Positions 1 to 64,000 of a stretch of DNA of 64,000 nucleotides are shown here, in pieces. The notes under the pieces were generated by a model. The model was not told the origin of the DNA. It worked only from the letters and a program-made list of their open reading frames with translations, and made no database searches. Positions within the stretch are counted from its first letter, which is position 1. Every line of letters begins with the position of its first letter. The stretch spans positions 7,806,001 through 7,870,000 of the forward strand of contig CP020563.1 in the NCBI GenBank assembly GCA_002082585.1. The letters run 5' to 3'. The position numbers and the translations under genes are program-made. This stretch comes from Kitasatospora albolonga. Its GTDB lineage: Bacteria; Actinomycetota; Actinomycetes; Streptomycetales; Streptomycetaceae.

Positions 1-801
1 CTGGACCTCGGCCTGCGCACTGGATTCGGCGACGACCGGCTCTCCCTGGGCGCCCTGAAGATCTACACCGACGGCGGCATGATGGCACGCACGGCCGCGC
101 TCACCTCCCCGTACGAGGGAACGGACGGCAACACCGGACGGTTCCAGGACGACCCCGGGCGGATCGCCCGCCTCATCGTCGACGGCCACCTCGCCGGCTG
201 GCAGCTCGCCGTCCACGCCATCGGGGACCGCGCCGCCGACCTCGCGCTGGACGCCCTGGAGCAGGCCCAGAAGCTGAAGCCCCGGCCGGAGGCCCGCCAC
301 CGCATCGAACACGCCGGACTGATCCGCCCCGACCAGCTGCCCCGCTTCGCCGCGCTCGGCGTGAGCGCGGTGGTCCAGCCCAACTTCCTGCGGTACTTCG
401 GGGACGACTACGCGACGGTGATGGGGGAGCGGCGGGCCGGCTGGATGTACCGGGGCCGGGGCTTCCTGGACCACGGCGTCACCCTCGTCGGCTCCTCCGA
501 CCGGCCCGTCACGGACGGTTCGCCGCTCCGGGCGATCCAGTTCATGGTCGAACGCGCCTCCGTATCGGGCCGGATCATCGGCGGGGAGGAGGCGATCGGC
601 GTCGACGAGGCCCTGCGCGCGTACACGGTCGCCGGTGCCCACGCCTGCCACTGGGACGGTACGGCGGGCAGCCTCTCCCCGGGCAAGCGCGCCGACTTGG
701 TGGTCCTCGGCGACGACCCGCACCGGGTGGACCCCTCGCGGATCGGCGACATCGAGATCGTGACGACGTACGTGGACGGCCGGGACACGCGGGACGCGTA
801 G
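1..801 (+). CDS. amidohydrolase family protein, C-terminal part (5' end outside window)
   Basis: The frame is open from base 1, so the true start lies upstream. The visible 266 residues belong to the YtcJ-like Amidohydrolase_3 group of metal-dependent hydrolases. Visible marks are KIYTDGG near the start, AVHAIGDRA, RHRIEHAGL, a late GSSDRPV aspartate and the C-terminal GSLSPGKRADLVVL turn that closes the composite beta-sandwich of amidohydrolases. Substrate cannot be read from sequence; YtcJ-type enzymes act on amides or exoenzyme-type substrates. There is no signal peptide in the visible part. The next gene is 287 bases downstream on the same strand and not obviously linked. Confidence 0.85.
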   Translation: MDLGLRTGFGDDRLSLGALKIYTDGGMMARTAALTSPYEGTDGNTGRFQDDPGRIARLIVDGHLAGWQLAVHAIGDRAADLALDALEQAQKLKPRPEARHRIEHAGLIRPDQLPRFAALGVSAVVQPNFLRYFGDDYATVMGERRAGWMYRGRGFLDHGVTLVGSSDRPVTDGSPLRAIQFMVERASVSGRIIGGEEAIGVDEALRAYTVAGAHACHWDGTAGSLSPGKRADLVVLGDDPHRVDPSRIGDIEIVTTYVDGRDTRDA

Positions 802-813
802 GGGGCCATGGGC

Positions 814-859
814 CGTACGTGCCCGGCGTCGACAGCCCTCTCGTACGTGCCCGGCGTCG
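814..859 (+). repeat. 18-bp direct repeat in intergenic region
   Basis: The 18-base string cgtacgtgcccggcgtcg occurs at 814-831 and again at 842-859, spaced by 28 bases start to start. It lies in the 287-base gap between the amidohydrolase and the MraY-like gene. The rest of the gap has a short AT-rich patch around 926-955 that could hold a promoter for the downstream gene. No function is evident for the repeat. Confidence 0.5.
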
Positions 860-1088
860 GCGGTCCTGCCGTACGCGCCCCGGTGCCGTGCGGCCCGAAC
901 CCGCACCGGTCGGGGTGCGGCCCGCCCAGAACAATACGGCGTCTTTTTCGTGTTATTCAGGGCGAATAGGGACATTGGCCCCGTAGGTTGGGGAGATCGC
1001 CAGGTGACCGGCGTCGTACGTCACCCCGACACCGCAACCGGACGCGCGCGCCGGGCCGCCGCTGTTCGAACGAGGAAAGGCAGGGCAG

Positions 1089-2279
1089 GTGAACGTGGTT
1101 GGGATCATCGCCTCCGCTGTGGCCGCGCTGTTCAGCACGGTCGTACTCGCCAAGGGCGTCCGCCGCGCGGCGCTCCGCTGCGGAGCCGGGCGCGAGCCGG
1201 GCGGGCGTCCGTCGCGGGCCGGGGCGGTACGCAGACTGGGCGGCGCCACGGTCGTCCTCGGCGTCGGCGCCGCTGTCGCCGCGGGCTGGGGGCTCGGCGC
1301 GGCGGGCGGCTCCGGCCGTGCCGTCGGAGGGCTGCTGGCGGGGGCCGGAGCCGTCGCCGCCCTGGGGCTCGTCCATGAACTGCGGCCGCTCCCCGTCCCT
1401 CTGCGGCTGGCCGTCCAGACGGGAGCCGCCACCCTCACCGTCTGCCTCGCCGGGCTCTCGCTCGCGGCGGGCGTCCCGGCCGTGATCGGGATCGTCCTCC
1501 TCACCAACGCCTTCGCCCTGCTCGACACCGCCGACGGGGCGCTGGCGACCGTCGGGGCCGTCACCGCCGCCGGGCTGCTCGCCTGCGCCGCCGTCGAGGG
1601 CCTGTCCGGGCCCGCCCTGCTGCCGGCCGCCCTCCTCGCCGGTCTCCTCGGCTTCCTGCTCCACAACTGGCACCCCGCGCGCATCCGCCCCGGCGCGTCC
1701 TGCTCCCTGTTCACCGGATTCGCCCTGGCCTCCTCCGGCGCGCTGCTCCTCGCGGCGGCACCGCCGGAGCGCGCCGCGTGGGCGGCGCTGCCCGTCCTGG
1801 CGACCGTGGCCCTCGCCGACACCGCTCTCGTCCTGGCGTCCCGCCGCCGCGCGTCCCGCCCCCTCCTCCGGAACGCGGGCGACCACATCACGCACCGCCT
1901 GCGCCGGGTCCGCGTCACCGTGCCCGGCACGGCCGTCGTCCTCGGCCTGTGGGCGGTGGTGCCGGTGGTGACCGGGACGCTGGTGTACGGGGGGCTGCTG
2001 CACCCCGCGCTCGTTCTCGTACCGCTGGCGGGCAGCGCGGCGGCCGTCCTCGCCCTGCTGAGGGTTCCGGTGTACGTGGCCCCGCCCAGGACCGGCACCC
2101 GCCGCCCGGCCACCGGAACCGCGCACCCGCCGGTCCCGTCGGCCCCGCCCGTCCCTTCCGTCCCGGCAGGCGGTACGCCGACGGGCACCGCCCCCGCCCG
2201 GACCGCCACGGGACGCCCCACCGTGCCGCCGCCCCCCGCCGCCCGCCCCACCGTCGGCCTCACCGCCGACCGGGGCTGA
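1089..2279 (+). CDS. MraY/WecA-like polyprenyl-phosphate glycosylphosphotransferase homologue, degenerate active site
   Basis: A 396-residue multi-spanning membrane protein starting at GTG 1089, behind a GAGGAAAG ribosome site. The topology and landmark motifs match glycosyltransferase family 4 (MraY, WecA, TagO), which attach a sugar phosphate to undecaprenyl phosphate. NAFALLDTADG (140-150) matches the family NxxNxxDGxDG loop and HPARIRPGASCSLFTGF matches the PAxxFxGDxGSxxxG loop. Several catalytic positions are changed: the first DD pair is HE (about 96-97), the NLxDG asparagine and first glycine are altered, and the aspartate of GDxGS is missing. A proline/threonine-rich tail follows residue 345. 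It is probably not a normal transferase. It could be a regulatory or structural relative; MmsA-type function is not claimed. Confidence 0.7.
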   Translation: MNVVGIIASAVAALFSTVVLAKGVRRAALRCGAGREPGGRPSRAGAVRRLGGATVVLGVGAAVAAGWGLGAAGGSGRAVGGLLAGAGAVAALGLVHELRPLPVPLRLAVQTGAATLTVCLAGLSLAAGVPAVIGIVLLTNAFALLDTADGALATVGAVTAAGLLACAAVEGLSGPALLPAALLAGLLGFLLHNWHPARIRPGASCSLFTGFALASSGALLLAAAPPERAAWAALPVLATVALADTALVLASRRRASRPLLRNAGDHITHRLRRVRVTVPGTAVVLGLWAVVPVVTGTLVYGGLLHPALVLVPLAGSAAAVLALLRVPVYVAPPRTGTRRPATGTAHPPVPSAPPVPSVPAGGTPTGTAPARTATGRPTVPPPPAARPTVGLTADRG

Positions 2280-2308
2280 GGCGGGGGCCGTCCGCAGGCG
2301 CGGCCGGG

Positions 2309-3196
2309 TCAGGCCCGCCACCGGCCGAGCGTGGCGCGGGCCGCCGTGCGCGCGTACGGGGACACCATCAGGACCGGCGCCCACGGCCAGGTGTGGCGCA
2401 GGCAGTACACCCACCACTGGCGCGGCGGCAGCTCCGTCCCGGAGGTGACCCGGCGCAGCGCCTCCCGCACCCCGATCCCCGGCTCCAGGGAACCGGGGAC
2501 GTCCGGCCCTCCCGCGCACACGCCCACGGGCGACGGGGCGACGAAGGCGGGGACCCCGGCCCGCCGGGCGCGGAAGCCGTGGTCGTAGTCGCCCATCCGG
2601 TGGCGGAACACCTTGTCGGGGTCGCCGACCAGGTCGTGCACGGCACGGGAGAGCAGCACCACCCGGCCGTCGTACGTGTCGCAGGGCTCGGGGCCCTCCC
2701 CGCCGGGCTCGACGAGCGTGAGGGACCGGCCGCGCCGCCCCGAGTACACCGTGGCCCCGTCCGGGTCCCGGACCGCGCCGACGACGACCGCCCCGGCCCC
2801 GACCGCGTCCGCCGCACCGAGGAGCACGGCGAGGGCGTCCGGGAACAGCTCCACCCCGTCGTCCAGCCACAGCTGGTGCGTCCAGCGGTGGCTCGGCCCG
2901 CCCGGCCTGCCGCTGAGCGAGCCGCCCCCGCCTCCGCCGCTGCGGCTGTTGCGGCTCGCGATGCGCAGCGCCTGGTTGCGCGGGACGTCCGGGCCCACCG
3001 ACATGACCTCCACGGCCGGATGGAGCAGGCGAACGGCTTCCGGAGTACCGTCGGTGCTGCCCGTGTCGACCAGGTGCACACCCAGCGTGGCGTGGGCCGG
3101 GAGCCCGCGCCGGTCCTCCAGGGCACGCAGCGCCGCCAGGGTCCGCGCGCGCCGGTTGTGACTCGTCATCAACACGGCCAGGTGGATGGAGTGCAC
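2309..3196 (-). CDS. family 2 glycosyltransferase
   Basis: A 295-residue GT-A fold protein. It begins LAVLMTSHNRRARTLAAL, followed by HLVDTGSTDGTPEAV, the nucleotide-sugar binding strand of GT2 enzymes. The divalent-metal motif appears as LWLDDGVELF about 135 residues in, and GDYDHGFRARRAG resembles the acceptor-side ED/GxDxxF segment. A glycine/serine-rich insert (about 85-95) separates the donor loop from the metal motif. No membrane segments are seen, so it probably acts at the cytoplasmic membrane face. Start is GTG 3196, with GAGGAG 8 bases upstream. The gene is divergent from the PI-PLC-like gene across a 69-base AT-rich gap. Donor and acceptor are unknown. Confidence 0.8.
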   Translation of the reverse strand: MHSIHLAVLMTSHNRRARTLAALRALEDRRGLPAHATLGVHLVDTGSTDGTPEAVRLLHPAVEVMSVGPDVPRNQALRIASRNSRSGGGGGGSLSGRPGGPSHRWTHQLWLDDGVELFPDALAVLLGAADAVGAGAVVVGAVRDPDGATVYSGRRGRSLTLVEPGGEGPEPCDTYDGRVVLLSRAVHDLVGDPDKVFRHRMGDYDHGFRARRAGVPAFVAPSPVGVCAGGPDVPGSLEPGIGVREALRRVTSGTELPPRQWWVYCLRHTWPWAPVLMVSPYARTAARATLGRWRA

Positions 3197-3265
3197 GGCG
3201 GGCTCCTCAGTGCTCGAATCTCATCATTCATGCATAAAAGCCGATAATCCGCATAGGCTGAGTGG

Positions 3266-5482
3266 GTGAGCGCCGCACCGATGGAGACCCCGTTCCCGCC
3301 CGAGCCCGGCCCCCTCGCCCCGAGCGGTACCCGCCGGACGGTGCGCGGGGTGGCGTTCGTCCTCGCCGCGCTCTCGGTGCTGACGGTCGCGCTCACCTCG
3401 ACGGTCCGCGCCACCGTCCTCTCGCCGGGCTTCTACCAGTCCGTCCTGGACGAGGAGTCGGCGTACGACCGCCTCTACAGCGAGGTGCTCGTCGACCCGC
3501 AGACCGCCCCCGTCACCCGCGACCTCCTGGCCCACCTGCCCGTCCCCGAGGCGCTGGTGACGTCCAACGTCAAGGTCGTCCTGCCGCCCGCGACGGTCCG
3601 CTCGCTCACCGACCAGCAGATCCACGCGCTCACCGACTACCTGCGCGGCGACACCCGTGAACTGCGGCTGAACGTGGACATCGAACCGGTGCTGGCGAAT
3701 CTGGCCGAGCTCGCGCGCATCTACTTCGGCGACCTGGTCGCCAACCTCCAGGACCAGGACGAACCCGACTTCGCCCGCTTCACCGCCGACCTCACCGCGG
3801 CCCTCGAAGCCCTCCGGGAGGGCCGGGCGCCCGCCCTGCCCGTCCTGCCGCTCACCGAGGACCAGGCGGCCCGCGCCGCCGACGTCCTGCTGTCCCTCGT
3901 GCCCGCGCGCGAACGGGAGGCCCTGCGCCCGGAGGTGGAGGTGGCCCTGGGGCGGGGTGACGTGGCGTCCGCGCTGGCGACGACGGCCGCCGCCGCGCTC
4001 GCCGACGGATCGCGGACGGCGGTGGCCGATCTGCGCACCACGCTCCAGGGCGGTACGTGGGACCTCACCGCGACCCTGGCGGCGGCGGGCAACGACCTCG
4101 AGGTCCTGGAGCGGGCGCGGGAGCGCGTACAGCGTCTGACGCAGCTCCAGATCCTCGCCACCGTCCTGGCCCTGGCCTCCCTCGCGGTGCTCTGGACCAC
4201 CGGCTCCGGCGGCTCGGCCCGGCGGCTGATGGCGCTGGGCCAGGCGATGGCCTGCGGCGGGATGCTCGCCGCGGTGGCCGTCCTGCTGACCCGGCCGGTC
4301 ACCGGGGGCCGGTTCCTCGCCACCGAGCCCTCCTGGCCGCCGAGCGTCACCGCCCTCGTCGAGGACCTCCAGCGCAACGCCGTGGACCAGCTGGTGGCCA
4401 CCGGGCTGACCGCCGCCCTCACGGCCCTCGTCGGCGGGGTGCTCCTCACCGCCACCGGCTGGGCCTTCCTGGTGCGCCCGCGCACGCTGCCCGCGCCCAC
4501 CGCCGTACGGGGCGTCGCCGCGGGCGTGACCTGCGCCGCGCTGGCGGGCGCCCTGCTCGTCCCGCCGGTCCTCGGCCCGTCCGCGCCCCGCCGCTGCCAG
4601 GGCAGCGCCGAACTCTGCGACCTGCGCTACGACGAGGTCGCCCACCTCACCGCCCACAACGCCATGTCCACCACCGCCGACCGCTTCATCGGTCCCCTCC
4701 AGGACCCCGACATCACCACCCAGCTCGACAGCGGGGTCCGCGCGCTCCAGCTGGACACGTACCACTGGGAGAGCCCGCAGGACATCGCCACCCGGCTCGA
4801 CAACCCCGAGTTCACGCCCGAGCAGCGCCGGCTGATCTCCGCCGCGATCGACCGGGCCAACCCGCCGCGCGAGGGCCTCTGGCTCTGCCACAGCGTCTGC
4901 CGGGCCGGGGCGGTCGAACTGGTCCCGACGCTGGAGGACATCGGCGCCTGGCTGCGCGCCAACCCCACCGAGATCGTGACGCTGATCGTCCAGGACGACA
5001 TCGGGGCAGAGGAGACCGAGGAGGCGTTCCACCGGGCGGGGCTCGGGGAACTGCTCCACACCCCGCACGAGGACCCCGAGGAGCCGTGGCCCACGCTGAA
5101 GGAGATGATCGACAGCGGCCGACGGCTCGTGGTGTTCGCCGAGAAGGCGGACGGCCCCGCCCCCTGGTACCGCAACTTCTACCGCTACGGGATGGAGACC
5201 CCGTTCGCCTTCCGCAGCCCCGACGAGATGAGCTGCGAGCCGAACCGGGGCGGTACGGACAAACGCCTCTTCCTGCTCAACCACTTCGTCACCAACGGCG
5301 GCGGCAGCCGACTGGACGCGGGCCGGATCAACGCCCGTGACTGGCTGCTGGAGCGGGCCCGGGCCTGCGAGGCCGAACGCGGCAGCCCGGTCAACTTCGT
5401 CGCCGTCGACTACACGACCGTGGGCGACGCACTCGGAGCGGTGGAGGAACTGAACAACCACCGTGCGGAGGAAGGCCGCTGA
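3266..5482 (+). CDS. membrane protein with extracellular PI-PLC-like catalytic domain
   Basis: A 738-residue protein with an N-terminal membrane segment (about 28-50), a soluble, largely helical segment (60-285), then a group of hydrophobic segments between about 290 and 440. A C-terminal domain (465-738) resembles the X domain of phosphatidylinositol-specific phospholipase C. The two acid-base histidines of that family are recognisable in HLTAHNAMST and GLWLCHSVC, with LQLDTYHW carrying the metal or substrate acid. The final domain should lie outside the membrane. Family members cleave glycerophospho-inositol linkages, but bacterial PI-PLC-like domains often have unknown lipid substrates. 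Start is GTG 3266; ATG 3281 in the same frame is an alternative. Confidence 0.75.
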   Translation: MSAAPMETPFPPEPGPLAPSGTRRTVRGVAFVLAALSVLTVALTSTVRATVLSPGFYQSVLDEESAYDRLYSEVLVDPQTAPVTRDLLAHLPVPEALVTSNVKVVLPPATVRSLTDQQIHALTDYLRGDTRELRLNVDIEPVLANLAELARIYFGDLVANLQDQDEPDFARFTADLTAALEALREGRAPALPVLPLTEDQAARAADVLLSLVPAREREALRPEVEVALGRGDVASALATTAAAALADGSRTAVADLRTTLQGGTWDLTATLAAAGNDLEVLERARERVQRLTQLQILATVLALASLAVLWTTGSGGSARRLMALGQAMACGGMLAAVAVLLTRPVTGGRFLATEPSWPPSVTALVEDLQRNAVDQLVATGLTAALTALVGGVLLTATGWAFLVRPRTLPAPTAVRGVAAGVTCAALAGALLVPPVLGPSAPRRCQGSAELCDLRYDEVAHLTAHNAMSTTADRFIGPLQDPDITTQLDSGVRALQLDTYHWESPQDIATRLDNPEFTPEQRRLISAAIDRANPPREGLWLCHSVCRAGAVELVPTLEDIGAWLRANPTEIVTLIVQDDIGAEETEEAFHRAGLGELLHTPHEDPEEPWPTLKEMIDSGRRLVVFAEKADGPAPWYRNFYRYGMETPFAFRSPDEMSCEPNRGGTDKRLFLLNHFVTNGGGSRLDAGRINARDWLLERARACEAERGSPVNFVAVDYTTVGDALGAVEELNNHRAEEGR

Positions 5483-5672
5483 CCCTGCGTCAACTGTCCT
5501 GCCGGGGCCGTGGGGTGAGCGCCGGACCGGGGCCGGGCGCTCATGAGAAGCTACGTGCTGGAGACCTCGCGGTCGTACGGACCACGGACCGGGCCGCACG
5601 ATCGCGAGCGGACCAGACGGACAGGCAGAGCCGACAGGCAAGCAGAGCAGAGAGAACGGGGAACCAGCGCAC

Positions 5673-6614
5673 ATGACCGCTCCGAGCGACCCCGCACCGC
5701 CCAGCGGCGCCCCCGCCCCGCACGGCGCCGGACGCCTGCTGGCCGTGAGCGACCTCCACGTGGCGGTCACCGACAACCGGCCCATCGTGGAATCCCTCCA
5801 CCCCACCTCCGAGGCGGACTGGCTCATCGTCGCGGGCGATGTGGCGGAGCGACCCGAGGACATCCGGTGGGCGCTGGGCCTCCTCGCGGAACGGTTCGCC
5901 CAGGTGATCTGGACCCCCGGCAACCACGAGCTGTGGACCCTGGACAAGGACCCGGTCCGGCTGCGCGGACAGGCCCGGTACGACCACCTCGTCGAACTCT
6001 GCCGCGAACTCGGCGTGCTGACCCCCGAGGACCCGTTCCCGCTCTGGCCCGGCCCCGACGGACCGGTGGCGATCGCCCCGCTCTTCCTCCTGTACGACTA
6101 CACCTTCCGCGCCCCCGGAACGCACACGAAGGAGGAGTCGCTGGCCGTCGCCCACCAGTCCGGCATCGTCTGCAACGACGAGTACCTCCTCCACCCCGAC
6201 CCGTACCCGACCCGGGACGACTGGTGCCGGGCCCGGGTCGCGGAGACCGAGCGCAGGCTCGCCGCCCACGACCCGGAGATCCCGCTCGTCCTCGCCGGGC
6301 ACTGGCCGCTGGTCCGGGAACCCACGTCGATCATGTGGTACCCGGAGTTCGCCCAGTGGTGCGGCACCGAACTGACCGCCGACTGGCACCGCCGCTTCAA
6401 CGTCTCGGCCGTCGTCTACGGGCACCTCCACATCCCCCGTACGACCTGGTACGACGGAGTGCGCTTCGAGGAGGTCTCGATCGGCTACCCGAGGGAGTGG
6501 CGCGAGCGGGGCCACCCGCGCGGCCTGCTGCGCCAGATCCTCCCGTACGAGCCGGAGTCCGCACCCCCGGCCCGTACCGGCACCGGTACCGCCACCTCCG
6601 GAGGTTCCCTGTGA
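5673..6614 (+). CDS. calcineurin-like metallophosphoesterase
   Basis: A 313-residue phosphoesterase. The dinuclear-metal ligands are in order: SDLHV (D-x-H), VAGDVAE (GDxx), TPGNHELW (GNHE), AGHWPL and YGHLHIPRT (GHxH). It therefore has a complete active site. The substrate is not predictable. The gene overlaps the start of the phosphopantetheinyl transferase gene (GTG 6611 inside its stop region), so the two are translationally coupled. The pairing of such a phosphoesterase with an Sfp-type transferase may reflect 4'-phosphopantetheine turnover, but that is inference from context only. Confidence 0.88.
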   Translation: MTAPSDPAPPSGAPAPHGAGRLLAVSDLHVAVTDNRPIVESLHPTSEADWLIVAGDVAERPEDIRWALGLLAERFAQVIWTPGNHELWTLDKDPVRLRGQARYDHLVELCRELGVLTPEDPFPLWPGPDGPVAIAPLFLLYDYTFRAPGTHTKEESLAVAHQSGIVCNDEYLLHPDPYPTRDDWCRARVAETERRLAAHDPEIPLVLAGHWPLVREPTSIMWYPEFAQWCGTELTADWHRRFNVSAVVYGHLHIPRTTWYDGVRFEEVSIGYPREWRERGHPRGLLRQILPYEPESAPPARTGTGTATSGGSL

Positions 6615-7306
6615 TCGAGCGGCTGCTGCCCGCGTACGTCGTCTGCGCCGCCACACGCGAGGTGACCGTGCCGGACGGAACCCTCTTCCCCGAGGAGGAG
6701 GCGATCGTCGCCAAGGCCCTGGCCAAACGCCGGAACGACTTCACGACGGCCCGGGCCTGCGCACGGCGGGCCATGCGCGGGCTGGGGCTGGAACCCGTCG
6801 CCGTACTCCACGGCAAGCGCGGTATGCCCCTGTGGCCCGACGGGATCGTCGGCAGCCTCACGCACTGCGACGGATACCGGGCGGCGGCGCTCGCCCGCGC
6901 GGCGGACGTCCTGTCGCTGGGGGTCGACGCCGAACCGCACGCCCCGCTGCCCGACGGTGTGGGGGCGCTGGTGGTGCGCCCGGAGGAACAGGAACGGTTC
7001 ACCGGACCGCCCGCCGGGGAGGAGGGCGGCATCCACTGGGACCGGGTGCTGTTCAGCGCGAAGGAGAGCGTCTTCAAGACCTGGTACCCGCTCACGCTGA
7101 CCGAGCTCGACTTCGACGAGGCGGACCTGACGTTCCACCGGGAGGGGGACCGCGCGGCCGAAGGGACCTTCACGGCACGGCTGTTGCGCACCGACCCGGC
7201 CCTGCCGCCCACGCTGGAGGGGCGGTGGCGGGTGGAGGGCGGCATCGTCACCACGGCGGTGCTGCTGCGGCCGGACTGGCGGGAGACCGGTGGCGCGGTC
7301 GGCTGA
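6611..7306 (+). CDS. 4'-phosphopantetheinyl transferase (EntD/Sfp type)
   Basis: The product is 231 residues when started at GTG 6611, which overlaps the stop codon of the metallophosphoesterase gene; a longer reading frame upstream is out of context. It transfers the phosphopantetheine arm of coenzyme A to carrier proteins of polyketide and non-ribosomal peptide synthases. Diagnostic motifs are GSLTHCDGYRAAA, LGVDAEPH (magnesium-binding GVDxE) and FSAKESVFKTWYP (WxxKES-like, K and E present). The layout matches short EntD-like enzymes of Streptomyces. It is cytoplasmic. The window itself contains no PKS or NRPS, so its carrier-protein partners lie elsewhere. Confidence 0.92.
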   Translation: MIERLLPAYVVCAATREVTVPDGTLFPEEEAIVAKALAKRRNDFTTARACARRAMRGLGLEPVAVLHGKRGMPLWPDGIVGSLTHCDGYRAAALARAADVLSLGVDAEPHAPLPDGVGALVVRPEEQERFTGPPAGEEGGIHWDRVLFSAKESVFKTWYPLTLTELDFDEADLTFHREGDRAAEGTFTARLLRTDPALPPTLEGRWRVEGGIVTTAVLLRPDWRETGGAVG

Positions 7307-7389
7307 GCGGCTGGTCGACGGAGAGCGGGCCCCGGCGGCCGGTCGCCTTCGGTGGTCCGGGGACCTGTCCGGGAGTCCCCGGGGCCTGT

Positions 7390-8202
7390 TCAGGAGTCCC
7401 GGGAGGCGGTGAGCGGCCGTCCCAGCCGGACGTTCCACCGGCCCGCCCGCCCGCTGAGCTCCGTGAGGGCCAACGGGGCGACATCCAGCCGCCAGAACGC
7501 CTCCAGCGGCAGCGCCAGGGCGTGCACGACCGCCGACCGTACGACGGCGGGCTCGGCGACCGCGAGGAGGCTCCCGCCCCCGGGTCCGAGGACCCCGCCG
7601 AGTCTCTCCGTGCTGTCCGGTGTCTCCCGGCCGCCGGGAACCTGTGCGCCGCCGGAGGTCTCCGTACCGCCGGGAACCTGTGCGTCGCTGGAGGTCTCCG
7701 TACCGCCGGGAACCTGTGCGTCGCTGGACGTCTCCGTACGGCTGGGAACTTTTGTGCTGCCGGACGCCCCTCCACCGCCGGGTACCTCCGTACTACCGCC
7801 CGGCGCCTCCCCGCCGACGGTCCCGTCCAGCCAGCGGCCCACCCGCTCCACCAGTTCCCGCAGCGACTCGCCCCCGTGCGGAGCGGCCGAGGGGTCGCCG
7901 AGCCAGGCGGCCACGGCCGACGGTTCGGCCGCGCCCACCTCGTCGAGGCGCCGCCCGCTCCACCGCCCGAGGTCCCAGCCGGTGAGCGCCGGTTCGGGGG
8001 TCGCGGTCAGACCGAGCGCGGCGGCGGTCCCGAGGCACCGCTCGGAGGGGCCGCTCAGCACCGGGCCCGCCTTCGGCAGGGCGGAGGCCGCCGCCCGCGC
8101 GCTCCGCTCCCCGGCGCGGTCGAGCGGGGCGTCGCCGTCGAAGCGGGCCTCCCGGAGCGCCGCGTTCATCGCCGGTGAGACCAACATCACCCGTACTGTC
8201 AT
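7390..8202 (-). CDS. histidine-phosphatase superfamily protein lacking the catalytic histidines
   Basis: A 270-residue protein of phosphoglycerate-mutase/CobC-like fold. The fold is recognisable from the spacing of RFDGDAPLDRAGERSA, SGPSERCLGTAAAL, GWDLGRWSGRRLDEV and PHGGESLRELVERV. The hallmark RHG at the end of strand 1 is replaced by SPA (MLVSPAMNAAL). The second histidine, normally in a SHG-like strand, is replaced by AVAEPAVVR. It is therefore probably catalytically dead. A 36-bp in-frame repeat inserts a glycine/threonine-rich stretch into the middle. It is divergent from the cobalamin-riboswitch/cbtBA unit, which suggests a link to cobalt or cobalamin metabolism. Confidence 0.72.
   Translation of the reverse strand: MTVRVMLVSPAMNAALREARFDGDAPLDRAGERSARAAASALPKAGPVLSGPSERCLGTAAALGLTATPEPALTGWDLGRWSGRRLDEVGAAEPSAVAAWLGDPSAAPHGGESLRELVERVGRWLDGTVGGEAPGGSTEVPGGGGASGSTKVPSRTETSSDAQVPGGTETSSDAQVPGGTETSGGAQVPGGRETPDSTERLGGVLGPGGGSLLAVAEPAVVRSAVVHALALPLEAFWRLDVAPLALTELSGRAGRWNVRLGRPLTASRDS
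7633..7776 (-). repeat. four in-frame 36-bp tandem repeats
   Basis: Units at 7633-7668, 7669-7704, 7705-7740 and a degenerate fourth at 7741-7776. The first three differ by only a few bases. On the minus strand they encode a 12-residue repeat of the type SSDAQVPGGTET. The length is a multiple of three, so copy-number change would not break the histidine-phosphatase-like gene. The insert lies between the GES and the last strand of the fold, where a surface loop is expected. Confidence 0.85.
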
Positions 8203-8309
8203 GTTCCTGCCTCAAGTCTTTCCGTGACGGCTCCAACGCCCTTGAACGGCGGGCGATTCGGGGCCCGAAGCTCAGCAGATTGCACCATGGCGGCGCCTGC
8301 GTACAGGCG

Positions 8310-8455
8310 GTATGGTCACGTCGACCATGACGACGGTGTGACGGAAGTCCGGTGGAAATCCGGCACGGTCGCGCCACTGTGAACCCGTATCTCCGCGGGA
8401 AGTCAGACCCGGCACCTTCGTCCGACGCACCACGACAGGGACGCGTGTTCCCACA
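8310..8455 (+). promoter_or_regulatory. cobalamin riboswitch upstream of cbtB
   Basis: The segment carries the B12-box pattern: ggaagtccggtggaaatccg, then cacggtcgcgccactgtgaa, followed by ggaagtcagacccggcacc before the ribosome site of cbtB. These match the conserved core of adenosylcobalamin riboswitches (GGTGAAATCC, GCCACTG and AGTCAGA elements). It is known that this RNA represses genes for cobalamin or cobalt uptake when the coenzyme is abundant. The boundaries are approximate because the outer P1 helix was not folded. Confidence 0.88.
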
Positions 8456-8467
8456 GGAGGTTCCGCC

Positions 8468-8683
8468 ATGGCTCAGTCCGCCGCTCCCGCGACGGGGGCA
8501 CCCGCCATCACCCCGATCTCGGCCAAGGCCCTTGCCCCCTGGGCGGTCTTCGTCGGCATCCTGGCGCTCGTACTGCTGTACTTCGTCGGCGCCGAACAGG
8601 GCGCCACCGCGCTCATCTCGGGCGAGGGCGTCCACGAATGGGTCCACGACGGCCGCCACCTCCTCGGTTTCCCCTGCCACTGA
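8468..8683 (+). CDS. cbtB: CbtB, small subunit of cobalt transporter
   Basis: A 71-residue protein with one central membrane segment (about 24-45) and the C-terminal CbtB histidine motif, seen as HEWVHDGRHLLGFPCH. CbtB is known as the partner of CbtA in B12-regulated cobalt uptake. ACAGGAGG lies just upstream of ATG 8468, directly after the riboswitch. cbtA follows after a 139-base gap that contains a 9-bp repeat array. Confidence 0.92.
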   Translation: MAQSAAPATGAPAITPISAKALAPWAVFVGILALVLLYFVGAEQGATALISGEGVHEWVHDGRHLLGFPCH

Positions 8684-8700
8684 GCCGCCTGCCGTACCCG

Positions 8701-8763
8701 GGCACACAGGGCCGACACGGCACACAGGACACACAAGGCACACAGGGCACACAAGGTGAACAG
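8701..8763 (+). repeat. seven-unit 9-bp tandem repeat between cbtB and cbtA
   Basis: Consecutive 9-mers are ggcacacag, ggccgacac, ggcacacag, gacacacaa, ggcacacag, ggcacacaa and ggtgaacag. The array fills half of the intergenic gap and is purine/AC-rich on the plus strand, so it would be a weakly structured stretch of the cbtBA mRNA. No reading frame is claimed here. Confidence 0.8.
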
Positions 8764-8822
8764 GCCCGGCCGACCGCGCCGGGGCACCGAACCAGGGAAA
8801 CCAGAGAAACAGGGAACGTCTC

Positions 8823-9581
8823 GTGAACTCCATATCTGTCAGAGCGCTGCTCGTACGCGGCATGATCGCCGGTCTGATCGCGGGCGTGCTCGCCTTCGCC
8901 GTCGCCTACTTCCTCGGTGAGGCCCAGGTCGACGCCGCCATCGCGGTGGAAGAGGCGGGCAGCCACGACCACGGCGACGGCGAGGAGGACCTGGTCAGCC
9001 GCACCATGCAGGCCACCGGCGGACTCGCCACCGCGCTCCTGGTCTTCGGCGTCGCGGCGGGCGGGATCGCCTCCCTCGTGACCGCCTACGCACTGGGCCG
9101 CATCGGCAACTTCGGCGCGCGGGCCACGGCCGCGCTGATCGCCGGGGCGGCTCTGCTCACCGTCTACGTCGTGCCGTTCCTGAAGTACCCGGCGAACCCG
9201 CCGGCCGTCGGTGACCCCGACACCATCGGGAAGCGCACCGCCCTGTTCTTCCTGATGGTCGCCCTCAGCGTGCTGCTGGCCGTCGCCGCCGTGATCCTCG
9301 GCAAGCGGCTGGCTCCCGGCCTGGGCAACTGGAACGCGACCATCGCGGCCGCCGCCGCCTTCCTCCTGGCGGTCGGCCTCGCCTACACCTTCCTGCCTTC
9401 GTTCGACGAGGTCGGCGAGGATTTCCCGGCCAGCCTGCTGTGGAAGTTCCGGCTCTCGACGCTCGCCGTCCAGGCGGCGTTCTGGACCGGCTTCGGGCTG
9501 GTCTTCGGCTACCTCACCGAACGGCTGCTGGCCCCCGCGAACAGTGCGGGCTCGCCCCGTGTCGAGACTCCGGTGGGCTGA
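8823..9581 (+). CDS. cbtA: CbtA, membrane subunit of cobalt transporter
   Basis: A 252-residue integral membrane protein from GTG 8823 with five likely helices, at about 10-30, 65-90, 100-120, 140-165 and 205-235, and a shorter hydrophobic stretch near 175-195. The first external loop holds a metal-binding-looking SHDHGDGEED stretch. The family is CbtA, predicted to import cobalt for cobalamin synthesis with CbtB. The same transcript carries the upstream riboswitch, so expression should fall when cobalamin is plentiful. A strong hairpin terminator follows the stop codon. Confidence 0.9.
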   Translation: MNSISVRALLVRGMIAGLIAGVLAFAVAYFLGEAQVDAAIAVEEAGSHDHGDGEEDLVSRTMQATGGLATALLVFGVAAGGIASLVTAYALGRIGNFGARATAALIAGAALLTVYVVPFLKYPANPPAVGDPDTIGKRTALFFLMVALSVLLAVAAVILGKRLAPGLGNWNATIAAAAAFLLAVGLAYTFLPSFDEVGEDFPASLLWKFRLSTLAVQAAFWTGFGLVFGYLTERLLAPANSAGSPRVETPVG

Positions 9582-9614
9582 CCCGGCCGGTCGCCTCGCC
9601 GCATCGCAGATCCA

Positions 9615-9653
9615 CGGGAGAACCCGCCGGAGCGTGTCCGGCGGGTTCTCCCG
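9615..9653 (+). terminator. intrinsic terminator after cbtA
   Basis: A perfect 17-bp inverted repeat (9615-9631 against 9637-9653) with a 5-base loop, followed by tttctcc. It separates cbtA from the convergent lipoprotein gene and could serve both strands. Confidence 0.88.
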
Positions 9654-9680
9654 TTTCTCCCGTTCCGGTGTGGCATCGCC

Positions 9681-10343
9681 TCAGGAGGGTGCGGGGGAGG
9701 GGGCGTCGCGTTCACGCAGTCCGTCCTCCATGAGCCGGGCGGTGTTCCCGACGATGGTCCCGAGGTCGTCGCGCACCTCGTGCTCCTCGCTTCCGTACGG
9801 GCCGTACGCGGTCACCGAGAGCAGAAGGTCGCCGTTCCGGAGGAGGAGGGTGCGGCCGGGGCGGCCCCGGTCGTCGGCCGGTCTCCCGTACGCGCTCTCA
9901 TGGACCGGCTCCGGCACGCGCCCGTGCACCCGGTCCAGGTTCTGCTTGACGCGGTACGCGCGACGGGCGGGCTCGGCGTCCTCGTACACGGCGGCGGTGG
10001 CGCCGAGCTTCCAGAACTTCCCGTCCGGGCCCGTCAGATCGGCCAGACAGCCCATCTGCCGGTAGCGGGGCCGTGCGCCCTTCTCGCCGATGTCCTCCCG
10101 GGGTTCCGGGTCGGCGGAATCGGTGGTGGAACCGAGGGTGAACCCCTTGGCGAGCGGTGTGTCCGCCAGCAGTCCGCAGGGGCTGCCGGTCCAGCGGTGC
10201 ACCCCCGGTGCGCGGGCGGTGAGCTTCTCCCCGGTCCCGGGCCCGTCCTCACCGCCGCCGGAACAGCCGGCCACGGCCACCGCCGCCGCGATCAGCGCGG
10301 CCATCCGTGCCCGGCGTAACGCGGTGTCCCTGGATTTGCGCAT
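9681..10343 (-). CDS. secreted lipoprotein, DUF3558-like, with a TTA codon
   Basis: A 220-residue protein. The start is ATG 10343, chosen because an AAGGGGG ribosome site precedes it and a lipoprotein signal follows (LIAAAVAVAGCSGG, lipobox cysteine at residue 22). After the signal come a disordered glycine-rich linker and a small domain with paired cysteines (PCGLL, MGCLADL). This resembles the DUF3558 lipoproteins of actinobacteria, whose function is unknown. Codon 9 is TTA, the rarest Streptomyces codon, read by the bldA tRNA. Translation is therefore probably tied to development. It is convergent with cbtA. Confidence 0.75.
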   Translation of the reverse strand: MRKSRDTALRRARMAALIAAAVAVAGCSGGGEDGPGTGEKLTARAPGVHRWTGSPCGLLADTPLAKGFTLGSTTDSADPEPREDIGEKGARPRYRQMGCLADLTGPDGKFWKLGATAAVYEDAEPARRAYRVKQNLDRVHGRVPEPVHESAYGRPADDRGRPGRTLLLRNGDLLLSVTAYGPYGSEEHEVRDDLGTIVGNTARLMEDGLRERDAPSPAPS

Positions 10344-10507
10344 GCCCCCGCCCCCTTGTCCCGAAAAGCTCATTATCGGGTGCCCGTACCGGTGGGTAAA
10401 GGAGATCGGGGCCTGTACGGAGGCCGACGCGGCCTCGGCCTCCGTACGGCCCCGGCCCCGACCCCCGTACGGCCCCGGCCCCGGACCCCGTACGGACCGG
10501 CTCCGGT

Positions 10508-10867
10508 TCAGAGTCCGCCGTCCCCCGGCCCGAAGTCGCCTTCGAGCGCGGCGGCCATGCGCAGCTGCGTGGCCGCCTCGGTCCGCCGTCCCTGGCGCTC
10601 CAGGGTGCGCCCCAGCATGAGGCGCGCGTAGCTCTCCACCGGGTCGATCTCCAGCACCGCCCGCAGCGCCTCCTCGGCGGGGCCGAGCCGGGCGGAGTGG
10701 TAGTAGGCGCGGGCCAGCAGCAGCCGCGGCGCGACCTGCTCCGGCGCCTCCTCGACGAGCCCGCCGAGAATCCGGGCGGCCGTGACGTACTCCTTGGCCT
10801 CGAAGAACATCTGCGCCCGGTCCCACCGGTCGGCGGCCGTACCGAACTCGTAGTAGGTCTCGTTCAC
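10508..10867 (-). CDS. tetratricopeptide repeat protein
   Basis: A 119-residue all-helical protein with about three TPR units: RAQMFFEAKEYVTAARILGG, APRLLLARAYYHSARLGPAE, and SYARLMLGRTLERQGRRTEA. These show the A-G-Y-A pattern of TPR helices A and B. Such proteins are adaptors. It has no signal or membrane segment. It is divergent from the pirin gene across 166 bases that include an AT-richer stretch near 10955-10985, where promoters probably lie. Confidence 0.82.
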   Translation of the reverse strand: MNETYYEFGTAADRWDRAQMFFEAKEYVTAARILGGLVEEAPEQVAPRLLLARAYYHSARLGPAEEALRAVLEIDPVESYARLMLGRTLERQGRRTEAATQLRMAAALEGDFGPGDGGL

Positions 10868-11033
10868 GTGTCCTCCTCGTCATCGCGGGGACCGCCCCTC
10901 GGTACGGGGCCGCCGGGGTCCCGCCCCGCCCTGCGTCCAACCGTGACAACACTCCATAATGGTTGAACATTCCACTAAAGCTTTGGCGTGGGGACCCGGC
11001 GCTCCACGCCCGTACGGGAATAGGTTGAGCGCC

Positions 11034-11999
11034 ATGAGCAATCTCGATCGCCAGGCCACTCCCTCCGTCTGCGGAGGGCGCGGCTTCGTCGTCGCCGAGC
11101 CGGTCCGCGAACTCCTCACCCCCCGCCGCGTCCCGCTCGGCGAGTCCACCGAGGTGCGCCGTCTGCTGCCCAATCTGGGCCGCCGCATGGTGGGCGCGTG
11201 GGCCTTCGTCGACCACTACGGGCCGGACGACATCGCGGACGAGCCCGGTATGCAGGTGCCGCCGCACCCGCACATGGGGCTCCAGACCGTCAGCTGGCTC
11301 CATGACGGGGAGGTCCTGCACCGCGACAGCCTGGGCAGTCTCCAGACGGTGCGCCCCCGCGAACTCGGCCTGATGACCTCGGGCCGGGCCATCAGCCACT
11401 CCGAGGAGAGCCCGAAGCCGCACGCCAGGCTTCTGCACGGTGCCCAGCTCTGGGTCGCCCTCCCCGACGAACACCGCAACGTGGAGCCCCACTTCCAGCA
11501 CCACACGGACCTCCCCACCGTGACCGCCCCGGGCCTCACCGCCACCGTGATCCTGGGCGAACTCGACGGAGCGGCCTCGCCCGGCACCGCCTACACCCCG
11601 ATCGTCGGCGCCGACCTCACCCTGACCGCGGGCGCCGAGACCCGCCTCCCGCTGGACCCGGACTTCGAGTACGCGGTCCTGTCGATGTCCGGAGAGGCCG
11701 AGGTCGACGGCGTGCCCGTCCTGCCCGGCTCGATGCTCTACCTCGGCTGCGGCCGTACGGAACTACCGCTGCGGGCCCTGTCCGACGCGGGCCTGATGCT
11801 CCTGGGCGGCGAGCCGTTCGAGGAGGAGATCGTGATGTTCTGGAACTGGATCGGACGCTCCCAGGCGGACATCGAACGAGCCCGCGAGGACTGGATGAAC
11901 GGGACCAGGTTCGGCGAGGTGAAGGGGTACGACGGCGACCGGCTCCCCGCTCCCGCCCTGCCTCCGGTGCCGCTGAAGTCCCGGGGCCGCGTGCGCTGA
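11034..11999 (+). CDS. pirin family protein
   Basis: A 321-residue bicupin. It starts at ATG 11034; an in-frame start 75 bases upstream lacks support. The N-terminal cupin carries the iron ligands of pirins: HPHMGLQTVSW (two His), a third in the WLHDGE strand region, and AISHSEES with the Glu. Pirins bind Fe and act as redox-sensitive regulators or quercetinase-like dioxygenases; which applies here is unknown. The C-terminal cupin (about 180-290) ends GGEPFEEEIVMFWNWIGRS, a pirin signature. It is cytoplasmic and monocistronic. Confidence 0.9.
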   Translation: MSNLDRQATPSVCGGRGFVVAEPVRELLTPRRVPLGESTEVRRLLPNLGRRMVGAWAFVDHYGPDDIADEPGMQVPPHPHMGLQTVSWLHDGEVLHRDSLGSLQTVRPRELGLMTSGRAISHSEESPKPHARLLHGAQLWVALPDEHRNVEPHFQHHTDLPTVTAPGLTATVILGELDGAASPGTAYTPIVGADLTLTAGAETRLPLDPDFEYAVLSMSGEAEVDGVPVLPGSMLYLGCGRTELPLRALSDAGLMLLGGEPFEEEIVMFWNWIGRSQADIERAREDWMNGTRFGEVKGYDGDRLPAPALPPVPLKSRGRVR

Positions 12000-12013
12000 G
12001 CCGGTGCGTTCCC

Positions 12014-15000
12014 TCACGCGGACCCCGCCGCATGCGGCCCGGGGCGCCCGTCGGGGCGCGGTGCGCTGCTCGTGACATCCGCCGTGTGGGGCTCGGGATG
12101 TCCGTCCGGGCCCGGTTCGGCGCCCCGGGCGAACTCGGCCTCGTACGCCGCCCGGCCGAGGGCCTCCGCGGCCCCGGCCGCGATGCGGTCGATGTCGTGC
12201 CGTTCCCCCTCCGGCAGCGGCGCGCGGACCGCAGCCCTGGCCGCCGTCGCGGCGCCCAGGAGGCGGGCGGCCGGTTCGGGCCGGCCGGCCAGCAGCTCCG
12301 CTCCGGCCAGCCCCTCCAGCGCCAGCGCGACCGCCAGCGGGTCACCGGTGGCCCGTGCCACCGCCAGAGCCTCCCGTTGCAGGCGCAGCGCTCCGTCGGC
12401 GTCGCCCCGCAGTTCGGCGGTGAACCCCAGCTCGACGAGGATCAGCGGGGGTGTCCGCGGTTCGTACCCCATCCGCCGGTGCAGGGCGAGGACGCGGCGC
12501 ATATGGGCCTCGGCCGCGTCGAGCCGACCGGCCCTGCGCGCCCCCAGGCCGAGGCCGATCTCGGCGTACTGCTCCCCGAACGCGTCCGACTGCTCGGCCG
12601 CGAGGCGCCGCGCCCGCTCGTGCAGCTCCCGGGCATGCGCCAGGTCCCCGGTCAGCAGCGCCAGTCGGCCGAGGCCGGAGAGCTGGAGGGTGACGTCCCG
12701 CCGGAGGCCCAGGGCCTCCGCCGTCAGCAGACCCTCCCGGTACAGCCGTCCGGCGTACGCGTAGTCGCCGACGGCCTCCGCCAGGGTCCGCAGCGGCACC
12801 ATCGCCTGGAGCTGCCCCCACTGGTCGCCCAGTTCCCGGAAGAGTGCGAGGCTCTCCTCGCCGTACCGCCGCACGGCGTCCAGGTCCCCCCGCAGCTTCA
12901 CGTGGTACGTGAGGCTGCCCAGGGCCGCCGCCGTGCCCCACCTGTCACCGAGCGAACGGAAGGTCTCCAGGGCGCGGGTGGCCAGCTCCTCGCTCGGCGC
13001 CAGGTCCCCGATGCCGTACAGGGTGGACGCCAGGAACCACTGGGACCTGGCCCGCCCGCCCGGGTCGTCCACCGTCGCGTACGGCCGGAGCGCCGCCTCG
13101 TACGCCGCCCGCGGATCGGTGCTGCCATGGAGCGCCAGCCGGACACCGCCCAGCCAGGCGGTGGCCCTGGCCACCGACAGGGCGCGGGCGGCGGCCTCCT
13201 CGGGCGTTGCCGGAGGGGCGCCGTCGGCGGTGGACAGGGCGAGGGACAGGGACCGCTCGGCCTCATGGCCGCGACCGCGCAGCCGCCAGTACCAGGCCAG
13301 CGCGTTGACCAGGCGCAGCGCTCCGTCCGCCTCCCCTTCCTGTACGGCGTCGGCGAGCGCCGCCCGCAGGTTGGCGGTCTCGGCGTCCAGGCGGCGCAGC
13401 CACTGCCGCTGCCCGTGGCCCCGCAGATGCGGGTCGGCGCGCTCGGCGAGCTCTGTGTAGTAGGCCCGGTGGAGCCGCCTCGCCCTGTCGGACTCGCCGC
13501 TCTCCCGCAGGCGTTCGGTGCCGTACGCCGCCACCGATTCGAGCAGCCGGTAGCGGGGGCCGTCCGCCGTTTCGGTCATCACGACCAGCGAGCAGTCCAC
13601 CAGCCGGGCCAGCAGGTCCAGCACCGGAGTGCGGCCGGGTTCTTCGGCTGCGCAGACCGCCTCGGCCGCGTCCAGGGTGGCTCCGTCGGCGTGCACGGAC
13701 AGGCGCCGCAGTACCGCGCGCTCCTCGTCGTCAAGGAGACCCCAGCTCCAGTCGATCACCGCCCACAGGGTCCGCTGCCGTTCCGGAGCGCCGCGTGAGC
13801 CCACCGAGAGCAGCGGGAACCGGTCGTCCAGACGTGCCGCCAACTCGGTCACCCCCAGGGCCCGGACCCGGGTCGCGGCCATCTCCAGGGCCAGCGGGAT
13901 ACCGTCGAGGCGGCGGCAGATCGAGACGACCGCCTCCACGTTGCCCCGGTCGAGGACGAAGCGGGGAGCCGCCGCCGTGGCACGCGCCACGAACAACTCC
14001 ACCGCACCGAAACGGAGTACGGCCGCGGGGGTGAGGCCGGCCGCGGAGTCGGGGTGCCGCAGCGGCTCCACCTCCTGGAGGTGTTCCCCGGTGATGCCCA
14101 GCGGTTTCCGACTGGTCGCCAGGATGCGCAACCCGGGTGCCGCTGTGAGGAGTTGGCCTGCCAGCTCGGCCACCTCCTCGACCACATGCTCGCAGTTGTC
14201 GAACACCAGCAGCGCCGGTTCGTCGCCCAGCGCGTGCGCGAGCCGGTCGGCGGGCACGAGCGGTGCGCCCCCGGCCGGGTTCGGGCCGGAGTCGTCGCGT
14301 ACGCCGAGAACCGCGCCGACCACCTCGTGCACCCCGGCGGGAGAGACGCCCGCCCGGTCCCCGGCCGCCCCCGCCGGGCCCCGGGGCGGGGCGAGCGCGG
14401 CGAACTCGGCGAGGCGCACCCCGCCCGGGAAGCGGTCGGCGACCCGGGCGGCCGTCTCCAGGGCGAGCCGGGTCTTGCCGACACCGCCCGCACCCGTGAG
14501 CGTCACCAGCCGGTGGGCGGCCAGCAGCGCGCGGAGCTCGCCGGTCGCCCCGGACCGGCCGACGAGTTCGGTCAGCGGGACCGGCAGGCCGGGGGCCGGG
14601 TGTACGGACGGGGGCGCGGGGGAGCGGGAGGGGGCGGTAGGTGGAGTCGTGGCCGTGGTCAGGGCGGGGTCCTGGGCGAGGATCGCCCGGTGCAGTGCGG
14701 TGAGTTCAGGGCCCGGGTCCACGCCCAGCTCCTCGGCCAGCCGCCCGCGCAGATCCGCGTAACTGCTCAGCGCCGCCCCTTGTCGGCCCGCGAGATACAG
14801 GGCCCTGATCTGCGCGGTGCGCAGCCGCTCGCGCAGCGGGTGCAGTGCGACCAGCTCGATCAGCTCATCGGCGACCCGGGCGTGCTCCCCCAACTCCAGC
14901 CGCACCTCCGCCTGTTCCTCCAGCGCGGTCAGCCGCTCCTCCTCCAGCCGGTCCCGTGCGGCGCGGGCGAACCCGGCGTCGGGGAAATCGGCGAACGCGG

Positions 15001-15406
15001 GACCGCGCCACACAGCCAGTGCGTCCGCGAGCAGCGCCGCCCGCTCCCGCAGGCCGTCGGTGGACCGTGCCCGGGCCGTCAGCCGGTGGAACCGGCCGGA
15101 GTCCACCTCGTCCCCCTCCGCACGCAGCCGGTACCCCGAGGCGAGGGAGACCACGAGCCCGCGCCCTCCGGGCTCGGCCTCCTCCAACGTGCGGCGCAGC
15201 TGCCACACCTTGGTCTGAAGAACCCCTGCGGGATTGCGGGGCGGCTTGGAGCCCCACAGCTCGTCGACGAGCCGGTCCGCCGACACAGGGTGTCCCTGCT
15301 GGGCGAGGAGGAGGGCCAGCAGCGCGCGGACCTTGAGCTCCGGCACCCGGACCGTCCGCCCGTCCGCCGTCCACACCGCCAATGGCCCGAGCACCCCGAA
15401 ACGCAT
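12014..15406 (-). CDS. AfsR/SARP-family transcriptional regulator with NB-ARC and TPR domains
   Basis: A 1130-residue regulator. Residues 1-100 form an OmpR-like winged helix (VPELKVRALLALLLAQ, LQTKVWQLRRTLE), followed by the bacterial transcriptional activation domain to about 245. After a proline-rich linker, an NB-ARC ATPase shows P-loop TLTGAGGVGKTR and LLVFDNCEHV (Walker B). The rest (about 620-1080) is a TPR-rich array. The architecture is that of AfsR-like large SARPs, which activate secondary-metabolism genes through direct repeats near the -35 region. It is divergent from an MFS exporter over a 575-base gap holding a 9-bp repeat array, so the exporter is a plausible target. That link is inference. 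Confidence 0.9.
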   Translation of the reverse strand: MRFGVLGPLAVWTADGRTVRVPELKVRALLALLLAQQGHPVSADRLVDELWGSKPPRNPAGVLQTKVWQLRRTLEEAEPGGRGLVVSLASGYRLRAEGDEVDSGRFHRLTARARSTDGLRERAALLADALAVWRGPAFADFPDAGFARAARDRLEEERLTALEEQAEVRLELGEHARVADELIELVALHPLRERLRTAQIRALYLAGRQGAALSSYADLRGRLAEELGVDPGPELTALHRAILAQDPALTTATTPPTAPSRSPAPPSVHPAPGLPVPLTELVGRSGATGELRALLAAHRLVTLTGAGGVGKTRLALETAARVADRFPGGVRLAEFAALAPPRGPAGAAGDRAGVSPAGVHEVVGAVLGVRDDSGPNPAGGAPLVPADRLAHALGDEPALLVFDNCEHVVEEVAELAGQLLTAAPGLRILATSRKPLGITGEHLQEVEPLRHPDSAAGLTPAAVLRFGAVELFVARATAAAPRFVLDRGNVEAVVSICRRLDGIPLALEMAATRVRALGVTELAARLDDRFPLLSVGSRGAPERQRTLWAVIDWSWGLLDDEERAVLRRLSVHADGATLDAAEAVCAAEEPGRTPVLDLLARLVDCSLVVMTETADGPRYRLLESVAAYGTERLRESGESDRARRLHRAYYTELAERADPHLRGHGQRQWLRRLDAETANLRAALADAVQEGEADGALRLVNALAWYWRLRGRGHEAERSLSLALSTADGAPPATPEEAAARALSVARATAWLGGVRLALHGSTDPRAAYEAALRPYATVDDPGGRARSQWFLASTLYGIGDLAPSEELATRALETFRSLGDRWGTAAALGSLTYHVKLRGDLDAVRRYGEESLALFRELGDQWGQLQAMVPLRTLAEAVGDYAYAGRLYREGLLTAEALGLRRDVTLQLSGLGRLALLTGDLAHARELHERARRLAAEQSDAFGEQYAEIGLGLGARRAGRLDAAEAHMRRVLALHRRMGYEPRTPPLILVELGFTAELRGDADGALRLQREALAVARATGDPLAVALALEGLAGAELLAGRPEPAARLLGAATAARAAVRAPLPEGERHDIDRIAAGAAEALGRAAYEAEFARGAEPGPDGHPEPHTADVTSSAPRPDGRPGPHAAGSA

Positions 15407-15981
15407 GTGATCACGCTAACCCAGGGCAGGAGCGGGACCGGCACGCCGGTCCCGCTCCTGCCCCCCCGGCCGCTGCGACCGTCCCCTTCTCCTGTTCCGC
15501 CGCCACCCGCACTGTTCACCGGCTTGTCGGGACCGGTCGCCGGTCACCTACCGCCGGTGGCCCGCCACCGGCCACCGCCGCCCGGCCGGGAACTGGCCGG
15601 GACCGGCCGGGAGAGACCGAGGAGAGGACCCGGGAGGGGCCCGGGAGAAGTCCAGGAGAAGTCCGGGAGCGCTCAGGCGCACAGTCGGCGCAGGACGAGC
15701 CGAGAGGCCCAGAGCCCCAAGGGGCCCGAGTCCTCCTCGGGCGACCGGTCGTTCCGGCTGTCCCGGTCGTCCCGGCTGTCCCGGCTGTCCCGGTCGTTCC
15801 GGCTGTCCTGGTCGTCCTGGTCCCGGTCGTCCCGACGGGACACCTGCGCCCAGGACGTCCCGCGCCGAGCGCACCGGCCCCGGCCGGGCCGTCAGCAGGA
15901 ACGCCGGCCATCGGCGGGACCCGATCCGGCGCGCCCCGTACGGCCGCCGCTCCCCACCCACGTACGACGGAAGGAATCCCC
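15407..15981. promoter_or_regulatory. 575-bp divergent control region between SARP and MFS genes
   Basis: No credible gene is seen here. The SARP-proximal side has GC-rich runs. The MFS-proximal side contains the 9-bp repeat array at 15751-15822. The MFS ribosome site is an AAGGAAT sequence at about 15970. The reading frame through this segment gives only low-complexity peptide and is not called. Confidence 0.55.
15751..15822 (+). repeat. eight-unit 9-bp tandem repeat in SARP-MFS intergenic region
   Basis: Eight 9-mers of the form gtcccggct / gtcccggtc / gttccggct / gtcctggtc run without interruption from 15751 to 15822. Alternate units differ mainly at the last two bases, giving a partial 18-bp super-period. 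SARP regulators are known to bind direct heptamer repeats usually spaced 11 or 22 bp, so the 9-bp period is not the classical SARP box. Confidence 0.8.
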
Positions 15982-17607
15982 ATGTCCTCGAAGGCCGCCG
16001 CAGCCTCCGTGCCGAAGGCGGGCGCCCGGGAATGGGCCGGGCTGGCCGTGCTGGCCCTGCCCACGCTGCTGATCTCCCTCGACCAGAGCGTCCTCTTCCT
16101 GGCCCTGCCGCACCTGGCCGAGGCCCTGCGGCCCACCGGCACCCAGACGCTGTGGATGATGGACATCTACGGCTTCATGATCGCCGGCTTCCTCATCACC
16201 ATGGGCACCCTCGGCGACCGGGTGGGCCGCCGCAGGCTTCTGATGATCGGGGCGGTCTGCGTCGGTCTCACCTCCCTGCTCGCCGCCTACTCCACGAGCG
16301 CCGAGGCACTGATCGCCACCCGGGCGCTGCTGGGCATCTCCGCGGCGACGCTGATGCCGTCCACCCTGGCCCTGATCAGCAACATGTTCCACGACCCGCA
16401 GGAGCGCGGCCGGGCCATCGCGGTGTGGGCCAGCTGCTTCATGGCGGGCACCGCGCTCGGCCCCGTCGTCGGCGGCGTACTCCTGGAGTACTTCTGGTGG
16501 GGGTCCGTCTTTCTGCTGGGCGTGCCGATCATGGTGATCCTGCTGGTCCTGGCGCCGGTTTTGCTGCCCGAGTACCGGGATTCCGGAGCGGGGAAGGTGG
16601 ACCTGCTCAGCGTGGTCCTCTCGCTGGGCGCGATCCTGCCCGTCGTCTACGGGCTCAAGGAGCTCGCCAAGTACGGCTGGTCGCCCGGGTCGGCCGCGGC
16701 GGTCCTGGTGGGGCTCGCGGTGGGCGCGGCGTTCGTGGCGCGGCAGCGCGGGCTGGAGAGCCCGCTGCTCGATCTGCGTCTGTTCCGCAGCGCCTCGTTC
16801 AGCTTCGCGCTGGTGGTCCTGCTGGTCTCGATGGTCGCCATGGGCGGGTTCTACCTCTTCGTCACCGGCTACTTCCAGATGGTCGAAGGTCTCTCCCCGA
16901 TGGAGGCGGGCCTGTGGATGGTGCCCTCCGCCCTCGCCTCCATCGTCTCCGCGCAGCTTGCCCCGACCCTCCTGAAGCGGCTGCCGCTCGGCGTCGTCAT
17001 CGGCCTGGGCCTGGGCATCGGCGCGGTCGGCTATGTGCTGATCGCCTTCGTCGGCCCGGTCGGCGGACTGCCGCTGCTGGTGGCCGGGTTCATCGTCGTG
17101 TTCTTCGGCAGCGGTCCGGCCGGGGCGCTCGGCACCAACTTGGTGGTCAGCTCCGCGCCGCCGGAGAGGGGCGGATCGGCCGCGGCGCTCTCCTCGATCA
17201 GCGGTGACCTGGGGGTGGCCCTGGGCATCGCCGCCCTGGGCAGTCTCGGCAGTGCCGTCTACCGCAGCGGGGTGCAGGTTCCTGACGGGCTGCCGGCGGA
17301 AGCCGCCCGGGCCACCGGGGACAGCCTGGAGAGCACCGTCGCCGCTGCCCAGCACCTCTCGCCGGAGCTGGGCGGACAGGCGCTGGCCGCGGCCCGTGAC
17401 GCGTACACCGGTGGGCTGAACGCCGTCGCCGTCGTCTGCGCCCTGGTCGCCGCCACCACCGCCGTCATCGCGATGACCGCCCTGCGCGGCGTCGGCGCCC
17501 CACGGGGCGGGCCCGGACCGGACGCCCCCGATGAGGTGTCGGCCCGTACCGCCGATGCCGACGCCGACGCGGAGGGGACGGGAGTGCGGGTCGTGCCGGA
17601 GCGGTGA
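15982..17607 (+). CDS. MFS drug exporter, DHA2 (14-TM) family
   Basis: A 541-residue transporter from ATG 15982, not the longer frame. It has the DHA2 signature D-x-x-x-x-x-x-A-L at the first helix (ISLDQSVLFLALPHLAEAL), motif A GTLGDRVGRRRLLMIG in loop 2-3, and motif C AGTALGPVVGG in helix 5. Fourteen helices fit the length. The C-terminal 40 residues are acidic and soluble. Proton-driven efflux of a hydrophobic or cationic compound is expected. Divergence from the large SARP gene suggests regulated self-resistance or export, but no biosynthetic cluster adjoins. Confidence 0.9.
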   Translation: MSSKAAAASVPKAGAREWAGLAVLALPTLLISLDQSVLFLALPHLAEALRPTGTQTLWMMDIYGFMIAGFLITMGTLGDRVGRRRLLMIGAVCVGLTSLLAAYSTSAEALIATRALLGISAATLMPSTLALISNMFHDPQERGRAIAVWASCFMAGTALGPVVGGVLLEYFWWGSVFLLGVPIMVILLVLAPVLLPEYRDSGAGKVDLLSVVLSLGAILPVVYGLKELAKYGWSPGSAAAVLVGLAVGAAFVARQRGLESPLLDLRLFRSASFSFALVVLLVSMVAMGGFYLFVTGYFQMVEGLSPMEAGLWMVPSALASIVSAQLAPTLLKRLPLGVVIGLGLGIGAVGYVLIAFVGPVGGLPLLVAGFIVVFFGSGPAGALGTNLVVSSAPPERGGSAAALSSISGDLGVALGIAALGSLGSAVYRSGVQVPDGLPAEAARATGDSLESTVAAAQHLSPELGGQALAAARDAYTGGLNAVAVVCALVAATTAVIAMTALRGVGAPRGGPGPDAPDEVSARTADADADAEGTGVRVVPER

Positions 17608-17789
17608 ACGGGGGCGGGACGGGACGGGGCGGGGCGGGGTTCTGCGTACCCCTACAACTCGGGTATCACGCACGTCTTTTGCCTCATCCCCAAGGGGGAG
17701 AAAAGTGCGGCCGGGGGAGGGTTTCGTACATACAGCCGGTTCCTGAATGATCCTCCCTGTCCCAACCTGCCACCGGAAGGACCGATAAC

Positions 17790-19472
17790 GTGCGCAGACG
17801 ACGTCTCGCGCCCCTGCTGGCCGTGGCTCTTACGGCAACGCTGGCTCCGGCAGTCGCCACCTCGACGGCCACGGCCGCCCCGGCCACCCCCTCCGCTCCG
17901 GCCGCCTCCTCCGCCGCCGCTTCCGCCGCCTCCCTCGCCGGTACGGGCGCGCTGCAGCGGTACGTGAAGCAGAAGCCGAAGTGGAAGCGGTGCGAAGCCT
18001 CCGCCCCGGCGGCGTTCCAGTGCGCCACCATCAAGGTCCCGCTGGACTACCGGGCTCCCGGGGGCAAGCGGATCGACCTCGCGATATCCCGGATCAAGAG
18101 CACCGCGCCCGGCAAACGGCACGGCGTCCTGCTCTCCAACCCCGGCGGCCCCGGGGGCCAGGGCATCTACCTGCCGCTGGCGTTGCAGGAGGAACTCCCC
18201 GCGTCCGCGCGGCAGAAGTACGACCTCATCGGCTTCGACCCGCGCGGTGTCGGCCGGAGCAGCCCGGTCACCTGCGGCCTGACACCGGACGAGGAGGAGT
18301 GGCTGCGCCCGTACAAGGCGGAGACGTTCGCCAAGGACGTCGCCTGGGCGCGCAAGGTCGCCGAGAAGTGCCGCAAGAAGGCGGGCGCCACGCTCCCGCA
18401 CATCACCACGCGCAACACCGCCCGCGACATGGACCTGCTCCGGGCGGTCCTCGGCGAGAAGAAGATCTCGTACGTGGGGTACTCGTACGGCACCTATCTG
18501 GGCGCCGTCTACACCCAGCTCTTCCCGGGCCGGGCCGACCGGTTCGTGCTGGACAGCGCGGTCGATCCGGCGCGCGCCTGGCGGGGCATGGTCCAGTGGT
18601 GGGCGGAGGGCGCCGAGCCCGCGTTCGACCGGTGGACCGGGTGGGCCGCCGCGCGCTCGAAGACGTACGGACTCGGCGACACGCCGAAGAAGGTCGACCG
18701 GACCTTCTGGGAACTGGTCGCGCAGGCCGACGAGAAGCCCATCGAGCTGGACGGCTGGCTTCTCACCGGTGACGACATCCGCATGGGGATGCGGGCGGCC
18801 TTCTTCAGCCCGAAGGCCGCCTCCGAGACGCTCGTCGAGCTGAAGAAGGCCGCGGAGGGCCGGCCCGCCTCCGCGAAGAAGCTCACGGCCTTCACCGGGC
18901 CCGCCGGGACCGGGGCGGCGCGCAAGGCCGCCGCCGAGGTGCCGGCCGACAACATGACGGCGAGCTTCTGGACCGTGGTGTGCGGCGACAACTCGGCCGC
19001 CTGGCCCCGCGATCCGGAGCGCTACCGGCAGGACGCCATCGCGGACAAGGGCCGTTACCCGATCTTCGGCGACTTCGCGTCCAGCATCAAGCCGTGTGCG
19101 TTCTGGGGCACGTCCGTGGAGCCGGTGACCAAGGTGAAGAACAAGGTCGGTTCCCTGATCGTCCAGAACGAGTGGGACTCGCAGACCCCGCTGCCCAGCG
19201 GCCAGGCCCTGCACGCCTCCCTGAAGGGCTCGAAGATGGTCACCGTCCTCGGCGGCGAGGGCCATGGCATCTACCCGAGCGGCAACCCGTGCACGGACGG
19301 CACGGTCAACCGCTACCTGCTCACCGGCAAGCTCCCGTCGAAGGACGTCAACTGCCGGGCGACCGAAGCCTCGAACGCGGAGGCACGGCAGAACCAGCAG
19401 CGGGGAGAGGTTCCCGGATCTCCGCTCCCGGAGCGTGGCCCGGACCGGTTCGGAGTCCCGTCGCACCACTGA
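17790..19472 (+). CDS. secreted alpha/beta hydrolase, tripeptidyl aminopeptidase-like (peptidase S33)
   Basis: A 560-residue precursor from GTG 17790, with GGAAGG upstream. A signal peptide (RRRRLAPLLAVALTA to TATAAP) and an alanine/serine-rich spacer precede the domain. The oxyanion region LLSNPGGPGGQG and FDPRGVGRSS lead to the nucleophile elbow YVGYSYGTYLG (GxSxG). The catalytic Asp is probably in IVQNEWDSQTP, and the His is in GGEGHGIYPSGNPC. The C-terminal TAP-like domain with paired cysteines fits Streptomyces tripeptidyl aminopeptidases that trim secreted proteins or the subtilisin-inhibitor-controlled proteome. A strong terminator follows. Confidence 0.9.
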   Translation: MRRRRLAPLLAVALTATLAPAVATSTATAAPATPSAPAASSAAASAASLAGTGALQRYVKQKPKWKRCEASAPAAFQCATIKVPLDYRAPGGKRIDLAISRIKSTAPGKRHGVLLSNPGGPGGQGIYLPLALQEELPASARQKYDLIGFDPRGVGRSSPVTCGLTPDEEEWLRPYKAETFAKDVAWARKVAEKCRKKAGATLPHITTRNTARDMDLLRAVLGEKKISYVGYSYGTYLGAVYTQLFPGRADRFVLDSAVDPARAWRGMVQWWAEGAEPAFDRWTGWAAARSKTYGLGDTPKKVDRTFWELVAQADEKPIELDGWLLTGDDIRMGMRAAFFSPKAASETLVELKKAAEGRPASAKKLTAFTGPAGTGAARKAAAEVPADNMTASFWTVVCGDNSAAWPRDPERYRQDAIADKGRYPIFGDFASSIKPCAFWGTSVEPVTKVKNKVGSLIVQNEWDSQTPLPSGQALHASLKGSKMVTVLGGEGHGIYPSGNPCTDGTVNRYLLTGKLPSKDVNCRATEASNAEARQNQQRGEVPGSPLPERGPDRFGVPSHH

Positions 19473-19507
19473 CGGCCGCTTGACCCACCGATAGAGACCC
19501 ACCGATA

Positions 19508-19544
19508 GAGGGGGCGGGGCCTCGCGCCGAGGCCCCGCCCCCTC
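19508..19544 (+). terminator. intrinsic terminator between convergent genes
   Basis: A perfect 17-bp GC-rich inverted repeat (19508-19524 with 19528-19544) with a 3-base loop. It lies between the tripeptidase-like gene and the minus-strand gene ending at 19580. Two copies of acccaccgatagag precede it. Confidence 0.85.
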
Positions 19545-19579
19545 GCGCGTCGGAGCCGACGTCGTGGTGGAGACCGGTC

Positions 19580-20308
19580 TCAGTCCAGCAGATCGCGCGG
19601 GCCCACCGGGTACGCCTCCAGGCCGGGCGCCGCCAGCAGATCGGCGATCAGCTCCGGGGACCCGCCGACATACGTGCTCACCAGGTCCACGTCCCCGCCG
19701 ACGCACCACGCACGGTCCTCGGGCCACCACAGGTCGGGCAGCTCCGCGAACTCGTCCAGCTCCACCGGGGACACGGCGTCCTCCAGCGCCCCCGAGAGCA
19801 GCACCTCCTCGCGGCCCGGCGTGGAGAAGACGGGGAAGCGGCCGAAGTCCCACCGCCCGTAGCCGTGCCACAGGCCGAACCAGCAGCTTCCGGCGGTGGC
19901 GGTGTGCCGGGCCAGGACGGGGATCAGCGCGCGGGCGACCTCCGGCGGGGTCGGGCCCTCCGCGGCGGGCTCGTCCCAGACACCGGGCAGCCCGCCGTCC
20001 GGGCCGCTCCGGTGGTCCATGTCCGTGCCGATCAGCTCGTGCCAGCGGGTGCGCGGGCCCACCGGGCGCCCGTACGCCGCGCCCAGGTCCGCCCAGCGCA
20101 CCGGCCGTCCGTCCAGCGCCGCCGGGTGCGGGAGGCGCGCGTAGGCCGCGAAGCCGGGGCCCGAGACCCCCGCCACCCTGCCGAAACCGCCCTTGGCCTC
20201 GGTGCGTTCGGTCAGCCACCGCGCCGGGCCGAGCCCGTCGGCGCGCACGCGCAGTCGGCCGTAGTGGTCGGGGGCCGCGTCACGGTCCACCCGGGGAGCG
20301 TCGTCCAT
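19580..20308 (-). CDS. conserved hypothetical protein
   Basis: A 242-residue cytoplasmic protein. The start is placed at ATG 20308 (MDDAPRVDRD) because the longer frame would add a low-complexity arginine/alanine extension of intergenic character. It is rich in tryptophan and proline (RWADLGAAYG, CWFGLWHGYGRWDFGRFP, ELPDLWWPEDRAWCVGGDVD). No family was recognised. The evenly spread aromatic residues and acidic patches look like a globular domain of a Streptomyces-specific family. It is divergent from the secreted adenosine deaminase-like gene. Confidence 0.65.
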   Translation of the reverse strand: MDDAPRVDRDAAPDHYGRLRVRADGLGPARWLTERTEAKGGFGRVAGVSGPGFAAYARLPHPAALDGRPVRWADLGAAYGRPVGPRTRWHELIGTDMDHRSGPDGGLPGVWDEPAAEGPTPPEVARALIPVLARHTATAGSCWFGLWHGYGRWDFGRFPVFSTPGREEVLLSGALEDAVSPVELDEFAELPDLWWPEDRAWCVGGDVDLVSTYVGGSPELIADLLAAPGLEAYPVGPRDLLD

Positions 20309-20546
20309 GGCTGAGGTCCACCCGTCCGGTCGGGCCGCCCGGCCGGTGGCGGCACCCTTGCAGTCGATCAGTCGATCAGTATCGTAGCCAGCCCGGTTCC
20401 GGAAGACCGCGGGCCGCCGAGCCGCACCGGCCGCCGCAGTCGTCGCTGTCGCCGCCACCGCCGTTCCCCACTCGATCGAGTGGATCTTGCTGTCCCGCCA
20501 TGCGATTCGGGCGGGCAAGTGCCTTCGCCGACGCGATCATTCGGCG

Positions 20547-22175
20547 GTGATCTCATCGATTCGGACGGCACACCGTCCCAAGTCCCTGGTCCCGGCAGGG
20601 ATCGGCGCACTCGCTTTACTCGCTCTCCTCCCCGCCCTCCCCGCGACCGCCGCACCCGCGCGGCAGGACCCGTCCGCCCGGGCGGCGGCGCAGGCGGCCC
20701 CGGCGTCGCACCGCGTCACCACACCGGCCGAGCGCCGGACCTCCGCCCGGCTCGACGCCCTGGCGGGCAACCCGCAACGGCTGGGGGCGTTCTTCGCCGC
20801 GCTGCCCAAGGGCGGTGACCTCCACAACCACCTGTCGGGCGCGGTCGCCACCGAGTACCTGATCCAGCTCGCGGGCGAGAACGGGCTGTGCATCGACGCG
20901 ACGGACACCGCCGTGCGCCCGCCCTGCGGACCGGGTACGCGCCCTGCCGCCGACGCCCGTACGGACGCCGCGTTCCACCAGCGCATCGTCCGCGCCTGGT
21001 CGATGCAGGACTTCCCGGCCGACCAGTCCGGCCACGACCACTTCTTCGACACCTTCGGCAAGTTCGGGGAGGCGACCCGCGACCGCGGGAAGCTGCTCGC
21101 CAACGTCGCCAACAGCGTGGTGGAGCAGAACCAGTTCTATCTGGAGACCCTGGTCACCCCCGCGTCGGACAGCGCGCGGAAGCTCGCCGAGACGGTCGGT
21201 TACGACGCCGACCTCGCCGCCTTCCACCGGAAGCTGGTCGCCGGAGGGAAGCTCGACCGGGTCGTCGACGAGGCCGTCCGCGAGGCCGACGCCGCCGATG
21301 CCCAGTTCCGGGAGACCGCGCACTGCGACACCGGCCGCCCCGACCCGGGCTGCAGGCTCTCCGTACGGTGGATCTCCCAGGTCTCCCGGGGCAGTTCACC
21401 GGAGCGGGTCTTCACACAGATGGCCGTCGGCATGCGGCTCGCCGAGCGTGACCAGCGGTTCGTCGCGGTCAACCTCGTCCAGCCGGAGGACGGCGAGAGC
21501 GCCCTGCGCAACTACAGCCTCCAGATGCGGATGCTCCAGTACCTGCGCACCCAGTACCCGGACGCCCGGCTCACCCTGCACGCGGGGGAGTTGACGCCCG
21601 GACTGGTCAAGCCCGAGGACCTCACCTTCCACATCCGCGAGGCGGTGTTCGTCGCCGGGGCCGAACGCATCGGACACGGCGTCGACCTGGTCCACGAGGA
21701 CGACTGGCGGCAGCTCGCCCGCACGATGGCCCGGCGCGGCATCGCCGTCGAGGTCCCGTTCAGCAGCAACAAGCAGATCCTGGGAGTGGCGGGCGACGAC
21801 CACCCGTTCACCACCTACCGCGACTACGGCGTCCCGGTGGTCCTCGCCACCGACGACCCGGGCGTCTCGCGGATCGACATCAGCCACGAGTACCAGTACG
21901 CCCGCGCTACCTACGGGCTGAGCTACACCGAGCTGAAGGACCTGGCGCGCGCCTCGCTGGAGTACGCGTTCCTCGACGGCTCCAGCTTGTGGGCCACCGG
22001 CTCCGCCCGTACCGGCTACCGCCCGGTGCGCGCCTGCGCCGGAGCCCGGCCGGGCATCGCTCCGCCCGCCCCGGCCTGCGCCCGCCACCTGGCGGACAAC
22101 CCGAAGGCGGCGGTCCAGTGGCGTCAGGAGGAGGCGTACGCGGCCTTCGAGCACCGGTACGGCGGATCGCGCTGA
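20547..22175 (+). CDS. secreted adenosine deaminase-like hydrolase
   Basis: A 542-residue precursor if started at GTG 20547, which puts a clean signal peptide first (KSLVPAGIGALALLALLPAL, cleavage near ATAAPA). A TTG at 20487 would add 20 basic residues. The adenosine/AMP deaminase barrel is complete: LPKGGDLHNHLSGA (HxH zinc ligands), LTLHAGELT (His and catalytic Glu), AERIGHGVDL (His) and VLATDDPGVS (Asp-Asp). There are extra loops with cysteine pairs (AHCDTGRPDPGCRL; VRACAG and APACARH), which suit an extracellular enzyme and recall secreted ADGF-type deaminases. The substrate may be adenosine or a derivative. Confidence 0.85.
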   Translation: MISSIRTAHRPKSLVPAGIGALALLALLPALPATAAPARQDPSARAAAQAAPASHRVTTPAERRTSARLDALAGNPQRLGAFFAALPKGGDLHNHLSGAVATEYLIQLAGENGLCIDATDTAVRPPCGPGTRPAADARTDAAFHQRIVRAWSMQDFPADQSGHDHFFDTFGKFGEATRDRGKLLANVANSVVEQNQFYLETLVTPASDSARKLAETVGYDADLAAFHRKLVAGGKLDRVVDEAVREADAADAQFRETAHCDTGRPDPGCRLSVRWISQVSRGSSPERVFTQMAVGMRLAERDQRFVAVNLVQPEDGESALRNYSLQMRMLQYLRTQYPDARLTLHAGELTPGLVKPEDLTFHIREAVFVAGAERIGHGVDLVHEDDWRQLARTMARRGIAVEVPFSSNKQILGVAGDDHPFTTYRDYGVPVVLATDDPGVSRIDISHEYQYARATYGLSYTELKDLARASLEYAFLDGSSLWATGSARTGYRPVRACAGARPGIAPPAPACARHLADNPKAAVQWRQEEAYAAFEHRYGGSR

Positions 22176-22303
22176 CCCGGCGCCGCCGATGACCTCGGGG
22201 GCCGCAGTCCACTCCCGCGGCCCCCCGGGGCCCCGGGAACCGGACGGCCCCGGGGCCCCGGCCATGAACTGCGGCCCGCCCGGCGCCCGGTTACGCTCGG
22301 AAA

Positions 22304-22738
22304 ATGGGAGACAGCGGAGACCGGGCCGGGCCGCCCCCGGAAGGCCCCGACAGCACGGCGGACACCGCGCTGCTCGCCGCCGCCGTGGACGCGTGGGCCG
22401 CCGCGATCGTCGCGAACGACGCCGAGCGGATCGCCGCCTTCATGGCCGACGAGTGGGTGATCGTCTCCGAGTCCGGCATCACGGACCGCGACACCTTCCT
22501 GGCTTTCGTCACCTCCGGCGAACTGACCCACTCGGCGATGCGGGCCGTCACCCCGCCGAGGATTCGCGTCCACGGGGACACGGCCGTCGTCACCGCACGG
22601 ATCACGAACACCGCCCACTACGGCGGCCGCCGCTTCGACGCCGACGAATGGACCACGGACGTCTTCGTACGGCGGGACGGCCACTGGCGGTGCGTGCTGA
22701 GCCACATCACGCCCGCCGCCCCTCCCGAAGGTTCATGA
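22304..22738 (+). CDS. SnoaL-like/DUF4440 (NTF2-fold) protein
   Basis: A 144-residue protein. After a disordered start (1-20), the sequence follows the cone-shaped NTF2 fold: helix AAAVDAWAAAIVANDAERI, AAFMADEWVIVSESG, then strands RIRVHGDTAVVTARI and DVFVRRDGHWRCVLSHIT. The DUF4440 family includes ketosteroid-isomerase relatives and calmodulin-kinase association domains; no function can be assigned here. It ends 30 bases from the convergent siderophore permease gene. Confidence 0.8.
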   Translation: MGDSGDRAGPPPEGPDSTADTALLAAAVDAWAAAIVANDAERIAAFMADEWVIVSESGITDRDTFLAFVTSGELTHSAMRAVTPPRIRVHGDTAVVTARITNTAHYGGRRFDADEWTTDVFVRRDGHWRCVLSHITPAAPPEGS

Positions 22739-22768
22739 ACCCCCGACAAAGCCCCCTGAGCCTCCCCT

Positions 22769-24925
22769 TCACCCCTCGCTCCGGGACCGCCAGAGCAGCC
22801 AGATGAAGTACGGGGCGCCGATCACCGCCGTCAGCAGCCCCACCGGGATCTGCGCCGGGGCGATGACCGTCCGGCCGACCGTGTCGGAGACGACCACCAG
22901 CAGCGCACCGAGCAGCGCGCTCACCGGAAGCACCCGCACATGCCGCCGCCCCACCAGGGCGCGCGCCGCGTGCGGTGCGACGAGGCCGACGAAACCGATC
23001 ACGCCGACCGCCGCGACGGCGCCCGCCGTCAGGACGACGGCGATGCTCAGCAGACCGAGCCGGGTGGCCCCGATCCGGACGCCGAGCAGGGCGGGCGTCT
23101 CGTTGTCCAGCCCGATCAGATCCAGATCCCGGCGCAGCACGGCCAGTACCGGCAGGGCGAGGGCGAGCGCCACCAGGACCGGGATCAGCTCCGGGAACGT
23201 ACGTCCGTAGGTCGAGCCGCCGAGCCAGGCCAGCGCCTTCGTCGCGTTGTACGGGTCGGTCAGCACGATCAGCAGGCTCACGAACGCGCCCGCGCCCGCG
23301 TGGACCCCGATACCGATCAGCACCAGGCGGTTCTGCTCCATCCCCCGGTGTGCGGCGAGACCGAAGACCAGCGCGGCGGCCGCCGCCGCACCGGCCAGCG
23401 CGGAGCCGCCGATCAGCCAGAAGCTCGCCAGCGGTACGACGGTGAGGACGGTGACCGCCCCGACCCCCGCCCCGCTGACGACCCCGAGGACCCCCGGCTC
23501 CGCCAGCGGGTTGCGGGACACCGCCTGGACGACGGCACCCGCCACGGCGAGCGCCGCACCGGCCAGCAGGGCGGCGGCGACCCGGGGGACGCGGGTGTCG
23601 AGAACGTACGTCGTGAACTGCCCGGACCGCCCGGCGAGCCAGTTCACCACATCGCCCAGGAGCAGCGTGGCATCGCCCAGCAGCGTCGCCGCCACCACCG
23701 CACCGAGCAGCCCCACGGCCGCGACCACCACGGTCAGGACGAACGCGCGGCGACCGCGCAGCCGGGCGAACGCCGTGGAGCCGCTGTCCGTGCCCATGTC
23801 CCGCGACCGGTACGCCAGGAAGACCAGGACCAGCGCGCCGAAGCAGGTCGTCACGATTCCCGTCGGCACCTCGGCCCCCGCCTGCGCGCCGAACACCGCC
23901 CGCAGCGCCACATCCGCGCCGAGCACCACGATCACGCCCGCCAGCGCCGACGCCGGGATGAACGCGCGGTGGCGGACCAGCGCCGGGACCCAGGCGCTCA
24001 GCAGCCGGACGGCGGCCGGTGCGCACAGGCCGACGAAGCCGACCGGCCCCGCCACCGTCACGGCCACTGCCGCCAGCAGCACGGCGAGGACCACCGCGAG
24101 GGAGCGCGTCAGCCGGGGGCTCACCCCCACGACCGCCGCACCGTCGTCCCCGAGGGCGAGGATGTCCAGCCTCCGGCCCATCAGCATCAGCCCGAGGAAC
24201 GCCACGAGCGCGACGGGGGCGAGCCGGTCGATGGACTGCATGCCGATCTGGGCGAGCGAACCGTTGCCCCAGGCGAACAGCCCCGTCGTCTGCTGGGAGC
24301 GCAGGAGCAGCAGCATCCCGCTGAGCCCGGTCAGCGCCAGGGTGAGCGCGGAGCCCGCCAGCACCAGCCGGATCGGACCGGACCCCGCCCGCGAGAGACC
24401 GAGGACGACACCCGCCGCCAGCAGTCCGCCGAGGAACGCCGTACCGCCCGCCGGGAGCGCGGGCAGCGTGATCCCGAACGCGGCCACGGCGACGACCGCG
24501 AGGTACGCGCCCGCGTTCACCGCGAGCGTGTCGGGCGAGGCCAGCATGTTGCGCGAGACCGACTGGAGGGCGGCGCCCGCCGCGCCGAGCGCGCAGCCGA
24601 CGAGGAGCCCGGCCGCGAGCCGGGGCAGCCGGGAGTCCAGCACCACGGCCGCCGTCTGCTCGTCGGCACTCCGGTCGGACGCGGCGCCCGTGAGCAGCTG
24701 CCAGAGCGTGTGCAGGTCGACGGCTGCGGTGCCCTGGCCCACATGGACGACCGCGAGGGCGCCGAGGGCCAGGAGCGCGGCGAGCGCGAGGAGGAAGGTC
24801 CGGCCCCGGCGGGCCGGACGGCCGGGCGCGGCCGGGGACGGCGCCCCGGCCGGACCGGCCGCGCCCGCCGCCGTCTGCACGGGGGCGGGCGCGGCGGGCG
24901 GGGCGGATGGGGTGCGGGTGCTCAT
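22769..24925 (-). CDS. fused FecCD-type siderophore ABC permease (FhuB-like)
   Basis: A 718-residue protein made of two tandem BtuC/FecCD domains, about 45-375 and 395-715, in one chain as in FhuB. Each half carries the family marks: LPRLAAGLLVGCALGAAGAALQ and VPRVAAALLAGAALAVAGAVVQ, with NMLASPDTLAVNAGA and NPLAEPGVLGVVSGAG, and the coupling loops VGFVGLCAPAAVRLL and IGFVGLVAPHAARAL. Expect about 20 helices. The start at ATG 24925 sits 2 bases past the stop of the binding-protein gene. Together with the next two genes it forms a ferric-siderophore importer whose operon begins at an iron box. Confidence 0.92.
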   Translation of the reverse strand: MSTRTPSAPPAAPAPVQTAAGAAGPAGAPSPAAPGRPARRGRTFLLALAALLALGALAVVHVGQGTAAVDLHTLWQLLTGAASDRSADEQTAAVVLDSRLPRLAAGLLVGCALGAAGAALQSVSRNMLASPDTLAVNAGAYLAVVAVAAFGITLPALPAGGTAFLGGLLAAGVVLGLSRAGSGPIRLVLAGSALTLALTGLSGMLLLLRSQQTTGLFAWGNGSLAQIGMQSIDRLAPVALVAFLGLMLMGRRLDILALGDDGAAVVGVSPRLTRSLAVVLAVLLAAVAVTVAGPVGFVGLCAPAAVRLLSAWVPALVRHRAFIPASALAGVIVVLGADVALRAVFGAQAGAEVPTGIVTTCFGALVLVFLAYRSRDMGTDSGSTAFARLRGRRAFVLTVVVAAVGLLGAVVAATLLGDATLLLGDVVNWLAGRSGQFTTYVLDTRVPRVAAALLAGAALAVAGAVVQAVSRNPLAEPGVLGVVSGAGVGAVTVLTVVPLASFWLIGGSALAGAAAAAALVFGLAAHRGMEQNRLVLIGIGVHAGAGAFVSLLIVLTDPYNATKALAWLGGSTYGRTFPELIPVLVALALALPVLAVLRRDLDLIGLDNETPALLGVRIGATRLGLLSIAVVLTAGAVAAVGVIGFVGLVAPHAARALVGRRHVRVLPVSALLGALLVVVSDTVGRTVIAPAQIPVGLLTAVIGAPYFIWLLWRSRSEG

Positions 24926-24927
24926 CG

Positions 24928-25902
24928 TCAGGCGGTCAGCGCGCCGACGAGCGCCTCGATGTAGTCGCGCATGGCCGCCGTGCCGCCGAACATCCAGATG
25001 CCGTCGGGCAGCCGGTGGACCTGGTCGTTCTTCACGAACGGCAGCGACTTCCACACCGCGTTGTCCTTGAGCCCGTCCTTGAACGGGTCGCCGCCGTCGG
25101 CGTCGTTGGCGATGTACGCGAACCGCGCGTCACCGATCTTCGTCAGCCCCTCGACATCGGTGGCCGCGAGCCCGTACGCCTTGTCGCCCTCCAGCTTCCA
25201 CGGGCTGACCAGGCCGAGTTCGGTGTTCACGTCGGTGATCAGCGAGCCCTTGACGTACGGGCGCACCGAGACCTGGTTGCCCTCCTGCCAGCCGTCGGCG
25301 AAGGCGACTTCCTTGCCCCCGAGACCGGCCGCCGCGAGCTTCTTCTTCCCGTCCTCGACCGCCTTGCGGAAGGAGGCGATCTCGGTCTTCGCCTTCTCCT
25401 CGGTGCCGGTGGCCTCGGCGATGAGGTTGACGTTGTCGACCATCTGGTCGATCTGCCGGCTCGCGTCGGCCGAGCGCACCACGACGACCGGCGCGGCCTT
25501 GGAGAGCTGTGCGATGGCGGAGTCCGAGAGGTCGGTGGTCGCCACGATCAGGTCGGGCTTGAGACCGGCCACGGTGGCGACGCTGGGCTCGCCCCGGGTG
25601 CCTATGTCCTTCACGCCCTTGGTGAGCGGCGCGGAGGTGTCGTACGCCGTGTAGCCCTTGACGTCGGCCACGCCGACCGGCTGCACACCCAGCGTGACGA
25701 GCGTCTCGACGACGTTCCACTCGGTGCCGACGACCCGCTTGGCCGGGCCGTCGAGCGTGACCTTCTTGCCCCGGGAGTCGGTGACCGTGACGGCGGTCTC
25801 CTTGGCGGCCTCGTCCTTCGGGGCCTCGGTGGTGCCGCAGCCGGAGAGTGCGAGCGCGGCCGTGGCGGCGAGGGCGGGCCAGGCCAGGTGCTGGTTCTTC
25901 AT
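24928..25902 (-). CDS. iron-siderophore substrate-binding lipoprotein
   Basis: A 324-residue TroA/FecB-fold protein with a lipoprotein signal (LAATAALALSGCGTTEAP, lipid-anchored Cys22). It has the typical opening VTVTDSRGKKVTLDGPAKRVVG, then KPDLIVATTDLSDSAIAQL and a long inter-lobe helix EIASFRKAVEDGKKKLAA. It binds a ferric siderophore outside the membrane and delivers it to the fused permease. The sequence does not identify the siderophore. It is the middle gene of a three-gene unit: ATPase, this gene, permease. Confidence 0.92.
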   Translation of the reverse strand: MKNQHLAWPALAATAALALSGCGTTEAPKDEAAKETAVTVTDSRGKKVTLDGPAKRVVGTEWNVVETLVTLGVQPVGVADVKGYTAYDTSAPLTKGVKDIGTRGEPSVATVAGLKPDLIVATTDLSDSAIAQLSKAAPVVVVRSADASRQIDQMVDNVNLIAEATGTEEKAKTEIASFRKAVEDGKKKLAAAGLGGKEVAFADGWQEGNQVSVRPYVKGSLITDVNTELGLVSPWKLEGDKAYGLAATDVEGLTKIGDARFAYIANDADGGDPFKDGLKDNAVWKSLPFVKNDQVHRLPDGIWMFGGTAAMRDYIEALVGALTA

Positions 25903-25910
25903 GAGGGGGT

Positions 25911-26840
25911 TCAGGGCCTTTCGGTACGGAGGTGGTGGCGGCCGACCGCGCGGGTGCGCGGGATGCCGGTGGAGGGGTCCGGTTCGACGTCGATCCGGAT
26001 GCCGTAGGTCCGGGTCAGCCGCTCGGAGTCGTAGACCTCGGCGGGGGTGCCGGAGGCGGCGATCCGCCCCGAGGAGAGGAGAACGACCCGGTCCGCGACG
26101 GCGGCGGCCTGGTCCAGGTCGTGCAGGACGACCCCGACGGTCACGCCGTGGGTGTCGGCGAGATCGCGTACGAGATCGAGGACCTCCACCTGGTAGCGGA
26201 GGTCGAGGTAGGTCGTGGGTTCGTCGAGCAGCAGGACATCGGTGTCCTGCGCGAGGCAGCAGGCGAACCAGACGCGCTGCAACTGGCCTCCGGAGAGGCT
26301 CTCGACGCCGCGCTCGGCGAAGTCGGTGAGGTGGGTGACGGCGAGCGCGTGGTCGATCCTCCGGGCGCCGTCGGGGTCGCCCCCGCGCAGCCGCCCCCGG
26401 TAGGGGTGGCGGCCGAACCCCACGACGTCCCGCACGCTGAGCCCGGCCGGGGCGGTGCGGCTCTGGGCGAGCAGGGTGACGCGGCGGGCGAAGTCGTTGC
26501 GGGACAGGGCGAGGGCGTCGACCGGCTCGGTGCCGTCCGGGGCGGAGACCGTCACCGTGCCGGTGCGGGCCCTGTGCAGCCGGGCGACGGCGCGCAGCAG
26601 GGTGGACTTCCCGCTGCCGTTCGGCCCGATCAGGGCGGTGACCCGACCGCGCTCCAGCCGGAGGTCGGCCCCGTGGACGACATCGGCCCGGTCGTACGCG
26701 ACGGTCAGGCCGCGGGCGTCGAGGCCGATGCGGCCGGTGGGGCCCATGGGGCCCTCGTGGCTGTCGGTGCCCGCGGCCGGTGCGGGCGCGGTGTCCCGGA
26801 GCGGCGGGCTGTCTTCTCGGTCGTGGGCAGGAGCGATCAC
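25911..26840 (-). CDS. siderophore ABC transporter ATPase
   Basis: A 309-residue FecE/FhuC-like ATPase starting at GTG 26840. Walker A is IGPNGSGKST, the Q-loop LLAQSR, signature SLSGGQLQR, Walker B DVLLLDEPT followed by TYLDLRYQ (typical of iron importers), and H-loop VLHDLDQAA. About 35 disordered residues precede the domain. It is the first gene of the iron-uptake unit; an iron box lies 6 bases before its start, so repression should be direct when iron is sufficient. Confidence 0.92.
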   Translation of the reverse strand: MIAPAHDREDSPPLRDTAPAPAAGTDSHEGPMGPTGRIGLDARGLTVAYDRADVVHGADLRLERGRVTALIGPNGSGKSTLLRAVARLHRARTGTVTVSAPDGTEPVDALALSRNDFARRVTLLAQSRTAPAGLSVRDVVGFGRHPYRGRLRGGDPDGARRIDHALAVTHLTDFAERGVESLSGGQLQRVWFACCLAQDTDVLLLDEPTTYLDLRYQVEVLDLVRDLADTHGVTVGVVLHDLDQAAAVADRVVLLSSGRIAASGTPAEVYDSERLTRTYGIRIDVEPDPSTGIPRTRAVGRHHLRTERP

Positions 26841-26845
26841 GACGG

Positions 26846-26864
26846 TGAGGTTAGCCTAACCTTA
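26846..26864 (-). promoter_or_regulatory. iron box (DmdR/IdeR operator)
   Basis: The 19-mer tgaggttagcctaacctta closely matches the known actinobacterial IdeR/DmdR1 palindrome TTAGGTTAGCCTAACCTAA, including the perfect core aggttagcctaacct. It lies directly upstream of the siderophore ATPase start. This suggests that Fe-loaded DmdR blocks transcription at or right next to the start site. A leaderless or very short-leader transcript is likely. Confidence 0.92.
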
Positions 26865-27252
26865 ATTCTTGCTGTCATCCGGTATACGGAAGTCCCGGTT
26901 CCGGGCGCTGGGAGTGGCGATCGCCGCCCCGCCGCTGGCCCCTCTCCGAACCTCTCGCGCCGCTCGCATGGGCACCGATCCGCCCGAATGACGTTGTTTT
27001 CCAGTCGAAGCGGCCTCCGGAGGTTTCCGACCGCTTCGGAATCACCGCAGGTCAGGCGGTCGTTTTCCATTGAACCGCCGATGGCTGTCCATATGCTGGA
27101 CGAGTCGCGAGGGGCGTGTGAGCTGCCCGAACGACCATCCGGTCGGTTCGAACGAACGTCTGCGGCTGGAAGCGGACTGTCGATGTGCGCCTACTTTCCG
27201 CATGCGTAAGACTCCTGACCGCAATCAGCACCCGACCGAGGAGTTTTCACTC
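26865..27252. promoter_or_regulatory. 388-bp gap between iron ABC operon and protease inhibitor
   Basis: No convincing gene. GC content is visibly lower than in the surroundings, with runs such as gacgttgttttccagtcg and ggtcgttttccattg. This part should contain the promoter of the subtilisin-inhibitor gene, whose GAGGAG ribosome site is at about 27238-27243. Reading frames here on both strands lack codon bias. Confidence 0.6.
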
Positions 27253-27696
27253 ATGCGACACAACCGTCACGCAATCTTCGCAACCATCGCCGCGAGCGCC
27301 CTGGCCTTCGGCGGTCTCACCGCCACCTCCGCCCACGCGGCCCCGGCCAAGGCGGAGAGCCTGTACGCGCCCTCCGCGCTCGTCCTCACCCTGGCCCAGG
27401 GCGAGGACCCGCTCACGGCGACGGTCCAGCGGGCGGTCACCCTCACATGCGCCCCGAGCGCCGGGGGCACCCATCCCGACCCCGGGGCCGCGTGCGCGGA
27501 ACTGGACGCGGTCGGCGGCCAGTTCACCCAGCTCGCCCGGACCTCGCCCGACCGGATGTGTACCCGGCAGTGGAACCCCGTGGTGATCACCGCCCACGGC
27601 GTCTGGCACGGCAAGCGCGTCACGTTCTCGAACACCTACGGCAACGCCTGCGAGCTGGCGGGCAGCATGAACGACAGCGCGGTCTACTCCTTCTGA
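27253..27696 (+). CDS. subtilisin inhibitor-like (SSI family) secreted protease inhibitor, P1 arginine
   Basis: A 147-residue precursor with signal peptide (to about A30, SAHAA) and an SSI domain. Four cysteines (66, 81, 103, 133) match the two SSI disulfides. VWHGKRVTFSNTYGNAC and the C-terminal SAVYSF are SSI landmarks. In SSI the reactive bond follows the third residue after the third cysteine-proline segment. Aligning MCPMVYDP with the present MCTRQWNP puts Arg105 at P1 and Gln106 at P1'. An Arg P1 predicts inhibition of trypsin-like as well as subtilisin-like proteases. The inhibitor is secreted at high level in many streptomycetes. The 3' end overlaps the convergent MFS gene by 13 bases. 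Confidence 0.92.
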   Translation: MRHNRHAIFATIAASALAFGGLTATSAHAAPAKAESLYAPSALVLTLAQGEDPLTATVQRAVTLTCAPSAGGTHPDPGAACAELDAVGGQFTQLARTSPDRMCTRQWNPVVITAHGVWHGKRVTFSNTYGNACELAGSMNDSAVYSF

Positions 27697-29321
27697 GCCT
27701 GTTCGGCGCCCTCGGCGGAATCCTGCGTCACCCGGGTCCCCGGGTGACGCAGGGCGAACAGGAAGGCGATGGCCAGGGCGATGGCCATCCCGTAGAACAC
27801 CCACTGATTGGCCTGGGCGAAGTCCATCCGGATCGCCTGCATCGAGTCCTTCACCGCGTCGGCCACCGGACCGGTCCCGGAAGGACCCCGGGTGTCCGCC
27901 TGGCCGGTCACCGCCTGCGCGACCGACTGAGCGGCATCGCCCGCCGCACCCTCCGGAACGCCCCGGTCCCGCAGCGTGGTCTCCACGTTGGTGACCGTCC
28001 GGTGCGTCAGCACCGTGCCGAACACGGCGAGTCCGATGGAGGCCGCGAAATTGCGTACGGTCTGGGTGATCCCGGTGACCTCCCCGTACGAAGCGCCGAT
28101 CGCCCGGTTCACGGCGTCGGTGGAGGCCGGTGCCAGCAGGAAGCCGATGCCCGCGCCCGCCATCGCCGCGTACAGCCACTGGTCGTGCATGGAGAGCGTC
28201 GTCAGCTTCCCGGCCCACAGGGCGAATCCGGCCGCACCGAGCGCCGTACCGATCTTCAGCGCCGGACGGGCGCCGCGCTTGTCCAGGATGCGCCCGCCCC
28301 ACTGGGAGGCGATGCCGAACCCGATGAAGAAGTAGAGGAGGTAGAGCGCCGCCTGGTTCGGCGAGGCGCTCAGCGAGACCTGCGCGTACACCGAGGCGAA
28401 GAAGAACACCGGCACGAACGCCATCATCGAGAAGAACAGCACCGCCGTGTCGATCTGGAACGCCCGGTCCCGGAACACCCGGAGCTTGATCAGGGGGACC
28501 CGGGCGCGCAGCTCGAACCAGCAGAAGTACGCCAGCACCAGCAGGCCCACCACGATGCACGCCCAGGTGGCGACGGAGCTCCAGCCCCAGGTGGACGCCT
28601 GCTGGAGGCCCAGCACCGTCAGCCCCATCCCGACCGCCACCAGTACCGCCCCCGGCAGATCCAGGGGTTCGCGCTTCGACCGGTCCGGGATGCGCGCCAG
28701 CAGCGTCAGCACGATCGCGATGACGGCGATGGGCACGTTGACCCAGAAGATCGCGCGCCACGTCCACGCGGTGAGCCAGCCGCCGAGCAGCGGACCCACG
28801 GCGGTGAGGGCCCCGGAGAGCCCGAAGAACAGCGCCAGCGCCCGCCCGCGCCGCTCCACCGGGAACACCGCGATGACCACGGCCAGCGCGGCCGGGAACA
28901 TCAGGGCCGCGCCGATGCCCTGCACGGCACGGAAACCGATCAGCCACGCCTGCGCGAAGTCCCCGGCCGGCACGGCACCGCACATCGCGGAGGCGATGAC
29001 GAACACGAGGGTGCCGATCAGCATCACCCGGCGGTGCCCGTAGATGTCGGACAACCGCCCGCCCAGCGCGAAGAACGCGGCCAGGGTGAGCAGATAGGCG
29101 TTGACGACCCACTGCATCTGCGTGGAGGTGAGGCCCAGCTCGTGAATGATCTCCGGAGCGGCGATCGCCACGATCGTCTGGTCGATGAACGTCATCGACA
29201 CGGCGAACAGCATGGCCGCGAGAGCGAGGCTCTGGTTCGGGGAACCGCCCCGGCGCCCGCTCGCCGCCGGACGTGACGGCACCGGCTCCGGGCCGTCCCC
29301 CTCGGAGGTGTCTCTGCCCAT
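27684..29321 (-). CDS. MFS drug transporter, DHA2 family (EmrB/QacA-like)
   Basis: A 545-residue 14-helix proton antiporter. The first helix holds SMTFIDQTIVAIAAPEI (D-motif of DHA2), motif A is ALGGRLSDIYGHRRVMLIG, helix 4-5 has FRAVQGIGAALMFPAALAVV, and motif C is LSGALTAVGPLLGG. A periplasmic-type segment near 450-490 carries DTRGPSGTGPVADAV between the last helices. Export substrate is unknown. It is convergent with the inhibitor gene and separated by 77 bases from the ribosomal protein unit; the two are not obviously linked. Confidence 0.9.
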   Translation of the reverse strand: MGRDTSEGDGPEPVPSRPAASGRRGGSPNQSLALAAMLFAVSMTFIDQTIVAIAAPEIIHELGLTSTQMQWVVNAYLLTLAAFFALGGRLSDIYGHRRVMLIGTLVFVIASAMCGAVPAGDFAQAWLIGFRAVQGIGAALMFPAALAVVIAVFPVERRGRALALFFGLSGALTAVGPLLGGWLTAWTWRAIFWVNVPIAVIAIVLTLLARIPDRSKREPLDLPGAVLVAVGMGLTVLGLQQASTWGWSSVATWACIVVGLLVLAYFCWFELRARVPLIKLRVFRDRAFQIDTAVLFFSMMAFVPVFFFASVYAQVSLSASPNQAALYLLYFFIGFGIASQWGGRILDKRGARPALKIGTALGAAGFALWAGKLTTLSMHDQWLYAAMAGAGIGFLLAPASTDAVNRAIGASYGEVTGITQTVRNFAASIGLAVFGTVLTHRTVTNVETTLRDRGVPEGAAGDAAQSVAQAVTGQADTRGPSGTGPVADAVKDSMQAIRMDFAQANQWVFYGMAIALAIAFLFALRHPGTRVTQDSAEGAEQAQKE

Positions 29322-29398
29322 GGGTTCATGGTGCTCGGCCTCTCGCGGTGCTGCATCCCGAGCGGCCCCGCCCCCGCCGCAGCGCCCGGAGAACGGGG

Positions 29399-29641
29399 CT
29401 ACTTACCCGAACCGGAGTACGGCAGCAGCGCCATCTCGCGGGCGTTCTTGATGGCCGCGGCGAGCTGCCGCTGCTGCTGGGCGCTCACCCGGCTCACCCG
29501 GCGGCTGCGGATCTTGCCCCGGTCGGAGATGAATTTCCGCAGCAGATCGGTGTCCTTGTAGTCGATGTACGTGATCCCCGCCGCGTCCAGCGGGTTGGGG
29601 CGGGCCTTGAGCGGCTTACGGGGGTCCTGCTTGCGTGCCAT
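29399..29641 (-). CDS. rpsR: ribosomal protein S18, zinc-independent paralogue
   Basis: An 80-residue S18 with the family core [20 protein letters not shown] and [19 protein letters not shown]. No cysteine is present, so it cannot hold the zinc ribbon found in the main S18. Such C-minus paralogues are known to replace zinc-binding ones during zinc starvation. Last gene of the minus-strand set L33, L31, COG0523, S18. It starts at ATG 29641, 48 bases after the COG0523 stop. Confidence 0.95.
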
Positions 29642-29688
29642 CGTGCTTCCTTGTACGGGTAGTCGGGGGTACGGGGGTGCTTCCCGGT

Positions 29689-30846
29689 TCAGACCGGGTC
29701 GAGGAGCGCGTCGAAGGCGGCGGGCAGGCTCTTCCACGCCTCCCGGCCCGCCCGGTACTCCTCGTCGGTGAGCAGGCACGACTCCAGCAGCCCGGTCAGC
29801 CCGTCGCGGTCGAGGCCGGGGGAGACGAAGACCAGGTGCTGGCAGCAGTCGCCGTGCTCGGGGTGCCAGTCCAGCGCGGCGGCGGCCCGCCGGTAGGGCG
29901 GCACCATGGCCCAGGCCGCGTCCGGGAGGGAGGCGAGCCAGGGGCCGGTGTTCTCCACGCAGAGGGCGCCGCCCGCCGCGTCCCAGGAGAGCAGGGTGTC
30001 GGGCCGGTCCGCGAGCCAGAACCGGCCCCGGCTGCGGGCGGCGGCACAGCTCAGGTCCTCCAGCGCGTGGTAGAGGCGCTCGGGGTGGAACGGGCGGTGG
30101 CGCCGCCAGACTAGCGTGGAGACCCCGGCCTCGTCCGCCTCCTGGGGCAGCAGCGCACAGGCGGGATGCTGGCCCGCCGCGGCCGCCTCCACATCGAAAC
30201 CGGCGACCGCGATACGCGCCAACTCCACTGAATCGGAAGCAACTTGATAGGCTGTCGGGTTCATCTGCCCGATCAGCGCGCGGTCCTCGTCGTCGGCCGC
30301 CGGGCTGTCGGCCAGGGCCAGGATGGGGGCGTACTCCACCTGCCGGGCCCAGGTGTCGCCGATGGTCCGCTGATCGGCCGGGGCCGCCGCGAGACCGGCC
30401 TCCGCCAGGTCGTCGCCGTTGGTGAGACAGGGCAGGACCAGCGTGGGATCGATCGCGCTGATCACATTGGTCACCTCGAAGCTGTCGGCCCCGTGCACCG
30501 CGATGACCTCGGCCATCGACTTCGGCTCGACGGAGTCCCAGAGCTCCAGGACCGCGAGCCGGGTCGGCCCGCCGTCCGCCAGCCGCCGCAGCTCGGGCAC
30601 CAGGTCCTCCCGCAGCGCACAGCACGCGCAGTCGTTGACCAGGGGAGTCTCGCCCGCGGACAGCTCCCCGGTGGCGTCCCGCAGGGTGCGGCGTACGGTC
30701 CCGTCGGTCGCCGTGGACAGGTCGTGGTGGAGCGCGACGCTGTGCGGAACCTGGGAGAGCAGCGCCTCCACCACCTCGTGCCGCACCTCCGCGTGCAGCC
30801 CGCAGACGATGACGACGGGCAGTTTCCGCCGCTGTTCCTCCGTCAC
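29689..30846 (-). CDS. COG0523 (CobW/P47K) protein with degenerate P-loop, Zur-regulon type
   Basis: A 385-residue relative of GTP-dependent metallochaperones. The metal motif CxCC is kept as CACC (73-76), in [12 protein letters not shown]. The C-terminal domain ends with [24 protein letters not shown], the usual CobW C-domain metal-rich segment. However, the Walker A GFxGxGKTT is replaced by GLHAEVRHE, and no NKxD-like base motif is clear. GTP binding is doubtful. Start GTG 30846 overlaps the L31 stop (GTGA), so it is co-translated with rpmE. Its context among zinc-free ribosomal proteins points to zinc allocation. Confidence 0.82.
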
Positions 30847-31097
30847 CGGGCCTCACCGCGCCCGTAACGGCGCTCGAAGCGCTCGACGCGGCCCGCGGTG
30901 TCCAGGACGCGTGCGGTGCCGGTGTAGAAGGGGTGGCTCGCGGAGGAGATCTCCACGTCCACGACCGGATAGGTGTGGCCGTCCTCCCACTCGACGGTCT
31001 TCTCGCTGGTCAGGGTGGAGCGGGTGAGGAAGGCGAAGTCGGCGGCCTTGTCGCGGAAGACGACGGGGCCGTAGGCGGGGTGGATTCCGGGCTTCAT
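30843..31097 (-). CDS. rpmE: ribosomal protein L31 type B (zinc-free)
   Basis: An 84-residue type B L31 with the opening [20 protein letters not shown], the strand [20 protein letters not shown] and SASHPFYTG. It has no CxxC motif, unlike type A L31. Type B L31 is known to be induced by zinc shortage under Zur. It is the second gene of the operon, 59 bases after L33 and overlapping the COG0523 gene. Confidence 0.95.
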
Positions 31098-31156
31098 GAG
31101 CGGGTCCTAGCGGGTTGGGGATTGCCGTGGTGAGGGCGGGGCGAGGGGCCGGGGCC

Positions 31157-31321
31157 TCAGCGCTCCTCGCGGAAGTCGACATGCCGACGGGCGACCGGGT
31201 CGTACTTGCGCAGCACCATGCGGTCGGGATCGTTACGGCGGTTCTTGCGGGTGACATAGGTGTAGCCGGTCCCCGCGGTGGAGCGGAGCTTGATGACCGG
31301 GCGTACGTCGTTGCGAGCCAT
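31157..31321 (-). CDS. rpmG: ribosomal protein L33, zinc-independent paralogue
   Basis: A 54-residue L33 ([40 protein letters not shown]) without the four cysteines of the zinc-binding form. ATG 31321 lies just downstream of the Zur-like operator shared with rpmB. First gene of the minus-strand unit. Expected to appear in ribosomes when zinc is scarce. Confidence 0.95.
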
Positions 31322-31334
31322 GGGCGCTACTATA

Positions 31335-31355
31335 TGGCAATGGTTTCCATTTTCA
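31335..31355. promoter_or_regulatory. Zur box-like operator between rpmG and rpmB
   Basis: AT-rich sequence tggcaatggtttccatttt in an otherwise GC-rich genome. The dyad TGGCAAT-G-GTTTCCA (31335-31349) has five of seven matching pairs and fits the 7-1-7 plan known for Streptomyces Zur boxes. It sits in the 79-base gap between divergent rpmG and rpmB and could repress both when zinc is sufficient. The assignment is by pattern and context. Confidence 0.8.
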
Positions 31356-31400
31356 ATAATGGATGCATCGAGCGCATCGCATGAGAGGCAGGTAACGTCC

Positions 31401-31637
31401 ATGTCCGCCCACTGCCAACTGACCGGCTCACGGCCGGGATTCGGCAACGCCATCTCCCACTCGCACCGCCGTACGTCACGCCGGTTCGACCCGAACGTCC
31501 AGCGCAAGCGGTACTGGCTCCCCGGTGAGGGCCGCCATGTGCGGCTGACCCTCAGCGCCCGGGCGATCAAGACGATCGACGTGATCGGCATCGAGGCCGC
31601 CGTCGCGCGCATCCGCGCCCGGGGAGGGAAGGTCTGA
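31401..31637 (+). CDS. rpmB: ribosomal protein L28, zinc-independent paralogue
   Basis: A 78-residue L28 from ATG 31401 (GGCAGG upstream): [38 protein letters not shown] and the helix [20 protein letters not shown]. Only one cysteine remains, so the CxxC zinc ribbon of the primary L28 is absent. Its stop overlaps the S14 start (TGATG), giving translational coupling. Confidence 0.94.
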
Positions 31638-31942
31638 TGGCGAAGAAGAGCAAGATCGCGCAGAACGAGAAGCGCAAGGCGACCGTCGAGCGGTACGCCG
31701 CCCGCCGGGCCGAACTGAAGGAGATCCTCCGCCGCCCCGGCACCCCGGAGGCCGAACGTGCCGCCGCTGTGGCGGAGTTGCGGCGCCAGCCGCGCGATGC
31801 CAGCGCCACGCGGGTGCGCAACCGGGACAGTGTGGACGGCAGGCCCCGGGGGTACCTGCGCACCTTCGGCCTCTCCCGGGTCCGGATGCGCGAGCAGGCG
31901 CACGCGGGGTTCCTGCCCGGAGTGACCAAGTCCTCCTGGTGA
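31637..31942 (+). CDS. rpsN: ribosomal protein S14, zinc-independent paralogue
   Basis: A 101-residue S14 ([60 protein letters not shown]). The long form without CxxC is the zinc-free type; the short Streptomyces S14 binds zinc. Coupled to rpmB by a one-base overlap and followed by a strong terminator. Confidence 0.96.
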
Positions 31943-31962
31943 CGCGGGCCTGAGTGCGTGAA

Positions 31963-32006
31963 GGGCGGGTGGTGGCGCGGCGATCGAGCCGCGCCACCAC
32001 CCGCCC
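31963..32006 (+). terminator. terminator between convergent rpsN and rpmF
   Basis: A perfect 19-bp inverted repeat (31963-31981 with 31988-32006), 6-base loop, then cttgtttctc. It can stop transcription from both sides. Confidence 0.9.
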
Positions 32007-32027
32007 CTTGTTTCTCGGTGAGCGGGT

Positions 32028-32198
32028 TCAGCTCTCCGGTCGCAGCAGGCCGCGCTCGTACGCCTTTACCAGCCGCTGCGGCACCTGGTGGACGGTGCCC
32101 TCGATCGTCACCGCGACGAGCTGCGGCGTCGTGGCCTTCCACTGGGCGCGGCGGTGGCGGGTGTTGCTGCGGGACATCTTCCGCTTCGGGACTGCCAT
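32028..32198 (-). CDS. rpmF: ribosomal protein L32, zinc-independent paralogue
   Basis: A 56-residue L32: [20 protein letters not shown] is the family start. After [18 protein letters not shown], where primary L32 has CxxC and a second CxxC, there is no cysteine. It starts at ATG 32198 behind GGAGAG. A Zur-like box lies about 50 bases upstream. Confidence 0.94.
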
Positions 32199-32244
32199 GG
32201 GTCTCTCCTGGAGGTGGGGGCCGGTCGGTGGCGCCGACCGTATA

Positions 32245-32265
32245 TGAAAATGGGAGTCGTTTCCA
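32245..32265 (-). promoter_or_regulatory. Zur box-like operator upstream of rpmF
   Basis: The AT-rich string tgaaaatgggagtcgtttcca lies upstream of rpmF. It combines a TGAAAAT half-site with a GTTTCCA half-site, the same half-site seen in the rpmG/rpmB box. The inner 7-1-7 dyad (32251-32265) is imperfect. Confidence rests on base composition, half-site match and the zinc-free L32 downstream. Confidence 0.65.
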
Positions 32266-32289
32266 AGTTGTGATACGGGGAGTGGCCGG

Positions 32290-33555
32290 TCACCTCCCCA
32301 CCGGGTCCCCGTGCGCCCCGTCGTCCGGGGTGATGAGCGCCAGATGGCCGCCGTCGTCGAGCGGGGTGGGGAGGGTGAGGGTGGTGACCGGTGCCGCCCG
32401 GTCGGCGTTGAAGAGGTGGACCTCGCCGTGGCCGCCCCGGCTGACCGCGACCAGGCCGGCGCCGGGGGAGGCGGCGACCGCCCGCCGCTGCACGCCGTCC
32501 CAGGGTGTGCCGCCGCGCCGGGGTGCACCGGCCATCGCGGGCAGCGGGAGGCGGGCGGCGATGTGCGGCCGGGCGCCGGGGGCGGTGGGCGCGGCGAGCA
32601 GGATCAGCTCGTCGCCGTCCGGGTGGACGCGGGTGTACGCGATGTGGCGGGCGGTCACCGCGAGCCGGAACACCAGCCCGGGGCCCAGCTCCAGCCTCCC
32701 CGTGGCGCCCGTGTCGAGCCGGTGCCACCAGGCGTCGTTGGTCCACTCCGGCCACCGCCCCGGCGCGGACGGCCCGCCGCGTACGCAGGACCAGAGGGTG
32801 CGCCGTACGGGGTCGAGCCGCAGGTAGTAGCCCCGGCCTCCCGCCCGTCCGTCGGCGGCCCAGGGGAGGGGGGCCTCCGGCGCGACCCCCTCGCCGTCGT
32901 GCCGGACGCGGTGCACGCCCGAGCCCGCGGCGGCGAACACCCGCCCGGTGACCGGGTCGTAGGCATCCCCGTGCCCGTCCGCGTCCGGCAGTCCGACGCG
33001 CTGGACGGGCTCCAGCGGCGGGCACGAAGGGGGTGCGGCCATCAGGTCCTCGTGCCGGTGGACCAGGAGTTCGCCGGGCTCCCGGTGGCGCAGCACCACG
33101 AGCGGCGACGGCCCGCCGGTGACCGTGACGCCCGGCTCGCCGACGCGCCCCCGTACGCGTACGGCGACGGCCCCGTCCGGTGCTTCGAGGTCGACGGCGG
33201 TCAGGAGTCCGGTCCAGGGCTCCTCGTTGCGGCCGAGCCCGGTGGTCACCGCGAGGCGCCGCCCGCCCGGTGCGGCCGCCAGGTGTTCGGCGGGCACGGC
33301 GACCGGTATCCGCCGCCGGACCAGGGGGCGGCCCGCGTCGGGACCGTACGGATCGAGGAGCAGCAGCTCGCCCGCCCGGTCGTCCACGCAGGCCACCAGG
33401 CCGTCCGGGAGCGCGAGGAACCCCGCGTGCTCGGCGAGGTGCCGGTGGTCGAGCGCCGCCACCTCGCCACCGTCCGGGAGGTCCAACAGGCTGATGCGTC
33501 CGGCGACTTGGTCGGCGACCAGCAGGCGGGGCGGCGGCTGGGAAGGGTGGGGCAC
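32290..33555 (-). CDS. beta-propeller protein, probably zinc-regulated
   Basis: A 421-residue protein made of repeated four-strand blades ([78 protein letters not shown]), as in YVTN/WD40-like propellers. Blade 1 has a histidine-rich turn LDHRHLAEH. No signal peptide is visible, so it is probably cytoplasmic. It faces the metallophore-binding lipoprotein gene across a Zur-like box. The secreted zinc chaperone AztD is also a beta-propeller, but this one lacks the signal and was not shown to be homologous. Function unknown. Confidence 0.7.
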
Positions 33556-33619
33556 GGCGTTCTCCTGGGGCTGGTCGGTGGGGCCGGGCTGCGCGGTGGG
33601 CGACCCCGGCCACTTTATT

Positions 33620-33638
33620 GGAAATGATAATCATGTGT
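33620..33638. promoter_or_regulatory. Zur box-like operator shared by propeller gene and metallophore importer
   Basis: The sequence ggaaatgataatcatgtgt contains the dyad AAATGAT-A-ATCATGT, six of seven pairs matching, with perfect core ATGATAATCAT. It is in the gap between the propeller gene (start 33555) and the lipoprotein gene (start 33729). It can control both directions. The box resembles Zur operators of actinobacteria; it is not an iron box. Confidence 0.82.
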
Positions 33639-33728
33639 AAGGTTCCGGTCTGTGGTGGGGACGGCTCCCGGGGCCCCGCCGTCACACCTGCTTCCCCCCG
33701 GGAGCGCACAGAACGTGAGGGACAGCCG

Positions 33729-34709
33729 ATGCCACGCACCGCACTGAGAGTCCGCCGCTGGGCCGCGATCGCCGTACTGGGAGGGCTGCTGGCCGGCTGC
33801 GGCACCGGCTCCTCCGACACCGGGTCCGAGGCGGTCGAACCGGCGGCCGGACCCCGTACGAGCACCGAGGTGCGGCCCATCGAGGCCGCCACCCGGATCA
33901 CCGACGCCAAGGGCGTCACGGTCTCCCTGAAGAAGCCCCCGCAGAAGATCGTCTGCCTGGTCGCCCTCTGCGACGACATCCTCGTCGAGCTGGGCCTGAC
34001 CCCCACCGCCACCAACTCCGCGGTGCTCGCGCACCCCGAGTTCCTGGGCAAGGAGAAGGCGGCGAAGGTCCCCGTCGTGCCCGGGGGCTTCCTCAGCCCC
34101 GAGGTCGAGGCGATCCTCTCCCACCGCCCCGACCTGGTGATCGGCCTGGCGGACACCCACGGCAAGCTCGCCCCCGCGCTGAAGGGCGCCACCACCTTCT
34201 GGCCCGTACAGCCCGGTTCCTGGCAGGACAGTGTCGGCTACCTGCGGGATCTGGCCGCGCTCACCGGGCGCACGGAGGAGGGCGAGAAGGCCGAGAAGAC
34301 GTTCCGCGCCCGGCTGGCCGAGGCGGAGGGGGCCAGGAGCGACAAGACATCGCTCATCATCTTCGGCAGCGACGAGAACTTCGGCGTGGCCACCCCGGAG
34401 ACCGATGTGGCGGCCGGACTCTTCCCGAAGATCTCCCACTACCCCTGGAAGAGCAGGGGCATCGACGGCTCGTACAGCCTGGAGGAGATCCTCGCCCGGG
34501 ACGTCGACGTCCTGTTCGTGGAGACGCTTTCCTTCGGCGCACCGGACGGCAAGCTCTCCGACAAGCTCGCCAAGAACCCGCTCTGGTCGCGGATTCCGGC
34601 GGTGAAGAACGGCAAGGTCATCGAGGTCGACTCCGAGGTCTGGGCCAAGGGCCGCGGCACCCGCTCCCTGGGCCTCGTCCTCGACGAGGCGACGGCCGCG
34701 CTGCGGTGA
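33729..34709 (+). CDS. metallophore-binding lipoprotein of zinc-type ABC importer
   Basis: A 326-residue FecB/TroA-fold protein. The start is ATG 33729 with GAGGGA upstream; earlier in-frame starts overlap the operator and are rejected. Lipobox LLAGCG anchors it at Cys23. Sequence ITDAKGVTVSLKKPPQKIVC, DDILVELGLTPTAT, HRPDLVIGLADTH and EILARDVDVLFVETLS match metal-chelate binding proteins rather than ZnuA, which would have a histidine-rich loop and chelating histidines. It should bind a metal-chelator complex. Its stop overlaps the next gene (GTGA). First gene of a four-gene importer under the Zur-like box. Confidence 0.88.
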   Translation: MPRTALRVRRWAAIAVLGGLLAGCGTGSSDTGSEAVEPAAGPRTSTEVRPIEAATRITDAKGVTVSLKKPPQKIVCLVALCDDILVELGLTPTATNSAVLAHPEFLGKEKAAKVPVVPGGFLSPEVEAILSHRPDLVIGLADTHGKLAPALKGATTFWPVQPGSWQDSVGYLRDLAALTGRTEEGEKAEKTFRARLAEAEGARSDKTSLIIFGSDENFGVATPETDVAAGLFPKISHYPWKSRGIDGSYSLEEILARDVDVLFVETLSFGAPDGKLSDKLAKNPLWSRIPAVKNGKVIEVDSEVWAKGRGTRSLGLVLDEATAALR

Positions 34710-36100
34710 CCGGCCGCACGGTGAAAGGCGGCGGGGACGACGGCCGTGTGGTGGACAGCGGCGCGGTCGGTGATCGTACGGTGGACGGCGGCGCGGCGAC
34801 CGGCCGTACGGCCAACGACCTGATAGGCAACGGCCTTGCGGTCAGCAGCCTTGTGGCGAAAGGCGGCCAGGCCGACGGCCTTACGGTGGATGGCGACGCG
34901 GTTGACGGTACGGCGGAGGGCTGCGCGGTTGACAGCCGTACGGCGAAGAGCGGCTCGCTCAACGGTCGTACGGCGGAGGGCGGCGTGCTCAACCGCCGTG
35001 CCGTGCCACGGCGGTTGCCCGTGGTGCCGGTCTGTCTGACGGTGGCGGCGGTGGTGAGCGCGGTGTGCGCCCTCAGCCTCGGTACGCCGTACGTCCCGCC
35101 CGCCCGGCTCCTCGCCACCCTGGGGTCCGACGGCCTCGCCGGGCTCGTCGTCACCGAACTGCGGCTTCCCCGCATGGTGTTGGCGCTGGTCGCCGGTGCC
35201 TGCCTGGGCGCCGCCGGACTGGTGCTCCAGGAGGCGCTGCGCAATCCGCTCGCCGTTCCGGAGATGCTCGGCGTCTCCTCCGGGGCCGCGCTGGGCGTGG
35301 CGGCACCGCTGGTGCTCGCCCTCTCCGTACCGCTCGGGCTCCAGCCCTTCCTGGCCCTGGCCGGGGCCGCGTTCGGCGGGCTGCTCACCCTCGTCGCCGC
35401 CGGGTTCGGGCGCAGCCCGTCGTCCGTGCTGCTGACCGGAGCCGCCGTCGCCGCCGCGCTCCAGGCCGGACTGCTGGTGCTCATGGTGATGGCCGACCAG
35501 CTCGACCTCCAGCTCATCTACCGCTATCTGCTGGGCAGTCTCTCCGCCCGGACCTGGGACGACGTCACCGGGCTGCTGCCCTGGCTGGCCGTCGCCGTAC
35601 CGGCGCTCGTGCTCTGTGTACCGGTGCTCGGCGTGCTGCGGCTCGGTGACGACGACGCCCGCGCGCTCGGCGTACGCGTCGAACGCGCGCGGGTCGCCGC
35701 GCTGGGCATCGCGGTCGTGCTGATCGCCCCCGTGGTGGCGGTCTGCGGCCCGGTGGCCTGGGTCGGCTTCCTCGCGCCCCACCTCGCCCGGCGGCTGAAG
35801 CCGGACGGCGGGGCGGCGGGCTGGCTCGTCCGGTCCGCGCTGTGCGGGGCGGTCGTGGTGCTCTGCGCGGACCAGCCCGCACGGCTGGCGCTCGCACCGG
35901 TCGAGACGCCCGTCGGCGCGTGGACGGCCCTGGTCGGGGTGCCGGTCGGGGTGGTGCTGCTGAAGCGGGGGCGGCGGCTCGCGGCGGGCCGGGGGCCGGT
36001 CCGGGGCGACCTGCCGGTCCAGGGCGGTCCGGACGGCCGGGGTGCCGGGGGCCGTGCAGCGGACGCGTCCGTGCCCCTCCTGCGGAAGGCGGAGCGATGA
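34706..36100 (+). CDS. FecCD-family ABC permease with N-terminal decapeptide repeats
   Basis: A 464-residue permease from GTG 34706, overlapping the lipoprotein stop. The core (about 105-430) is a BtuC-like domain: LRLPRMVLALVAGACLGAAG, QEALRNPLAVPEMLGVSSGA and VAWVGFLAPHLARRL. The first 100 residues are a hydrophilic region of ten-residue repeats (VDGGAATGRT-like) with no family match. A shorter start further in, closer to VPRRLPVVPVCL, is possible, but no good ribosome site was seen. The tail (432-464) is disordered. It pairs with the next permease to form the membrane channel. Confidence 0.88.
   Translation: MTGRTVKGGGDDGRVVDSGAVGDRTVDGGAATGRTANDLIGNGLAVSSLVAKGGQADGLTVDGDAVDGTAEGCAVDSRTAKSGSLNGRTAEGGVLNRRAVPRRLPVVPVCLTVAAVVSAVCALSLGTPYVPPARLLATLGSDGLAGLVVTELRLPRMVLALVAGACLGAAGLVLQEALRNPLAVPEMLGVSSGAALGVAAPLVLALSVPLGLQPFLALAGAAFGGLLTLVAAGFGRSPSSVLLTGAAVAAALQAGLLVLMVMADQLDLQLIYRYLLGSLSARTWDDVTGLLPWLAVAVPALVLCVPVLGVLRLGDDDARALGVRVERARVAALGIAVVLIAPVVAVCGPVAWVGFLAPHLARRLKPDGGAAGWLVRSALCGAVVVLCADQPARLALAPVETPVGAWTALVGVPVGVVLLKRGRRLAAGRGPVRGDLPVQGGPDGRGAGGRAADASVPLLRKAER
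34751..35005 (+). repeat. 30-bp in-frame repeat array at 5' end of permease gene
   Basis: Imperfect units of 30 bases, most ending in gtacg or tacggcg, start at 34751, 34781, 34811, 34841 (longer, 45 bases), 34886, 34916, 34946 and 34976. They encode decapeptides such as VDSGAVGDRT, VDGGAATGRT and VDGDAVDGTA. Reading-frame preservation suggests slippage or recombination tolerated by the protein. Confidence 0.8.
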
Positions 36101-37155
36101 GCGTCCTGGAGACCGCGCCCGGACCGGCCCGGCGGGCGTGGCACAGCTCCCCGGCCGTCCGGCTGGGTGCCCTGGGGGTGCTCGTGTGTGCCGTCGCCTG
36201 CGCGGACCTGTTCGCCGGGCGGGGGGTCACGGGCGACGGCGTACGGGCCGTCCTCCTCGGCGGCGGCGATCCCATGGCCGAACACATCGTCCTCCAACTC
36301 CGGCTGCCCCGGCTGCTGGTGGCACTGGTCGCCGGGGCGAGCCTGGGCGTCGCCGGGCTCGTACTCCAGTCGGCCCTGCGCAATCCGCTGGCCGGGCCCG
36401 AGGTCACCGGGGTCACCCCCGGCGCGGTCCTCGGTGCGGTCGCCGCCACCGGCCTCGGCCTGGCCGGCTGGGACTCCCCGGCAGCGGTCGTCGTGGCGGC
36501 CTGCCTCGGCGGGTTCGCGGGCGCCGGTCTGCTGTGGCTGCTCGCGGGGCGGGAGAAGGGCGACCCGGAGCAGACCGCCGTCTACGGAGTGCTGGTCTCG
36601 GCGGTCCTCGCCGGTCTCACCGCCGTCGTCCTCCTGGTGGCCCCGGGCGAACTCGGCAGCGTCGTCCAGTGGTTGATCGGCTCCACCGAGGGGCGGGTCT
36701 GGCAGCACTGGCACCTGCTGTGGCCATGGGCGGCGGTGTGGGGAGCCGCCGCCTGGCTGCTGGCCGCGCCGCTGACCCTGCTGCGCTGCGGTGACGAACA
36801 GGCGTCCGCCGCCGGTCTGGACCCGGGACGGGGCCGCGCCGCCGCGCTCGTGTGCGCGGTGGCCCTGACGGCTGGTGCGGTCTCGGCCGTGGGTGCCCTG
36901 GGGTTCGTCGGCCTGCTGGTGCCGCATCTGGCGCTGGCCGTCTTCGGCGCCGACCTGCGCATCACCCTGCCCGGCGCCGCGCTGCTGGGCGCCGCGGTGG
37001 TCTGCGGGGCGGACGCGGCGGCCCAACTGCTCTCCCGGCTGCTGGCCACGGCGCTCGACGCCGACCGGCTGACCCTGCCGGTCGGGGCGCTCACCACCTT
37101 CGTCGGGGCGGGGCTGCTGCTCGTCGTGGCGCGGCGAAGGGCGGACGAACGATGA
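36097..37155 (+). CDS. FecCD-family ABC permease, second subunit
   Basis: A 352-residue permease from ATG 36097, overlapping the previous stop (ATGA). The family motifs are LRLPRLLVALVAGASLGVAG, QSALRNPLAGPEVTGVTPGA and LGFVGLLVPHLALAV. Nine to ten helices are expected. Together with the preceding subunit it gives a heterodimeric metallophore channel, unlike the fused permease of the iron system at 22769-24925. The two systems are therefore separately evolved. Confidence 0.92.
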   Translation: MSVLETAPGPARRAWHSSPAVRLGALGVLVCAVACADLFAGRGVTGDGVRAVLLGGGDPMAEHIVLQLRLPRLLVALVAGASLGVAGLVLQSALRNPLAGPEVTGVTPGAVLGAVAATGLGLAGWDSPAAVVVAACLGGFAGAGLLWLLAGREKGDPEQTAVYGVLVSAVLAGLTAVVLLVAPGELGSVVQWLIGSTEGRVWQHWHLLWPWAAVWGAAAWLLAAPLTLLRCGDEQASAAGLDPGRGRAAALVCAVALTAGAVSAVGALGFVGLLVPHLALAVFGADLRITLPGAALLGAAVVCGADAAAQLLSRLLATALDADRLTLPVGALTTFVGAGLLLVVARRRADER

Positions 37156-38081
37156 CAGAGAGGGGGCCGGACATGGCCGCACGTACGGGAGACACCACGA
37201 CGGACGGGAGGAGCGGTACGGCGGCTCCACCGGACGGGAGCGCCCGGACCGCAGGAGCACCCGCCGCGGTCCGGGCGGAACGGCTCGGCTTCGGCTATCC
37301 GGGGCGCGAGGTGCTGCGCGGCATCGACCTGAGCATCGGCGCGGGCGAACTCGTCGCCCTCATCGGACTGAACGGCTGCGGCAAGAGCACCTTCCTCAAG
37401 CTCGCCGCCGGACTGCTCGCGCCGAGCGGGGGCCGGGTGCTGCTCGACGGGGACGACGCGGCCCGCCTGCCCAGACGCGCCGCCGCCCGCCGCGTCGCGC
37501 TGCTCCACCAGTCGGCGCCCGCCGTACCGGCCCTGACCGTACGGCAGTTGGTGCGGCAGGGCCGGTACGCCACCCGGGGCCCGCTCGGGATGCTGCGGGA
37601 CGGCGACGACGAGGTGGTGGCCCGGGCGCTCGCGGACGTCGGCGTCACCGGCTGGGCGGACCGCCCGGTGGACGCGCTGTCGGGCGGTGAGCGCCAACGG
37701 GTGCGCCTCGCGATGGCGTTGGCGCAGGACGCCCCGCTCCTCTTCCTGGACGAGCCCACCACCTATCTCGATCTGCGGCACCAGCTGGAGGTGCTCCAGA
37801 CCGTCGTACGGCTGCGCGCCGAGCGGCGGCTCACGGTGGTGATGGTGCTCCACGACCTCAACCACGCGGCGCGGTTCGCCGACCGGATCGTCGCGCTGCG
37901 CGAGGGCCGCATCGCCGCCGACGGGCCTCCCGGGGAGGTGGTCACCGAGCGGCTGCTCGCCGAAGTCCTCGGCGTACGGGGGCGGGTGGGGGCCGACGCC
38001 GAGGGCGGCTGGCCCGTCTGTTACCCAGATCACCCTCTCGACCCGCTCCAGCTCTTGCGGAATGAAAATCATATTCATTAG
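37152..38081 (+). CDS. metallophore ABC transporter ATPase; 3' end forms a Zur box
   Basis: A 309-residue FecE-like ATPase from ATG 37152 (ATGA overlap). Walker A is IGLNGCGKST, Q-loop LLHQSAP, signature LSGGERQR, Walker B PLLFLDEPTTYLDLRHQ, H-loop VLHDLNHAA. The last residues NENHIH are encoded by aatgaaaatcatattcat, the operator described separately. The C-terminal histidines may thus be a by-product of operator sequence. Last gene of the importer unit. Confidence 0.93.
   Translation: MTERGPDMAARTGDTTTDGRSGTAAPPDGSARTAGAPAAVRAERLGFGYPGREVLRGIDLSIGAGELVALIGLNGCGKSTFLKLAAGLLAPSGGRVLLDGDDAARLPRRAAARRVALLHQSAPAVPALTVRQLVRQGRYATRGPLGMLRDGDDEVVARALADVGVTGWADRPVDALSGGERQRVRLAMALAQDAPLLFLDEPTTYLDLRHQLEVLQTVVRLRAERRLTVVMVLHDLNHAARFADRIVALREGRIAADGPPGEVVTERLLAEVLGVRGRVGADAEGGWPVCYPDHPLDPLQLLRNENHIH
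38061..38079 (+). promoter_or_regulatory. Zur box-like operator for the RiPP operon, inside the ATPase 3' end
   Basis: The 19-mer aatgaaaatcatattcatt contains the dyad TGAAAAT-C-ATATTCA (38063-38077), six of seven pairs matching, extended by AA/TT. This is the best Zur-type palindrome in the window. It covers the last six sense codons of the ATPase gene and the first base of its stop, and lies 68 bases before the peptide start. It would control the peptide gene and the downstream enzymes separately from the importer. Confidence 0.85.
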
Positions 38082-38146
38082 TGTCTGTAGTGCGGCACCG
38101 AACGGCGCCGCACCCACCCATCCGATCCGAATGGAGGCTTCAACTC

Positions 38147-38281
38147 ATGGAGCACAACAAGGTGTTCAGCCCGATCGCCGACCAGGGCCAGCTCGCCCAC
38201 CTCTCCGCCACCCACTCGAACGCCCTCGTCGAGAACCCCTTCGACGACGCCGTCGAGGCCGACACCGCGGACGAGAAGTAA
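38147..38281 (+). CDS. 44-residue RiPP precursor peptide candidate
   Basis: ATG 38147 follows a good GGAGG at 38133-38137. The peptide is N-terminally MEHNKVFSPIADQGQLAHLS and continues ATHSNALVENPF, then an acidic tail DDAVEADTADEK. It has no cysteine; possible heterocyclised residues are Ser8, Ser20, Thr22, Ser24 and Thr40. The stretch HLSATHS alternates Ser/Thr with His18 and His23, a plausible metal-binding core once oxazole rings form. There is no Cys for thiazoles and no signal peptide. It is the first gene after a Zur-like box and immediately before RRE/E1-like, YcaO and SagB genes. Which part is leader, core or follower is unknown. No known precursor family was recognised. Confidence 0.82.
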   Translation: MEHNKVFSPIADQGQLAHLSATHSNALVENPFDDAVEADTADEK

Positions 38282-38287
38282 GCGGCA

Positions 38288-38356
38288 CCTGCCGCTGAGG
38301 CAGGCTCCCGCTCCTCGCGCGGCGGGCCCGTCCGGGTGAACCCCCGGGCGGGCCCG
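38288..38356 (+). terminator. hairpins between precursor gene and E1-like gene (attenuator candidate)
   Basis: First a small hairpin (38288-38293 with 38299-38304), then a 14-bp stem at 38323-38336 and 38343-38356 with a 6-base loop and one G-U pair. No long T-run follows, so read-through is likely. In other RiPP operons a hairpin after the precursor gene makes the peptide more abundant than the enzymes; the same is inferred here. Confidence 0.75.
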
Positions 38357-38407
38357 TCCCGTTCGCACCGCACGACCCCTCCCGTACCGAGCCCCTCGGA
38401 GGCCCCT

Positions 38408-39253
38408 GTGAACCGCAGCCGACTCGCCCCCGGCGCCGGGATCGTCACCGTCCCCGGTGACCGGCCCGTACTCCGCACCTCCGAAGGGGAGTTCCTGCGG
38501 ATCGACACCGGCCGCGCCGACCCCGGGGAACTGGTGGACCGGCTGACAGCGGGGGAGGGGGAGCGGCCGCACTCCGATGAACTCGACCGTCTGATAGCGG
38601 CGTTCGAGGAGGCCGGACACGCGGTGACCGGTCCCCGCCGCCCGCCGCTCACCGGGCGGGCGGTCCACCTCCTGGGCGACCCCGTGCTCACCGGACCGCT
38701 GTCCCGGTCCGCCGCGGCGGAAGGAGCCGAGGTCCACCCCGCCACCGCCGATGACGTGGCCCGGCTCGCGGGGAAGCGGAACACCGCCGTGGTCTGGTGC
38801 CTCGACTCGCCCGTCCCCGAAGGGCTGTGGACCGCCGCCGACCGGTTGCCCGCACGGCACACCGCCTGGCTGCGCTGCCACCGCGAAGGCGCCCACACCT
38901 GGATCGAACCCCTCGCCTCGGCCCCGGGCGACATCACCTCCGCCCACGTACGCCTCCGCAGACTCGCGGCGACCGCCGCCCACCGCGAACTCGCCGCCTA
39001 CTGGGCCGGCCACCGCACCCCCGACACCGGCCCGCACCCCACCGAGGCATCCGCCGCCCTGATCGCCGCGCTGCTCACCGCCGACCTGATCGCCTGGGCG
39101 AACGGCGAACCGCCCCGGGGCGCCACCGCCCTCCCCGCCCGCCGCCGACTGCGCCGGGTCGACCTGCGCGACCTGACCGTCACCGAACACCCCGTCCTCC
39201 CCGTACCGGAGGTCGCCCCGCTGCCCCTCCCCGTAACCCGGGCGAAGGCATGA
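38408..39253 (+). CDS. RRE/E1-like partner protein of a YcaO cyclodehydratase (TOMM C protein)
   Basis: A 281-residue protein from GTG 38408 with GGAGG 7 bases upstream. Residues 1-75 look like a RiPP recognition element (winged helix: PGAGIVTVPGDRPVLRTSEG, then DELDRLIAAFEEAGHAV). Residues 85-260 look like a reduced E1/ThiF-like domain (RAVHLLGDPVLTGPLSR; TWIEPLASAPGDITSAHVRL). In known TOMM C proteins the segment after GP-x-V holds a CxxC pair for structural zinc; here that stretch has no cysteine. The only cysteines are 131 and 157. It should bind the precursor and present it to YcaO. Its stop overlaps the next start (ATGA). Confidence 0.78.
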   Translation: MNRSRLAPGAGIVTVPGDRPVLRTSEGEFLRIDTGRADPGELVDRLTAGEGERPHSDELDRLIAAFEEAGHAVTGPRRPPLTGRAVHLLGDPVLTGPLSRSAAAEGAEVHPATADDVARLAGKRNTAVVWCLDSPVPEGLWTAADRLPARHTAWLRCHREGAHTWIEPLASAPGDITSAHVRLRRLAATAAHRELAAYWAGHRTPDTGPHPTEASAALIAALLTADLIAWANGEPPRGATALPARRRLRRVDLRDLTVTEHPVLPVPEVAPLPLPVTRAKA

Positions 39254-41064
39254 ACGCCGCTCCGCGCGAGGACGAGCGCGTCACCGCCGCTTCCCGCGAG
39301 GGTGAGCGCGTTACGGCTGCTCCTCGTGACGGTGAGCGCGTCACCACCGTTCCCCTTGACGGCAAGCGCGTGACCACCGCCGAGCGTACGCCCGACGGCA
39401 CGAGCACCGCCCGGCGAGCAGATGGGCGCGGTGCGACCGGTGCCCCGGACGCATCCGCGCACCCCGCACCCACCCACCACACGGCCCGAGGCATGAACAC
39501 CGCCCTCCGGGCCGGTACGCCAGCGAGCCCCGCCACCGTGCGCATCCCCGCCCCCGACGGCACCCCGCTCGCCACCGACCTCTGCCTCCCGGACACGCCG
39601 GGCCCCCATCCCGCCGTGGTGATCCGGACCCCCTACGGCCGCACCGCCCACCGCGCCGAGCTGCGCGGCTGGGCGGCCCACGGGTTCGCCGCCCTGGCCC
39701 AGGACGTACGCGGACGGCACGGCTCACCCGGCCTCTGGCACCCCTACCTGGACCACGAGGAGGGCGATGGCGCCGCGACCGTCGCCTGGGTGCGCGCGCA
39801 GGCGTGGAGCGTCGGCCGGGTCGTCGCCGTCGGCTCCTCCTACGCTGCCCACTGCGCCCTCGTCACCGCGCTCGGCGCCCCCGGCGACGGTCGGCCGGAC
39901 GCCGTCATCGCCGCCGTCCCCGCCCTCGGCCTCGCCGAGACCGCACGGGAACCGGCAGGGCCCGAACGGCTGTGGGCCCGGGCCGGCTGGTGGGCCGCGC
40001 ACGGCGACCGCCCCGACTCCGCGCCGGACGCGCTGGACCGTGCCCTCGCCGACGACCCCGGACTCCTGGAGCACCTCCCGGTCACCCGGCTGGCCGACCG
40101 CCTGGGCCGTGAACTGCCCTCCTGGCCCGGCCTCTGGGACGACTGCCGACGCGGCCGGACCGTTCTGCGGGGCTCCGCCGCCCGCCTGCCGCTCCTCGCC
40201 GTCGGCGGCACCCGCGACCCCTTCGCCGAGGACACCGTGGCGCTCTGGCGCGGCTGGGGCGGCCCCGCCCGTCTGCTGCTCGGCCCGTGGGGCCACCGCC
40301 TCACCGCCGACCGGCCGCTGCTCCCGCCCGATCGTGTCAACCTGGGTGCGCTGTACGTACGGTGGGCCCGCGCCGCCCTCGCCGGACGCCTGGAGCCCGA
40401 GCGGCGCGGGGTCATCACCCTGGGTGGCAGCGGCCGTTGGCACCGCGTCCAGGCGGACGGCACCCGCCGGGCGGAGGGCGCTTCGGCCCGGACCGCCACC
40501 TGGGCCTTCGACGCCCCCAACGGTCTGCGGCTGCTGCACGGCGGGGAGTTCACCGCCGACCCGGCCCGTCCGGTCCGCTCCGACGACCTGACCGTCCCGG
40601 CCCCGGCCGACGGCACCCCCGCCGACCGCTGCCTCCTCCTCTCCCCGCCCCTGCCCCGCCCGCTCGACCTGGCCGGACCCGCCACCGCCCGGTTCCACGC
40701 CACCGCCGACACTCCCGCCGCCGACTGGGCCGTCCGCCTCACCGCGCTCGACCCGGCCGGCCGCGCGGAGCCCCTCGCGTTCGGCATCGTCCGGCGTTCC
40801 GGCCCGCCGGGGGAGGCCGCGGAGATCACCGTGCCGCTCGGCACCCTGGGCCGCCGCCTGCCCGCCGGAACCCGGCTGCGCACGGAGATCGCCGGACACC
40901 ACTTCCCCGCCCACGCCCGCAACCCGCACACCGGGGAGAACCCGGTGACCGCCACCCGCCTCGCCCCGTCCCGCCGCGCCGTCACGGCCCGCGGCGGCGC
41001 CCTGCACCTGACCGCCGTCGCCCGGCGTCGCTACGTCGAGCCCGTACCGGAGATATGCCGTTGA
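39250..41064 (+). CDS. CocE/NonD (S15-type) hydrolase in RiPP operon
   Basis: A 604-residue alpha/beta hydrolase. The N-terminal 45 residues are a repeat region; the catalytic domain starts near residue 95. Motifs are RTPYGR, QDVRGRHGS, nucleophile elbow GSSYAAH (Ser197), LAVGGTRDPFAEDT (Asp) and LLGPWGHRL (His). The C-terminal jelly-roll domain (about 400-600) is typical of X-prolyl dipeptidyl peptidases and cocaine esterase. No signal peptide. Position between E1-like and YcaO genes with ATGA overlaps suggests a tailoring or leader/follower-removing role. An internal ATG at 39493 is a possible alternative start. Confidence 0.87.
   Translation: MNAAPREDERVTAASREGERVTAAPRDGERVTTVPLDGKRVTTAERTPDGTSTARRADGRGATGAPDASAHPAPTHHTARGMNTALRAGTPASPATVRIPAPDGTPLATDLCLPDTPGPHPAVVIRTPYGRTAHRAELRGWAAHGFAALAQDVRGRHGSPGLWHPYLDHEEGDGAATVAWVRAQAWSVGRVVAVGSSYAAHCALVTALGAPGDGRPDAVIAAVPALGLAETAREPAGPERLWARAGWWAAHGDRPDSAPDALDRALADDPGLLEHLPVTRLADRLGRELPSWPGLWDDCRRGRTVLRGSAARLPLLAVGGTRDPFAEDTVALWRGWGGPARLLLGPWGHRLTADRPLLPPDRVNLGALYVRWARAALAGRLEPERRGVITLGGSGRWHRVQADGTRRAEGASARTATWAFDAPNGLRLLHGGEFTADPARPVRSDDLTVPAPADGTPADRCLLLSPPLPRPLDLAGPATARFHATADTPAADWAVRLTALDPAGRAEPLAFGIVRRSGPPGEAAEITVPLGTLGRRLPAGTRLRTEIAGHHFPAHARNPHTGENPVTATRLAPSRRAVTARGGALHLTAVARRRYVEPVPEICR
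39265..39384 (+). repeat. four in-frame 30-bp repeats at 5' end of hydrolase gene
   Basis: Units at 39265-39294, 39295-39324, 39325-39354 and 39355-39384 encode REDERVTAAS, REGERVTAAP, RDGERVTTVP and LDGKRVTTAE. The repeat precedes the conserved domain and is probably disordered. Confidence 0.85.
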
Positions 41065-42428
41065 CCAGCCCCCTGCCCATCGAAGCCCTGGTCGACCCCG
41101 TCTGCGGGGTGATCCGAGGAGTCGCCCCCGTCGAGCACCCCGCCGGGGCGCCGCCCCGCTACACCGCGATGACCGCCGAGGTCGCCGACGCCCGCCGCCT
41201 CGGCGCCTGGCCCGCCGACCGGGTCTCGCTCGGCACCACCTTCGGCGACCCCGCGGGCGCCTGGATCGCCGCCGTCGCCGAGGCCGTGGAGCGCTACTGC
41301 GGCAACCGCGTCCCCCCGCCGGGCCACCCGGGCGCACCCCGGCACGCCACGGCCGCCGAACTGGAGGCCGAGGGACTGCGGTTGTACGGGCCCGGGGCGC
41401 TGCCCTCGTACGCCTCCTGGCAGCACGAGCGCCCCCGCTTCCCGTACACCGGACTCGCTCCCGACACCCCGGCCCTGTGGACACCGGGCACCGAGAACGG
41501 GGAGCCCTGCTGGGCTCCCGTATCCCTCACCCACCTCAACTGGCGCCAGGGCGAACTGCGTTCGCTGCCGCGCACCCACCACCTCAACTACGCGGGCATA
41601 GCCACCGGCCAGGGCTTCGACGACGCCGTGGAGCGGGGGCTGCTCGAAGTCGTGGAGCGCGACGCCCTGGAGCTCTGGTGGCACCTGGACGGCCCCACCC
41701 GGGGCATCGACCCGGCGAGCGTTCCCGGCCTCACCGAGGACCTGGCCGGAGCCGAACTCGACGTCCACATCGTGGAGATGCCCTCCGAGTTCGCCCCCTG
41801 CATGGCCGCCCTGGTCCACGACTCCCGGCGCGGCATCCATGCCGCCGGGTTCGCCTGCCGCTACGACCCGGCGGAGGCGGCCCGCAAGGCGGTCCTGGAG
41901 GCCGTGCACACCTGGGTGTTCACCCAGGGCGCGGTGGACGCCGACGGCTGGGTCCACCGCTCCGTCGAGGCCGGTCTCTTCGCCCGGGGCCTCTACCTGG
42001 ACCACCGGGCCGACCGGCGCTATCTCGACGACTGCGGACCGCAGTTCGCGGCCGTGCGGGACCTCGGCGCCCATGTGCAGGTCTGGCTCGACGACCGGAT
42101 GGCACCGCTGGCCCGCCGCTTCACCGAACCGGCCGCCGGTGTCGTCCCCGTCACCGAGGCCGCCCCCGGCAGCCGGTCCGCCCTCGACGCGGCGCTCGCC
42201 GCCGGGGGCCACCGCGTGATCACCGTGGACCTGACGACCGAGGACATCGCCGAGACCTCCCTGCGCGTCGCCCGCGTCCTGGTCTCCGGCCTCATCCCCA
42301 ACGCCCCCGCCGCCTTCGCCTACTTCGGCTGCCCGCGCTTCGCCGAAGCCGCGCTCGAACGGGGCTGGCGCACCCAACCCCCCACCGGACCGGCGGACTT
42401 CACCCTCGCACCGCCGCCGCACATGTGA
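41055..42428 (+). CDS. YcaO-family cyclodehydratase (TOMM D protein)
   Basis: A 457-residue YcaO enzyme from ATG 41055, overlapping the hydrolase by 10 bases. The ATP-binding motifs of YcaO are present: AVAEAVERYCGN (Glu76, Glu79), GIATGQGFDDAVERGLLEVV (181-200) and ERDALELWWH (201-210). YcaO enzymes use ATP to activate backbone amides so that Ser, Thr or Cys side chains cyclise into azolines; some make thioamides or amidines instead. With a separate RRE/E1-like partner and no TfuA, azoline formation is the most likely reaction. The C-terminus is proline-rich (LAPPPHM), similar in spirit to azoline-forming YcaOs. No zinc site seen. Confidence 0.93.
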   Translation: MPLTSPLPIEALVDPVCGVIRGVAPVEHPAGAPPRYTAMTAEVADARRLGAWPADRVSLGTTFGDPAGAWIAAVAEAVERYCGNRVPPPGHPGAPRHATAAELEAEGLRLYGPGALPSYASWQHERPRFPYTGLAPDTPALWTPGTENGEPCWAPVSLTHLNWRQGELRSLPRTHHLNYAGIATGQGFDDAVERGLLEVVERDALELWWHLDGPTRGIDPASVPGLTEDLAGAELDVHIVEMPSEFAPCMAALVHDSRRGIHAAGFACRYDPAEAARKAVLEAVHTWVFTQGAVDADGWVHRSVEAGLFARGLYLDHRADRRYLDDCGPQFAAVRDLGAHVQVWLDDRMAPLARRFTEPAAGVVPVTEAAPGSRSALDAALAAGGHRVITVDLTTEDIAETSLRVARVLVSGLIPNAPAAFAYFGCPRFAEAALERGWRTQPPTGPADFTLAPPPHM

Positions 42429-42442
42429 AGGAGCGCGCCCGT

Positions 42443-43903
42443 ATGACCCAGGCTCCTCCGTCGGCTTCCGGCCTCCCGGCCCGCGCTCTCGCCGCTGCCC
42501 GATCACCCCGCGTGCCGCGCACGGTTCCGTATGTGCCGGAGCGCGCCTTCCCCTGGGGCGGCCCGGGGCTGCCCCTGGAAGGGGCCGGGGGAGCGGTGGA
42601 CCTGGACCGTGCCCTGCGGCTCTCCCTCGCCGCGCCCCGGAAGGCGGGCGACCGGCTGCGGCCCGTCCCCTCCGCCGGTGCCCTCCACCCCGTACGGGCG
42701 CACCTTCTCCTCGGCCCCGGCTGTCCGTTGCCGCCCGGGCGGTACGCGTACGACCCCCGCGCCCACCGCGCCCACCGCCGTGGACCGGCGCCCGCCGACG
42801 CGCCCCCGGGTGCCGTGGTCGTCCTCACGGTGACCGCCACCCGTACGGTCGCGCACTACGGACACCGCGCCTGGCCGCTGCTCCTCCTGGACGCGGGCCA
42901 TGCCGCAGCCGCCCTCGCGCTCGCCGCCGCCCCGGGTGAAGTGAGGGTCTGCCTCGACGCGGACGGCGCCGGGCTCGCGGCCGCGGCGGGACTGCCCCGA
43001 GCCGCCGAGTGGCGGCACGAGTGGCCGGGTGCCGAGCCCGAACTCCCGCTCGCCGCAGCCTGGTTGGTGCCCGAAGGGACACCCGTCACTCCCTGTCGCC
43101 CGCTGGCCGCCTGGGCCGCCCAACCGCCCGGAGCCGCCCCGGTTCCGCGACCGGGCGCCGAGACCGCCCCGCCCCGCGAACCCGCCCCCGTACGCCGTCT
43201 GCGTGAACCCGCCTCCGTACGAAACCTGCGCGAACTCGCCTCCGTACGCCATCTGTTGGACCACCTGGCGGCGGCACCCGGCCGGGCCGATGGCACCTGG
43301 TACCCGGCCCGCCGTCCCGTTCCCCTGACGGACGACGACCTCCGTACGCGAAGGAGCGCGCCCCCCTCCGACCTGACCCACCCGCCCGCCCCGGACCTGC
43401 TCGCCCGGGTCCTGGCCACCGCCGGGGAAGCCCGGCCGGACGGTCCCGCCTGGGCCGCGGCGGTCGGCGGCGACACCCCGGGGCTCCTCACGGCGGCCGG
43501 TACCCTCGCCTCCGGCGACGCGCGCCCCACCCTCGCCCGCTGGGCGGCGGGCCAGCGGTGGATCGCCACGGCCGGTGCGGTACTGGTCGCCCACGGCTGC
43601 CCCGCCGACGCCCCACCGGCCGTGATCCGCGGCAGCCACCTCGCCGCCGGTTACGCGGCCGGTGCCGCCCAGGCCCACGCCACCGCGCTCGGGCTCCGCT
43701 CGCGCCCCATCGGCTCCTGGCAGCAGGCCGACCTCGGCGCCGCGCTCGGCGAGACCCCCGGACACGACTGGATCGTCCACGGCCTGGCCCTCGCCGGACC
43801 ACCCACGCCGACCTCACGCACCACAGCTGCCCCCACCCCCTCCGCACGACCGGACCACCGCCAGGCCCCACCGGCCCCGCCGGGCAAGGAAGAACGCCCA
43901 TGA
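42443..43903 (+). CDS. SagB-type azoline dehydrogenase (nitroreductase fold)
   Basis: A 486-residue protein, long for the family, with two nitroreductase-like halves. The first has the FMN/substrate motif RPVPSAGALHPVRAHL (PSAGALHP, 76-83). The second (about 350-475) has ARWAAGQRWIATAGAVLVAH and HATALGLRSRPIGSWQQADL, the flavin-binding helix pattern. A linker of nine-residue repeats (REPASVRNL) joins them. SagB enzymes oxidise oxazolines or thiazolines to oxazoles or thiazoles using FMN. It therefore predicts aromatic azoles in the product; without cysteine in the precursor these would be oxazoles. ATGA overlap with the next gene. Confidence 0.85.
   Translation: MTQAPPSASGLPARALAAARSPRVPRTVPYVPERAFPWGGPGLPLEGAGGAVDLDRALRLSLAAPRKAGDRLRPVPSAGALHPVRAHLLLGPGCPLPPGRYAYDPRAHRAHRRGPAPADAPPGAVVVLTVTATRTVAHYGHRAWPLLLLDAGHAAAALALAAAPGEVRVCLDADGAGLAAAAGLPRAAEWRHEWPGAEPELPLAAAWLVPEGTPVTPCRPLAAWAAQPPGAAPVPRPGAETAPPREPAPVRRLREPASVRNLRELASVRHLLDHLAAAPGRADGTWYPARRPVPLTDDDLRTRRSAPPSDLTHPPAPDLLARVLATAGEARPDGPAWAAAVGGDTPGLLTAAGTLASGDARPTLARWAAGQRWIATAGAVLVAHGCPADAPPAVIRGSHLAAGYAAGAAQAHATALGLRSRPIGSWQQADLGAALGETPGHDWIVHGLALAGPPTPTSRTTAAPTPSARPDHRQAPPAPPGKEERP
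43175..43255 (+). repeat. three in-frame 27-bp repeats in SagB-like gene linker
   Basis: Units at 43175-43201, 43202-43228 and 43229-43255 encode REPAPVRRL, REPASVRNL and RELASVRHL. They are placed between the two nitroreductase-like halves. Confidence 0.88.
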
Positions 43904-45639
43904 TGCTCCACCCCGAACTCCTGCGCGCCGCCCGGACCGCCCGCCGCCCCCTCGGCCTGGCCACCGCGCTGCTCGCCCTGGTCACCCTCACCCATCTCGC
44001 CCAGGCCGTCCTGCTCGCGGTCGTCCTCTCCCGGATCGCCCACGGCGACACAGCCGACCTCGCACCGCTCCTCCTCTCCGTGCTCGCCGTCGTCCTCGTC
44101 CGCGCCGCGCTCGGCCGCGCCCAGCGCCTGACCGCCGTCAGCGCCGGGGCCGCCGTCCGCATCCGGCTCCGCGACACCCTGCTGAGCCGCCTCGGCGAAC
44201 TCGGGCCCACCGCTGTCACCGGCGCGCGGGCCGGAGCCGTACGCGCCACGCTCGTCGACGGCGTCGAAGGGGTGGACGCGTACGTCTCCCGCTACCTCCC
44301 CCAGGCCCTCATCACCTGCGCCGCCCCGCCCCTGCTGCTCGTCGCCGTCGCGCTCGTCGAGCCGTACGCGGCCCTTGTCCTGGGCCTCGCCCTGCTGCTC
44401 GCGATCTTCGGACCGCGCTGGTGGGACCGGCTGCTCGACCGGCGCGGCAAGGAGCACTGGGACTCCTACGAAGCCCTCGCCGCCGACTACCTGGAAGCTC
44501 TCCAGGGCATGGCCACCCTGCGCGCCGCCGGGGCGGTGGGCCGCGTACGGGAACGGCTGGAGAGGCGTTCGGCGGCGCTCCACCGCGCGACCGTCGCCAA
44601 GCTCCGGGTCTCCCTGGTCGACACCGGCCTCACCGACCTCGCCGTCCAGGGCGGCACCGTGGCCGCCGTCCTGGTGGCGTGCTCCTCGGCGGCCACCGGA
44701 CGCACCGCCACCACCGGGACGTACCTCCTGCTCCTGCTCGCCTCCGAGTGCTTCCGCCCCGTCCGCGATCTCTCCCGCGAATGGCACGCGGGCTATCTCG
44801 GGGTCTCGGCCGCCGACGGCATCGCCGCCCTGCGCACCGCCGAACCCGCCGTCGCCGACCGGGGGAGTGCGCTCGCCCACTGGGACACCGCCCCCGAAGT
44901 CCGCTTCGAGGACGTGCACTTCACCCACCCCGGGGCGGATCGCCCGGCCCTGGACGGCGTCACCTTCACCGCACCCGCCGGGCGCACCACCGCGATCGTC
45001 GGCCCCTCCGGCGCCGGGAAGTCGACCCTGCTGAGCCTCCTGCTGCGCGGGCGCGACCCCGACACCGGCCGCGTCACGATCGCGGGGACCGAGACCGCCG
45101 CGTACACGCTCGCCTCGCTGCGCCGGGGCATCGCCGTCGTCTCGCAGGAGACGTACCTCTTCCACGCCACGATCGCCGAGAACCTGCGCATCGCCCGCCC
45201 CGCCGCCACCGACGCCCACCTGCGCGCCGCCGCCCGGGCGGCGGGCATCGACCAGGAGATCACCGCGTTCCCGCAGGGGTACGCCACCCTCGTCGGCGAA
45301 CGCGGCGCCACGCTCTCCGGCGGCCAGCGCCAACGGCTCGCCCTCGCCCGCGCCCTCCTCGCCGACGCCCCCGTCCTGATCCTGGACGAGGCCACGAGCG
45401 CGGTGGACGAGCGCGGCGAGGCACGGATCGTACGGGAGCTGACGGCGGCGAGCCGGGGACGCACCTGCCTCGTCGTCGCCCACCGGCTCGACGCCGTACG
45501 CCACGCCGACCACATCGTCGTCCTCGACGGCGGCCGGGTCGAGGCGTCCGGCGACCACAGCGGACTGCTCGCGGGCGGCGGCGTCTACGCCGCGCTCGTC
45601 GCGGCAGGCCGCACCGCCCATGAGGAGCCCGCCGCATGA
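43900..45639 (+). CDS. ABC exporter half-transporter (CydD-like) of RiPP operon
   Basis: A 579-residue membrane-ATPase fusion. Membrane domain residues 1-320 with about six helices; ATPase domain with Walker A VGPSGAGKST, Q-loop VVSQETYLFH, signature TLSGGQRQR, Walker B PVLILDEATSAVD and H-loop VAHRLDAV. The sequence layout resembles CydD. It has no C39 peptidase domain, so it does not process the peptide. It forms a heterodimer with the next product. Export of the modified peptide is likely. Start ATG 43900 overlaps the SagB-like stop; ATG 43903 is equivalent. Confidence 0.9.
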   Translation: MMLHPELLRAARTARRPLGLATALLALVTLTHLAQAVLLAVVLSRIAHGDTADLAPLLLSVLAVVLVRAALGRAQRLTAVSAGAAVRIRLRDTLLSRLGELGPTAVTGARAGAVRATLVDGVEGVDAYVSRYLPQALITCAAPPLLLVAVALVEPYAALVLGLALLLAIFGPRWWDRLLDRRGKEHWDSYEALAADYLEALQGMATLRAAGAVGRVRERLERRSAALHRATVAKLRVSLVDTGLTDLAVQGGTVAAVLVACSSAATGRTATTGTYLLLLLASECFRPVRDLSREWHAGYLGVSAADGIAALRTAEPAVADRGSALAHWDTAPEVRFEDVHFTHPGADRPALDGVTFTAPAGRTTAIVGPSGAGKSTLLSLLLRGRDPDTGRVTIAGTETAAYTLASLRRGIAVVSQETYLFHATIAENLRIARPAATDAHLRAAARAAGIDQEITAFPQGYATLVGERGATLSGGQRQRLALARALLADAPVLILDEATSAVDERGEARIVRELTAASRGRTCLVVAHRLDAVRHADHIVVLDGGRVEASGDHSGLLAGGGVYAALVAAGRTAHEEPAA

Positions 45640-47876
45640 CACCGCCCGAGCCCACCGGGGCCCGTACGACCCCGTCCGACCTCGACCCCGGCGGGGACGG
45701 CAGGACACCGCCCGGCCTCGGCCTCGCCGGGGACGGTACGACCCCGCCCGACCCCGGCCCCGTCCGGGACCGTACGGCTTCGGCGGAGGCCGAGCCCGCC
45801 CCCGACCGCCACCGCCCGGCCCTGCCGGAGGTCCGCCCCGCCCGGGACCGTACGCATGCGCCCGCAAGCGGCCCCGCCCCCGCCCCCGACCGGCACCGTG
45901 CTGCCTCCCCGGAGGCCGCCCCCGCCCAGAACCGTCCGCTCTTGTCCGCGCGTGGGCCCGAGCCCGTTCCGGTACCGGTGGCACCGGCCTCTCCCCGGAC
46001 GTCCGCACCCGAGAACACCCCCGCCCCCGCCCCCCACCACACCGGCGCCCTCCGCTCCCTCCTTCCCGTCCTCGGCGCCCACCGCCTCACCGTCCTGCGC
46101 ACCTGCCTGGCCGCCCTCGTCGATCAGGCGGCCCTCGTCGCCCTGGTCACGCTCGCCGCGCACACCGTGGGGACGGCGGTGATCGCGCACCGGCCCCCGT
46201 CGGCCGGGACCGTCGCCGTCCTCATCGGGCTCGTCCTGCTCCGGGCGCTCGCGACCTGGCGGGAGATGGACCTCTCGCACGACCTCGCCTACCGGGTCCT
46301 GGCCGTGCTCCGGGTCCGGGTCTTCGACGGGCTCGCCCGTTCCGCCCCCGCCCGGATCGCGGGGCGCCGCAGCGGTGACCTCGCCTCGACCGCGCTCGCC
46401 GACGTGGAGGCGCTGGAGTTCTTCTACGCCCACGCCATCGCCCAGCTCCTCGCCTCGGGCCTCGTCTTCGCGGTGGCCGCCGCCGTCCTGGGCGTCCTCG
46501 GCCCCTGGCTGCTCCTCGCCGTCGTGCCCGCCGCCCTGCTGCTCCTGTGGTCACCCCTCCTGGAGGCGCGGGGCCGGGCCGTGCGCGGGGCGCGGACCCG
46601 GGCCGCTCTCGCCGAACTCTCCGCGCAGAGCGTGGAGACCGTCGACGGCCTCCGCGAGCTGCTGGCGGCGGGCGCCCTGGACCGTACGCGGGCCCGGCTG
46701 CGGTCCGGCGGCCGGCGGCTGGCCCGTGCCCAGCGCGCCGAACAGTCCTGGGAGACGGGGGCGGGCGCGGCCCGTGACCTGCTCGTCGTCGCCGCCGTCA
46801 TCGGGGTGGTCGCGGCAGCCGCCCACGCGGCGAGCGGCGGGCGGCTCGACGGCGCCTGGGCCCCGGCGGCGATGGCCCTCGCCCTCGGCGCCCTGGCCCC
46901 GGTGGCCGAATCGGCGGCCGCGCTGGGCCGGGCGGGCACCCTGCGCGCCGCCGCCGCCCGGGTCCGCGCGGCCCTCGACGCCCCGGCCGGGGCCCCCGCC
47001 CCCGCCGCCCCGCTGCCCGCCCCGGCGGGCCCGCTCGGCCTGCGGCTGCGCGGCGTACGGTTCGGGTACGGGGCCGACCCCGTCCTGGACGGCTTCGACC
47101 TGACTGTACGGCCGGGTGAGACGGTGGCCCTCGTCGGCGCCTCGGGGGCGGGCAAGTCGAGCTGCGCCCACCTCGTGGCCCGCTACTGGGACCCGCAGGA
47201 GGGAACGGTCGAGCTGCTTCCGGAGGGCCCGGCCCGCCCCGTCGACCTGCGGGATCTCGCGGAGGAGGATCTGCGGGCCGCCGTGTGCGTGGTCGGCCAG
47301 GAGGCCCCGCTCTTCCACGGGACCCTGGCCGAGAACCTCCGCCTCGCGGCTCCCGCCGCCACCGACCGGGAGCTCGCCGCCGTCGTCCGCCTGTGCGGCC
47401 TCACCCCCGTCACCGACGCCCTGCCCCACGGGCTGGACACCCCGGTCGGCGAACGCGGCGCGACCCTCTCCGGAGGCCAGCGGGCCCGGGTCGCCCTGGC
47501 CCGGGGGCTGCTCGGCCGCCCCCGGGTGCTCGTCCTGGACGAGACGACGGCCCACCTGGACCACCGGGGCGACGCGGAGCTCGCGCAGGCGCTCGCGGCC
47601 GGCTCCGAGACCCGTACGACACTGATCATCGCCCACCGCCCCGCCACCGTCCGCAGGGCCGACCGCATCGCGGTCCTGGAGGGGGGACGCATCGTGGAGG
47701 AAGGCACCTGGGACGAGCTGATCCGGGCGGGCGGCGCGCTGACCCGGCTGCTCAACCGGGAGGGGGAGTCCCGGGAGGAGCCCCGGGAACAGCCCCGGAC
47801 GGGGAGTCGGACGGAGGACCGGGCGGAGACACCGGCCCCGGCCCCGGCGTCGGCAGATTCTGCTCCGCCCAGATGA
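45636..47876 (+). CDS. ABC exporter half-transporter (CydC-like) with disordered N-terminal extension
   Basis: A 746-residue membrane-ATPase fusion from ATG 45636 (ATGA). Residues 1-130 are a proline/arginine/aspartate-rich extension with recurring PDRHR and RDRT units and no fold. The membrane domain is about 135-430. The ATPase has Walker A VGASGAGKSS, Q-loop VVGQEAPLFH, signature TLSGGQRAR, Walker B VLVLDETTAHLD and IAHRPATV. DETT in place of DEAT is compatible with catalysis. The C-terminal tail overlaps the convergent SpoIIE-type gene by 125 bases. Partner of the CydD-like subunit. Confidence 0.9.
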   Translation: MTPPEPTGARTTPSDLDPGGDGRTPPGLGLAGDGTTPPDPGPVRDRTASAEAEPAPDRHRPALPEVRPARDRTHAPASGPAPAPDRHRAASPEAAPAQNRPLLSARGPEPVPVPVAPASPRTSAPENTPAPAPHHTGALRSLLPVLGAHRLTVLRTCLAALVDQAALVALVTLAAHTVGTAVIAHRPPSAGTVAVLIGLVLLRALATWREMDLSHDLAYRVLAVLRVRVFDGLARSAPARIAGRRSGDLASTALADVEALEFFYAHAIAQLLASGLVFAVAAAVLGVLGPWLLLAVVPAALLLLWSPLLEARGRAVRGARTRAALAELSAQSVETVDGLRELLAAGALDRTRARLRSGGRRLARAQRAEQSWETGAGAARDLLVVAAVIGVVAAAAHAASGGRLDGAWAPAAMALALGALAPVAESAAALGRAGTLRAAAARVRAALDAPAGAPAPAAPLPAPAGPLGLRLRGVRFGYGADPVLDGFDLTVRPGETVALVGASGAGKSSCAHLVARYWDPQEGTVELLPEGPARPVDLRDLAEEDLRAAVCVVGQEAPLFHGTLAENLRLAAPAATDRELAAVVRLCGLTPVTDALPHGLDTPVGERGATLSGGQRARVALARGLLGRPRVLVLDETTAHLDHRGDAELAQALAAGSETRTTLIIAHRPATVRRADRIAVLEGGRIVEEGTWDELIRAGGALTRLLNREGESREEPREQPRTGSRTEDRAETPAPAPASADSAPPR

Positions 47877-50322
47877 TCTTCCCCCGGTGCGTGTACCGGG
47901 TGCCCCAGCGCCGGGCCAGCTGGGCGACGAGGAACAGGCCGCGCCCTCCCTCGTCCGTCGTACGGGCGTGCCGCAGCCTCGGGGTGGTGCTGCTGGCGTC
48001 GGACACCTCGCAGGTCAGCACGGACTGGAGCAGCAGCCGCAGCCGTACGGGGCCGGACGCGTACCGGATCGCGTTGGTCACCAGCTCGCTGACGATCAGC
48101 TCGGTCGTCATCGTCAGCTCGTCCAGCCCCCACGCCTCCAGTCGGCGCGCCACCTGGTTCCGGGTCACGCCGACGGCCGCCGGGTCCAGGGGCACGTCCC
48201 AGGAGGCCAGCCGGTCCGGGCTCAGCGCGTGGGTCCGGGCGAGCAGGAGGGCGATGTCGTCCGGCTGCGGAACGGGCAGCAGCTCCTTGACCACTGCCGA
48301 GCACAGCTCGTCCAGCGGCAGCCCCTCCCGCGATACGGCCCGCCCCAGCCGGGCCATGCCCTGCTCGACGTCCTTGTCGGTGCCCTCGATGAGGCCGTCG
48401 GTGTAGAGCCCGAGCAGGCTCCCCTCGGGCAGCTCGACCTCCAGGGCCTCGAAGGGGAGACCGCCGAGGCCCAGCGGCGGACCGGAGGGGAGGTCGGGGA
48501 AGCTGACCGCGCCGTCCGGGGTGACGACGACCGGCGGCGGGTGCCCGGCCCGGGCCATCGTGCAGCACCGGCTCGCCGGATCGTAGACGGCGTAGAGGCA
48601 GGTGGCGCCCAGCACCGTCGCGCCGCCCCGGTCGGCCTTCCCGCCCGCCGTCTCCTCCTCGCTCAGCCGCAGCACGAGATCGTCCAGCCGGGCCAGCAGC
48701 TCGTCCGGCGCGAGGTCCATGTCGGCCAGCGTCTGCACGGCGGTGCGCAGCCGACCCATCGTCGCGGCGGCGCTGATCCCATGGCCCACCACATCACCGA
48801 TGACCAGGCCGACCCGCGCCCCGGACAGCGGGATCACATCGAACCAGTCGCCCCCGACCCCGTCCTTCGCGTCTGCCGGGAGGTACGAGGAGGCCACGTC
48901 CAGCGCCGTCCCGCCGCGCAGCGTGTGCGGCAGCAGGCTTTCCTGGAGCACCAGCGCCGCCGTGTGCTCCCGGGTGTAGCGGCGGGCGTTGTCCACGCAC
49001 ACCGCCGCCCGGGCCACCAGCTCCCGGGCCGGTGCCACATCGTCCTCGTCGAACGGGACCGGGTTCTGCGACCGCATGAACGTGGTGAGCCCGAGGACGG
49101 TGTCCCGCGCCCGCATCGGTACGGAGATGAGCGAGTGCAGCCCGAACTCACGGATGCGGGCGGCCCGCGCGGGCTGCTCCACGGTCCACCCGTGGCTGTC
49201 CGGGTCGAGCAGCGGCAGGAGGACCGGGTCACCGTCGAGCAGGAAGTGCGCGTCGTGCGGCGGCGGTACGAAGTCGACGCTCTCCCCGACCCGTACGACC
49301 GCCTCCGGACATCCCTCGCGCACCGAGCTCATCCCCATGCGGATCATCCGCGGTTTTCCGCCCCGCACCTCCGTACCGAGCAGCGGGACGCCCGGCCGCT
49401 CCCGGCCCAGCGGGGTCTCCAGCAGGTCGACGAAGACGAAGTCGGCGAACCGGGGCACCGCGAAATCGGCCAGTTCCTGGGCCGTGCGCTGCACGTCCAG
49501 GGTGGAGCCGATGCTGGCCCCCGCCTCGTTCACGAGCGCCAGCAGCCTGCGCGCGTTCCACCGGTCGGTCACGTCCAGCACCATGTAGCCGATGCCGATC
49601 CGGTTCTCCTCGGCGTCCGCCAGCGGGAAGAACGAGCTGGAATAGGCCCGTCTGCGGTTCGGGTCGGCCCAGCTCCAGCCCAGGTACTCGTAGTCGGTGA
49701 CCGGTACACCGGTCGCCAGGACCTGCCGCATCAGCCGCTCGATGGGCGCCGCGAGCAGTCCGGGCAGCACGTCCGCGGGCCGCCGCCCCAGCCGCTGTTC
49801 CCGGGGCACCCCGCCGAACCGCTCCAGGGTGTCGTTGAGCCAGAGGTAGCGCAGCTCCGGGTCCATCACCGCCATGCCGACCGGCGACCGGGTCAGGAAC
49901 CCCTCCAGCACCGATCCGTCCACCGTCCAGTGCGGGGTGTGCTCCCGCCCGGAGAGCAGGAAGCTCTCGCGCCCGGCGATCAGGAACGAGGCGGAGACCC
50001 GTACATCGACGTCGATCTCCCGCGCGTCCCGGCCGCGCAGGGCGATCTGCCCGCTCCACCCCGACCCGGCGCGGCTGCGGGCGGCCACCGCGGCCGTACG
50101 CCGGGGGTCGGGGGACCCGGCCAGCAGCAGGGCGGCGGACCGGCCGACCATCTCGGCGGCCGTGTACCCGAGCAGGGCCTGAGCCCCGAGGGTCCAGCCG
50201 ATGACCGTGCCGTCCCCGGCGACCACCGCCACCGCGTCGTCGCTCAGCCGCACGGGGCCCCGCGGGTCCGCGGAGGGCAGCGGGCCGGGCCGCGCCGGGG
50301 GGCCCTCGTCGGCGGACGCCAT
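47752..50322 (-). CDS. PAS-GAF-PP2C (SpoIIE) phosphatase with C-terminal anti-sigma-type kinase domain
   Basis: About 856 residues from ATG 50322; GTG 50364 and ATG 50337 are in-frame alternatives. Order: PAS domain (VAVVAGDGTVIGWTLGAQAL), second PAS (VGMAVMDPELRYLWLNDTLE), GAF (about 285-445), PP2C/SpoIIE phosphatase (DGVGGDWFDVIPL, VIGDVVGHG, GLYTDGLIE, DDIALLLAR), then a HATPase_c of RsbW type (IVSELVTNAIRYASGPVRLR; DEGGRGLFLVAQLA). Such proteins sense signals and control anti-sigma/anti-anti-sigma partners. A proline-rich tail ends the protein, exactly where the gene overlaps the convergent exporter gene. Confidence 0.9.
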   Translation of the reverse strand: MASADEGPPARPGPLPSADPRGPVRLSDDAVAVVAGDGTVIGWTLGAQALLGYTAAEMVGRSAALLLAGSPDPRRTAAVAARSRAGSGWSGQIALRGRDAREIDVDVRVSASFLIAGRESFLLSGREHTPHWTVDGSVLEGFLTRSPVGMAVMDPELRYLWLNDTLERFGGVPREQRLGRRPADVLPGLLAAPIERLMRQVLATGVPVTDYEYLGWSWADPNRRRAYSSSFFPLADAEENRIGIGYMVLDVTDRWNARRLLALVNEAGASIGSTLDVQRTAQELADFAVPRFADFVFVDLLETPLGRERPGVPLLGTEVRGGKPRMIRMGMSSVREGCPEAVVRVGESVDFVPPPHDAHFLLDGDPVLLPLLDPDSHGWTVEQPARAARIREFGLHSLISVPMRARDTVLGLTTFMRSQNPVPFDEDDVAPARELVARAAVCVDNARRYTREHTAALVLQESLLPHTLRGGTALDVASSYLPADAKDGVGGDWFDVIPLSGARVGLVIGDVVGHGISAAATMGRLRTAVQTLADMDLAPDELLARLDDLVLRLSEEETAGGKADRGGATVLGATCLYAVYDPASRCCTMARAGHPPPVVVTPDGAVSFPDLPSGPPLGLGGLPFEALEVELPEGSLLGLYTDGLIEGTDKDVEQGMARLGRAVSREGLPLDELCSAVVKELLPVPQPDDIALLLARTHALSPDRLASWDVPLDPAAVGVTRNQVARRLEAWGLDELTMTTELIVSELVTNAIRYASGPVRLRLLLQSVLTCEVSDASSTTPRLRHARTTDEGGRGLFLVAQLARRWGTRYTHRGKIIWAEQNLPTPGPGPVSPPGPPSDSPSGAVPGAPPGTPPPG

Positions 50323-50364
50323 GCACCTCACCACCATCTCTAGGTTTCCATGGTCGCGCGTCAC

Positions 50365-50614
50365 CCCCGAGTACGCACCGGACCGCTTCCCGGCCGCCCA
50401 CCGGACCGTTCGTTCCGGCGGTGCGCCGGACCGCTGCCAGGCCGCCGCCTGCCGGGCCGCTTCCCGGGTGTGCCCCGGGACCGCTTCCCGGCCGCCTGCC
50501 GCAGCACCGGCTTTCGCCCGTTCGGCGGCGTGACGCGCCGGGCCGTGTCCCCGTTGGGGGAGTGACGAGCGGCCGCTCGTCCCCCTGCCCCCGCGCTGGA
50601 CCCGTGTGGGTGGA
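50365..50614. other. GC-rich intergenic region with imperfect repeats
   Basis: The segment holds several copies of ccgcttcccggccgcc-like strings (near 50386, 50460 and 50482), and no credible gene. It probably contains the promoter of the SpoIIE-type gene. Confidence 0.5.
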
Positions 50615-50647
50615 CGGCTCCGGCTCCCGAGAGGAGAGCCGGAGCCG
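50615..50647 (-). terminator. intrinsic terminator downstream of GH26-like gene
   Basis: A 12-bp inverted repeat (50615-50626 with 50636-50647), 9-base loop, next to tttcc on the plus side. It lies 16 bases after the GH26-like stop codon. Confidence 0.75.
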
Positions 50648-50662
50648 TTTCCATGCGCGCGG

Positions 50663-51931
50663 TCAGTAGCGGACGCAGATCTCGCGCTCTCCCAGCCACT
50701 GGCCCAGCCAGTCCCCGAACGGCACCGTGATGCACCACTGGCGGGTGGCGGGCGGCTCGGGAGCGGTGGGCGCGGGCGGCGCCGACGGGGACGGCGACGG
50801 CTGGACGACCGGGGGAACGGTCGGTGCCGGGGGCGGGGTCGGAGCCGACGGGGTCGGCACCGGGGGCGGCGGCGGGCTCGGGGCGGGCGGCGGGCTCGGC
50901 GCGGGCCTCACCGGTGCGGCCATCTCGGCGAGCTTCGTCCGGTACACCCGCGAGGAGCGGGGATTGCTCCTGCACTGCCACACCCCGTGCGGGCAGTAGT
51001 CCGTGATCGTCTGGTACAGCGGCTGGTGCCGGTCGATCCAGTCGAGCATCCGCCGCATGTACTCGGGGTTGTCCCCGTTGTGGAACAGCCCCCACTCCGG
51101 GAACGAGATGGGCTTGCCGCGCTCCGCCGCGAAGTCGACGTGCGCCTGGAGCCCGTACGGCTCGTCGACCTGGTCGTCGAAGGACCCGCCCCGAGGCTGG
51201 TCGTAGGAGTCCATGCCGATGATGTCGACGACGTCGTCACCCGGGTAGCACGCGGTCCACGGCACCGCGTCCAGGCCCCGGCTGGGCGTGAAGTCGAAAC
51301 GGAACTCCTGGCCGGGCACATCGCGCATCGCCTTCACGATCCGCTGCCAGTACGTCTGCCAGGACGCCGGATCGGGCCCGCAGCGGTGGGTGTACGTGGT
51401 GCCGTTCATCTCCCAGCCGAGCACGATCACCGTGTCCGGCAGACCCAGCGCCACCAGGCGCTCCGCCAGCCTGGTGAAGTGGTGGTCGAAGTCGCCCATC
51501 GCCCCCGACCGCAGCAGGCGGCGGACCTCGGCGTCCGGGACGCGCCCCTCGTTCCGCTCCAGCATGGGGACGTTGAGGACGAACATCCGCCTCTCGTCCG
51601 CCCTGCGCCAGTCGGCCCAGGAATCCAGGAAGTCGGGGGTGCCCTCGATGTTCACCCACAGGTCGCCCGGCAGGTAGGTGTGCCCCACCCGCAGCTCCGC
51701 GCCGCCCAGCCAGCGGGAGAGCTGGTCCATCCTCCGTACCCCGGCCGGACCGTAGTCCAGATAGGCGCCGTGGGCGGTGGTGCCGCCGCCCCTGCTGCTC
51801 TGCGGCCCCGGGGCGGCACCGTCCATGGAATCGGCGCCCGGACTCCCCTGGCCCGCGATACCGGCGCCGGCCAGGAGACTGAGGACAGCCGCGGCGATGC
51901 ATGTGGCGATGAGTCGGCGCTTGGCCGGCAT
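50663..51931 (-). CDS. secreted GH26-like glycoside hydrolase with proline-rich tail
   Basis: A 422-residue precursor from ATG 51931 with a GGAGGAG ribosome site; a longer frame is rejected. The signal peptide runs to about A28. The barrel shows VLGWEMNGTTY (acid/base Glu), WQTYWQRIVKAMRDVPG, FRFDFTPSRG, VVDIIGMDSYDQ and KPISFPEWGLF (nucleophile Glu). These match the beta-mannanase/lichenase-like GH26 clan A. After the domain a proline/serine-rich linker of about 75 residues leads to a small C-terminal motif with two cysteines (QWCITVPFGDWLGQWLGERE), perhaps a wall- or glycan-binding tail. Substrate unknown. Confidence 0.82.
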   Translation of the reverse strand: MPAKRRLIATCIAAAVLSLLAGAGIAGQGSPGADSMDGAAPGPQSSRGGGTTAHGAYLDYGPAGVRRMDQLSRWLGGAELRVGHTYLPGDLWVNIEGTPDFLDSWADWRRADERRMFVLNVPMLERNEGRVPDAEVRRLLRSGAMGDFDHHFTRLAERLVALGLPDTVIVLGWEMNGTTYTHRCGPDPASWQTYWQRIVKAMRDVPGQEFRFDFTPSRGLDAVPWTACYPGDDVVDIIGMDSYDQPRGGSFDDQVDEPYGLQAHVDFAAERGKPISFPEWGLFHNGDNPEYMRRMLDWIDRHQPLYQTITDYCPHGVWQCRSNPRSSRVYRTKLAEMAAPVRPAPSPPPAPSPPPPPVPTPSAPTPPPAPTVPPVVQPSPSPSAPPAPTAPEPPATRQWCITVPFGDWLGQWLGEREICVRY

Positions 51932-52054
51932 GACTCCTCCTGGCTGCAATGAATTCCGGCCGGTTCGGCCCGATGGGAAGAGAGTTTCATCATCCTGCAC
52001 CGCACGCGAACAGACGCGGTCCATTTATCCTTTTCGGCGTTGCGAACGGGCCGT

Positions 52055-53335
52055 TCAGGTGATGGTGTGGCCGAGGGTGAACGGCAGGGAACCGACCCGG
52101 TTGTCGAAATTCGAATCGACCAGCAGTGGATCTCCGGTCTGCCGGATGACGGGGCGTCGGGTGAGCAGTTCCCGGAACAGGGCCGTCATTTCGAGCCTGG
52201 CCAGATGGGCGCCGAGGCAGTGGTGCGGGCCGCCGCCCCCGTAACCCAGGTGCGGATTCGGCGACCGGGTGATGTCGAAGAGATCCGGACGGGTGAAAAC
52301 CGATTCATCGCGATTGGCGGACGCGTAGAGCAGGGCGACTTTCTCCCCGGGAAGAAAGAGACGGCCGCCCAGTTCGTATTCCGATACGACGGTCCTGCGG
52401 AACTGGATGATGGGCGTCGAATGGCGGACGATTTCCTCGACGGCACCGCCGATGTACCGGTCGAAGTCCGACCGGAGGAGCTCCCGCTGCTCCGGATGGC
52501 GGTCCAGCAGGGACAGCCCGTGCGCGATCGCGTTCCGGGTGGTCTCCACCCCGGCCACGAGCAGCAGCGAGAAGAAGGCGCCGAGCTCCCGCGACGACAG
52601 CCCCTCGCCGTCGATGTCCGCCCGGACCAGGGCCGAGACGAGGTCGTCCTGCGGACGGCGGCGGCGCTCGTGCGCCAGGCGGGCCATCACGAACTGCATC
52701 CGGGCCAGGGACGCCGTCCCGCGCCCCGGAATCCGCAGCCTGGCCCGGCCCCGGCGCTCGACACCGACATGTTCCGACGCGTGGTCGATCTGCTCCGCGA
52801 TCCGCGGCCGGTGAAGCGCCGGAATGCCCATCAGGTCGCAGATCACCTCCAGCGGCAGCCGCGAGGCCGCCGACGGCATGAAGTCGCCGGCGCGCTCCGC
52901 GATCATCTCCTCCACCAGCCGCCCGGCCAGCCGGCCGATGTTCTCCTCGGTGGCGGCCAGCAGCCTCGGCGTGAAGCGCCGGGAGATGATCCGGCGCAGC
53001 GCCGCGTGCTCGGGCCCGTCCATGTTGACCATCGAGTTCCCGAACAGGGCCTTCGCCCAGCCCGCCGGTTCCGGGGTGGTGGCCCCCGGAGCGCTCGCGA
53101 AGACCTTCGGGGTGCGGCTCGCGGTCATCACGTCCGCGTGGCGCACCAGGGCGTAGAACGGTCTGCCGGACGTACGGGCGGTGCCCGGCCGGGGCGTGAA
53201 CAGCACGGGCGCCTCCAGCTCCCGCAGCCGGGCGAAGGCGGCGAGCCTCTCCGGGCGCGGCAGCCGCCAGAAGGCCGGGTCGGCGAGGTCGCAGTGCGCC
53301 GCACGGCCACCGGACACCTGATTCGGAACGGTCAT
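52055..53335 (-). CDS. cytochrome P450
   Basis: A 426-residue class I bacterial P450. The I-helix has LLVAGVETTRNAIAHG, the K-helix EEIVRHSTPIIQFRR (ExxR), and the heme loop HLGYGGGGPHHCLGAHLARLE with the axial cysteine. The start is ATG 53335, 9 bases after GGAGG; ATG 53341 adds two residues. It oxidises an unknown substrate; no ferredoxin gene adjoins. It is divergent from melC1. The tail of the F-G region (VGVERRGRARLRIPGRGT) is unusually basic. Confidence 0.95.
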   Translation of the reverse strand: MTVPNQVSGGRAAHCDLADPAFWRLPRPERLAAFARLRELEAPVLFTPRPGTARTSGRPFYALVRHADVMTASRTPKVFASAPGATTPEPAGWAKALFGNSMVNMDGPEHAALRRIISRRFTPRLLAATEENIGRLAGRLVEEMIAERAGDFMPSAASRLPLEVICDLMGIPALHRPRIAEQIDHASEHVGVERRGRARLRIPGRGTASLARMQFVMARLAHERRRRPQDDLVSALVRADIDGEGLSSRELGAFFSLLLVAGVETTRNAIAHGLSLLDRHPEQRELLRSDFDRYIGGAVEEIVRHSTPIIQFRRTVVSEYELGGRLFLPGEKVALLYASANRDESVFTRPDLFDITRSPNPHLGYGGGGPHHCLGAHLARLEMTALFRELLTRRPVIRQTGDPLLVDSNFDNRVGSLPFTLGHTIT

Positions 53336-53557
53336 GTCCATCCACCTCCACGAGTTCGCGGGGCCATCGTCCGGTGCGGCGCCCGCGGCACCCCGTGCGA
53401 CGCGGGCCTCCGGCGCGGATGGCCGCGTACGGTCACGCGTTTGACGGAACGGGAGGAACACCGCGCCCACAAGAACCGTTTCGCCGCCCCCTCGTTGCCA
53501 CCATCACGAGCAGCAGCACCTCGGACGAGTCGACGAGTCAACGAGAGGCAGTCACCC

Positions 53558-54079
53558 ATGAGCCGAACCACGGACCCGGGCGGCGCACCGCGTGGAGCAC
53601 GCGGTGCGTCCCGCCGGATCGTCCTGCGCACCGCCTTCACCGCGGCGGTGGCCGGGGGCACCGCCGCGGTCCTCCTGCCGCTGCGCGACCGCGAGCCGGA
53701 CACCGCCGCCGCACCCGCGAAAGGCCCCGGACAGCCCGGGCAGCCAGGACAGCCCGGACAGGCCGAGGCCGGGACGGAGGAGTTCGCCGAGATGTACCGG
53801 GGCCGGGAGATCCGCGGCAGCGTACGCGTCCTGGTACCGGCCGGTGGCGCGGGCGCCGCACAGGGGGAGGCCGCCGAACCGGTCACCGAGATCCGCATCG
53901 ACGGCCGCCCGCTGCACGTCATGCGGCGCGCGGACGGCACCTATCTGAGTGAGGTCACGCACTACGAGTCGTTCCCCACGCTGCGCGAGACGGCCCGCGC
54001 CGCCGTGGACGAGCTCGGCACCGCCCGGCTGAGGCTCCCCGCCTCGCACCACGGGCGGACCGGGTCGTCCCACCCGTGA
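53558..54079 (+). CDS. melC1: tyrosinase cofactor/copper chaperone MelC1
   Basis: A 173-residue protein, longer than the usual 120-150 of MelC1 because of a proline/glycine linker (GQPGQPGQPGQ). A Tat-like leader (SRRIVLRTAFTAAVAGGTAA) is present. The conserved domain has EEFAEMYRGREIRGSVRV, IDGRPLHVMRRADGTYLSEV and HYESFPTLRETARAAVDELG. MelC1 delivers copper to apo-tyrosinase and carries it through the Tat route. It starts at ATG 53558 with GAGAGG upstream. Confidence 0.93.
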   Translation: MSRTTDPGGAPRGARGASRRIVLRTAFTAAVAGGTAAVLLPLRDREPDTAAAPAKGPGQPGQPGQPGQAEAGTEEFAEMYRGREIRGSVRVLVPAGGAGAAQGEAAEPVTEIRIDGRPLHVMRRADGTYLSEVTHYESFPTLRETARAAVDELGTARLRLPASHHGRTGSSHP

Positions 54080-54128
54080 CCGGCGGGTCGCCCCGCCGGT
54101 GGACCATCAGGCCGCACGATCAGCGGAC

Positions 54129-54181
54129 CAGCAGGCCGTACCACCAGTGACCACCAGTGACTCAGCAGGTCGTACCACCAG
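54129..54181 (+). repeat. 19-bp direct repeat between melC1 and melC2
   Basis: cagcaggccgtaccaccag at 54129-54147 and cagcaggtcgtaccaccag at 54163-54181 differ by one base. They occupy the 124-base gap, which is unusually long for a melC operon. Confidence 0.8.
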
Positions 54182-54203
54182 CGAACCAGGAGGACCAGAA
54201 CCG

Positions 54204-55067
54204 GTGTACACCCGCAAGAACCAGCGCGACCTGACGCGCACCGAGAAGCGGCGCCTCGTCGACGCGATCCTGAGGATCAAGCGGTCGGGCCGCTACGACG
54301 ACTTCGTCGTCATGCACCGCGAGTACTACGTCATGGACACCGAGAACCGGTCGCGCCCGGCCCATATGACGCCTTCGTTCTTCCCCTGGCACCGCCGCTA
54401 TCTGCTGGAGTTCGAGCGCGCCCTCCAGGCCGTGGACCCCGGGGTGAGCGTCCCGTACTGGGACTGGACCCAGGACCGCTCGCCCACCTCCTCCCTCTGG
54501 GCGGAGGACTTCCTCGGCGGCAACGGCAGGCCCGGCGACCGCCGCGTCACCACCGGCCCGTTCGCCTACGACGCGGGCAACTGGCGAGTCGGCCGCGGGG
54601 TCACCGACCAGAACTGGCTCACCCGCAACTTCGGCAGGCCCGGCAACAACCCGGTCTCCCTCCCCACCGCCGACGACGTGGCGCGGGCGTTGAAGGACCC
54701 GGTCTACGACACCGAGCCCTGGAACAGCATCAGCACCGAGGGGTTCCGCAACCGCATCGAGGGCTGGGGCATCCACCGCGTACGTGCGGTCGGCAACCAC
54801 AACCGGGTCCACCAGTGGGTCGGCGGCCCGATGGCCGGGGCGGCCTCCCCCGAGGACCCGGTGTTCTGGCTCCACCACTCGTTCATCGACCTGCTCTGGG
54901 ACCGCTGGCGGACGGCGCACCCGAAGTCGGCCTATCTCCCGGGCCGCAAGCCCGACGCGCCCGGCCGGGAGCGCCGCCACGTCTTCGGGCTGGACGACCC
55001 GATGCCCCCCTGGAACGTGGCCCCCCGCGCGCTCCTCGACCACAGCAAGGTCTACCGCTACGCCTGA
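54204..55067 (+). CDS. melC2: tyrosinase MelC2
   Basis: A 287-residue type 3 copper enzyme from GTG 54204, with AGGAGG upstream; a 54099 start would add repeat-derived sequence. CuA ligands are in FVVMHREYY, RPAHMTPSF and FFPWHRRYLLEFERAL. CuB ligands are in VGNHNRVHQWVGGPM and DPVFWLHHSFIDLLW. All six histidines are present. It oxidises tyrosine/phenols to quinones for melanin; secretion depends on MelC1. RPGNNPVSLPTADDVARALK and the C-terminal DDPMPPWNVAPRALLDHSKV fit the family. Confidence 0.95.
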   Translation: MYTRKNQRDLTRTEKRRLVDAILRIKRSGRYDDFVVMHREYYVMDTENRSRPAHMTPSFFPWHRRYLLEFERALQAVDPGVSVPYWDWTQDRSPTSSLWAEDFLGGNGRPGDRRVTTGPFAYDAGNWRVGRGVTDQNWLTRNFGRPGNNPVSLPTADDVARALKDPVYDTEPWNSISTEGFRNRIEGWGIHRVRAVGNHNRVHQWVGGPMAGAASPEDPVFWLHHSFIDLLWDRWRTAHPKSAYLPGRKPDAPGRERRHVFGLDDPMPPWNVAPRALLDHSKVYRYA

Positions 55068-55072
55068 GCGCG

Positions 55073-55126
55073 CACAGCGCGACGGCCGGCCCCCTCCGGG
55101 AGGAGGGGGCCGGCCGTCGCGCTGTG
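55073..55126. terminator. bidirectional terminator between melC2 and chaplin gene
   Basis: A perfect 24-bp inverted repeat (55073-55096 with 55103-55126) and a 6-base loop, between convergent genes. The longest perfect stem noticed in the window. Confidence 0.92.
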
Positions 55127-55136
55127 GCGCGGGGGA

Positions 55137-55418
55137 TCAGTGGCCGTAGCCGTAGTCCCCGTTGTCGTCGTGGCCCTCGGAGACGTTGACGCAGGTGTTG
55201 CCGAAGGCCGGGTTCAGCACGCCGACCAGGTTGACCGTGTTGCCGCAGACGTTGACCGGCACGTGGATCGGGAGCTGGAGGATGTTGCCGGAGGCGACAC
55301 CCGGGGACCCGATGGCCGCCGCCTGCGCACCCGAGTCCGCGACGGCCAGGCCGGCGCCGCCGGCGACCAGGGCACCGGTGCCCGCCATCACAGCGGCAAC
55401 CTTCGTAATACGCGACAT
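55137..55418 (-). CDS. short chaplin with acidic histidine/tyrosine tail
   Basis: A 93-residue precursor from ATG 55418 with AAGGAG upstream. The signal peptide (KVAAVMAGTGALVAGGAGLA) is followed by one chaplin domain: SPGVASGNILQLPIHVPVNV, CGNTVNLVGVLNPAFGNTCV, with the two cysteines of amyloid-forming chaplins. Chaplins coat aerial hyphae and make them hydrophobic. It is a short type without a sortase signal. The tail SEGHDDNGDYGYGH after the domain is unusual for short chaplins, which normally end near the last cysteine. Confidence 0.93.
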   Translation of the reverse strand: MSRITKVAAVMAGTGALVAGGAGLAVADSGAQAAAIGSPGVASGNILQLPIHVPVNVCGNTVNLVGVLNPAFGNTCVNVSEGHDDNGDYGYGH

Positions 55419-55557
55419 CAGAACTCCTTGTAAGGAAGGGGGGTTGCTGCGGAGCACGAGGCCCGCATGCCCTGACAACGCGACAGACGCCGGACGGTAA
55501 CGGATCAATGCGCAGTCGATATCTCCCGTGTTGTCCTGCGGCCTGTCGCGGCCCGCC

Positions 55558-56703
55558 TCACCGGCCGATGACGGGAAGCGTGGTAAGCCGCCCGTGCCAG
55601 TCCCGCGCGGCGGGGAACCTGGCCTTCACGGTCTCCACCGCCCGCTCCCGTACCGCCACCTGCGACTCGCGCAGCCGCAGCAGCGGTTCGAGACCCGGGC
55701 GGGCCAGCAGCAGCCGCTGGTTGACCACCGTGACCGGCTGCCAGTGGTTCTTGTACTGCTCCGCGCCGCGCAGCAGGCTCAGCACCTCACGGCCGGTGTC
55801 CGACGCCTGCTGGGCCACCTCGCGCAGCAGTATGGTCGACACATCGACCTTCCGCTCCCGCAGCCCCGGATCGGCCCCGTACATGTAGCCGCCCGCCAGC
55901 TGCGCGGACTGGAGGGAGAGGTTGGCCGCCACGACCCTGCCGCCCAGCCGGAACTCCGTGACGGCGGCCGAGCCGTCCGCCACCATCCGCCCCACGGAAC
56001 GGACCAGATGGTCCGAGAACCGCGCCCGCAGGTGCTCGGGGTTGACCCCCCGGTCACGCCACTGGAGCTCATGGAGCCGCAGCAGCGTGCCGATGGCCGC
56101 GGGCACCCCGTCCTGCGGGACCGTGCGGGCCTCGACGTCCAGGGCATCGATCCTGCGCAGCTTCGCCCGCAGCCGCTGGCCCCGCGAACCGGTGAGCCGC
56201 GCCACGAGATCGCCCAGCGGCCGCGCGGGCAGCTCCATGCACGTGGAGTCGGTCAGCCTGCTCCGGGCCCCGGGCCACCGGCCGAACAGCAGCTGCGCCG
56301 AGGCGTCCGGCCGGACCTCCCGCAGATCGATCACGGCGTGCCGGGCGGCCCGGTCCAGACCGCGCTGGAGTGCCCCGACCGCGTACCCGGCCTCCTCCTC
56401 GTCCAGCAGGATGTCGAAGAAGTCGGAGATCGCCCCGCCCATCGGCACCAGCAGCGGCATCGGACGGTGCGCCAGCATCAGCGGCGCGGCGCCGATCAGA
56501 CGCCCCGAACGGCGGACCAGCAGGACCCGCAGCCGCCCCTCCTGACCGTAGGAGATCCACCACGAATGGAGCCACGCGTGGCTCTGGAACGGGGTGGCGG
56601 TGGCGCAGCGGCGGTGCAGCGCGTCCCACTCCCCGGCGAGCGCGCCGAACTCCCGGAAGTCCCGGCAGAGCGTCACGGAGAGGCTGCCCCGGCCGGCCGT
56701 CAT
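55558..56703 (-). CDS. GNAT-fold (CelD/BcsL-like) protein of exopolysaccharide operon
   Basis: A 381-residue protein. Two GNAT halves are seen: LRVLLVRRSGRLIGAAPLM in the first, and TEFRLGGRVVAANLSLQSAQ with YMYGADPGLRERKVDVSTIL in the second. This is the CelD/FemAB-like acetyltransferase_6 group often found in polysaccharide clusters. It may acylate sugar units. Its start overlaps the Wzz-like stop (ATGA). Last gene of the minus-strand operon. Confidence 0.82.
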   Translation of the reverse strand: MTAGRGSLSVTLCRDFREFGALAGEWDALHRRCATATPFQSHAWLHSWWISYGQEGRLRVLLVRRSGRLIGAAPLMLAHRPMPLLVPMGGAISDFFDILLDEEEAGYAVGALQRGLDRAARHAVIDLREVRPDASAQLLFGRWPGARSRLTDSTCMELPARPLGDLVARLTGSRGQRLRAKLRRIDALDVEARTVPQDGVPAAIGTLLRLHELQWRDRGVNPEHLRARFSDHLVRSVGRMVADGSAAVTEFRLGGRVVAANLSLQSAQLAGGYMYGADPGLRERKVDVSTILLREVAQQASDTGREVLSLLRGAEQYKNHWQPVTVVNQRLLLARPGLEPLLRLRESQVAVRERAVETVKARFPAARDWHGRLTTLPVIGR

Positions 56704-57401
56704 CGCACGAGCTCCCGTCCCTCGGCGGTGCTGCCGTCCTCGGTGGCGCTCGGCCCGGGGACCTCGGCCGCGGTGGGCCCGGGCACCTGGGCGGAGACGC
56801 TCCAGTCCGTGCGCCGGGGGCGTACGAGCAGCACGAGGCCGCCCAGCAGACCGCCTGCCGCCGTCCCCACGGCGGTGCCCAGCGGCACCGACGGCGAGAC
56901 GGGCTGGTCCGGCTTCATGGCGTGGGTGAACTTGATGAGCTTCACCCCGGTGTCCTTGGAGACATGGCCGCTGCTGACGATGACGGCCTCGATCACCGCG
57001 TTGGCGATGTCGGCCGCCTTGCCCGGCTGGTCCGACGTGCCCGTCACCGCGATCATCGGCGAGTCGGGGGAGGTCTCGGACCGCACCTGGCCGCGCAGCG
57101 CGTGCAGCGGCTCACCGGCCGCGCCCTGGGCGTAGGAGAGGGTCGCGTCGCTGGTGACGAGGCGCCCGTAGGACTGCGCGAACCCCAGCGCGGCGGCGGG
57201 GTTCGTCTCCTCCTCGGCGACCGCCATGGCGTAGCTGGTGGCCTCGTACTGGGGGGACGCGAGCAGGCCGTACGAGAGCCCGGACACCGTGCCCAGCAGC
57301 ACACAGGCGGGCAGGGGCCACCACTGGGGCAGCCGGGTGAGGGCGGTGCGGAGCCGACGGCGCGGGACGACGGGGCGCTGCTGCTCGGGGGACTCGGTCA
57401 T
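56700..57401 (-). CDS. Wzz-like polysaccharide chain-length/export protein
   Basis: A 233-residue protein with two membrane segments (about 28-47 and 170-195) flanking an external domain containing SPQYEATSYAMAVAEEETNP. The P-G-rich second segment follows KPDQPVSPSVPLGTAVG, the proline-rich signature of Wzz/PCP proteins. The cytoplasmic tail is short and has no tyrosine-kinase domain. It should set polymer length with the Wzy-like enzyme. ATGA-type overlaps with both neighbours. Confidence 0.82.
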   Translation of the reverse strand: MTESPEQQRPVVPRRRLRTALTRLPQWWPLPACVLLGTVSGLSYGLLASPQYEATSYAMAVAEEETNPAAALGFAQSYGRLVTSDATLSYAQGAAGEPLHALRGQVRSETSPDSPMIAVTGTSDQPGKAADIANAVIEAVIVSSGHVSKDTGVKLIKFTHAMKPDQPVSPSVPLGTAVGTAAGGLLGGLVLLVRPRRTDWSVSAQVPGPTAAEVPGPSATEDGSTAEGRELVR

Positions 57402-58534
57402 GAGAGGGCTCTCCGGTTCGGTGGGGCGGTGTCGAGGGCGTACGCGTACACATCCATCAGGCGCTCGCTGCTGCGCCGGATGTCGTAGTGGCCGACGGCC
57501 CGGGGCGGCGGCCGGCGGTCGGGGCGGGCCTGTATCCGCTGCCGCAGCACGGCGGTCAGCTCGTCGGGGCTCCCCGCGATCCGGGTGGCGCCCGGGGCGT
57601 GGGCGGCGGACAGGTCGTCGATGGCCGGGCAGGCGTCGTGCAGGACGGGCAGCCCGGCGGCGAGCGCCTCCACGGCGGCCAGCCCGAACGACTCCTCACG
57701 GGAGGTCGACACGAACGTGTCGACGGCGCTCAGCAGCGCCGGGACCCCGGGGACCGGGCCCGCCCCGCCCGCGCCGCACTCCCCGAGGAGCGTGATCCGG
57801 TCCGCAGCCCCGAGCCGGGCCGCCAGGGCCCGCAGCGCCCCGGCCTCCGGACCGTCACCGGCCAGCAGCAGCCGGGCCCCCGGCAGCGCGGCGACGGCCC
57901 GTACCGCCACGTCGAAACGCTTGCCGGGCACCAGCCGGCCCACCCCGCCGACCACGAACGCGTCCTCGGGGATGGCCAGCGCCGCGCGCACCGCGAGCCG
58001 CCGGTCCGGGTCGAAGCGGTAGCGGTCGGCGTCGATGCCGTTGGGCACCAGCCGGATGCGGTCGGCGGGCACCCCCCAGTCCCGCAGTCGGCCGGCCACG
58101 GTGGACGACACGGCCACGGTGGCCGAGCCGAGCCGTTCCGTCGCGAGGTAGAGCGCGCGGATGCCCCGGGTCAGCGGGCGGCCCTCGATCTCGGCGCGCC
58201 CCAGGGAGTGTTCGGTCGCCACGGCCGCCCGGACGCCCGCGAGACGGGCCGCGGTCCTGCCGTACACACAGGCCCGGTAGAGATGGGTGTGGACCAGGTC
58301 GTAGCGGCCGTCGCGGATCAGCCGGGCCAGCCGCCCGACCGCAGGCAGGTCCCGGTTGCCGCGCATCCCCAGGTGGACGACGCGTACACCGTCGGCCCGC
58401 AGCCCGTCCGCCACCGGGCCCGGGTTGGTGAGCGTGACCACGTCGCACTCCACCGGCAGATGGCGCAGCAGCAGCCGCAGCTGCTGCTCGGCGCCGCCGA
58501 CCCCGAGCCCGGTGATGACGTGCAGCGCCCTCAC
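57398..58534 (-). CDS. family 4 glycosyltransferase
   Basis: A 378-residue GT-B enzyme from GTG 58534, overlapping the deacetylase stop. It begins RALHVITGLGVGGAEQQLR, and the C-terminal half has VGGVGRLVPGKRFDVAVRAV, ARLLLAGDGPEAGALRAL and FVSTSREESFGLAAVEALAA, the EX7E motif of GT4. A sugar transferase on the inner leaflet acting on the growing repeat unit is likely; donor unknown. Confidence 0.9.
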   Translation of the reverse strand: MRALHVITGLGVGGAEQQLRLLLRHLPVECDVVTLTNPGPVADGLRADGVRVVHLGMRGNRDLPAVGRLARLIRDGRYDLVHTHLYRACVYGRTAARLAGVRAAVATEHSLGRAEIEGRPLTRGIRALYLATERLGSATVAVSSTVAGRLRDWGVPADRIRLVPNGIDADRYRFDPDRRLAVRAALAIPEDAFVVGGVGRLVPGKRFDVAVRAVAALPGARLLLAGDGPEAGALRALAARLGAADRITLLGECGAGGAGPVPGVPALLSAVDTFVSTSREESFGLAAVEALAAGLPVLHDACPAIDDLSAAHAPGATRIAGSPDELTAVLRQRIQARPDRRPPPRAVGHYDIRRSSERLMDVYAYALDTAPPNRRALS

Positions 58535-59343
58535 CGGGAACCGCCCGCCCACACCGGGGTCACGGTCCGGGCGCCCGCGCCGGGGACCGCCCCGTGCCGC
58601 AGCCCGTGCCGCAGGTCCTTCGCCCAGAGCCGGACGCCCCGGTCCGCCTGGCTGATGTGGGTGCGGGGGAGCGCGAACCGGCTGAGCAGCGGCCCGGGCA
58701 CCAGTGCGCAGCCGTAGCCGTAACCGGCGGAGCCGACGGCCGCGCTCACCCGCCGGTCGAGCGCCCCGTACGGATAGCAGAAGCCCTCCGGGACCGTGCC
58801 GGTCAGCTCACCGATCACCTCCCGGCTGTGGCGCGTCTCGTGGCGCAGCTCCTCGTCCGTGAGCGTGGTGAGGTCCTGGTGGAGCAGACCGTGCGAGCCG
58901 ACCTCCATGCCCTCCGCTGCGATCCGGCGGATCTCGTCATGGGTGAGCAGCGGCTTGCGCGGGCCCAGCGGGTCCCACTCGTTGACACCCCCCGGCCGCC
59001 CCGGCAGCACGAAGACCGTCGCGGTGCAGCCGTGCACGTGCAGCACCGGCAGCGCCTGGTGGAGGAAGTCCGCGTACCCGTCGTCGAAGGTCAGCCCGAC
59101 CAGCCCGCGCCGCCCCGCCGCGTGGGCCCGCATCAGCTCGGAGACCCCCACCCCCCGCAGCCCCCGGCTGCGCAGCCACGACAACTGCTCGCCCAGGCGC
59201 TCGGGGGTGACGGTGATGCCGTACGGGTCGTCACGGACGTCCGTCACCGAGTGGTACGTGAGAATCCACGGCTGACGGCGGGTGTGCGGGCGGAGCCGGT
59301 GCGGGGGTGCGTCGGCGCAGGGCGCCGAGGGGTCAGCGGCCAT
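58531..59343 (-). CDS. polysaccharide deacetylase (NodB homology)
   Basis: A 270-residue CE4-type domain. Motifs: LTYHSVTD, GLTFDDGYADF (TFDDG, base and metal Asp), EVGSHGLLHQDL (HxxxH-type metal ligands) and CYPYGALDRRVSAAV. No signal peptide is clear, so it may act in the cytoplasm or be exported by another route. It probably removes acetyl groups from polymer sugars. Overlaps the flippase stop by 11 bases. Confidence 0.88.
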   Translation of the reverse strand: MAADPSAPCADAPPHRLRPHTRRQPWILTYHSVTDVRDDPYGITVTPERLGEQLSWLRSRGLRGVGVSELMRAHAAGRRGLVGLTFDDGYADFLHQALPVLHVHGCTATVFVLPGRPGGVNEWDPLGPRKPLLTHDEIRRIAAEGMEVGSHGLLHQDLTTLTDEELRHETRHSREVIGELTGTVPEGFCYPYGALDRRVSAAVGSAGYGYGCALVPGPLLSRFALPRTHISQADRGVRLWAKDLRHGLRHGAVPGAGARTVTPVWAGGSR

Positions 59344-61072
59344 CAGTGAACCTCCGTCGGATGAGTGCCAGCAGGGAGACGACCTCGGGCGAGCGCAGCG
59401 CCAGCCCGGTCAGGAAGAACACGGCGGGGACGAGGAGACACCCGGCGGCCAGGCTCAGCACGGCGTCGGGAAGCAGGGGGGCGGCCGCCCAGCCCACCGC
59501 CCCGGCCACCAGCGCGGCCCCCGTGAGGCGGCCGAGCGCGAGGGTGACCGCCCGGGCCCGGATCGGCACGACCCGGGTGCCCAGCCCCATCAGCAGGAGC
59601 AGCGCGGTGGTGCTGATGCCGAGGGCGTTGGCGGTGGCGATGCCGTCGACGCCGAAGCGGTACGTGAGCGCGTACCCGGCGCCCATCGTGACCAGGAGCC
59701 CGGTGCCCATCGCGAACGCCGGGAACCAGGTGGGCCGCCCGGACGAGAAGAACGGCCGGCTCAGGGCGCCGACGAGGCAGTGGCCGAGCAGTCCCGCCGC
59801 GTAGACCCGCATGACCTGCGCGGTGGCCTCGGTGTCGGCGGTGTCGAACGCACCGCGCTGGAAGAGGACCTCGATGATCTGGGGCGCGTAACCGAGCACG
59901 ACCGCCGTGCCGAGCAGCACCACCATGCCCGCCAGCGCGAGATCCCGCTCGACCCGCTGCCGGGCCTTCTCCCGGTTCCCGTCGGCCATCGCCCGCGCCA
60001 CGACGGGGAAGGTCACCGTGCAGATCATCAGGGAGAGCACCATCGGCATCTGCGCGACCTTCTGCGCGTAGTTCAGATGCGAGATCGCGCCCGCCGGGAG
60101 CGTCGAGGCCAGGAACCGTTCGACCAGCACCTGCGACTGACGGCTCACCACGAACAGCACGACCGGCGCGAGCACCGCCATCCCCAGCAGCGGGGAGGTG
60201 CGCACGGCCCGCCGCCCCAGCCGTCCGAAGCGCGGCGGGCGGGGGCGGGCCAGGGGCAGGAACCGCAGGAAGACGGGGAGCTGGGTGAGGATCATCAGCA
60301 GACTGCCGACGGCGACACCGGCGGCGGCGGCCCGCACCCCCCACACCGCGTGCAGCGCCAGCGTCATACCGATGATGCCGATGTTGTACGCGACATAGAC
60401 CCCGGCCGGCGGCAGGAAGCTGCGGTGGGCGCGCAGGGCGGCGCTGAAGTAGCCGGTGATGCCGAAGGTGAGCACGGTGACGGCGGTCAGCCGGGTGCAG
60501 TCCACCGCGAGCCCCGGGTCGGCCAGCCCGGGCGCCAGGATGGAGACGACCCACGGGGCGCCCGCCATCAGCAGCGCCGCACCGGCCGTCAGCAGGAGAC
60601 AGAGCCGGGGGAGGGTGGCCGCCACCAGTTCCCGTACGGGGTCGGCGCCCGGCTCCCCCTCGGCCGCCGCGCGCCGGGTGAGGGCGAGGCTGAACGCCGG
60701 GACCAGGAGCAGCGCCATCCCGTCCTCGATCAGCAGCGTCGCAGCCATCTCCGGCACGGTCCAGGCGATCAGGAACGCGTCGCTGGCGTCGCTCGCGCCG
60801 AAGTACCGGGCGATCGCCTGGTCCCGCACCAGGCCGAGTACGGCCCCGAGCACGGTCAGCACCGCCGTGGCCGCCGCCGCACGGGCGAGGAAGGACCCCA
60901 GGCCGGGAGCCTCGCCCGTGCCCTCGCCGCCGCCCGCCGGGTCCGGCGCGACCTGCGGGGCGGCACCCCCGGGGCCGGAGCCCGGGGGCTGCCCGGGGCC
61001 GGGGAGCAGGGAAGGGGCGGCCCCGTCGTGGGCGGGGGCCGCCGCCTCCGTTCCCGTACCGGTCTCCCTCAC
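59333..61072 (-). CDS. MurJ/Wzx-like MOP-superfamily flippase
   Basis: A 579-residue membrane protein starting at GTG 61072, overlapping the Wzy-like stop (GTGA). About 14 helices follow a 55-residue disordered start. MurJ-like signatures are GLVRDQAIARYFGASDASDAFLIA near the first helices and the internal ALRAHRSFLPPAGVY; later YGYAP/IEVLFQRGAFDTADT is typical of MurJ. In this operon it is more likely to flip exopolysaccharide repeat units than lipid II. Confidence 0.88.
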   Translation of the reverse strand: MRETGTGTEAAAPAHDGAAPSLLPGPGQPPGSGPGGAAPQVAPDPAGGGEGTGEAPGLGSFLARAAAATAVLTVLGAVLGLVRDQAIARYFGASDASDAFLIAWTVPEMAATLLIEDGMALLLVPAFSLALTRRAAAEGEPGADPVRELVAATLPRLCLLLTAGAALLMAGAPWVVSILAPGLADPGLAVDCTRLTAVTVLTFGITGYFSAALRAHRSFLPPAGVYVAYNIGIIGMTLALHAVWGVRAAAAGVAVGSLLMILTQLPVFLRFLPLARPRPPRFGRLGRRAVRTSPLLGMAVLAPVVLFVVSRQSQVLVERFLASTLPAGAISHLNYAQKVAQMPMVLSLMICTVTFPVVARAMADGNREKARQRVERDLALAGMVVLLGTAVVLGYAPQIIEVLFQRGAFDTADTEATAQVMRVYAAGLLGHCLVGALSRPFFSSGRPTWFPAFAMGTGLLVTMGAGYALTYRFGVDGIATANALGISTTALLLLMGLGTRVVPIRARAVTLALGRLTGAALVAGAVGWAAAPLLPDAVLSLAAGCLLVPAVFFLTGLALRSPEVVSLLALIRRRFTDGR

Positions 61073-62460
61073 GCGGCGCCCGCCTTCAGCGGCCCGGCCG
61101 GGACATCCGCCTTCTCTAGCCCGTCCAGCGCCCACCAGGCGGCGAGGCCGAGGATCACACCGCCCAGCACGGTCGTGGGCCCGCCGATGTCGGAGTACAG
61201 GAAGTTGACGCACTGCCAGGTCATCAGGGCGACCGCCACCAGACCGCAGTCCAGCGCCGCGTGGCCGCGCGAGCGGGCGAGCCGCAGCCGCCGTACGGCA
61301 CCGATCAGGATCGCCGCCCAGCTGCCGACGACGGCGGTCAGACCGATGAGGCCCTGCTCGCCGAGGATGAGCAGATACATGTTGTGCGGCGAGAGCAGGG
61401 CCTGCTTGCGGTACTCCTGGCCCGCTCCCGCCGTGTCGCTGCCGGAGGAGAGGCCGATCGAGGCGTGGGCGTCGCGGTGCGCGGGGAAGCCCTTGAGACC
61501 GACCCCCGTGAGGGGCTGCTCGCGCCACATACCGCCCGCCGCGCTCCACATGGCATACCGGTCGCTCACCGACCGGTCCGGGGACGAGGCCACCCGGGTC
61601 ACGCTGGCGGCCCGCTCGGCGATCATCTCCGAACCGACGCCGAACCCGCCGACCAGCACCACCCCGGTGGCACCGAGCACCGCCAGCGAGACCAGCGCCT
61701 GCCTGCGGCCGGTCAGGGACAGGGCGACGAGGAGGGCGGCGGCGGTCGCGATCCACACGCCCCGGCTGAAGGAGAGCGCGAGCGGCACGGTCAGCGTGAC
61801 GGCGACGACGGCGGCGCAGGGGCGCAGCCAGGCGGGTGCGTTGCGCGGGGTCCGCAGCGCGCACGCGGCGGCGGCCAGCAGCCCGTACGCGACGACCGTG
61901 GCCATGCCCATGATGTCGCTGGGTCCGAAGGTGCCGACCGCCCGGATCTCCTCGCCCATGTAGGAGGCGCCGGTCCCGGTGACGTACTGCTTGACCCCCA
62001 CGACGCCCTGGACGAGGGCCAGGAGCACCAGCGCCCCGGCGACGATCCGGAAGCCGAGGACGTCCTTGAGCAGGAGGTACACGGCGGCCGGGACCAGCAC
62101 GAAGACCTGGAGGTAGCGGACCAGGCCCGGCAGCGCCGCGGCCGGGTCCGCCGCCGTCACCGTCGCCACGGCGAACCCGAGGGCGGGCAGCCCCAGCACC
62201 AGGGCGGCGGCCCCGCCGAGCGGGCGCTGCCGCAGGTACAGCAGCCGCCCCGCACAGACCAGGACGGCGATGGCGGAGGCGATGTCGGCGGGCCCGATCG
62301 CCGGTCCGCCCTCGCCGCCCAGGCCGTACGGCAGGGCGGTCAGCAGGACGGTCGCGATCAGCGGCACCAGCGGCCAGCGGCCGCGCCACCCGCCGGAGCC
62401 GGGGCGTGCGGCGGTACGGGACGGGGCCCCGGGGGAGGGGGAGGTGAGGGTGGCGGCCAT
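61069..62460 (-). CDS. O-antigen ligase/Wzy-like polymerase
   Basis: A 463-residue protein with about 11-12 helices. The large external loop contains RVASSPDRSVSDRYAMWSAA and the conserved ligase feature PLTGVGLKGFPAHRDAH with later SPHNMYLLILGEQG (H-N of the Wzy/WaaL family). It should polymerise or transfer lipid-linked glycan at the outer face. Starts at ATG 62460, just after the next upstream gene's stop. Confidence 0.85.
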   Translation of the reverse strand: MAATLTSPSPGAPSRTAARPGSGGWRGRWPLVPLIATVLLTALPYGLGGEGGPAIGPADIASAIAVLVCAGRLLYLRQRPLGGAAALVLGLPALGFAVATVTAADPAAALPGLVRYLQVFVLVPAAVYLLLKDVLGFRIVAGALVLLALVQGVVGVKQYVTGTGASYMGEEIRAVGTFGPSDIMGMATVVAYGLLAAAACALRTPRNAPAWLRPCAAVVAVTLTVPLALSFSRGVWIATAAALLVALSLTGRRQALVSLAVLGATGVVLVGGFGVGSEMIAERAASVTRVASSPDRSVSDRYAMWSAAGGMWREQPLTGVGLKGFPAHRDAHASIGLSSGSDTAGAGQEYRKQALLSPHNMYLLILGEQGLIGLTAVVGSWAAILIGAVRRLRLARSRGHAALDCGLVAVALMTWQCVNFLYSDIGGPTTVLGGVILGLAAWWALDGLEKADVPAGPLKAGAA

Positions 62461-62461
62461 G

Positions 62462-63946
<1,485 letters not shown>

Positions 63947-64000
63947 CGCTCGGTGCGCTTCCTCATCGTGGGGCCGGACAGGGAGACAAGTTCCTGGTAG

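Follow-up and report, generated by a model that had tools for sequence, protein, structure and literature searches.

Gene content of the ami locus

The 64-kb window (the whole stretch of DNA analysed here) contains, from 33729 to 47876 on the forward strand, a series of genes that together with a divergent neighbour is, by comparison of the encoded proteins, the streptamidine (ami) cluster, which was described from Streptomyces albidoflavus J1074 in 2021 (PMC8442711; MIBiG BGC0002115), with a product whose role its discoverers left unknown. The first four genes specify an importer: amiF1 (33729..34709; PF01497, 73 bits) encodes a lipoprotein solute-binding protein, amiF2 (34706..36100, start codon uncertain; PF01032, 228.5 bits) and amiF3 (36097..37155; PF01032, 228.2 bits) encode FecCD permeases, and amiF4 (37152..38081; PF00005, with FecE/FhuC-like NCBIfam matches below cut-off) encodes the ATPase. 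The 44-aa precursor MEHNKVFSPIADQGQLAHLSATHSNALVENPFDDAVEADTADEK, with the core HLSATH, is the product of amiA (38147..38281). It is followed by amiB (38408..39253), for an RRE/E1-like partner (TIGR03882 below cut-off, E 1.8e-4; 69% identity to S. albidoflavus AmiB), amiC (39250..41064, start possibly at 39493), for a CocE/NonD hydrolase (PF02129, PF08530, TIGR00976), amiD (41055..42428), for the YcaO cyclodehydratase (PF02624, 135.7 bits), and amiE (42443..43903), for a SagB-like dehydrogenase (TIGR03605 below cut-off, E 1.4e-11). The series ends with two exporter-fold ABC proteins, the CydD-like AmiT1 (43900..45639; TIGR02857, 379 bits against a cut-off of 435) and the CydC-like AmiT2 (45636..47876; TIGR02868, 290 bits against a cut-off of 329). 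On the reverse strand, amiX (32290..33555), for a beta-propeller protein, diverges from amiF1, has the first of the dyads described below in common with it, and belongs to the ami system.

The assignment is carried by the precursor and by the gene content. Indeed, AmiA passes the NCBIfam streptamidine model NF040714 (70 bits, cut-off 40), its core is identical to that of streptamidine, and the family gene set (amiF1-F4, A, B, C, D, E, T1, T2, with amiX as an optional member) is complete. The J1074 cluster has the same genes, amiX included, without any essential difference, and the proteins of S. albidoflavus NRRL B-1271 are 69-84% identical to those of the source genome in a comparison that covers AmiX to AmiD. 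The original prediction, an azole peptide operon with its own importer, had named the parts correctly: profile searches recovered the lipoprotein, both FecCD permeases, the ATPase and the RiPP genes, and most junctions do overlap (7 of 10, by 4-10 bases). Its view that no RiPP of this YcaO type had been described does not survive the 2021 report of streptamidine (PMC8442711). Nor does the word azole, as streptamidine, the product of the orthologous cluster with the same core, contains an amidine ring and no azole, its Ser and Thr being unmodified (PMC8442711).

As had also been predicted, a set of zinc-free-type ribosomal protein paralogues adjoins the cluster (29399..32198). It comprises S18 (29399-29641), L31 (30843-31097), L33 (31157-31321), L28 (31401-31637), S14 (31637-31942) and L32 (32028-32198), with a gene for a CobW-like protein at 29689-30846; L28 has one Cys, and the other five paralogues have zero. 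Between the rpmG (L33) and rpmB (L28) paralogues lies a Zur-like dyad (31335..31355; 3 mismatches, both strands), and the rpmG/B promoter of S. coelicolor is Zur-regulated (PMC5472717). Among 11 motif-A genomes, inspection by eye showed dyads in the region of the L28/S14 genes in 5 and none in the other 6. Of the 126 ami loci that extend over 19 kb or more, 31 also have an S14 paralogue close to ami. The available part of PMC8442711 mentions neither these adjacent ribosomal genes nor the importer-only relatives described below.

Predicted Zur boxes

Each of the two units is preceded, as the original prediction had it, by a Zur-like dyad. Scored over 11 positions against the published Streptomyces Zur consensus (tGaNNatSatNNtCa), TGGAAATGATAATCA at 33619..33633, between amiX and amiF1, reaches 10/11, and TGAAAATCATATTCA at 38063..38077, before amiA and within the last codons of amiF4, reaches 11/11; the only third site of at least 10/11 in the window lies at 60286. 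A single match of this kind is weak evidence, because allowing the bare consensus one mismatch yields about 100 sites across the 8 Mb genome (the reversed pattern yields 15), and the case rests on conservation and on position within the promoter.

At the same threshold of at least 10/11, the amiF1 box is present in 44 of 49 loci and the amiA box in 44 of 50. Of 3492 background tiles only 2 reach that score, and chance dyads were rejected on this ground. Within the named set the box was found before amiF1 in 67/68 and before amiA in 65/74, and S. albidoflavus, the species of PMC8442711, scores 10/11 and 11/11, respectively. In other genera, a box of at least 9/11 precedes amiA in 12 of 20 clusters versus 58 of 2538 in the background; the other eight, L085 and L088 included, have no such box before amiA, and none was visible by eye in L085. 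The other YcaO loci of the source genome (L001-L003, L005) contain no site of at least 10/11.

As to position, the amiA box abuts a TANNNT -10-like element in all 44 of 44 loci, and the amiF1 box abuts one in 34 of 44. In the window, TAGTGT (38079-38084) begins 1 nt past the amiA box, and TAAGGT at 33638 follows the amiF1 box, with equal spacing in relatives; a scan with the sigma-70 consensus gave no match. Coding constraint on the amiF4 tail was considered as the source of the amiA box and is disfavoured by L264 and L266, two relatives that keep amiF4 without the tail and have lost amiA.

As a control for specificity, 630 permuted palindromes were scored. The Zur motif was level with the best of them for amiF1 (47/48), fourth for amiA (47/50; best 49) and third in the non-Streptomyces set (12/20), where two permutations sharing most of its letters reached 13. 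Thus a palindrome of the Zur kind is supported, its exact spelling is not. Boxes of the same type also occur before undisputed Zur targets: in the source genome znuA (PF01297) is preceded by a 10/11 box, and a pattern built from the ami boxes detects znuA in 3 of 7 motif-B genomes and, in 1 of the 7, a gene of the FUR family. The conserved boxes, their recurrence before znuA and their place inside the promoter make it very probable that ami is under Zur control, as originally predicted. This zinc switch is new with respect to the main text of PMC8442711, in which the word Zur occurs 0 times.

Importer linkage, importer-only relatives and AmiX

The original prediction had joined the importer to the peptide and had proposed that the same gene order be sought in other genomes. 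The linkage stood, and across genera the order was rearranged. A FecBCDE-type importer is present in 48 of the 49 Streptomyces loci compared and recurs in other genera, where its place varies between the amiX side, a downstream and an upstream position. AmiF1 was found in 49 of 50 genomes with the precursor, only one of the two being present in 6 genomes; a producer, L063, has no importer nearby. The nearest solved chains to AmiF1 are mostly binding proteins for siderophores or iron compounds, and the predicted AmiF importer is a siderophore-type system.

Several relatives keep a dedicated importer of this chelate type and can no longer make the peptide. L264 and L266 retain F1-F4 and T1-T2 with the amiF1 box, amiA-E and the amiA box being absent; in L268 the biosynthetic part has decayed; and L096, from another genus, keeps a solute-binding protein, a permease and the ATPase as well as T1 and T2, together with an 11/11 box and an interrupted precursor, with amiB-D absent. 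AmiD was detected nowhere in 5 of the 6 importer-only genomes examined, the sixth having its C-terminal half only, and in one importer-only genome, G184 (L267), the importer is partial and without a box. Three lineages have lost or broken the genes for biosynthesis while keeping the importer, AmiT1/T2 and a Zur box, as would be expected of users of a shared metallophore. Together with the Zur-like boxes, these relatives point to a zinc-scavenging system based on the peptide. Since relatives unable to make the peptide retain both AmiT1 and AmiT2, the label 'exporter' for this pair is uncertain.

AmiX has a modelled beta-propeller fold of the AztD type: AztD ranks first by Z in a fold search, and second by Foldseek E-value, behind an S-layer propeller. 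Compared with AztD of the AztABCD zinc importer, however, AmiX shows no sequence homology (no NCBIfam match; hhalign probability 2.7%), so that membership of the AztD family is not supported and the likeness is one of fold only. With regard to a three-His zinc site in the central pore, as in AztD, seven histidines of AmiX (43, 91, 157, 195, 311, 380 and 404) are invariant or nearly so, and no signal peptide was apparent by eye.

Possible role of the ami peptide

We propose the following sequence of events. When zinc is plentiful, Zur would cover the promoters of amiX/amiF1-F4 and of amiA-T2 and keep both off. Under zinc starvation AmiA would be made, and AmiB, AmiD, AmiE and AmiC would convert the HLSATH core of AmiA into a peptide that carries an amidine and two conserved His. 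This peptide would then leave the cell and be taken up again through AmiF1-F4, most likely in chelate form with zinc. AmiX may deal with the freed zinc or with the peptide, and AmiT1/T2 may serve in peptide recycling or translocation. A role of ami in zinc acquisition is, in our judgement, probable, and it is fairly likely that the cluster is a unit of the Zur regulon whose peptide is re-imported most likely in zinc-bound form; whether the peptide is itself a zincophore we regard as evenly balanced.

Part of the published experimental work, which established the product and the genes required for it in S. albidoflavus, bears against this proposal. The discoverers had themselves proposed metal import for ami, and streptamidine bound neither Zn(II) nor six other metals by LC-MS, while an amiD (YcaO) mutant had no metal-starvation phenotype (PMC8442711). 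Substantial production in fermentations (PMC8442711) also counts against a Zur-controlled zincophore, because Zur might be expected to repress there. Deletion of amiF1-F4 abolished production (PMC8442711), which is odd for a pure re-uptake system. However, because the amiA promoter sits within the end of amiF4 (3' side), the deletion may have taken the promoter away as well, an alternative reading of the published result. The isolated hexapeptide may be a fragment of the true chelator, because the conserved region continues through NALVENPF and an essential dehydrogenase leaves streptamidine unmarked. A wider version of our proposal, in which Zur controls the pathway in motif A as well as in motif B lineages, the uptake system for the peptide is common to producers and non-producing relatives, and the hexapeptide is perhaps a piece of the true chelator, is tentative, and we lean slightly away from it.

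Other readings share much of this evidence. Zur control by itself implies no chelation, and streptamidine could be a signal of zinc starvation or a developmental factor that AmiF imports for sensing or recycling; the undetected metal binding and starvation phenotype agree with this, and the discoverers suggest signalling or development (PMC8442711). We consider it unlikely, given an importer of siderophore type and a core in which position 2 varies (L, D, A, Q) around two invariant His, a pattern that fits metal ligands: two His occur in every motif-A core extracted (63 of 66 loci yielded one; 2 of 53 cores were mis-cut). Importer-only genomes and L063, a producer without an adjacent importer, would also be compatible with an AmiF that imports another zinc chelate, the peptide pathway merely sharing the regulon and the link between AmiF and AmiT reflecting co-regulation rather than substrate. 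The survival of the linkage across genera despite rearranged gene order, and the pairing of AmiF1 with the precursor in 49 genomes as against 6 with one alone, make this quite unlikely.

Two ABC systems under zinc-starvation control might instead shield a producer whose peptide starves or harms competitors at low zinc, in nutritional warfare or as an antibiotic; the discoverers' failure to find antibacterial or antifungal activity (PMC8442711) renders this improbable. Finally, a YcaO protein with a SagB-like gene could point to a thiazole/oxazole zincophore of an undescribed type. The HLSATH core, with one Ser, one Thr and zero Cys, differs from the Ser/Thr/Cys-rich cores of LAP/TOMM peptides, and the amidine ring and unmodified Ser/Thr of the orthologous product, made from the same core, leave this reading with hardly any credibility.

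Streptamidine is widespread, its function was not found by its discoverers, and conserved Zur control suggests where to look: production and importance of the peptide are to be expected under zinc shortage. Such a role would escape experiments in which the medium is rich in zinc or ZnuABC is intact. Were the zincophore proposal true, ami would define a family of ribosomal zincophores, and, given the importer-only relatives, the peptide would be a common good of soil actinomycetes. A precedent for a ribosomal metallophore would be methanobactin, a copper-binding RiPP which differs from ami in its metal, in its oxazolone/thioamide ligands and in its enzymes. A parallel within Streptomyces is SCO7676-7682 of S. 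coelicolor, whose product we take to be coelibactin. It is a Zur-controlled zincophore cluster (PMC5472717), and ami is likewise a Streptomyces biosynthetic cluster with predicted Zur control; the SCO7676-7682 pathway is non-ribosomal (PMC3430247), whereas that of ami yields a ribosomal, YcaO-modified peptide.

Identity of the locus

The importer and RiPP gene set of the original prediction is present in the window in the order described. The precursor (38147–38281, 44 residues) scores 70 bits on the NCBIfam model NF040714, ‘streptamidine family RiPP’ (cut-off 40). This places the locus in the ami family published in 2021 (PMC8442711), and the peptide type is a known one. That paper lists amiF1–F4 (FecBCDE-like), amiA, amiB, amiC (hydrolase), amiD (YcaO), amiE (dehydrogenase), amiT1–T2 and amiX. 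The core of the streptamidine cluster, HLSATH, is identical to that in the window, and the product described there contains a six-membered amidine and no azole, which does not support the expectation of an azole peptide.

Within 4.4 kb of amiF1 there are six ribosomal paralogues of zinc-free type (five lack cysteine and L28 has one), together with a CobW-like gene; the adjoining ribosomal set was thus correctly predicted. Among loci of at least 19 kb, a zinc-free-type S14 accompanies ami in 12 of 44 sampled and 19 of 63 named Streptomyces cases, and in none of 19 others; being confined to a minority, this ribosomal neighbourhood is therefore not general.

Several side features were recorded. 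A second siderophore-type importer (22772–25054, minus strand) is a 761-aa frame with two FecCD matches (PF01032, 495 bits), and no Zur-like site of at least 9/11 was found within about 3.9 kb of it. The first FecCD ORF opens with an N-terminal extension of repeated short units (34706–35000; VKGGGDDGRVVDSG...), its true start being probably further in, and amiC opens with a similar repeated stretch (39250–39492). A PAS/GAF/SpoIIE phosphatase gene (47752–50364, minus strand) converges on the cluster end, its frame overlapping the end of amiT2. Seven actinobacterial proteins adjoining AztA-type ATPases (L282, L283, L286, L287, L292–L294) all carry a DHxDHxHYY motif; the two scanned match the AztD model weakly (71 and 64 bits, cut-off 400), and the seven are apparently divergent AztD proteins.

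Zur-like boxes and their position

The consensus tGaNNatSatNNtCa was defined by ChIP-chip of Zur in S. coelicolor (PMC5472717), and hence independently of the ami family. It is matched at 10 of its 11 specified positions at 33619–33633 and at all 11 at 38063–38077, in agreement with the Zur-like dyad predicted ahead of each unit. A search of 392 genomes from the genus found the precursor in 50. In these 50 loci, one being the window and 49 fetched, the top-scoring site of the 250 bases upstream of amiF1 reached at least 10/11 in 44 of 49, and that upstream of amiA in 44 of 50, against 2 of 3492 tiles elsewhere in the same loci. The exceptions score 9 (L036, L039, L064), 8 (L084) and 7 (L056, whose contig starts close to the gene) for amiF1, and 9 (L062, L071, L080) and 8 (L060, L068, L083) for amiA. 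A second set, the best 80 named loci scanned over 150 bases, overlaps the first in species and so does not provide an independent test; at least 10/11 was found before amiF1 in 67 of 68 assessable loci and before amiA in 65 of 74 (at least 9/11 in 71), 12 and 6 loci, respectively, being left out as cut or lacking the gene. The boxes of S. albidoflavus NRRL B-1271 (L164), which belongs to the species of the 2021 study, score 10/11 and 11/11.

Wherever the amiA box is strong (44 loci), a TANNNT hexamer starts one base (43 loci) or two bases (one locus) past it, the background being 52 of 7524 positions; past the amiF1 box it starts within six bases in 34 of 44 (background 0/7524). The amiA box of the window lies between TTGCGG (38055–38060) and TAGTGT (38079–38084); a scan with strict sigma-70 criteria gave no hit. 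A Zur dimer bound at the box would block polymerase. In 60 of 70 named loci the amiA box falls within the terminal part of amiF4, and in the other 10 it overlaps the gene's end, so that deletion of amiF1–F4 may also remove the amiA promoter. Depending on where the published deletion ends, such a loss could explain why the importer was found essential for production (PMC8442711).

Across the class, NF040714 is matched in 19 of 394 genomes (18 above cut-off; six of this genus, 13 from eight other genera), and NF040715 in seven, all of one other family, with precursors resembling a second type (motif B, as opposed to the streptamidine-type motif A). At least 9/11 occurs within 150 bases before the precursor in 12 of 20 non-Streptomyces clusters (58 of 2538 tiles). 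The remaining eight are L085 and L088 (7 each) and six of the seven motif-B clusters (6–8), where the dyad spacing is shifted, e.g. CCTATTGGAAATGGTTTCCATCTTCAATAAGG in L100. A motif-B pattern drawn by eye from these ami boxes, at which its matches are circular, gives 6–16 matches per genome over both strands, and its reverse 0–1 per strand. Genes were sought at 12 matched loci and ten proteins from seven of them scanned: znuA has a site before or touching its start in three genomes (L225, L231, L234), as has a FUR-family gene in one (L220), these gene starts accounting for part of the matches. L099, L102 and L103 also have sites upstream of the importer. The motif-B locus L104 (G716, contig C38) shows several Zur-like sites, one of them preceding the amiA box by about 150 bases, and the genome of L085 (G468) holds three precursor copies on two contigs (C1, C5), the fetched copy without visible box. 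An AT-rich dyad of this kind was seen by eye within the 3.3 kb surroundings of L28/S14 genes in five of 11 motif-A genomes and not in the other six. In the window's genome, znuA (L105, 9984–11030; PF01297, 262 bits) has a 10/11 box ending at the start codon.

Comparison thus gives good support for control of the streptamidine cluster by Zur, a link unreported in the literature searched. ‘Zur’ does not occur in the main text of PMC8442711 (word search); in the passages seen of the one other paper found to name both streptamidine and zinc, the cluster is a table entry and zinc comes up in connection with thiolutin; and among titles and abstract openings of the papers listed we recognised no report linking streptamidine or a RiPP peptide to Zur or zinc uptake.

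Loci retaining the importer

AmiF1 occurs in 54 of 392 genomes, 49 with the precursor and five without; a single genome (G121, locus L063) has the precursor without AmiF1. A Fisher value for this linkage takes linked genes and related genomes as independent, and so does not count as proof. The producer-type cluster L063 carries amiX, amiA–E (amiE matched in part), amiT and a 10/11 amiA box, with no amiF1–F4 nearby. In L264 and L266, amiF1–F4 are followed directly by amiT1–T2; amiA–E and the amiA box are absent, and the amiF1 box is retained (10/11). L268 has F1–F4 and T1–T2 matched as in producers and both boxes, with only the precursor tail left and amiB and amiD partial. L265 reaches its contig end within amiF3 (amiF1 box 11/11), and L267 has part of the importer and no box. 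In a midpoint-rooted AmiF1+AmiF3 tree, L268 falls among producers (node supports 0.52–0.89), and the L264/L266 pair stands beside a producer clade (0.93), inside a larger clade with more producers (0.97). Because they nest with producers, loss of biosynthesis is likelier than ancestral absence.

In L096, from another genus, an internal stop interrupts the precursor frame, whose score falls slightly short of the cut-off; amiX is matched in its two end parts only, and the stretch fetched yielded no amiB, amiC or amiD; the solute-binding protein (72% to L092), permease, ATPase, T1, T2 and an 11/11 box are retained. An AmiD search (E 1e-10) of the six importer-only genomes (the five above and that of L096) found nothing in five, and residues 223–457 only in that of L268. 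Judged from gene content, uptake and T1/T2 are kept without biosynthesis in at least three lineages, which implies that the role of T1/T2 goes beyond exporting a peptide that the cell itself makes.

The peptide and a possible role in zinc acquisition

In Streptomyces the core, cut correctly in 51 of 53 loci, reads H-[L/D/A/Q]-S-[A/P]-[T/S]-H and runs on into SNALVENPF; a core was obtained in 12 of 13 other motif-A loci, L086 and L087 having the form HSAGH. Both histidines are retained in all 63 motif-A cores while position 2 varies freely, and each repeat of the seven motif-B precursors retains one histidine. This conservation is compatible with metal ligands, binding itself being a candidate property. 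That of NALVENPF fits either a recognition sequence, as suggested for ALV in PMC8442711, or a larger product. In that paper AmiE is reported as essential, yet streptamidine is without oxidation, and the authors considered possible a larger oxidised product that is later cleaved.

These authors suggested metal import on account of the Fec genes. According to their paper, iron, cobalt, copper, magnesium, manganese, nickel and zinc were not bound, the amiD mutant had no starvation phenotype, no antimicrobial activity was found, and the role was called unknown. That the peptide itself chelates zinc is plausible, but these binding tests stand against it; the tests were by LC-MS, whose usual acidic solvents, if employed, can strip zinc, and the strain has ZnuABC, if it is like the window's genome. 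A part of ami in zinc acquisition is the simplest reading of the regulon, the importer and the importer-only relatives taken together. As an object, the locus is of a known kind; the functional claim would make an orphan peptide family a testable zinc system. Uptake kept without biosynthesis would, by analogy, be the pattern of organisms that use the metallophores of others.
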